Below the pieces are notes generated by a model that was not told the origin of the DNA, ran no database searches, and saw nothing but the letters and a program-made list of their open reading frames with translations. Made by a program: the position numbers and the translations under genes. A DNA stretch of 32,656 nt from Pseudomonadota bacterium (GTDB lineage: Bacteria > Pseudomonadota > Gammaproteobacteria > Burkholderiales > Burkholderiaceae_D): assembly GCA_030272785.1 (NCBI GenBank), contig JARXKM010000007.1:1-32656 (forward strand), given 5' to 3'. Shown in pieces: positions 1 through 32,656 of this stretch (positions within the stretch are counted from its first letter, which is position 1; each line of letters begins with the position of its first letter).

Positions 1-1
1 C

Positions 2-145
2 CGCGTGCTGGCCATCACCTCGCCGGCGAATGCCGGCTCGAACGCGGTGCTGCGCAAGATCGGCATGCGTTTCGAAGAAGTCGTCCACCTGACGCCGGAC
101 GATCCCGGCACCTTGCTGTACGCGTGCGACCGGTCCCCAGTCTGA
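2..145 (+). CDS. GNAT-family acetyltransferase, C-terminal fragment (5' end outside window)
   Basis: Frame 2 reads RVLAITSPANAGSNAVLRKIGMRFEEVVHLTPDDPGTLLYACDRSPV*; the N-x-x-S-x-x-V-L-x-K-x-G-M-x-F-E pattern is typical of GNAT motif B/C-terminus. Confidence 0.8.
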   Translation, partial: RVLAITSPANAGSNAVLRKIGMRFEEVVHLTPDDPGTLLYACDRSPV

Positions 146-148
146 GCC

Positions 149-1222
149 TCAGTACGTTGTGCTCCCCCACGGGAAGAACCAGGTCAGCGGCTTGTCCACC
201 CGCGCGGCCCACGATTTTTCGTTGTGGCTGCCGCCTTCGGCCGCGTAGTAGAACAGGTCGACGCCGGTCAGATAGCCGCGCCTGAGCATGGCGTCGCGCA
301 TCAGCATCGTCTCGGCCAGGCCGTCGTCGTTGGTGCCGGCATCGATGTAGAACCTGACCGGCACGCGTGTCGGCAGCTTTGCGATCAACGCCTTGTCGTT
401 CCACCAGAACGAGCTGGAAACGCCGCCGGCTTTCGAAAAGACCTCCGGATGGTGCTGCGCGATCGCCACCGATGCGATGCCGCCCAGCGACGAGCCCATG
501 ATGGCGGTGGTGTCCTTGCCGGGCAGCGTGCGCAGCGTCTTGTCGATCAGCGGCTTGACCGTGTCGATGATGAACGCCTCGTACGCATCGAGCTTGCCGC
601 CGCCGTGCTTCGGGTCGCAACATGGGGTATATTCGGGAATGCGGTCCGGCGTATTGTCGATGCCGACCACGATCACCTCGTCCATCGCGCCGGTGGCGAT
701 CAGGCGGTTGACGGTTTCGTCGATGCCCCACTCGACGCCATACGCCGCGGTCTTCGCGTCGAACAGGTTCTGGCCGTCGTGCATGTACAGCACCGGATAG
801 CGCTTGGCGGCGTTTTCCTGGTAGCTCGGCGGCAGGTAGATGCGCAGCGAGCGGCTGTTCTTCAGCTGCGGCGATACGATGCCGGGCATGATCGACACCT
901 TGCCGAACGGCGCGCCGAAGAACGGATAGATGTCGACAGTGCTGCCGGCGGCGAGCTTGTAGACGCCGCCGATCGAGACCTGCTCGCCGAGCGCAGGCTT
1001 CATGCTCACCGCGCCCAGTTCGTCCGGCCACGAATAGCTCCACACATTGCCGGCGCCGGCCTTCGCGGCGGCGCCCTTCGACCACGACATCGGACCCTTG
1101 TCGCCGACGATGGCGACGCTGCCCTTGCCGGCATCGTAGTGCACGCGCACCGTGGTGGCGCCGGCATTGGCGATGAACAGCATCGGCAGTGCCGCCAGCG
1201 CGGCGATTTTAATCATCTTCAT
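149..1222 (-). CDS. Exported alpha/beta-hydrolase esterase (Fes/esterase D family, PF00756-like)
   Basis: 357 aa ORF with signal peptide (MKMIKIAALAALPMLFIANAGA), RSLRIYLPPSY, YPVLYMHDGQNLFD, nucleophile elbow GSSLGG, C-terminal GGSHNEKSW. Start overlaps upstream stop (ATGA). Confidence 0.88.
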   Translation of the reverse strand: MKMIKIAALAALPMLFIANAGATTVRVHYDAGKGSVAIVGDKGPMSWSKGAAAKAGAGNVWSYSWPDELGAVSMKPALGEQVSIGGVYKLAAGSTVDIYPFFGAPFGKVSIMPGIVSPQLKNSRSLRIYLPPSYQENAAKRYPVLYMHDGQNLFDAKTAAYGVEWGIDETVNRLIATGAMDEVIVVGIDNTPDRIPEYTPCCDPKHGGGKLDAYEAFIIDTVKPLIDKTLRTLPGKDTTAIMGSSLGGIASVAIAQHHPEVFSKAGGVSSSFWWNDKALIAKLPTRVPVRFYIDAGTNDDGLAETMLMRDAMLRRGYLTGVDLFYYAAEGGSHNEKSWAARVDKPLTWFFPWGSTTY

Positions 1223-4128
1223 TTGACCCTCAACAGGCGTACGCCATAGATATCGAAGCGGTTCGAGGCGCCATCGGCGCCGCCGGCCGCACTGAACGTG
1301 CTGTTACTTTGCAGGTAGCTCATGTTATAAAAATCGCTCAGTTCGAGCCGGTACGCGCCGGCCGCAAGGCGCACTTCCAGCGGCGTCGAATACACCAGCG
1401 GCGTGTGCGCCTTGTCGATGCGCGCATGCGGCAGCTGCACCACATGCCTGGCCAGCACGCGGCCGGAAGCGTCCTTCACCGCCAGCCATTTGACTGCGCC
1501 GCTGATGCCAAGGTTGATCTGGTTCGCGCCATTATGATAGCGCAGCTGCACCTGGTAGACGCCGGCCGCCGGCACCTCGATGGCGTCGACGGCGAAGCGG
1601 TCGGCCGGCTTGCCCCAGTCCTTCAGGCGCGGCGCGGAAAAGCGCGCGTCCGGCCCGCTGACGGTGACGTTCGAGGCGACGCGCGCATCCGTGACCGCAA
1701 TCTCGATGCCGGCATCGACGCACCTGGCGGCGCTGTGATGGCTGCGGTTGCCCGAGGCGGCAAACAGCGCCTCGGCCGAATAGCAGGCGGTGGCGCTGGC
1801 ACTGCGGTCGCGCCATGCGCCGGCGGCGACGCGGGCGGCGGCCAGCTTGCCGTCGCGGTAGACGTTGTAGACGACGTCGGCACCGTTCTTGCCGGCGACG
1901 ATATCGAAGTGCGCATGGCCAGAGGCGTCGCGCGCGAGGCCGGCGATATCCGGCTCGCGCGGGCCGAACACCGCGCTCGATTCGGCGTACGGATCGGCGC
2001 TGACGCGGCGCATCGCCTGCTTGCCAGGCACCAGCGCGCCGAGCCGGATTGCAATGGTGCTGTCGGCCGGCAGGTCCCGCCATGCCACCTGCTGCGATTT
2101 GCTGGCGCCGTTGACGGTGACGCTGTCGACCAGGTAGTAACCGTCACCCTGCGCAGCCGGCGGCAATTCGATCGTCACGCGAATGGTCTTGTCGCGCAGG
2201 CGCAGGTCGCCCAGCGTGATCGAGGCAGACCCGCCGAAGGTATCGCGCCGCAGCCGGCTGGTGATGAACGGCCGGATGGCGATGCCGTCGGCGCTGGCCG
2301 AGATGCCGAACACGTCCCCGATCACCATGCCGAGGTAGGCGCCGACGGACCACAGCTGGCGCTTCGAATTGATGACGGGGCCGATCAGCGACGGTTGTTT
2401 CTCGTCGAGCAGCAGCGGCTGGCCGGACAGCCATTCGAGGTTTTCCATGTTCGACAGGTTCAGCGCAGCGCCGCGCATCAGCGCCTGGTAGGCCGCATCG
2501 GCGACGCTGACGTTGGCGCCGATGACGGCTGCCTTCAGGCCATAGGCGGTGACGAACGGCCACATCGCGCGGTTGTGATAGACCGGCATCCCTTGCTGCT
2601 GCGGCCAGATCACCGGCGCGCCCATCGGGCCGTGCGGGTAGCGGGCGAGGATGCTGCGCGTACGCGCGCCGTCGGCCACACCGGTGACGATCGCCAGCGC
2701 CTGGCCGAGCCAGTCGAACTTGTGCATGGTCGCGCCGTCGAAATGCGGCGCCGTCAGGCTGCTGTACATGCCTTCGTCTTTCAGCCACAGGCGCTGGTTG
2801 ATCGCCCGTTTCAGTGCGGCCGCCCACGCCGTGTATTTTTTGGCCAGCGCGGCCTGGCCTTGTTCCTGCGCCAGCGATGCGGCCAGCGTCAGCGCCTTGT
2901 AATGGCCGACATTGGTCGACAACGCTTTCGACGTCGCCAGCGAGGCGATGTCGCTGGTGATCCACGCCGCGTAGGTCTGGTCGCGCCAGTCGAGAAACGA
3001 TTGCTCGCCGGTGTAGAGCCCGTCGGCGCTGTCGAATGCGGCCAGACGGTCGTTCTCGATCGTGTTCAACAGCGCCTTGAGCGCGCGCGCGGCGAACGCT
3101 TTGCGCTCGGCCGCGGGCAGGGTGGCGAGCGCTTGCTCGGCGCCGAACGCCCAGGTGACGCGGTCGGTGCTGACCGGCCAGCTGCCGCCGCTGCCGGTGT
3201 CCTGGATGATTTGCAGGCCATCGGCGCTGCCGGCAAGCTGCGCCGGATTGGCGACGCCGGGACGGTAGCCGGACAGTTTGAAGTCGAGCGAGTGCATCAC
3301 GCGCAGCGGGTCGAGCATGGCCAGGCCCAGGTCGGCCGCGTACGACAGGTCGCGCGTCCAGACGTAGTGCCATTTTTCGCCGGTCTCGAAACAGTCGCAG
3401 GCGATCGCCGCGCCGCCGTTGTAGTTGCCGTCCCTGATCTCGGCCACCGAGTCCTGCTTCATCTCGGCGCCGGCCAGCGCGAACAGCGCATCGAACGCAA
3501 GGTTGCCGCTGCGGACGGTCGGCAGCTCGGCCGACTCGCGGTAGGTGACGAATTGCGGGCCCGGGTCGCGCAGCTGCATGCTGCTCGATTGCGCGTACTC
3601 GCGCAGCGGCGCGGCGGCGTCGCGCGCCGAAAAGCGCGCGGTCTCCTGGTTGCCGTCGAAGGTGGCAAAGGCGAGCGACACGGCGGCCTGCCGGCCTTGG
3701 TGCGGATCGCTGGCGACGACCGGTGCGGTGGCGACGCGCTCGACGCGCAGCACCGGCGTCGATGGCGTTGATACATCGATGATGAAACGGTAGGCGCCGG
3801 TCTGCTTGACGAACAAAAAATCTTCCGGACCGGGATGGGTGTCCATCTTGTAGTCGGTACCCGTCGCCACAGCCACGCTGGCCGCCGGGTCGATCACCCA
3901 TTCGGCGCTCCAGTCCTTGTAGCCGACCTTGAACGCATGGTAACCGGGGCTGATCACGATCTGCGTTTCGTACACGCCCTTGCCCTTGTAGGCGAGCAGG
4001 TTGTCGGTGCCCCAGCCGTTGAAGGCGCCGCGCACGTAAAGCTCCTTGGACAGCGGACCGTTGTCTGCGCCGATGGCGGCGCCGGAAAGCAGAGCGGCGA
4101 GCAGAAAGGTGGTTTTCATGCGTTCCAT
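1219..4128 (-). CDS. Exported multidomain six-hairpin ((alpha/alpha)6-barrel) glycosidase-like protein with N-terminal CBM48/E-set-like and C-terminal CBM6/35-like domains
   Basis: True start is MERMKTTFLLAALLSGAAIGAD or the internal ATG at 4119 (signal peptide); the listed 1339 aa ORF is extended upstream into the neighbouring gene. YVRGAFNGWG (CBM48-like), EKWHYVWTRDLSYAADLGLAMLD (GH15/six-hairpin-like), C-terminal beta-rich VYQVQLRYHNGANQINLGISGAVKW. TGATG overlap with upstream gene. Confidence 0.75.
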   Translation of the reverse strand: MERMKTTFLLAALLSGAAIGADNGPLSKELYVRGAFNGWGTDNLLAYKGKGVYETQIVISPGYHAFKVGYKDWSAEWVIDPAASVAVATGTDYKMDTHPGPEDFLFVKQTGAYRFIIDVSTPSTPVLRVERVATAPVVASDPHQGRQAAVSLAFATFDGNQETARFSARDAAAPLREYAQSSSMQLRDPGPQFVTYRESAELPTVRSGNLAFDALFALAGAEMKQDSVAEIRDGNYNGGAAIACDCFETGEKWHYVWTRDLSYAADLGLAMLDPLRVMHSLDFKLSGYRPGVANPAQLAGSADGLQIIQDTGSGGSWPVSTDRVTWAFGAEQALATLPAAERKAFAARALKALLNTIENDRLAAFDSADGLYTGEQSFLDWRDQTYAAWITSDIASLATSKALSTNVGHYKALTLAASLAQEQGQAALAKKYTAWAAALKRAINQRLWLKDEGMYSSLTAPHFDGATMHKFDWLGQALAIVTGVADGARTRSILARYPHGPMGAPVIWPQQQGMPVYHNRAMWPFVTAYGLKAAVIGANVSVADAAYQALMRGAALNLSNMENLEWLSGQPLLLDEKQPSLIGPVINSKRQLWSVGAYLGMVIGDVFGISASADGIAIRPFITSRLRRDTFGGSASITLGDLRLRDKTIRVTIELPPAAQGDGYYLVDSVTVNGASKSQQVAWRDLPADSTIAIRLGALVPGKQAMRRVSADPYAESSAVFGPREPDIAGLARDASGHAHFDIVAGKNGADVVYNVYRDGKLAAARVAAGAWRDRSASATACYSAEALFAASGNRSHHSAARCVDAGIEIAVTDARVASNVTVSGPDARFSAPRLKDWGKPADRFAVDAIEVPAAGVYQVQLRYHNGANQINLGISGAVKWLAVKDASGRVLARHVVQLPHARIDKAHTPLVYSTPLEVRLAAGAYRLELSDFYNMSYLQSNSTFSAAGGADGASNRFDIYGVRLLRVK

Positions 4129-6428
4129 CAGCGGTATTCGCCGCGTTCCACGATGCCCTTGAGGACATCCTTCGAGCGCAGCATCGGGAAGTGGTCGGGG
4201 ACATACTGCGCCGGCGTGCGGAATGCGAGCTTGCCGATGACGGCGGAAAACGATGGCTGCACCGCCTGAACGGACAGCGCGCGACCGTTCAACGTCGCTC
4301 CGCGCGCGCCGATCGCCAGCGCGGCCGGCTTGCCGGCGGCGAGCGTGAAGGCGATCCGGGAACGGCTCTTGTCGGCGTTGAGAAAGCTGACACTGACGGC
4401 GCGCGGCGCGCCGTGGAGATTGAATTTCCAGTGTCCGGTCGTGCCGACGCGCTTGAAGTCGACTTCCACCGAATCGCCGGCGCCGAACGGCAGCAAGGCT
4501 TCGAACGATGTCCACGCCGACGGGATCGCGGGGCTGAACGCCAGCGTGTTGGCCGGCAGGTCGGGTTTGAAGCCGACGTAGTCCTGGTAGCCGTTGCGGG
4601 CATACTCTGCCACGCTCCACGACTGCGCCCAGGTGCCCGATGGTTTCGGCCGGCCTTGCGCATCGGGCAGCGCGTCGAGCAGTTCGCTCATGGTTCCCAA
4701 AGTGCCGAGACCGAGGATCTGGCGGCCGAGGTTTTGCGTCAGTGGCCACGAGAGATCCTGGTAGCCGAACTTGTTGAGCGCGGTGACCGTGAAGCCGGCG
4801 TTCCAACCCCAGATCGTGCCTTGGTGGTAGGCGGCGTCCTTGTGATGGAAGGCCGGATTCTCGTGGCGCGGATGAAAATAGAGATCGTCCTGGCTCAGCG
4901 AGGCGATGCCGTAGGGGTAGAGCAGCTGCGAGACGGCGTTGCGGGTGACCTTGGCCTGCACGTCGAGCGGCACGAAGTCGTCGAACGGGATCGACACGAG
5001 CATCAGCTGGTTCGGCCTCACCTTGGTGTCGCGGCTGGCGTCGTCGCGCAGGCGGTCGGCCATCACGCTGCCGTCCCAGAACGCGGCGAGAAAGCTGCGC
5101 TGGACCTTGGCGGCGAGCGCGTTCCATTCGCGCGCCCTGGCCTGGTCGCCGGCCTGCGCGGCGAGTTCGGCGCCGGTCTGCAGCGCGGTGTACCAGAGCG
5201 CCTGGATTTCGACCGCGCGCGGGCCGCGCGCGGACCATGGCCGCTTGTTTTCGATGCGCGCATCCATCCAGGTATCGGCGCTGTCGTGCGACAACAGGCC
5301 TTGCCGGTCGGTGTAGTTGGCGATGGCGCCTTCGAAGTAGGGCAGCGCCAGCTTGAACATCTGCGCCGCGAAGGCCCGGTCGCCGGTGTAGCGAATGTAC
5401 TCGAGCGCTTCACGCAGCATCCAAGGCGTGCCGTCGACGGTGTTGTAGATGGTCTGGTCGGTAGCCGACACGCGGTTGGGAATGCGGCCGTATTCCTTGT
5501 CGCGCGGCTCACGCAGGTTCTGGTAGCGGGCGAAGTTCGCCAGCACCGCCTTGGCCTGCTCGAACTGGCCGGCGACGAGCAAGGTGCCGGGCAGCGCGAT
5601 GAAAGTGTCGCGGCCCCAGTTGTCGCGGAACCACGGCAGGCCGGCCCAGATGCCGGTGCCGAATTCTTCGACCACGAACATGGCGGCCGAGGCCTTGGCC
5701 CAGTTCAGCGCCTTGTTGTAGTCGGCGTCGCTGGTGTGCAGGTAGCTGCGGGTGAGCGCGGCGTGGCGGGCAATTTTTTCGGCGCGGATCGGCTCAAGGC
5801 CGGCCTGGCGCGCATGCTGCGTCGCCTCCGCGGCGCTGGCGCCGAAGCCGGCCACCACGGTGAACGAGCGCGTCGGTCGCGCGCTGCGCATCACCAGCCG
5901 ATCGAGCTCGAACGGCTGGTCGGCGACGAAGGCGACGAACTGGGTAGATCCGGCGGCCGGCGCGACGATGACGACGTCGCCCTCGCGCCGCACCGCGCCC
6001 GGCGCCTTCAGCAGCGGGGCGAGCGCGAGGATGGCCGCGCGCGGCGCGGTGACGGCGATCGCCAGCGCGTCTTTTTTCGACAGCAGCGCCATTTCGTCGG
6101 TCGCGCCGCTTCGGTAGTGCACCCGGTGGCCGTACGGCAGCACCTGTTCGAGCGCGTCGGCGCGCTCGTTGGCGGCGCCGTCGACGGAACTTGTGTAGTC
6201 GAGGAACTGGGTACCGTCGCGCCGGACGTAGCCCTCACCCTTGCCGACGCCGTGGGTCCGCCCCGCGAAATAGCCGGCCAGGTTGTCGCCGGCGACGAAC
6301 GGCGATTGCTGCCCCGGCGCGGCGGTGATCGCCATCGCGTCGAAGTACGCATCGACAGCGGGAACCTGCGCGGCCGATGCGAGCGGCACTGCGAGCGACC
6401 CGGCCAGCGCGATCAGGGTGCGCCGCAT
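4128..6428 (-). CDS. Exported amylo-alpha-1,6-glucosidase / glycogen-debranching-type enzyme (GDE_C-like)
   Basis: 766 aa with signal peptide MRRTLIALAGSLAVPLASA; WFRDNWGRDTFIALPGTLLVAGQFEQAKAVLANFARYQN, IPNRVSATDQTIYNTVDGTPWMLREALEYIRYTGD are characteristic of GDE_C proteins. Confidence 0.88.
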   Translation of the reverse strand: MRRTLIALAGSLAVPLASAAQVPAVDAYFDAMAITAAPGQQSPFVAGDNLAGYFAGRTHGVGKGEGYVRRDGTQFLDYTSSVDGAANERADALEQVLPYGHRVHYRSGATDEMALLSKKDALAIAVTAPRAAILALAPLLKAPGAVRREGDVVIVAPAAGSTQFVAFVADQPFELDRLVMRSARPTRSFTVVAGFGASAAEATQHARQAGLEPIRAEKIARHAALTRSYLHTSDADYNKALNWAKASAAMFVVEEFGTGIWAGLPWFRDNWGRDTFIALPGTLLVAGQFEQAKAVLANFARYQNLREPRDKEYGRIPNRVSATDQTIYNTVDGTPWMLREALEYIRYTGDRAFAAQMFKLALPYFEGAIANYTDRQGLLSHDSADTWMDARIENKRPWSARGPRAVEIQALWYTALQTGAELAAQAGDQARAREWNALAAKVQRSFLAAFWDGSVMADRLRDDASRDTKVRPNQLMLVSIPFDDFVPLDVQAKVTRNAVSQLLYPYGIASLSQDDLYFHPRHENPAFHHKDAAYHQGTIWGWNAGFTVTALNKFGYQDLSWPLTQNLGRQILGLGTLGTMSELLDALPDAQGRPKPSGTWAQSWSVAEYARNGYQDYVGFKPDLPANTLAFSPAIPSAWTSFEALLPFGAGDSVEVDFKRVGTTGHWKFNLHGAPRAVSVSFLNADKSRSRIAFTLAAGKPAALAIGARGATLNGRALSVQAVQPSFSAVIGKLAFRTPAQYVPDHFPMLRSKDVLKGIVERGEYR

Positions 6429-6429
6429 G

Positions 6430-8280
6430 TCAGATCTCGAGGATGACGACGGCGCGCGCCGGCAGCGTCAGCGTGTTGGTCAGGTCGTACGTTGTGCCGG
6501 TGAGGGCGTCGACGCCGGACCTGGCGCCTTTGAGCATCTCCTGGAAGCGCAACGTCGGCAGGCTGACCGCGGTGGCGTTCTTGTTGTAGGCGACCATGAC
6601 CGTCTTCTTGTCGCCGTAGCGGAAGTAGACCCAGGTATCGTTCTCGGGACCGAACTGCATCATCTTCCCGTGATGGATCACCGGCTGCGTCTTGCGCCAG
6701 TTGACCAGTTTGCTGACGAAGGCCTGCGCGTCGCGCTGCTTGCTGGTCAGCCCGGCCCCAGTGAAGGCGTTGACCTTGTCGCCGGCCCAGCCACCCGGGA
6801 AGTCGTGCCGGTAGCTGGCGTCGTCGCGGCCCTTGAAGGTGCTGGTCATCAGCACTTCGGTGCCGGTGTAGAACTGCGGGATGCGCGGCAAGGTCATGGT
6901 AAACACGAGCGCCATCTTGTACAGGTCGACGTCCTCGCCGAGCACGCTGAACATGCGCGGCACGTCGTGGTTACCTTCGAACAGGACCAGGTTGGCCGCA
7001 TCCGGATACAGGCGGTCCTGCGACAGCATTTCGTAGACGTCCTTGAAGCCGTCCTTGTCGTCCTTTTCGGCCAGGCCGGCGCGCATCGCATACATCATCG
7101 GGAAGTCCATCATGCTCGGCAGCGAGCCGGTGAAGCCGTCGGCGCTGACGGCGCCGCGCTGCCAGTGCGCCACCACCGCCGGCGCCTTGTGCCACTCTTC
7201 GCCGACCATGTTCAGGCGCGGGTATTCGGCCACCACGCGGCGCGAGAATTCGGTCAGGAAATCGGCGTCCGAATAGCCGTAGGTGTCGATGCGCAGGCCG
7301 GAAAGGTGGGCGTATTCGATCCACCAGATATTGTTCTGGATGAGGAAATTGGCCACCATTGGATTGGCCTGGTTCAGGTCGGGCATCTCGCTGGTGAACC
7401 AGCCGTGGGTGAAATTGAGCTTGTCGGCCTGGGAGCCGTACGTGTCCATGGTCGACATCCGGTGGTGCACGGTCGGTACGAATTTGCCTTCGTGGTTGGT
7501 CCAGTCGGGCGTCGGCATGTCCTTCATCCACCAGTGGCCGAGGCCAATGTGGGACAGCACGACGTCGTGGATCAAGCCGATGCCGTGCTTGCGCGCTTCG
7601 GCCGACAGGCGTACGTAGTCCTGGTTGCTGCCGTAACGCGGATCGATCTTGTAGTGGTCGGTGGCCGCATAGCCGTGGTATGAATAGTTGGGCATGTCGT
7701 TTTCCAGCAGGGGCGTCGGCCACAGCTGGGTGAAGCCCATCGCGGCGATGTAGCCGAGATGGTCGATGATGCCGGCGATGTCGCCGCCGTGGCGGCCCGA
7801 CCCGCTGGCGCGATCGAGCTTGTCGGCCATGCCCGCCACGCTGTCGTTGGCGGCGCTGCCGTTGGCGAAGCGGTCCGGCATCACCTGGTAGATCGCGTCG
7901 CTGCTGTTAAAGCTCACCCGCTGCGCCGAGCCGGGCTCACGCGCGAGCAGCTGGTAGGTGTATTTCACGGCGCTGGCGGCGTTGCGGAAGGTGATGTCGA
8001 ACTTGCCCGGCGCCGCCTGCTCGCTGACTGCCAGGTCGATGAACAGGTAGTTGCGGTTCGCCACCCGCGTGACGGCGTCGATGCGCACGCCCGGATAGGC
8101 GATCACGGGTTCGAGCTCGGCGATGTGCTGCCCGTGCACCATCAGCTGCAGCTTCTGGTGCTTCATGCCGGCCCACCAGAACGGCGGTTCGAGATGGTCG
8201 ATGCGGTAGTCCTGCGCCTGGCCTGCCGCAGTGGCGAGCAAGGCGATGGCGACGAATGCGGCGGCGAAGATTTTCTTCAT
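6430..8280 (-). CDS. Exported GH13 alpha-amylase family enzyme (neopullulanase/cyclomaltodextrinase-like, SusA-type)
   Basis: 616 aa, signal peptide; N-terminal IDHLEPPFWWAGMKHQKLQLMVHG (Cyc-maltodext_N-like); GH13 motifs DVVLSHIG, GLRIDTYGYSD, MVGEEW, EGNHDVPR. Confidence 0.92.
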   Translation of the reverse strand: MKKIFAAAFVAIALLATAAGQAQDYRIDHLEPPFWWAGMKHQKLQLMVHGQHIAELEPVIAYPGVRIDAVTRVANRNYLFIDLAVSEQAAPGKFDITFRNAASAVKYTYQLLAREPGSAQRVSFNSSDAIYQVMPDRFANGSAANDSVAGMADKLDRASGSGRHGGDIAGIIDHLGYIAAMGFTQLWPTPLLENDMPNYSYHGYAATDHYKIDPRYGSNQDYVRLSAEARKHGIGLIHDVVLSHIGLGHWWMKDMPTPDWTNHEGKFVPTVHHRMSTMDTYGSQADKLNFTHGWFTSEMPDLNQANPMVANFLIQNNIWWIEYAHLSGLRIDTYGYSDADFLTEFSRRVVAEYPRLNMVGEEWHKAPAVVAHWQRGAVSADGFTGSLPSMMDFPMMYAMRAGLAEKDDKDGFKDVYEMLSQDRLYPDAANLVLFEGNHDVPRMFSVLGEDVDLYKMALVFTMTLPRIPQFYTGTEVLMTSTFKGRDDASYRHDFPGGWAGDKVNAFTGAGLTSKQRDAQAFVSKLVNWRKTQPVIHHGKMMQFGPENDTWVYFRYGDKKTVMVAYNKNATAVSLPTLRFQEMLKGARSGVDALTGTTYDLTNTLTLPARAVVILEI

Positions 8281-8304
8281 CTGTCTCTTTGGTTAGGCGA
8301 TGCG

Positions 8305-9414
8305 TTAGGCGATGCGTTGCTCGGTGGCGGGGTCGAACAGCACCGCCTTGGAAAGGTCGAAGGCGAGGGTGAGCGGCTGGCCGGCGACGGCAGCGGCGCG
8401 CGGGTGGGTGCGGCAGGTGATGCGCACGCCGTTGACGACGGTGAACACCAAGGTATCGGGGCCGGTCGGCTCGATCATCTGGACGACGCAGTCGACCGTG
8501 GTGGGCTGGTAGGCGCCAGCGCGGGCGCCGGCGCGGGCGCTGTCGGCGTCGGTGATGTGTTCGGGCCGGATGCCGAGGATGACATCGGCGCCGCGCGCCA
8601 GCGCCGCCAGCTCCGGCGGCAGCGGCAGCACGGTGGTGGCGCCGCCATGCTCGAGCGCGAAGCCGCCGGCGTCGATGCGCCCGCGCAGGAAGTTCATCGA
8701 CGGCGAGCCGATGAAGCTGGCGACGAACAGGTTGTCGGGCCGGTCGTAGATCTGCTGCGGGGTGCCGAACTGCTGCACCACGCCGTCCTTCATGACGGCG
8801 ATCTTGTCGCCCAGGGTCATCGCCTCGATCTGGTCGTGAGTGACGTAGACGATGGTGCTGCCGAGACGCTGGTGCAGCAGCTTGATTTCGGCGCGCATCT
8901 CGACGCGCAGCTTGGCGTCGAGGTTCGACAGCGGTTCGTCGAACAGGAACAGGGCCGGGTCGCGGGCGATCGCGCGGCCCATGGCGACGCGCTGGCGCTG
9001 GCCGCCCGACAGCATGGCCGGCTTGCGGTCGAGCAGGTGGGTCATCTGCAGCGTGTCGGCGACCCGCTCGACGATTTTTTTCTGTTCGTTTTTCGGCACC
9101 TTGCGGATGCCGAGGCCGAACGAGATGTTTTCGCGCACCGTCATGGTCGGGTACAGCGCGTACGACTGGAACACCATCGCGATGTCGCGCGACTTGGGCG
9201 GCACGTCGTTGACGACCTTGCCGCCGATGGCGATCTGGCCGGCGCTGACGGTCTCCAGCCCGGCGATCATGTTCAGCAGGGTAGACTTGCCGCAGCCGGA
9301 ACCGCCCACCAGGATCAGGAATTCGCCGTCGGCGATGTCGAGGTCGATGCCTTTGAGGACCTCGGCGCCATTCGGGTAGACCTTGCGTACGCCGCGGATC
9401 GATAAACTCGCCAT
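8305..9414 (-). CDS. Sugar ABC transporter ATP-binding protein (MalK/UgpC family; GtsD-like)
   Basis: 369 aa from ATG at 9414 (the longer 451 aa ORF starts spuriously upstream). Walker A GGSGCGKST, signature LSGGQRQRVAMGRA, Walker B LFLFDEPLSNLDAKLR, TOBE-like C-terminus GIRPEHI. Confidence 0.95.
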   Translation of the reverse strand: MASLSIRGVRKVYPNGAEVLKGIDLDIADGEFLILVGGSGCGKSTLLNMIAGLETVSAGQIAIGGKVVNDVPPKSRDIAMVFQSYALYPTMTVRENISFGLGIRKVPKNEQKKIVERVADTLQMTHLLDRKPAMLSGGQRQRVAMGRAIARDPALFLFDEPLSNLDAKLRVEMRAEIKLLHQRLGSTIVYVTHDQIEAMTLGDKIAVMKDGVVQQFGTPQQIYDRPDNLFVASFIGSPSMNFLRGRIDAGGFALEHGGATTVLPLPPELAALARGADVILGIRPEHITDADSARAGARAGAYQPTTVDCVVQMIEPTGPDTLVFTVVNGVRITCRTHPRAAAVAGQPLTLAFDLSKAVLFDPATEQRIA

Positions 9415-9416
9415 TG

Positions 9417-10274
9417 CTAACCTTTCACCGCGCCGGCGGTCAGGCCGCGCACGAAGTATTTTCCCGCCACCAGGTACAGTGCCAGGGTCGGCAGCGCGGC
9501 GATGATCGCCGCCGCCATGTCGACGTTGTATTCCTTGACGCCGGTCGAGGTGTTGACCAGGTTGTTGAGCGCGACCGTCACCGGCTGCGCATCGGAGCCG
9601 CCGAACACCACGCCGAACAGGAAGTCGTTCCAGATCTGGGTGAACTGCCAGATGAAGCACACCATGAAGATCGGCAGCGACAGCGGGAAGATGATCTTCC
9701 GGTAGATCAGGAAGAAGCCGGCGCCGTCGATGCGGGCCGCCTTGATCAGCTCTTCGGGCACCGTCACGTAGTAATTACGGAAGAACATGGTGGTGAACGC
9801 CAGGCCGTAGACGATGTGGACGAACACCAGGCCGGTGGTGGTGTTGGCGATGTCGGCGATGCCGAGCAGGCGCGCCATCGGCAGGATCACCACCTGGAAC
9901 GGGATGAAGCAGCCGACCATCAGCGTGGTGAACAAGATTTCGGAACCGCGAAAGCGCCAGTGCGCCAGCACGTAGCCGTTGAGGGAGCCGATCAGGGTCG
10001 AGATCAGCACCGCAGGGATGGCCATGCGCAGCGAGTTGAAGAAGTACGGCGCCAGACCTTCGCAGGCGGCGCCGGTGCAGGCGCTGCCCCAGGCCTTGGC
10101 CCAGGCGGCGCCCGACAGCGAGGACGGCAGGTCGAGCAGGTCGCCGCTGCGGATCTGCTCGAGCGACTTGAACGAGGTGGCCAGCATCACGTACAGCGGC
10201 ACCAGGTAGTACAGCGCGCACAGTACCAGCAGCAGGTAGACGGCGGCGCGGCCGAAAGGGAACTTAGCGGCCAT
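9417..10274 (-). CDS. gtsC: Sugar ABC transporter permease (GtsC/MalG-like)
   Basis: 285 aa, multiple TM segments, EAA-loop-like PEELIKAARIDGAGFFLIYRKIIFPLSLPIF; operon position. Confidence 0.88.
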   Translation of the reverse strand: MAAKFPFGRAAVYLLLVLCALYYLVPLYVMLATSFKSLEQIRSGDLLDLPSSLSGAAWAKAWGSACTGAACEGLAPYFFNSLRMAIPAVLISTLIGSLNGYVLAHWRFRGSEILFTTLMVGCFIPFQVVILPMARLLGIADIANTTTGLVFVHIVYGLAFTTMFFRNYYVTVPEELIKAARIDGAGFFLIYRKIIFPLSLPIFMVCFIWQFTQIWNDFLFGVVFGGSDAQPVTVALNNLVNTSTGVKEYNVDMAAAIIAALPTLALYLVAGKYFVRGLTAGAVKG

Positions 10275-11166
10275 GGCGGGTGCCCCGGGTTTCGAGGTAC
10301 ATCATCGGCACCAGCACGGCCATGATGGTGGCGAGCATCATCATCGCCGAGGCGGCGCCGAGCCCGAGCTGGCCGCGCGAGAACGCATACTGGTACATGA
10401 ACACGGCCGGCACGGTCGACGAGGTGCCGGGGCCGCCGGCGGTGAGCGCCATCACCAGGTCGAAGCTCTTGATGGCGATGTGTGCCAGGATCAGGAACAC
10501 GCTGAAGAAGACCGGCCGCAGCGACGGGATGACGATGCGGCGGTAGATGGTCGGCAGCGAGGCGCCGTCGACCTGGGCGGCCTTGATGATGCTGTCGTCG
10601 ATGCCGCGCAGGCCGGCCAGGAACAGCGCCATGACGAAGCCGGACGACTGCCACACGCCGGCGATGACGACGGTGTAGATCGCCATGTCGGGGTTGATCA
10701 GCCAGTCGAAGGTGAAATTGGGGAAGCCCCAGCCGCGCACCATTTTTTCCAGTCCCAGTCCGGGGTTGAGTATCCATTTCCAGGCCGCGCCGGTGACGAT
10801 GAACGACAGCGCCATTGGGTACAGGTAGACGGCGCGCAGCGCGCCTTCCATGCGGATTTTCTGGTCGAGGAAGATCGCCATCAGCAGGCCGACGGCCAGG
10901 CAGATGACGACGAACAGCACGCCGAAGATGGCCAGGTTGTTGGCGGCGACCCACCAGCGGTCAAGATCGAACAGCGCTATATATTGGACAAAGCCGGCGT
11001 ACTCGAAGTTCGGCATCATGCGCGATTCGGTCAGCGACAGGAAGCCGGTGACGGCGATGAAGCCGTAGACGAACACCAGCGAGGCGATCACGGTGGGCGC
11101 CAGCACGAGGCGCGGCAGCCAGCGGTCGGCGAGGGCGGACAGCGCCATGGGCGGAATTGACGCCAC
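10264..11166 (-). CDS. gtsB: Sugar ABC transporter permease (GtsB/MalF-like)
   Basis: 300 aa (GTG start at 11166 or ATG at 11148), TM segments, EAA loop DDSIIKAAQVDGASLPTIYRRIVIPSLRPVF; overall resemblance to remembered Pseudomonas GtsB. Overlaps gtsC by 11 bp. Confidence 0.88.
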   Translation of the reverse strand: MASIPPMALSALADRWLPRLVLAPTVIASLVFVYGFIAVTGFLSLTESRMMPNFEYAGFVQYIALFDLDRWWVAANNLAIFGVLFVVICLAVGLLMAIFLDQKIRMEGALRAVYLYPMALSFIVTGAAWKWILNPGLGLEKMVRGWGFPNFTFDWLINPDMAIYTVVIAGVWQSSGFVMALFLAGLRGIDDSIIKAAQVDGASLPTIYRRIVIPSLRPVFFSVFLILAHIAIKSFDLVMALTAGGPGTSSTVPAVFMYQYAFSRGQLGLGAASAMMMLATIMAVLVPMMYLETRGTRHGR

Positions 11167-12420
11167 TTAGCGGGTCTTGGCGGCTTTGGCCAGCGCGGCC
11201 ACGGCGTCTTTCGACGTCATGGACGAATTCATGAACCGGGCGACGACGTCCATGATGGCGCCCTGCGCCGCGGAGCCGACCGCCATGTTGTGGGCCAGGC
11301 TGGGGACGAAGGCGCCGGCCTTGCTGCTCGCCTCGAGGTCGGCCATCGATTGCTGCGCGCAGCTGTCGAATTTCGCTTTCGGGACGCCGGCACGGACCGG
11401 GATCGAACCCTTGTTCAGGTTGAACACTTCCTGGAAGGCGGGACTCATGATGGCGCTGGCGAGCACCAGCTGCGATTTCTGGTCGTCCGGCTTCTTCTGC
11501 TTGAACATCAACATCGAGTCGATATTGAAGGTGAAGGCCTTGGCGGTGCCGGGCGCGGCGACGCACAGGAAATCGGTGCCGGGCTGCTTGCCGGCGGCGG
11601 TGAATTCGCCCTTGGCCCAGTCGCCCATGAACTGCATGCCGGCCTTGCCGTTGATGACCATGGCGGTGGCCAGGTTCCAGTCGCGCCCTGCGCTGTCGCG
11701 GTCGATATAGGTCTTGATGCGGGCCAGCGTGTCGAACGTCTTGACCATCAGCGGGCCGGTCAGGCTGGCCTGGTCGAGCTGGACCAGCGCCTTTTTATAG
11801 AACTCGGCGCCGCCCACGCCCAGCGCGACCGATTCGAAGATGGTCGTATCCTGCCATGGCTGGCCGCCGTGGGCGACGGCGACCAGGCCGGCTGCCTTGA
11901 TCTTGTCGGCGGCGGCGAAAAATTCGTCGAAGGTGGCCGGCGCCTTGGCAACGCCGGCCTTCTTCAGTACCGCCGGATTGACCCACAGCCAGTTCACGCG
12001 GTGCACATTGACCGGCGCGGCGACGTAGTGGCCCTTGTATTTCATGATGGTCACGACCGCCGGCGGCAGCAGGGTGTCCCATTTTTCGGCCAGCGCCACC
12101 GCGTCGATGTCGGCCAGTACGCCTTCCTGGCCCCATTCCTGGATGGCCGGGCCCTTGACCTGGGCGGCGGTCGGCGCGCCACCCGAGATCACGCGCGCCT
12201 TGAGCGCGGTGGCGGCGTTCTCGCCGGCGCCGCCGGCGACCGCGAAGTCCTTCCAGGCGACGCCCTTGGCGGCCAGCGTCTTCTTCAGTTCGGCCACCGA
12301 ACGGGCCTCGCCGCCCGACGTCCAGTAGTGCAGCACCTCCACCTGGGCGGCGTGGCCGGCGCCGCAGAACAGGGAAAGGACGGCGGCGGCGAGCAGTGTG
12401 CGGGCAAGGTGGCGATGCAT
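11167..12420 (-). CDS. gtsA: Glucose-type ABC transporter substrate-binding protein (GtsA-like)
   Basis: 417 aa from MHRHLARTLLAAAVLSLFCGAGHA (ATG at 12420). VEVLHYWTSGGEARSVAELKK, GPAIQEWGQEGVLADID, YVAAPVNVHRVNWLWVNP, VAHGGQPWQDTTIFESVALGVGG, FMGDWAKGEF, SPAFQEVFNLNKGSIPVRAG closely match the GtsA/glucose-binding family rather than MalE. Confidence 0.9.
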   Translation of the reverse strand: MHRHLARTLLAAAVLSLFCGAGHAAQVEVLHYWTSGGEARSVAELKKTLAAKGVAWKDFAVAGGAGENAATALKARVISGGAPTAAQVKGPAIQEWGQEGVLADIDAVALAEKWDTLLPPAVVTIMKYKGHYVAAPVNVHRVNWLWVNPAVLKKAGVAKAPATFDEFFAAADKIKAAGLVAVAHGGQPWQDTTIFESVALGVGGAEFYKKALVQLDQASLTGPLMVKTFDTLARIKTYIDRDSAGRDWNLATAMVINGKAGMQFMGDWAKGEFTAAGKQPGTDFLCVAAPGTAKAFTFNIDSMLMFKQKKPDDQKSQLVLASAIMSPAFQEVFNLNKGSIPVRAGVPKAKFDSCAQQSMADLEASSKAGAFVPSLAHNMAVGSAAQGAIMDVVARFMNSSMTSKDAVAALAKAAKTR

Positions 12421-12465
12421 GGTGTCTCCATAAGGTGGCGAGCTGATTATGTTGGCGTCGGATTT

Positions 12466-12480
12466 CGTAGTTCTGCTACA
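12466..12480. promoter_or_regulatory. Candidate operator-like site CGTAGTTCTGCTACA upstream of the gtsA operon
   Basis: Inverted repeat GTAG-N5-CTAC; 11/15 identical to the perfect palindrome at 12721-12735. Confidence 0.4.
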
Positions 12481-12720
12481 TCGCGTCATCGACGCGCAGC
12501 AGGGGCAAATCCGTCGCCACTGAGCTTCTTCACCTAAAAGCATACTATAGAAGCATGGGCATATCAATTGATTCACGCGATCGCGGGTGGCATGAATAGC
12601 TAGTTTAAGTACATATTGCCGCTTGGTCGTCAGGCCGCAGCGTCACCGCGCCGGCCGTGCTGGCGTTTCCTTGCACCAACATAGTGCTGCTTGCGTCGAA
12701 ATAGTGAAAATTTGCGTAAA

Positions 12721-12735
12721 TGTAGTCCGACTACA
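12721..12735. promoter_or_regulatory. Perfect 15-bp palindrome TGTAGTC-C-GACTACA, candidate regulator binding site
   Basis: Direct reading; arms TGTAGTC/GACTACA are exact reverse complements, in the divergent gtsA/TBDR intergenic region. Confidence 0.6.
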
Positions 12736-12751
12736 GGCCCTCCGGGTCGAT

Positions 12752-12770
12752 GTTGTAGCTGAAATACAAC
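12752..12770. promoter_or_regulatory. Inverted repeat GTTGTA-N7-TACAAC, candidate second operator
   Basis: 6-bp exact arms; its core TGTAGCTGAAATACA is 10/15 identical to the 12721 palindrome and lies 33 bp away centre to centre. Confidence 0.45.
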
Positions 12771-12838
12771 GCGCACAGGCTTCCCTATGAGTGCAGACGC
12801 CAAAAATGCCACAAATTCGTAGTGCGGCGCAACTCCCG

Positions 12839-12866
12839 TTGACAGTGCATCTAGTTTTAATACAAA
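12839..12866 (+). promoter_or_regulatory. Putative sigma70-type promoter for the TonB-dependent receptor gene
   Basis: TTGACA (12839-12844), 16 bp spacer, TACAAA (12861-12866), about 105 bp upstream of the TBDR ATG. Confidence 0.4.
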
Positions 12867-12971
12867 ATCTTGAGCAGAACGTCTTAGAACGTTTGCTTCG
12901 GGATCCCGGCTTAAAAGCTTTCCGGCTGTAGTCGCGGGACAAATGCGTTATTTAATGAATTGAGGGGACAC

Positions 12972-15725
12972 ATGAAAGTTTTCGCGAACAAGCAGTCGAA
13001 CGGTAAGCTCCGCCAGCGTACGGCATTCCCACTGCGCCCGGTGGCCGCCGGTTGCATGCTGTTGCTGTCGGCAATGGCGGTCAATGCGAGCGCCCAGGAA
13101 GTGGTGCCGGCGCCGGCCCAGAGCACGGCGATCGGCAACGGCGCCGAGCCGGCCGTTCAAAGCGTGGTGGTGTCCGGTATTCGCCGCGGCATCGAAGCGG
13201 CGATTTCAGTCAAGCGCAATTCGACCTCGATCGTGGAAGCCATTTCCGCCGAAGACATCGGCAAACTGCCGGATTCGAGCATCGCCGAATCGATCGCGCG
13301 CCTGCCAGGCCTGACCGCGCAAAACGTCGGCGGCCGTGCCGTCAACGTCAGCATCCGCGGCATGTCGGGCGACTTCTCGACCTCGCTGCTGAACGGCCGC
13401 GAGCAGGTCAGCACGGGCGACAACCGCAGCGTCGAATTCGACCAGTACCCGTCCGAGCTGCTGTCCGGCGTGGTGGTCTACAAGACCCCGGATTCCGCGC
13501 TGGTCGGCCAAGGCCTGTCCGGCACGGTCGATCTGCAGACGGTGCGTCCGCTGGCGTTCGGCCGCCGCACCGTGGCGGTCAACGCGCGCTCCGAGCGCGA
13601 CGGCCAGGGCACCAATTTCAAGGGTACGGGCAAGCGCTTCAGCGCCTCGTACATCGACCAGTTCGCCGACCGCACCATCGGCGTGGCGATCGGCGCGACC
13701 CGCTTCACGTCGGACCTGACCACGGCCAACGCCGAGAACTACGACGTCTACACCGGCAGCACCAATTACAACGGCCAGGATGTCAAGGTCGTCAACGGCT
13801 TCAAGCTGTTCAACAACACCAGCAAGAAGAGCCGCGACGGTGTGATGGCCGTGCTGGAATACCGTCCGAGCAAGGAATTCCACTCGCAGCTCGACCTGTT
13901 CTACTCGAAATTCGACGATGAAGTGATCCACCGCGGCCTCGAGCTGCAGGTCAACGACAGCTGGAAGACCGGCAACGGCGATCCATTCGTCGCCTCGCAG
14001 GCGCCGGTGCTGGCGCCTGGCGCGGTGATCTCCGGCGGCAAGCTCGTCAGCGGTACCTGGCTGGGCGTCAATCCGCTGTCGCGCCACATCTACGACCCGA
14101 CCAAGGACGAGCTGAGCTCGATCGGCTGGAACAACGAACTGCGCTTCGGCGACCAGTGGACCGCCACCGTCGACGTCAGCCAGTCGCGCGCCACCCGCAA
14201 GGAATCGATCTCGGAACTCGAAGCCGGCGTGGTCGGCCCGAACGGCCGTCCGCTGTCGGAAGCGGTGGGCGTAATCAACGGCAACACCATCGGATCGCTG
14301 CAGTACAACCACGGCGACGCGTCGCTGATCAAGCTGACCGATCCCGAGTCGTGGGGCCAGAACGGCTACACCAAGTCGATCTCGGTCAAGGACACCATCA
14401 AGGCCGGCCGCCTCGGCTTCCAAAAGGGCATGGACGGCATGATCAGCAAGGTCACGTTCGGCGTCAACTACTCCGAGCGCGCCAAGGACAAGAGCGCCGA
14501 AGAAGCCAAGCTGGTCCTGAAAACGGCACCGGGCGCCTTGCCGGCCGGCGCCGGTTCGGTGCTGGTGGGCGGTTCGCAGTTCAGCAGCATTTCCTTCGAT
14601 CCGGCGGCAGTGTTCCCATCGTCGTACAACCTGATCAAGAACGTCAACGGCGACATCCTGCTGAAGGACTGGAACGTGACGGAGAAGGTGTCGACGGCCT
14701 ACGTCAAAGGCGACCTCGACACCAAGGTCGGCGGCTTCGACCTGCGCGGCAATATCGGCGTGCAGATGGTCCGCACCGACCAGGCATCGACGGCGCCACA
14801 GGTGGACAACGCCAAGCAGGACGTGGTCGCGCTGCACACCGCCGGCAAGTCCTACACCGACTTCCTGCCAAGCATGAACCTGGTGTTCGACCTCGGCAAC
14901 GACCAGGCGCTGCGCTTCGGCCTGGCCAAGGTGCTGGCGCGGGCCCGCATGGACCAGTTGAGCGCGGCGCGCCGTTCGGAAATCGATGCCACCACGCACG
15001 TCTGGACCGGTAGCGGCGGCAACCCGCTGCTCGACCCGTTCCGCGCCAAGGCAGTCGACGTGTCGTACGAGAAGTACTTCGGCACCAAGGCTTACATCAG
15101 CGCCGCGGCGTTCTACAAGAAGCTCGACAGCTACATTTTCGACTTCAACGACAACGCCTACTCGTTCGCCGGCTTCCCGAACGTCACCGGCCGCACGTCG
15201 AGCACGATGATCGGCAAGTTCACCCAGCCGCGCAACGGCAACGGCGGCAGCATCAAGGGCGTCGAACTGGCGGCGTCGATGCCGTTCAGCGTGGTCTCGG
15301 ACATGCTCGACGGCTTCGGCATGCAGGCGAACTTCTCGCACAACGACAGCGCCATCAACCCGTTCGGCGATGCCGATGCGCGGCCGTTGCCTGGCCTGTC
15401 CAAGCAAGTGGCGAGCCTGACGTTCTACTACGAGAAGTTCGGCTTCTCGGCCCGCGTGGCAGCCCGTCATCGTTCCGACTTCCTCGGTGAAGTGCAAGGC
15501 TTCGGCGCGGCGCGCGAGTACCAGTACGTCAAGGGCAACACGGTCGCCGACCTGCAGCTCGGTTACGAGTTCCAGTCGGGCATGGCCAAGGGCGTGACGG
15601 TGCTGGTGCAGGTGCTCAACGCCAACAAGGCGCTCGAGCAGCAGTACCAGGCGTCGACCGGCACCATCACCAAGACGGACGACTTCGGCCGTACCATCCT
15701 GATCGGCGCGAACTACAAGTTCTAA
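12972..15725 (+). CDS. TonB-dependent receptor (TonB-Xanth-Caul/TIGR01782-like), probable outer-membrane oligosaccharide transporter
   Basis: 917 aa; ATG at 12972 preceded by GAGGGGA. Signal peptide, VVVSGIRRGIEAAISVKRNSTSIVEAISAEDIGKLPDSSIAESIARLPGLTAQ, SIRGMSGDFSTSLLNGREQVS plug motifs, C-terminal FGRTILIGANYKF. Confidence 0.95.
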   Translation: MKVFANKQSNGKLRQRTAFPLRPVAAGCMLLLSAMAVNASAQEVVPAPAQSTAIGNGAEPAVQSVVVSGIRRGIEAAISVKRNSTSIVEAISAEDIGKLPDSSIAESIARLPGLTAQNVGGRAVNVSIRGMSGDFSTSLLNGREQVSTGDNRSVEFDQYPSELLSGVVVYKTPDSALVGQGLSGTVDLQTVRPLAFGRRTVAVNARSERDGQGTNFKGTGKRFSASYIDQFADRTIGVAIGATRFTSDLTTANAENYDVYTGSTNYNGQDVKVVNGFKLFNNTSKKSRDGVMAVLEYRPSKEFHSQLDLFYSKFDDEVIHRGLELQVNDSWKTGNGDPFVASQAPVLAPGAVISGGKLVSGTWLGVNPLSRHIYDPTKDELSSIGWNNELRFGDQWTATVDVSQSRATRKESISELEAGVVGPNGRPLSEAVGVINGNTIGSLQYNHGDASLIKLTDPESWGQNGYTKSISVKDTIKAGRLGFQKGMDGMISKVTFGVNYSERAKDKSAEEAKLVLKTAPGALPAGAGSVLVGGSQFSSISFDPAAVFPSSYNLIKNVNGDILLKDWNVTEKVSTAYVKGDLDTKVGGFDLRGNIGVQMVRTDQASTAPQVDNAKQDVVALHTAGKSYTDFLPSMNLVFDLGNDQALRFGLAKVLARARMDQLSAARRSEIDATTHVWTGSGGNPLLDPFRAKAVDVSYEKYFGTKAYISAAAFYKKLDSYIFDFNDNAYSFAGFPNVTGRTSSTMIGKFTQPRNGNGGSIKGVELAASMPFSVVSDMLDGFGMQANFSHNDSAINPFGDADARPLPGLSKQVASLTFYYEKFGFSARVAARHRSDFLGEVQGFGAAREYQYVKGNTVADLQLGYEFQSGMAKGVTVLVQVLNANKALEQQYQASTGTITKTDDFGRTILIGANYKF

Positions 15726-15746
15726 GCGGTCGGTGCATTACAATTG

Positions 15747-15784
15747 AACCCCTTGTCGTTGCGAAACGGCCGGGGGTTTTTTTT
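15747..15784 (+). terminator. Rho-independent terminator after the TBDR gene
   Basis: AACCCC TT GTCGTT GCGA AACGGC C GGGGGTT hairpin followed by a T8 tract. Confidence 0.8.
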
Positions 15785-15823
15785 AGGTTTTTTTCACGTT
15801 TTTTCACTCAGAACTGACCCGCC

Positions 15824-17338
15824 ATGTCGTTTCCCCATATCCGCAACATCGTCATCGTCGGCGGCGGCACCGCCGGCTGGATGACCGCCGCCGCCCTGTC
15901 CAAGGTGCTGACCGGCAACTGGACCATCCGCCTGATCGAATCCGAGGAAATCGGCACCGTCGGGGTGGGCGAGGCCACCATCCCGCTGATCAACGTCTAC
16001 AACCGTGCGCTTGGCATCGACGAAGACGAGTTCATGCGCGCCACCAACGGCACCTTCAAGCTGGGCATCGAGTTCGTCAACTGGGGCAAGCTGGGCGACT
16101 CCTATATGCACGGCTTCGGCAACCTCGGCCCGGACATCGGCATCACCAAATTCCACCAGTACTGGCTCAAGGCCCAGCAGGACGGCTACGCACTGGACAT
16201 CGAAAACTATTCGATCTGCTCGCTCGCCTCGCGCCATGCCAAGTTCATGCGCGCGCGCCCGGACCTGGGCAATTCGCCGCTCAGCGAGATCGCCCACGCC
16301 TTCCATTTCGACGCCAACCTGTACGCCGCCTTCCTGCGCAAGTACGCCGAGCAGCGCGGCGTGATCCGCATCGAGGGCAAGGTCAGCGGCGCCACCACGC
16401 GCCCGGCCGACGGCTTCATCGAGGCGGTGGTGATGGACAACGGCGAGCGCATCGAGGGCGACCTGTTCATCGACTGCTCCGGCTTTCGCGGCCTGCTGAT
16501 CGAACAGACGCTGCATGCCGGCTACGACGACTGGAGCCACTGGCTGCCGTGCGACCGCGCCTGGGCGGTGCCGTGCGAATCGAGCGGCCCGCTGCTGCCG
16601 TACACGCGCTCGACCGCGCGCGACGCCGGCTGGCAATGGCGCATTCCGCTGCAAAACCGCATCGGCAACGGCCACGTCTACAGCAGCAAATTCAGCGACG
16701 ACGCCAGCGCCGCCGACATCCTGATGCGCAACCTGGACGGCAAGGCGCTGGCCGAGCCGCGCCAGCTCAAGTTCGTCACCGGCCGGCGCAAGAAATTCTG
16801 GGACAAGAACTGCGTGGCGATCGGCCTGTCGAGCGGGTTCATGGAGCCGCTCGAGTCGACCAGCATCCACCTGATCCAGGCCAGCATCGCGCGCCTGACG
16901 ACGTTCTTCCCGGACCAGGGGTTCGAGCAGGCCGACATCGACGAATTCAACCGCCAGGCGCATTTCGAAGTCGAGAAGATCCGCGACTTCCTGATCCTGC
17001 ACTACAAGGCGACCAGCCGCACCGATACCGACTTCTGGAACTACTGCCGCACCATGGAGATCCCGGAGTCGCTGCGCAACAAGATGGCGCTCTACGAGAG
17101 CAATGGCCGGCTGTTTCGCGAGGCCAGCGAGATGTTCTCGGAGATCAGCTGGTTCGAGGTGATGCACGGACAGGGCATCAAGCCGCGCGGCTACCATCCG
17201 CTGGTCGATGCGCTGGCCGACGGCAAGATCCGCAGCTTCCTCGAGAACGTCAGCACCACCACCCAGCGCTGCGTCGAGGCGATGCCGAGCCATGCCGACT
17301 TCGTGCGCGAGAATTGCGCGGCGCCGCAGTCGAAGTAG
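15824..17338 (+). CDS. Flavin-dependent tryptophan halogenase family protein (PF04820-like)
   Basis: 504 aa; GGGTAGW FAD motif, Lys79 in NGTFKLGIEFVNW, WQWRIPLQNRIGNG (WxWxIP), SSGFMEPLESTSIHLI. Confidence 0.93.
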   Translation: MSFPHIRNIVIVGGGTAGWMTAAALSKVLTGNWTIRLIESEEIGTVGVGEATIPLINVYNRALGIDEDEFMRATNGTFKLGIEFVNWGKLGDSYMHGFGNLGPDIGITKFHQYWLKAQQDGYALDIENYSICSLASRHAKFMRARPDLGNSPLSEIAHAFHFDANLYAAFLRKYAEQRGVIRIEGKVSGATTRPADGFIEAVVMDNGERIEGDLFIDCSGFRGLLIEQTLHAGYDDWSHWLPCDRAWAVPCESSGPLLPYTRSTARDAGWQWRIPLQNRIGNGHVYSSKFSDDASAADILMRNLDGKALAEPRQLKFVTGRRKKFWDKNCVAIGLSSGFMEPLESTSIHLIQASIARLTTFFPDQGFEQADIDEFNRQAHFEVEKIRDFLILHYKATSRTDTDFWNYCRTMEIPESLRNKMALYESNGRLFREASEMFSEISWFEVMHGQGIKPRGYHPLVDALADGKIRSFLENVSTTTQRCVEAMPSHADFVRENCAAPQSK

Positions 17339-17341
17339 GCG

Positions 17342-18049
17342 ATGTTCAATCCGCGTGCGCGCATCAGCGAGGTGCCGATCGGCGACGGCCAGTCGTGCAT
17401 CGTGGTCGACGACTGCATGCTTGACCCGCGGGCGCTGCGCGCGCTGGCGATCGAGCACGCCGCCGGCTTCGACGCGGCGCCGCGCAATGCCTTCCCCGGC
17501 CTCGAGCTGCCGATGCCGGCGGCGTTTTCCGGCCTGCTCGACGAGTTCTTCATGCAGCACGTGCGGCGCCGGCTGGGCGCGCGCCGCACGCTCGACGTGC
17601 ACAGCCGCCTGTCGCTGGTGACCTTGCCGGGCGCGCAGCTGCGGCCGCTGCAGCGCGTCTGCCATCGCGACCGCTTCGGCGTCGCCGCCGACCAGCTGGC
17701 CGCCGCCTGCGTGCTGTACCTGTTCGACCAGCCGGCGCTGGGCGGCACCAGTTTCTTCCGGCCGCGCCAGTCGGCGGCGCAGACCAACGACATGATGCGC
17801 ACGCTGGGCGGCATGGATACGGCCGCGGCCAGCGCCATGCTCGGCGCCGAACCTGGCTACCTGTTGGCGTCGAACGCCTGGTTCGAGCTGGTGCACACCG
17901 TGCCGGCGGCATGGAACCGCGCCATCTTCTACGACGGCAGCATTTTCCACTCCAGCCACGTCGGCGCGCCCGAGCTGCTGAGCGCCGATCCGGCGCGCGG
18001 CCGCCTCACCCTCAACGGCTTTTTTGTCTGTCGCCGGCAGGCCGGCTGA
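17342..18049 (+). CDS. DUF6445-like protein with 2OG-Fe(II)-oxygenase-like motif set
   Basis: 235 aa; starts 3 bp after the halogenase stop. CHRDRFG (HxD), YLFDQPALGGTSFF, IFHSSHV, GRLTLNGFF. Confidence 0.75.
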   Translation: MFNPRARISEVPIGDGQSCIVVDDCMLDPRALRALAIEHAAGFDAAPRNAFPGLELPMPAAFSGLLDEFFMQHVRRRLGARRTLDVHSRLSLVTLPGAQLRPLQRVCHRDRFGVAADQLAAACVLYLFDQPALGGTSFFRPRQSAAQTNDMMRTLGGMDTAAASAMLGAEPGYLLASNAWFELVHTVPAAWNRAIFYDGSIFHSSHVGAPELLSADPARGRLTLNGFFVCRRQAG

Positions 18050-18081
18050 CGGTCCCTTCTTTCAACTCACACACCATCACC

Positions 18082-20052
18082 ATGCCATCAATCCGTCTAC
18101 GCCTTGCCGCCAGCCTGTTTACCGGCGCGTTTGCCACGTTGGCCGTTTGCGTCGCCGCGCAGGCCGCGGCGCCGGCGCTGGAGCAGTTTTTCCGCACGCC
18201 GGCGATCCGCATCGCCAGCCTGTCGCCGAACGGGCGCTACCTGGCGTCAACGGCGATGCTGGGCGGCTCGGTTCAGCTCACCGTGGTCGACCTGCAGACG
18301 CGCGAAGCGAAAAAGATCGCCGGCTATGCCGATGTCGACATCTTCCGGATCGAGTGGATCAGCAACGATCGGCTGGCGTTCAACGTCATCGATCGCACCA
18401 GCGAACAGAATGCGTCGTACAGCGGCCTGTTCGCCATCGACCGCGACGGCACCCGCGAGCGCGCCTTGTCGGCGATGCCGGCCGCGCTGATGCTGCGCGC
18501 GCGCCAGTCGTTCAACGACGTCGCCGCCGAGCCGGTGGCGTACGACCTGGTGCAGCCGCTGCACGACGGCTCGGCCGGCATCATCGCGCTCGGCTACTTC
18601 ATCAACGGCGACATCGTGCCGTACCGGATCGACAGCGTCAGCGGGCGGCGCAAGGCGATCGACTTCAGCGTGACCGGCCGGGCGCACGACTTCGTGTTCG
18701 ATGCCGCGAACCGCTTGCGGGTGGTGACCGCCTACATGGACAGCGAAGGCGCCAGGTCGGCCGTCTGGTACCGCGACGACGAGGCGCAGCCTTGGCGCAA
18801 GCTGGCCGAGCATGCCACCCTGAACCCGCCATTTCGCGCCATCGGCATCGATCCGGACGGCTTGCTGGTGGTCGCCGGCGTGCATGGCCGCGATGGCGTG
18901 TTCCGCTACAACATGGCTGACAACAAGGTCGGCGCGCTGGTCGCCGCCAGCGCCGACGCGGACGTCAACGACGGCCTGGTGTTCGATCCGCAGACCCACA
19001 AGCTGATCGGCGTGCGGGTGCGCTCCGAGCCGCCGCACACCGAGTGGCTCGACCCGCAGTACGCGGCGCTCCAGCAGGGCCTCGACCAGGCCGCGCCGGA
19101 CATGGTCAGCCAGGTCACGCCGGGCGGCGACGCCGCGTCGCCGCGCCTGGTGTTCAGCTCGTCGTCGACCGATCCGGGGCGCTACCTGCGCTACGACCCG
19201 GCCACCAAGCAGCTGCTGCCGCTGCTGACCCGGATGCCGTGGATCGTGCCGGCGCAGATGTCGCCCAAGCTGGTGTTCGACTACAAGGCGCGCGACGGCC
19301 TGCCGATTCCATCCTACCTGACCTTGCCCAAGGGCCGCCCGGTCAACCGGCTGCCGCTGATCGTGCTGCCGCACGGCGGTCCGGCCGCGCGCGACGATGC
19401 CAGTTTCGACCCGCAGGTGCAGTTTCTGGCCAGCCGCGGCTACGCCGTGCTGCAGCCGCAGTTCCGCGGCTCGACCGGTTTTGGCGAGGCCCACTTCCGC
19501 AAAGGCTTTCGCCAATGGGGCCTGCGCATGCAGGACGACCTGAGCGACGGCATCGCCGACCTGGTAAAGCAAGGCGCGGTCGACCCGGCGCGCGTATGCA
19601 TCATGGGCGCCAGCTACGGCGGCTACGCGGCGGCGATGGGCCTGGTGAAGGATCCGCAGCAGTACCGCTGCGGCATCGACCTGCTCGGCGTGACCGACAT
19701 CGGCTACCTGTTTACCATCGGCCGATGGGAGGGCAACAAGGTGGTCGCCTTCCATTCGAAAATCACCATCGGCGACCCGGGCCAGATGCGCGACCAGTTT
19801 GTGGCGACGTCGCCGGCGCTGCAGGCGGCCAGCATCCGCGCGCCGCTGTTCATGGCCTACGGCGAGCACGATACGCGCGTGCCGCTGGTGCATGGCGAAG
19901 ACCTGCGCGACGCGCTCAAGAAGCACGGCAAGGTCTACGAGTGGATGACTTTTCCGGACGAGGAGCACGGTTTTACCATCGAAGCGAACCGCTTCCGGCT
20001 GTACCGCGCGATCGACGCGTTCCTGGCAAAGTACAATCCGGCCGGCGCCTGA
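18082..20052 (+). CDS. Exported S9-family peptidase (prolyl oligopeptidase-type)
   Basis: 656 aa from MPSIRLRLAASLFTGAFATLAVCVAAQAAA (the ORF from 17911 is extended upstream). Beta-propeller N-terminus, RGSTGFGEAHFRKGFRQWG, nucleophile GASYGGYAAAM, GEHDTRVP, DEEHGF. Confidence 0.92.
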   Translation: MPSIRLRLAASLFTGAFATLAVCVAAQAAAPALEQFFRTPAIRIASLSPNGRYLASTAMLGGSVQLTVVDLQTREAKKIAGYADVDIFRIEWISNDRLAFNVIDRTSEQNASYSGLFAIDRDGTRERALSAMPAALMLRARQSFNDVAAEPVAYDLVQPLHDGSAGIIALGYFINGDIVPYRIDSVSGRRKAIDFSVTGRAHDFVFDAANRLRVVTAYMDSEGARSAVWYRDDEAQPWRKLAEHATLNPPFRAIGIDPDGLLVVAGVHGRDGVFRYNMADNKVGALVAASADADVNDGLVFDPQTHKLIGVRVRSEPPHTEWLDPQYAALQQGLDQAAPDMVSQVTPGGDAASPRLVFSSSSTDPGRYLRYDPATKQLLPLLTRMPWIVPAQMSPKLVFDYKARDGLPIPSYLTLPKGRPVNRLPLIVLPHGGPAARDDASFDPQVQFLASRGYAVLQPQFRGSTGFGEAHFRKGFRQWGLRMQDDLSDGIADLVKQGAVDPARVCIMGASYGGYAAAMGLVKDPQQYRCGIDLLGVTDIGYLFTIGRWEGNKVVAFHSKITIGDPGQMRDQFVATSPALQAASIRAPLFMAYGEHDTRVPLVHGEDLRDALKKHGKVYEWMTFPDEEHGFTIEANRFRLYRAIDAFLAKYNPAGA

Positions 20053-20136
20053 GACGCGCGGCACTGCACGAAAAAGGCACGGCGCAAGCGGCAACAGAGT
20101 AAACTGTAGGTTTAGCACCGATAAGTGAGCACTCCA

Positions 20137-21990
20137 ATGTCCGATACCCCCCTTCCGCAGTTTTCCGATCTGAACCTCTCCGCCGCCGTCCTCAAGGTGA
20201 TCAAAGAGGTCGGCTACGAGACGCCTTCGCCGATCCAGGCCGCCACCATTCCGCTGCTGCTGGCCAATCGCGACGTGTTGGGGCAGGCCCAGACCGGGAC
20301 CGGCAAGACCGCCGCCTTCGCGCTGCCAATCCTGTCGCGCATCGACATCAAGCAGCACTCGCCGCAGGCGCTGGTGCTGGCGCCGACGCGCGAACTGGCG
20401 ATCCAGGTCGCCGAAGCGTTCCAGACCTACGCCGCGCACATCAAGGATTTCCACGTGCTGCCGATCTACGGCGGCCAGAGCTACGGCCCGCAGCTGTCGG
20501 CCTTGCGCCGCGGCGTGCACGTCATCGTCGGCACGCCGGGGCGCGTCATCGACCACCTCGACAAGGGCTCGCTCGACCTGTCCAAGCTGAAAACGCTGGT
20601 GCTCGACGAGGCCGACGAGATGCTGCGCATGGGCTTCATCGACGACGTCGAACAGATCCTGCAAAAAACGCCTGAGTCGCGCCAGACCGCGCTGTTCTCG
20701 GCCACCATGCCGTCGGCGATCAAGCGCATCGCCAAGACCTACCTGCGCGACCCGGCCGAAGTGACCGTGGCCGCCAAGACCGGCACCGCCGACAATATCC
20801 GCCAGCGTTACTGGATGGTGAGCGGCATGCAGAAGCTCGAGGCGCTCACCCGCATCCTCGAAGCGGAGCCGTTCGACGGCATGATCATCTTCGCCCGCAC
20901 CAAGCTGGGCACCGAGGAACTGGCCGGCAAGCTGCAGGCGCGCGGCTTCGCGGCGACCGCCATCAACGGCGACATGCAGCAAACCCAGCGCGAGCGCACC
21001 ATCGCCCAGCTCAAGGACGGCAAGATCGACATCCTGGTCGCCACTGATGTCGCCGCGCGCGGTCTCGACGTCGAGCGCATCAGCCACGTGATCAACTACG
21101 ACGTGCCGTCCGATCCCGAAAGCTACACCCACCGCATCGGCCGCACCGGCCGCGCCGGCCGCAGCGGCGAGGCGATCCTGTTCATCACCCCGCGCGAGCA
21201 GGGCCTGCTGAAAGCGATCGAGCGCGCCACCCGCCAGCCGGTGTCGCCACTGACCCTGCCGACGGTGAAAACCATCAACGACGTGCGCATCGCCAAATTC
21301 AAGGACCAGATCACCGAGACCCTGGCCGCCGGCGGCATCGACGTGTTCCGCACCCTGATCGAGGAATACGAGCGCGAACTGAACGTGCCGGCGGTGGAAA
21401 TCGCCGCGGCGCTGGCCAAGCTGGCGCGCGGCGACGTGCCGCTGCTGCTGGAAAAACCGGACCGCGCCGCCAAGGCCGCGCCGGTGTGGGAAGAGCGTCC
21501 GGCCCGCGCGCCGCGCGCCGACGCGCCTATGCGCCCGGACCGCGGCGCCGCACCGATGCGTCCGGACCGCGGCGATGCGCCGGCGTTCAAGCGCGAGCGC
21601 GTGGCGCGCCCGGCCGAAGACGGCATGGGCACCTTCCGCATCGAAGTAGGCCATTCGCACGGCGTCAAGCCGGGCAACATCGTCGGCGCCATCGCCAACG
21701 AGGCGGGCATCGAGTCGAAGTACATCGGCCGCATCGAGATCTACGACGACTACAGCACGCTCGACCTGCCGGTCGACATGCCGCCTGACCTGATCGATCA
21801 CCTGAAAACGGTGTGGGTGGCGGGCCAGCAGCTGAACATCACGCGCGACGGCGAACCGCCGGCGGTGAAAAAGGCCGGCGCTTCCACCGGCCCGAAGAAT
21901 CCCGGCGATCGCCGCTTTGCCGAGAAGGCCGGCTACGCCAAGGGGCCGAAGAAGGAACATCGCAAGGGTCCGCCGCCGAAAGCGGAATAA
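20137..21990 (+). CDS. deaD: DEAD-box ATP-dependent RNA helicase (DeaD/CsdA-like) with DbpA-type C-terminal RNA-binding domain
   Basis: AQTGTGKT, PTRELAIQ, TPGRVIDHL, DEAD, SAT, HRIGRTGRAGRSG; C-terminal FRIEVGHSHGVKPGNIVGAIANEAGIESKYIGRIEIYDDYSTLDLP. GTG at 20125 is an alternative start. Confidence 0.94.
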   Translation: MSDTPLPQFSDLNLSAAVLKVIKEVGYETPSPIQAATIPLLLANRDVLGQAQTGTGKTAAFALPILSRIDIKQHSPQALVLAPTRELAIQVAEAFQTYAAHIKDFHVLPIYGGQSYGPQLSALRRGVHVIVGTPGRVIDHLDKGSLDLSKLKTLVLDEADEMLRMGFIDDVEQILQKTPESRQTALFSATMPSAIKRIAKTYLRDPAEVTVAAKTGTADNIRQRYWMVSGMQKLEALTRILEAEPFDGMIIFARTKLGTEELAGKLQARGFAATAINGDMQQTQRERTIAQLKDGKIDILVATDVAARGLDVERISHVINYDVPSDPESYTHRIGRTGRAGRSGEAILFITPREQGLLKAIERATRQPVSPLTLPTVKTINDVRIAKFKDQITETLAAGGIDVFRTLIEEYERELNVPAVEIAAALAKLARGDVPLLLEKPDRAAKAAPVWEERPARAPRADAPMRPDRGAAPMRPDRGDAPAFKRERVARPAEDGMGTFRIEVGHSHGVKPGNIVGAIANEAGIESKYIGRIEIYDDYSTLDLPVDMPPDLIDHLKTVWVAGQQLNITRDGEPPAVKKAGASTGPKNPGDRRFAEKAGYAKGPKKEHRKGPPPKAE

Positions 21991-21996
21991 CTCGTT

Positions 21997-22028
21997 AAAA
22001 AGGGCGCCTCGATGGCGCCCTTTTTTTT
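21997..22028. terminator. Strong, probably bidirectional intrinsic terminator between deaD and the convergent M28 peptidase gene
   Basis: Perfect 12-bp stem AAAAAGGGCGCC-TCGAT-GGCGCCCTTTTT with T8 tract on + and A tract on the other side. Confidence 0.92.
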
Positions 22029-22055
22029 ATGCTCCGCCGACCCTGCGCGCAATGT

Positions 22056-23762
22056 TTAGTGTTGCGCCGCCTTGAGCATCGCGTCGCGGCTTGCCTTGAA
22101 CTCGGAACCGGCGTGCCACTGCGGCCAGGCGGTGCCCTGCGCGACGTCGTAACCGACCATGAACAGCAAGGCGATGTCCTCCAGCGCGCCGTCGAACGTG
22201 AGTCCGGCGCCCAGCGCGTCGGTGACCTTGTGGTAGTCATTGGCGTAGTAGGCGTCGGCCTTGTCGCGGCCGTAACTGTCGGGCTGGCCGATGTACTTGC
22301 TGCGGCTCTTGGTATACAGCACCGGCACGCCCACTTTGGCAAACTCGACATGGTCGGCGCGGTAAAAGCTGCCGTTCTCCGGCCGGCTGTCGCCTTCGGT
22401 GCCGCGTCCTTGCGTGCGGGCATGCTTTGCCAGGATGTCGTCGATCGATGAATGCCCGGACGTCACGTTTTCGACCTGCGCCGTCCGCCCCCAGCCGTTC
22501 ATGTTGTCGATATTGATGTCCAGCAGCGTCCGTTCGAGCGGATACAGCGGGTGCGTCGCATAGTACTTGGCGCCCAGCAGGCCGGATTCCTCCAGGGTGG
22601 TGGCCATCAGCAGCACCGAGCGCCGCGGCGGCACCGGCAAGGCCTGGTAGGCGCGGGCCAGTTCGAGCAGGGCGGCGGTGCCGGAGGCGTTGTCGAGCGC
22701 GCCGTGGTACACCTGCTTCGTTTTCGGGCCGGGCAGGCTCGGGTCGATGCCAAAGTGGTCCCAGTGGGCGGAGTAGATCACATATTCGTGCTTGAGGGCG
22801 GGGTCGGAACCGTCGATCAGCGCGACCACGTTGTTGGTGGTCAGTTCCCGGATGACGTTCTTGATGTGGAAGGTGGCGCTGCCGCCCAGGCTGACAGGGC
22901 GGAAGTCCTTCGACAGCGCAGCCTGCTTGAGCTTGTCGAAGTCGTAGCCCGCCGCCGCCATCATGTCCTTCGCCCGGTCAAGCTGGATCCAGCCCGGCAC
23001 CGGCGGGAACGACGGATTCGGTCCGTTCGCGCGCAGCTCGAACTGTTCCTTCACGCCGCCGGTGCGCACCACCTCGTAGGGATAGCCGGCCGGCCCGGTC
23101 TCGTGGATGATGATGGCGGCCGCGGCGCCCAGCTTCGCGGCGATCTCGTATTTGTAGGTCCAGCGTCCGTAGTAGGTCATCGCCTTGCCCTTGAACATGG
23201 CCGGATTGAGCCTGGCAGGGTCGCGCGGATCCGGCACCGGCGGGTCGTTGACCAGCATGACGATGGTCTTGCCGCGCACGTCGACGCCCTTGTAGTCATC
23301 CCAGCCGTATTCCGGCGCCACGATCCCGTAGCCGACGAACACCAGTTCCGACTTGTCCAGCCGCAGCTCGGCCTGCGGGGCCGATGTATGGGCGACGAAA
23401 TCGTCGGGAAATTTCAGCGTCACCGTGCGGGCGCCGATCTGGTAGCGCATTTGCGCCGTCGGCAGCATCGCCACTACCGGCACCTGCTGGAAAAAGCTGC
23501 CGTTCGGATTGCCCGGTTTCAGTCCCAGCCTGGCAAACTCCTGCTGCAGGAAAGCCGTCGTTTTCGCTTCGCCGGCGGTGCCGGGGCCGCGGCCTTCGAA
23601 CTCGTCCGAGGCCAGCGTCTTGATATTGGCGACAAACGCGGCGCCGGAGATGGCGCTCAAAGGCGCCGGCGGCGCGGACTTGGCGTCATTCGCCGCGCCG
23701 GCGAAGGCGGTGGACGCTTGCAGGCAGAGCGCGAGCAAGCCGAGCTGAATGGCGGAGGTCAT
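22056..23762 (-). CDS. Exported M28-family metallopeptidase (aminopeptidase)
   Basis: 568 aa; signal peptide, NIKTLASDEFEGRGPGTAGEAKTTAFLQQEF, YSAHWDHFG, GALDNASGTAALLELARA, TTLEESGLLGAKYYA, YRADHVEFAKVGVPVLY. Confidence 0.93.
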   Translation of the reverse strand: MTSAIQLGLLALCLQASTAFAGAANDAKSAPPAPLSAISGAAFVANIKTLASDEFEGRGPGTAGEAKTTAFLQQEFARLGLKPGNPNGSFFQQVPVVAMLPTAQMRYQIGARTVTLKFPDDFVAHTSAPQAELRLDKSELVFVGYGIVAPEYGWDDYKGVDVRGKTIVMLVNDPPVPDPRDPARLNPAMFKGKAMTYYGRWTYKYEIAAKLGAAAAIIIHETGPAGYPYEVVRTGGVKEQFELRANGPNPSFPPVPGWIQLDRAKDMMAAAGYDFDKLKQAALSKDFRPVSLGGSATFHIKNVIRELTTNNVVALIDGSDPALKHEYVIYSAHWDHFGIDPSLPGPKTKQVYHGALDNASGTAALLELARAYQALPVPPRRSVLLMATTLEESGLLGAKYYATHPLYPLERTLLDINIDNMNGWGRTAQVENVTSGHSSIDDILAKHARTQGRGTEGDSRPENGSFYRADHVEFAKVGVPVLYTKSRSKYIGQPDSYGRDKADAYYANDYHKVTDALGAGLTFDGALEDIALLFMVGYDVAQGTAWPQWHAGSEFKASRDAMLKAAQH

Positions 23763-23824
23763 GGTCAGAGGTCGTGTCGGGGAGGGACGACCAGTGTGCC
23801 ATGTTTTTATTGCTTAAAGTGCAT

Positions 23825-25102
23825 TTAGTGCGCCGGCGACAACTGCGGCGTTGCCGCCGCGGCCGCATGCTTGTCGCTCACCAGGCACCACAAGCCGGCG
23901 GAAATCGCCAGGCAGCTGCCGCAGATGATGAACAGCACGTTCGAGTCGGCCGCCGATTTGAGCACGTAGCCGACGCCGGTCGACAGCAGCTGCGGGATCA
24001 CCACCGACAGGTTGAAGATCCCCATGAAAAAGCCCATGCGGCTCTTGTCGACCTTCTCGCTCATGATCGCGAACGGCAGGCTGACCACCGCGCTCCAGCC
24101 GATGCCGACCACCGCCATCAGCGCATACAGCATCACCGGCGTGCGCGCCATGAAGGCGATGGCGAAGTAGCCGAGCGCCATGAGGGCGATGCAGCCGGCC
24201 TGCGTGCGCACCCGGCCGATGCGCGCCGCCAGCGGCGCCAGCACCAGCGCCGGCAGCAGGAAGCCGACCACGTTCATCACCGCGAACGAAATCGAGATCA
24301 CGTGGCCCGATTGCGCCGCGAACGCCGCCATCGAATTCGGTCCGCTGACGATGTGCTGCTGGATGAAGGCGATGATGTAGACGAACATCGACTGCACGCC
24401 GATCCACGAGAAGCCGTGCGCCAGGTAGATGCGCCACAGCTGGCCCCATTCGGTCGCGGTGGCGGCTACCTGGTCGGACTTGACGCTCAGTTCACGCGGC
24501 TCGGTGACGAAGAACATCGGCACCACCGAGAACGCGAACACGATCACCACGCCGATCGAGATCAGCGCGTAGTTGTCGATGAAGGCGCCGATCAGGTAGG
24601 CCATCACGCCCCAGAAGCCGGAGATGGTCTGCATCCAGGTGAAGCCGCGGGTGCGCGCCTCGCCGTCGGGCGTGACGTCGGCGATCAGCGCACGGGTCGG
24701 ATTGAAGCCGATGTTGATCGACAGGTCCAGCGTGAGCGCGACGATCACCGCCACCACCAGCAGGTTGCCGATGCCGAGCAGGCTGGCGACGGCGTCGATG
24801 CGCGGCAGCAGGAACACCATCAGCGCGGCCAGGGTGCCGCCGATCAGGATAAAGGGCCGGCGCCGGCCGCCCCAGAACCAGGCGCCGTCGCTGATCAGCC
24901 CGATCAGCACCTGGCCGATGATGCCGGCCAGCGGCCCGGCCGCCCAGACGATGCCGATTTCGTGGATGTCGAGGTGGTACTTGGTGCTGAGCAGCCAGCT
25001 GAGTGCCGAAATCTGGATGCACAGCGCGAAGCCCATCGCCGTCGACGGCAGGCTGATGATCGCGTTAAAGGAGTTGCTCAGGCGCTTTTGCATGTCCAGC
25101 AT
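23825..25102 (-). CDS. MFS transporter, SLC45/sugar-proton symporter-like
   Basis: 425 aa, about 12 TM segments; ISALSWLLSTKYHLDIHEIGIVWAAGPLAGIIGQVLIGLISDG, GRRRPFILIGG. Confidence 0.85.
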   Translation of the reverse strand: MLDMQKRLSNSFNAIISLPSTAMGFALCIQISALSWLLSTKYHLDIHEIGIVWAAGPLAGIIGQVLIGLISDGAWFWGGRRRPFILIGGTLAALMVFLLPRIDAVASLLGIGNLLVVAVIVALTLDLSINIGFNPTRALIADVTPDGEARTRGFTWMQTISGFWGVMAYLIGAFIDNYALISIGVVIVFAFSVVPMFFVTEPRELSVKSDQVAATATEWGQLWRIYLAHGFSWIGVQSMFVYIIAFIQQHIVSGPNSMAAFAAQSGHVISISFAVMNVVGFLLPALVLAPLAARIGRVRTQAGCIALMALGYFAIAFMARTPVMLYALMAVVGIGWSAVVSLPFAIMSEKVDKSRMGFFMGIFNLSVVIPQLLSTGVGYVLKSAADSNVLFIICGSCLAISAGLWCLVSDKHAAAAATPQLSPAH

Positions 25103-25140
25103 GGTGTCCCCATCTTTTCTGTTGTCGAGTGGCCGGTGTC

Positions 25141-25155
25141 TGTTATTTGACTACA
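25141..25155. promoter_or_regulatory. Candidate operator-like site TGTTATTTGACTACA
   Basis: 11/15 identical to the palindrome at 12721; 13/15 identical to 25230-25244. Confidence 0.4.
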
Positions 25156-25229
25156 AAATGCGCATTTTTGCGCCGGCTCGGTTTGGATTCTACTATGGAA
25201 CGGTTTAGATTGACACTGAGAAATCGTCA

Positions 25230-25244
25230 TGTTATTTTCCTACA
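25230..25244. promoter_or_regulatory. Candidate operator-like site TGTTATTTTCCTACA
   Basis: 13/15 identical to 25141-25155, in the MFS/GH31 divergent promoter region. Confidence 0.35.
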
Positions 25245-25265
25245 AATCCTTTCCTGGGCAGTTCG

Positions 25266-27695
25266 ATGAGAGCAGCATTCACCACCTTGTACCTGCTCTC
25301 GCTGGCCTGCTTGTCGGTCCAGGCGGCGGCACAGGCGCAGCCCGTGCGACCGGTCGGCAACGTGCAGTCGGTGCAGGTCGACGGCCAGCAGGTGCGCCTG
25401 CAAACCGACAATGCCAGTGTCGAACTGACCGTCTACAGCGCCTCGGTGATCCGCGTGCGCATCGACAAGCAGAAGCTGGGGCGCGACTTTTCGTATGCGG
25501 TCGTCGCCACGCCGCAAGCGGCCCGTACCAGCGTCACACAGGACGCCACGGCGCTGACGCTGTCGACCGATGCGCTCACCGCGCGCGTGACCAAGCAGCC
25601 ATTCTCCATCACCTTCGCCACGCCGGACGGAAAAATCATCAACCAGGACGAGCCGGGCCTGGCGACGTCGTGGATCGGCGAGGAAGTGGCAACCTACAAG
25701 ACGCTGCAGCAGGGCGAGCGCTTCGTCGGCCTCGGCGAAAAGACCGGCAACCTCGATCGCCGCGGCAGCGCCTACACCAACTGGAACACCGACGCGTTCC
25801 GTTACGGCGCCGCCAGCGATCCGCTGTACGCGTCGGTGCCGTTCTATGTCGGCATCCACCACGGCCTCAGTTACGGCATCTTCTTCGACAACAGCTATCG
25901 CAGCGATTTCAATTTCGGCGCCAGCAACAACCGCTTCTCGTCGTTCTCGGCGCAGGGCGGCGAGATGAACTACTACTTCATTTACCATCCGCGCCTGGCC
26001 GACATCATCGGTTCGTACACCGCGCTGACCGGGCGCATGCCGCTGCCGCCGCTGTGGAGCCTGGGCTACCAGCAGAACCGCTACAGCTACTACCCGGAAG
26101 CGGAAGTGCTGCGCATCGCCCACACGCTGCGCGAGAAGAAGATCCCGGCCGACGGCATCACGCTCGATATCCACTACATGGACGCCTACAAGCTGTTCAC
26201 GTGGGACAAGGCGCGCTTCCCCGACCCGGCCGGCATGACCGCCAAACTGGCCGCGCTCGGCCTGAAGACGACCGTCATCGTCGACCCCGGCATCAAGGTC
26301 GAGAAGGGTTACGGCGCCTACCAACGCGGCCTGCGCGACGATGTCTTCATCAAGTATCCGGACGGTGCCAACTACACCGGCGAAGTGTGGCCGGGCTGGT
26401 GCAATTTCCCCGATTTCACCAGCGAGAAGGGCCGCGCCTGGTGGCGCCAGGAAGTGCGCACCTTCGCCGCGGCCGGCGTGTCCGGCCTGTGGAACGACAT
26501 GAACGAGATCGCCACCTGGGGCCAGCAGATGCCGAACAACGTGCTGTTCGATTTCGACGGCGCGCCGACCACCCACAAGCAGGCCCACAACGTCTATGCG
26601 CTGCAGATGGCGCGCGCCAGCTACGAAGGCATGAAGGCGGCCACCGGCAAGCGCCCGTTCATGCTCACGCGCGCCGGCTTCGCGGGGCTGCAGCGCTACT
26701 CGGCCATCTGGACCGGCGACAACCGCGCCGAGGAGGACCACATGCTGCTCGGCGTGCGCCTGCTGAACAGCCTCGGGCTGTCCGGCGTGCCGTTCACCGG
26801 CATGGACGTCGGCGGCTTCACCGGCGCGCCGACCCAGTCGCTGTTCGCGCGCTGGATGCAGATCGGCGCGTTCACGCCGTACTTCCGCAATCACGCCGCC
26901 AGCGACACCAGGTCGTCCGAACCGTGGACCTACGGCGACGAGGTGCTCGACATCTCGCGCAACTACGTCAACCTGCGCTATCGGCTGATGCCCTACCTGT
27001 ATTCGGCCTTCGCCGAGGCGGCGGCGACCGGCGCGCCGGTGATGCGCTCGCTGGCGATCGACTACACGCACGATCCGCAAATCTACGCGCCGGCGTTCCA
27101 GAACCAGTACCTGTTCGGCGGCGCCTTGCTGGTGGCGCCGTTCGAGAGCACGCGCGACTTCGGCAAGGTGTATTTTCCGGCCGGGCAGTGGTACGACCTG
27201 GCCACCGATGCGATCGAGCAGGGCGCGCGCGAAAAGATCATCGAACTGCGCGCGGCGACCTTGCCGGTGTACGTCAAGGCGGGCAGCGTGGTGCCGGTGC
27301 AGTCGCTGGTGCAGTCGACCGCGGAACGGCCGGCCGCTACCTTGGCGCTGCACATCTACAAGGGCGATGCGGCCACCGTCACCGCCTATTATGAAGACGA
27401 CGGCGCCAGCTTCGCCTACCAGGGCGGCGCCTACTACCGGCGCAGCATCGCCTACGACGGCGCGGCGCGCCGCATCACGCTCGGCGCCGTCGAGGGCAGC
27501 TTCCAGTCGAAGTTCGACAAGCTCGAACTGGTGCTGCACGGTTTCGGCGCCGCGGCCAGCGCGCAGCTGAACGGCACGCCGCTGCGGCTGGCGGCCGGCA
27601 CGCATGGTTTTCTCGGTGCCGGCAGCGCCGATCAGGTTAAAGTAAGCACCACCACGATCAACAACGACGGCGGCCAGCTCGTCATCAGCTATTGA
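25266..27695 (+). CDS. Exported GH31 alpha-glucosidase
   Basis: 809 aa; signal peptide, FVGLGEKTGNLDRRG, PPLWSLGYQQNRYSYY, nucleophile motif GLWNDMNE, WTGDNRAEEDHM, FRNHAASDTRSSEPW. Confidence 0.95.
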   Translation: MRAAFTTLYLLSLACLSVQAAAQAQPVRPVGNVQSVQVDGQQVRLQTDNASVELTVYSASVIRVRIDKQKLGRDFSYAVVATPQAARTSVTQDATALTLSTDALTARVTKQPFSITFATPDGKIINQDEPGLATSWIGEEVATYKTLQQGERFVGLGEKTGNLDRRGSAYTNWNTDAFRYGAASDPLYASVPFYVGIHHGLSYGIFFDNSYRSDFNFGASNNRFSSFSAQGGEMNYYFIYHPRLADIIGSYTALTGRMPLPPLWSLGYQQNRYSYYPEAEVLRIAHTLREKKIPADGITLDIHYMDAYKLFTWDKARFPDPAGMTAKLAALGLKTTVIVDPGIKVEKGYGAYQRGLRDDVFIKYPDGANYTGEVWPGWCNFPDFTSEKGRAWWRQEVRTFAAAGVSGLWNDMNEIATWGQQMPNNVLFDFDGAPTTHKQAHNVYALQMARASYEGMKAATGKRPFMLTRAGFAGLQRYSAIWTGDNRAEEDHMLLGVRLLNSLGLSGVPFTGMDVGGFTGAPTQSLFARWMQIGAFTPYFRNHAASDTRSSEPWTYGDEVLDISRNYVNLRYRLMPYLYSAFAEAAATGAPVMRSLAIDYTHDPQIYAPAFQNQYLFGGALLVAPFESTRDFGKVYFPAGQWYDLATDAIEQGAREKIIELRAATLPVYVKAGSVVPVQSLVQSTAERPAATLALHIYKGDAATVTAYYEDDGASFAYQGGAYYRRSIAYDGAARRITLGAVEGSFQSKFDKLELVLHGFGAAASAQLNGTPLRLAAGTHGFLGAGSADQVKVSTTTINNDGGQLVISY

Positions 27696-27754
27696 ACTAT
27701 TGAATTCCCAGTCCGGCAGCTAGTCCGGACACATAGAAGACCTCGGAGACACAG

Positions 27755-30803
<3,049 letters not shown>

Positions 30804-30826
30804 CCATCATCGACCCCAAGGACCGC

Positions 30827-32500
30827 ATGAAATACTCCGTCGTCGCCGCTTCCATCGCGCTCATCGCCTTCACCAGCGGCGCGCTTGCCAATCCGGCCGC
30901 GGCGCAAGCCGTGCGCAAGCCGTTTTCGTGGGATAACGCCACCGTCTATTTTCTGCTGACGGACCGCTTCAACAACGCCAATCCGGCCAACGACCACGCC
31001 TACGGGCGCAGGGACGACGCTGCGCCGGCGCGCGCCTACATGGGCGGCGACCTGGCCGGCATCACGGCGAAAATCCGCGCAGGGTATTTCAAGGACCTCG
31101 GCGTGGACGCGATCTGGATCACCCCGCCGGTCGAGCAGATCCATGCCGGCACCGACGAAGGCACCGGCAAATCGTACGGCTTTCACGGCTACTGGGCGCG
31201 CGACTTCACCAGCGTCGACGCCAACCTGGGTACCGAGGCGGACGTACGCGAACTGGTCGACACCGCCCACGCGAACGGCTTGCGCGTGCTGCTCGACGTG
31301 GTGATGAACCATACCGGCCCGGTCACCGCGGACGACCCGGTGTGGCCGGCCGACTGGGTGCGCACCGGCCCGACCTGCACCTACAAGGACGCCAGGACCA
31401 CCATCGATTGCACCCTGGTGGCCAACTTGCCCGATTTCCGCACCGGCAGCAACGCGGCGGTGAAGCTGCCGCCGGCGCTGGCGGCGAAGTGGAAAGCGGA
31501 AGGACGCTACGAGCGCGAGACGAAGGAACTCGATGCCTTCTTCAAGCGCACCGGCTATCCGCGCGCGCCGCGCTACTACCTGATGAAATGGCACGCCGAC
31601 TGGGTCCGCAAGTATGGCTTCGACGGCTTCCGCGCCGACACCGTCAAGCACACCGAGCCGGGCGTGTGGAAGGAGCTGAAAGCGGTCGCCAGCGCCGCCT
31701 ACGAGGACTGGAAACGCGCCAACCCGGCCAAGCGGCTCGGTGACGACAAGTTCTTCATGACCGCCGAAGTGTTCAACTATTCGATCGCGCACGGCCACAA
31801 GTTCGACACCGGCGGCGGCGCCATGGTCGATTTTTACGCGAACGGCTTCGACAGCCTGATCAACTTCAGCATGAAGAGCGACGCGCAGCAAGGCTACGAG
31901 GCGCTGTTCGGCAGCTATTCGGCGGCGCTGAACGGCCCCTTGAGCGGCCATTCGGTGCTCAATTATATGAGCTCGCACGACGATTCGGCGCCGTTCGACG
32001 CCTTGCGCAGCCGCCCCTTCGAGACCGCCAACAAGCTGCTGCTTGCCCCCGGCGCGGCGCAGATCTACTACGGCGACGAAACCGCGCGCCTGCTGCACAT
32101 CGACGGCGCCGAGGGCGACGCCAACCTGCGCAGCTTCATGAACTGGGACGAACTGGCGAAGAACGCCCAACGCACCGGCTACGGCGTGGCCGACGTGCGC
32201 GAACACTGGGCCAAGCTAGGCCAGTTCCGCCACGCTCACCTGGCCGTCGGCGCCGGCGTGCACCAGATGATCCAGCACGCGCCGTACGTTTTCAAGCGCA
32301 CTTACGACAAGAACGGTGTGAGCGACAAGGTGGTGGTGGCGCTTGGCCTGCCGACCGACAAGCGGGCCAGCATTCCGGTGCGCGGGGTGTTTAACGACGG
32401 CCAGACGGTGCGCGACGCTTATTCGGGCACCAGCGCCGTCGTTGCGGGTGGCCTGGTGCAGTTCCCGGCGCAGAATGCCGTGGTGCTCATTTCCTACTAG
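30827..32500 (+). CDS. Exported GH13 alpha-amylase
   Basis: 557 aa from MKYSVVAASIALIAFTSGALANPAAAQA (the 771 aa ORF is extended upstream). DVVMNHTG, GFRADTVKH, TAEVFN, SSHDDS. Confidence 0.92.
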   Translation: MKYSVVAASIALIAFTSGALANPAAAQAVRKPFSWDNATVYFLLTDRFNNANPANDHAYGRRDDAAPARAYMGGDLAGITAKIRAGYFKDLGVDAIWITPPVEQIHAGTDEGTGKSYGFHGYWARDFTSVDANLGTEADVRELVDTAHANGLRVLLDVVMNHTGPVTADDPVWPADWVRTGPTCTYKDARTTIDCTLVANLPDFRTGSNAAVKLPPALAAKWKAEGRYERETKELDAFFKRTGYPRAPRYYLMKWHADWVRKYGFDGFRADTVKHTEPGVWKELKAVASAAYEDWKRANPAKRLGDDKFFMTAEVFNYSIAHGHKFDTGGGAMVDFYANGFDSLINFSMKSDAQQGYEALFGSYSAALNGPLSGHSVLNYMSSHDDSAPFDALRSRPFETANKLLLAPGAAQIYYGDETARLLHIDGAEGDANLRSFMNWDELAKNAQRTGYGVADVREHWAKLGQFRHAHLAVGAGVHQMIQHAPYVFKRTYDKNGVSDKVVVALGLPTDKRASIPVRGVFNDGQTVRDAYSGTSAVVAGGLVQFPAQNAVVLISY

Positions 32501-32517
32501 GCGCTTCGCTACGAACA

Positions 32518-32539
32518 GGTCTGACACTAGTGTCAGACC
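32518..32539. repeat. Perfect 22-bp intergenic palindrome GGTCTGACACTAGTGTCAGACC (REP-like or terminator-like)
   Basis: Each 11-bp half is the exact reverse complement of the other; located between convergent genes. Confidence 0.75.
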
Positions 32540-32561
32540 ACGCCGAAAGCAGAAAGTTCGG

Positions 32562-32656
32562 CTAAACGGCATCGAGACTGAACAGCTCTTCGACCGTCAC
32601 ACCCAAGGTGCGCGCCAGCTTCAGCGCGAGGATGGTCGAGGGCACCATGCGGCCCG
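32562..32656 (-). CDS. XRE-family HTH transcriptional regulator, C-terminal fragment (5' end outside window)
   Basis: Reverse-strand reading GRMVPSTILALKLARTLGVTVEELFSLDAV*; matches the end of short Cro/CI-type HTH proteins. Confidence 0.8.
   Translation of the reverse strand, partial: GRMVPSTILALKLARTLGVTVEELFSLDAV

Follow-up and report, generated by a model that had tools for sequence, protein, structure and literature searches.

A flavin-dependent halogenase and a predicted dioxygenase of the DUF6445 family accompany a TonB-dependent receptor in a Massilia alpha-glucan locus

Why would a locus for alpha-glucan use encode a putative halogenase of aromatic compounds? Aromatic halogenation tied to nutrient receptors would be unexpected for sugar uptake, but in the soil bacterium Massilia a TonB-dependent receptor (TBDR), a flavin-dependent halogenase (FDH) and a DUF6445 protein are encoded co-directionally at positions 12972-18049 of a 32,656-nucleotide stretch of DNA (the whole stretch analyzed, referred to here as the window), within a complete alpha-glucan locus (Table 1). 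Open reading frames and family scores upheld this arrangement, which the preliminary description had proposed together with its alpha-glucan setting; all three proteins scored well above the curated cut-offs of their families in profile searches. The TBDR belongs to the TonB-Xanth-Caul type (590 bits against the TIGR01782 curated cut-off of 310), with a signal-peptide-like N-terminus followed by plug and barrel. Around the cassette lie a cyclomaltodextrinase, a debranching-type enzyme, a sugar ABC transporter, a GH31 enzyme, a sugar MFS transporter, a phosphoglucomutase and a GH13 enzyme, and a pullulanase-type protein and a further GH13 sit just outside the window. The locus thus combines a TBDR, degrading enzymes and inner-membrane transport with a candidate sugar-related regulator just outside the window, as expected of a carbohydrate-utilisation (CUT) locus.

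Table 1. Positions of the cassette, its upstream signals and the surrounding genes in the window.
Feature	Position	Strand	Basis
Glycogen-debranching-type glycosidase	4128-6428	-	PF06202
Cyclomaltodextrinase	6430-8280	-	PF00128, PF09087, PF10438
MalK-type ATPase	8305-9414	-	PF00005, PF17912
ABC permease	9417-10274	-	PF00528
ABC permease	10264-11166	-	position alone
Sugar ABC substrate-binding protein, first gene of divergent operon	11167..12426	-	PF01547
17-bp palindrome ATGTAGTCCGACTACAG, RpiR-type (HexR/RccR-like) operator candidate	12720..12736	.	conservation
Weaker second operator-like repeat TGTAGCTGAAATACA, also conserved	12754..12768	.	footprint alignment with L072
Sigma-70-like promoter TTGACA-18-CAAAAT, upstream of TBDR	12839..12868	+	
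TBDR, TonB-Xanth-Caul type	12972..15725	+	TIGR01782, PF07715, PF00593
FDH, BrvH/Xcc4156 clade	15824..17338	+	PF04820, 663 bits
DUF6445 protein, predicted PHD-type 2-oxoglutarate/Fe(II) dioxygenase fold	17342..18049	+	PF20043, 239 bits
S9 peptidase, signal-peptide-like N-terminus	18082..20052	+	PF00326, 140 bits
DEAD-box RNA helicase, DbpA C-terminal domain; apparent end of transcription unit	20125..21990	+	PF00270, PF03880
GH31 alpha-glucosidase	25266-27695	+	
Sugar MFS transporter	27755-29086	+	
Phosphoglucomutase	29172-30803	+	
GH13	30827-32500	+	

The three genes form an apparent operon and are probably co-transcribed. Only 3 bp separate FDH from DUF6445, the 98 bp between TBDR and FDH held no terminator-like site, and the sole strong terminator (21997-22025) lies 3' of the DEAD helicase. 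Massilia psychrophila JCM 30813 also encodes TBDR, FDH and DUF6445 in this order, and its FDH is 92% identical. Between the window and M. psychrophila, the first, second and third codon positions differed by 0.126/0.073/0.279 for the TBDR, 0.046/0.040/0.225 for the FDH and 0.153/0.136/0.323 for DUF6445, a pattern indicating purifying selection on all three genes. The S9 peptidase gene starts about 32 bp after DUF6445, and M. psychrophila lacks it at the corresponding place; the protein weakly resembles a lasso-peptide isopeptidase model, at a score far under the model's cut-off. No precursor-peptide or scaffold gene was found among the genes of the window. A precursor peptide within the cassette was also considered and rejected: the gaps offer neither room nor a candidate, and the conserved upstream stretch resembles operators and a promoter.

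Sugar control of the cassette appears to be encoded in this upstream stretch. The 15-bp core of ATGTAGTCCGACTACAG, TGTAGT-N3-ACTACA at 12721-12735, is the sole zero-mismatch site in the genome searched, and is identical in M. psychrophila; two other genomes carry a near-identical copy in the interval from the TBDR to the cyclomaltodextrinase gene, and the promoter is kept in M. psychrophila except for one -10 base. A LacI operator was dropped as a reading of the palindrome, which matches the RpiR type. The same contig carries two glucokinase-RpiR fusions, and the regulator of the TBDR operon is likely such a fusion, encoded just outside the window, instead of HexR or RccR themselves. Co-regulation of the cassette with sugar genes is plausible.

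The FDH carries the motifs of an intact enzyme, G13-G18 (GxGxxG), catalytic K79, W270-P275 (WxWxIP) and catalytic E344-S345, and its catalytic K79, H96, F98, W270, W272, E344 and S345 were invariant in all 158 relatives above 45% identity. Among solved structures its best matches were 6y1w (547 bits), 9luq (543) and 6frl (500), with PrnA at 308 bits, which places it in the BrvH/Xcc4156 clade. BrvH and Xcc4156 accept indoles for halogenation and leave tryptophan untouched; with free indole, BrvH brominates C3, although with very low activity. K79 and E344-S345 of the Massilia protein align with K79 and E346-S347 of PrnA, and the phmmer alignment stops at PrnA residue 431. The PrnA segment that binds the amino and carboxyl groups of free tryptophan lies after this residue. 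In the region past the end of the alignment different residues (W443, G449 and Q450, within 443-450) are near-invariant among FDH relatives. By alignment end and conserved residues, the protein did not fit a PrnA-type free-tryptophan halogenase. The FDH is predicted to halogenate.

The preliminary description had guessed that DUF6445 is an oxygenase, and both conservation and modeling favor this. Residues H108, D110, H203 and R221 (HxD...H...R, the metal triad and downstream Arg) were invariant in 51 sequences, so that the predicted metal and 2-oxoglutarate ligands fall among only ten invariant columns. A search of the sequence against solved oxygenases returned no match. The AlphaFold2 model (pLDDT 96.8) showed a double-stranded beta-helix fold, and the head of its Foldseek PDB list consisted entirely of 2-oxoglutarate oxygenases led by protein prolyl hydroxylases, with OGFOD1 (E 2e-6), P4H (bound to EF-Tu) and PHD2 on top, Tpa1 also close, and 42 matches at E ≤ 0.001; TM-scores were 0.4-0.5, too low for substrate transfer. 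The model thus supports a new placement of DUF6445 among the iron/2-oxoglutarate dioxygenases of prolyl-hydroxylase type, and turnover of 2-oxoglutarate is probable. The family has no characterized member, and a literature search for DUF6445 by name, with most subscription journals outside its reach, found no paper, which leaves some room for a non-catalytic protein that has retained the dioxygenase fold. We consider this highly improbable, given that the fold is that of active oxygenases and that the predicted ligands are among so few invariant positions.

Recurrence of FDHs beside TBDRs, noted in the preliminary description, was borne out by a neighborhood survey of 80 named loci, which were the best FDH matches and not a random draw. 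A recognized TBDR lay within 5 kb of the FDH in 68 of the 80 loci and within 600 bp in 55. The 68 are a lower bound because the TBDR profile, applied to genes called with our own home-made caller, missed other TBDR subfamilies, and further FDHs in the survey adjoin TBDRs of such subfamilies. In profile searches of whole genomes, 13 of the 14 FDHs among the matches listed for one genome (G651) had a TIGR01782 TBDR no more than 5 kb away, where 8% would be expected. Strong FDH matches occurred in 63 of 399 genomes, and these included all 22 genomes with a strong DUF6445. An FDH was found within six genes of DUF6445 in 47 of 56 strong-DUF6445 loci (24 directly downstream, with gaps mostly below 10 bp); weak DUF6445 matches (about 30-66 bits), a separate branch lacking FDH neighbors, were excluded from these counts. 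Nine of the 56 had no FDH within six genes, and a plasmid copy in a GH92/GH2/GH115/GH28 locus had a TBDR but no FDH within the listed stretch, indicating that DUF6445 may have a job of its own.

The TBDR is the sole near-constant partner of the FDH, and the two co-evolve beyond taxonomic order. Their distances, from related genomes that are non-independent samples, were correlated (Mantel r 0.50; permuting within order gave a mean of 0.17 and at most 0.30), and TBDRs with an adjacent FDH grouped together on the TBDR tree (12 changes, compared with 29-41 after shuffling). Sugar context, alpha versus beta, required 2 changes on the TBDR tree, where shuffling gave no fewer than 8; the FDH tree required 4, where shuffling gave no fewer than 7. 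Strong and recurrent FDH-TBDR linkage is thus supported across many Proteobacteria, in GH13/GH31, GH3, GH1, GH16 and GH43 contexts. The conserved TBDR/glycosidase linkage for which the preliminary description had suggested a survey holds for TBDRs of many sugars but not for alpha-glucan as such: FDH and DUF6445 are both missing from a syntenic alpha-glucan locus that has the same operator, which marks the pair as accessory and not needed for glucan use. In some cassettes as many as four or five FDHs in tandem accompany one TBDR, and fuller ones also contain Cupin_8. SapC was tried as the missing flavin reductase and not supported (confident model, pLDDT 96.1; best PDB match at E 0.38).

We read the Massilia genes as a CUT-type alpha-glucan locus whose receptor would share a transcript with two accessory enzymes, a TBDR-linked pair for oxidative tailoring, a reading on which our judgment is evenly balanced. 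The computed evidence for it comprises the enzyme classes, the preserved catalytic residues, the layout of the operon, the recurring linkage, the co-evolution of FDH with TBDR and the sugar-regulon-type operator. A housekeeping reductase would supply FADH2 to the FDH, which would add bromine or chlorine to an electron-rich aromatic group, and DUF6445 would oxidize the same molecule or its partner. Since no signal peptide is visible in either enzyme, the reaction would take place in the cytosol. We infer a shared substrate that would be part of the TBDR system rather than of general sugar catabolism. A small aromatic molecule that this system carries, or that signals through it, is a fair way short of probable but a real possibility; a polypeptide of the system, modified before export, is rather unlikely, and something else again equally so. 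The amino-sugar ligand once suggested found no support here.

In its narrower form, tailoring of an indole or phenol that is secreted, taken back or sensed via the TBDR is possible but doubtful. The C3 bromination of free indole by BrvH, the altered region beyond PrnA residue 431 and the tandem arrays, which fit stepwise tailoring, speak for it; set against these are the very low activity of BrvH, a cassette without biosynthetic genes for an aromatic scaffold, and an FDH tree that follows sugar context, not the pattern expected of a general aromatic signal. The other narrower form, in which the FDH and the 2-oxoglutarate enzymes (DUF6445, joined in fuller cassettes by Cupin_8) would act before export on residues of the TBDR itself or of a partner, to tune ligand binding or shield the receptor, seems unlikely. 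It draws on the protein prolyl hydroxylases among the closest DUF6445 folds, on the TBDR alone being near-constant, on an FDH that tracks TBDR phylogeny and on ChlH, a known FDH acting on peptidyl tryptophan (PMC12518702). However, TBDRs of other subfamilies also adjoin FDHs, the TM-scores are low, and in 89 FDH-linked versus 43 unlinked TIGR01782 TBDRs no Trp, Tyr or His was conserved solely in the linked set. A fixed halogenation site on the TBDR was accordingly rejected, as the comparison yielded only general clade signatures (D401, R143, N387 and G181). Spread of the enzymes with TBDR loci by gene transfer, with no TBDR-related function, could explain the syntenic locus lacking the cassette and a TBDR-DUF6445-FDH operon on a mobilizable plasmid, but is very unlikely in view of purifying selection, invariant catalytic residues, genome-wide placement beside TBDRs and co-evolution beyond order.

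Beyond Massilia, we propose tentatively that Proteobacterial TBDR loci carry a dedicated oxidative modification system, made up of between one and five FDHs, oxygenases of the DUF6445 and Cupin_8 families, and SapC (a fold with no PDB match), which would tailor a TBDR-specific substrate. If true, this would be a previously undescribed, receptor-coupled chemistry. The survey makes the native role of a large TBDR-linked halogenase group, including BrvH and the Xanthomonas enzymes, a testable question, with co-evolution with a particular sugar receptor, a now identifiable dioxygenase, apparent sugar control and a natural cassette-free comparison locus as handles. A literature search, with most subscription journals outside it, found no paper tying FDHs of this group to TBDR sugar loci.

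Among known systems, BrvH and Xcc4156 (PDB 6frl, 6y1w) are the nearest solved relatives of the FDH, aligning over the full length with catalytic motifs in common, whereas the Massilia gene is followed by DUF6445 in an alpha-glucan locus and its enzyme class is assigned by sequence. The tryptophan halogenases PrnA, RebH and Thal share the FAD-binding motif, catalytic Lys and Glu and WxWxIP, but the alignment to PrnA ends before the free-tryptophan segment. With OGFOD1, PHD2, Pseudomonas putida P4H and Tpa1, DUF6445 shares fold class, HxD...H triad and downstream Arg, yet no sequence match to a solved member. The 15-bp operator core is the one present in the two RccR sites that precede aceE (PMC5489143); here the candidate operator's target is instead a TBDR operon. 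The CUT loci of Xanthomonas and Caulobacter, such as the maltose-induced XCC2469 locus and MalA (PMC1790865), likewise combine a TBDR, degrading enzymes, an inner-membrane transporter and a sugar regulator; halogenases go unmentioned in the main text of that paper, whereas in the Massilia locus FDH and DUF6445 come after the TBDR.

The source genome of the window (5.4 Mb, 82.8% complete; contig C126) belongs to Massilia or a close relative, since its flavin-dependent halogenase (FDH) shares 92% identity with that of Massilia psychrophila. The TonB-dependent receptor (TBDR), FDH and DUF6445 genes are real, co-directional and bounded as the preliminary description had them, and the alpha-glucan setting it proposed was also confirmed, with neighbors including cyclomaltodextrinase, debranching-type glycosidase, GH31, GH13 and a MalK-type ATPase. 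At 1219-4128, a 969-aa six-hairpin-type glycosidase, whose Pfam matches are all weak, is probably a poorly modeled glucoamylase-like enzyme. S9 peptidases adjoin FDH in the window and in three comparison loci (L074, L087, L134); they show a weak likeness to lasso-peptide isopeptidases, far under that model's cut-off.

Features of the locus (window positions unless marked C126; positions in the comparison locus L007 in brackets)
Feature	Position	Strand or placement
TBDR	12972-15725	+
FDH	15824-17338	+
DUF6445	17342-18049	+
S9 peptidase	18082-20052	3' of DUF6445
DEAD-box helicase	20125-21990	after S9 peptidase
First strong terminator	21997-22025	beyond DEAD-box helicase
Divergent operon: sugar-binding protein, permeases, MalK-type ATPase, cyclomaltodextrinase, debranching-type glycosidase, second six-hairpin glycosidase		opposite strand
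GH31, sugar MFS, phosphoglucomutase, GH13		right of cassette, within window
Glucokinase-RpiR fusion 1	C126:33559-35409 (L007:3560-5410)	outside window, further right, near alpha-glucan genes
Glucokinase-RpiR fusion 2	C126:41749-43617 (L007:11750-13618)	outside window, further right, near alpha-glucan genes
Pullulanase-type protein, GH13, PTR2 transporter		outside window, further right

The nearest solved relatives of the FDH are Xcc4156 (6y1w, 547 bits), 9luq (543 bits) and BrvH (6frl, 500 bits), with PrnA behind them at 308 bits. All catalytic positions (K79, H96, F98, W270, W272, E344, S345) are present, and none of them varies among the 158 relatives sharing more than 45% identity. The alignment with PrnA ends at PrnA residue 431, past which lies the segment where PrnA binds tryptophan by its amino and carboxyl groups; the matching region in the clade of the window FDH has near-invariant residues of its own (W443, G449, Q450). 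BrvH brominates indole at C3 and does not accept tryptophan. A second type, comprising 58 FDH-family proteins at or below 45% identity to the window FDH, mostly has Ala in place of S345 and keeps K79 in 42 members; it may include non-halogenases.

For DUF6445, no paper was found by name in the literature searched, and no solved oxygenase was found to match it by sequence. Ten columns are invariant in a 51-member alignment, among them H108, D110, H203 and R221, which at the sequence level is the pattern of a 2-oxoglutarate (2OG)/Fe(II) oxygenase. The AlphaFold model (mean pLDDT 96.8) best matches OGFOD1, Pseudomonas putida P4H (alone and with EF-Tu), PHD2 and other 2OG oxygenases in the PDB (E down to 2e-6, TM-scores 0.4-0.5). 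Together with the invariant residues, the model settles the fold class, as distinct from the substrate, as 2OG/Fe(II) oxygenase, and at that level bears out the earlier guess of a putative oxygenase. Weak DUF6445 matches (L054-L071, about 20-66 bits) form a separate branch with no adjoining FDH. One further DUF6445 gene (L263; NC_014818.1, 122083-122811) is flanked by GH115 and GH28, with a TBDR and no FDH among the genes listed for that stretch.

The preliminary description called for a survey of genomic neighborhoods, in which the TBDR linkage of FDH was found to recur: a recognized TBDR lies within 5 kb in 68 of the 80 best-matching FDH loci and within 600 bp in 55, and in some of the remaining 12 the FDH adjoins a TBDR of another subfamily. 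Sugar-utilization genes occur within 8 kb in 50 of the 80, of alpha-glucan type in 24 of those 50, and these sugar-linked loci span Burkholderiales, Lysobacterales, Steroidobacterales, Sphingomonadales and Alteromonadales. In one comparison genome (G651), 13 of the 14 FDHs among the matches listed lie within 5 kb of a TBDR of the TIGR01782 type vs 8% expected, clustered FDHs not being independent, and 10 of its 24 such TBDRs have an FDH beside them. The window's own genome has a TIGR01782 TBDR within 5 kb of four of its six FDHs, two of which share a TBDR-FDH-SapC-Cupin_8-FDH cassette alongside a GH16 gene. Tandem arrays of 3-5 FDH genes, often divergent from a single TBDR, were seen in Caulobacterales, Maricaulales and others (L093, L096, L110, L113, L114, L115, L117, L118, L128, L131).

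Across the window and 42 further loci centered on strong DUF6445 matches (43 in all), the partners were FDH (32), a window-like TBDR (27), SapC (PF07277; 16) and Cupin_8 (PF13621; 12). The fullest order is TBDR-FDH-SapC-Cupin_8-FDH-DUF6445, of which the window is a short form. Across 56 distinct DUF6445 genes, FDH lies within six genes in 47 and directly upstream in 24, with gaps mostly below 10 bp. Among 399 genomes sampled from the phylum, all 22 with strong DUF6445 fall within the 63 with strong FDH (hypergeometric 6e-20, from a manual count that ignores relatedness). SapC occurs regularly in the fuller cassettes (L010:8800-9510 in the source genome, and 27 relatives); its AlphaFold model (pLDDT 96.1) has a best PDB match at E 0.38, and the modeled fold is possibly a previously unseen one.

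FDH adjacency clusters on the TBDR tree (12 changes vs 29-41 in 200 shuffles), and FDH and TBDR distances correlate (r 0.50, 73 pairs; permutation within taxonomic order, 999 draws, mean 0.17, maximum 0.30). For 37 pairs the glucoside context is clearly alpha or beta; it switches twice on the TBDR tree (shuffles at least 8) and four times on the FDH tree (shuffles at least 7). The distance correlation and the few switches on both trees indicate that FDH tracks the receptor and its sugar class; the strength of this co-evolution is an upper estimate because close relatives are still in the dataset.

A comparison genome (G110) carries the same alpha-glucan locus in the same order (PGM, MFS, MFS, DEAD, TBDR, operator, cyclomaltodextrinase, debranching enzyme, glycosidase) without FDH, DUF6445 or S9 peptidase, its TBDR (45% identical to that of the window) leading straight into DEAD. 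The FDH-DUF6445 pair is therefore an added function rather than one of the steps of glucan use. A TBDR-DUF6445-FDH operon, with the two enzymes in swapped order and GH43 adjacent, lies on a mobilizable Sphingomonas sanguinis plasmid (NZ_CP079204.1, 11061-16162), so the TBDR-enzyme module can move. The reading adopted for the pair is an accessory, cytosolic, TBDR-linked oxidative tailoring unit, with halogenase and dioxygenase chemistry predicted to be intact.

The identity of its target we can only infer. Comparison of FDH-linked with unlinked TBDRs found no Trp, Tyr or His conserved exclusively in the linked set, which disfavors a fixed modification site on the receptor; modification at variable receptor sites or on partner proteins is possible. 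Action on a small aromatic molecule would agree with the chemistry of FDH relatives, but leaves the tie to sugar class without an obvious explanation. The superfamily of each enzyme and the CUT type of the locus are already known; no earlier account of the enzyme combination, the DUF6445 fold assignment or the FDH-TBDR co-evolution was found in the literature searched.

A perfect palindrome, TGTAGTCCGACTACA, lies between the divergent operons at 12721-12735, upstream of a likewise conserved promoter (12839-12868). An identical copy is present in M. psychrophila, and two further genomes have near-identical sites in the interval from TBDR to cyclomaltodextrinase. Nowhere else in the source genome is TGTAGTNNNACTACA matched without a mismatch; with one mismatch allowed, there is a match upstream of a GH13 gene on contig C126. 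Since one-mismatch matches showed no excess over a reversed control in that genome, single weak sites are not trustworthy, and the case for this candidate operator rests on the perfect, conserved site. The two glucokinase-RpiR fusions encoded near the window, close to alpha-glucan genes, are candidate regulators. RccR and HexR both belong to the RpiR family: the core of the window palindrome has the same half-sites as the 15-bp RccR sites TGTAGTTTTACTACT and TGTAGTAAAACTACA (PMC5489143), and the HexR site TGTAATTAAATTACA resembles it (PMC11906056).
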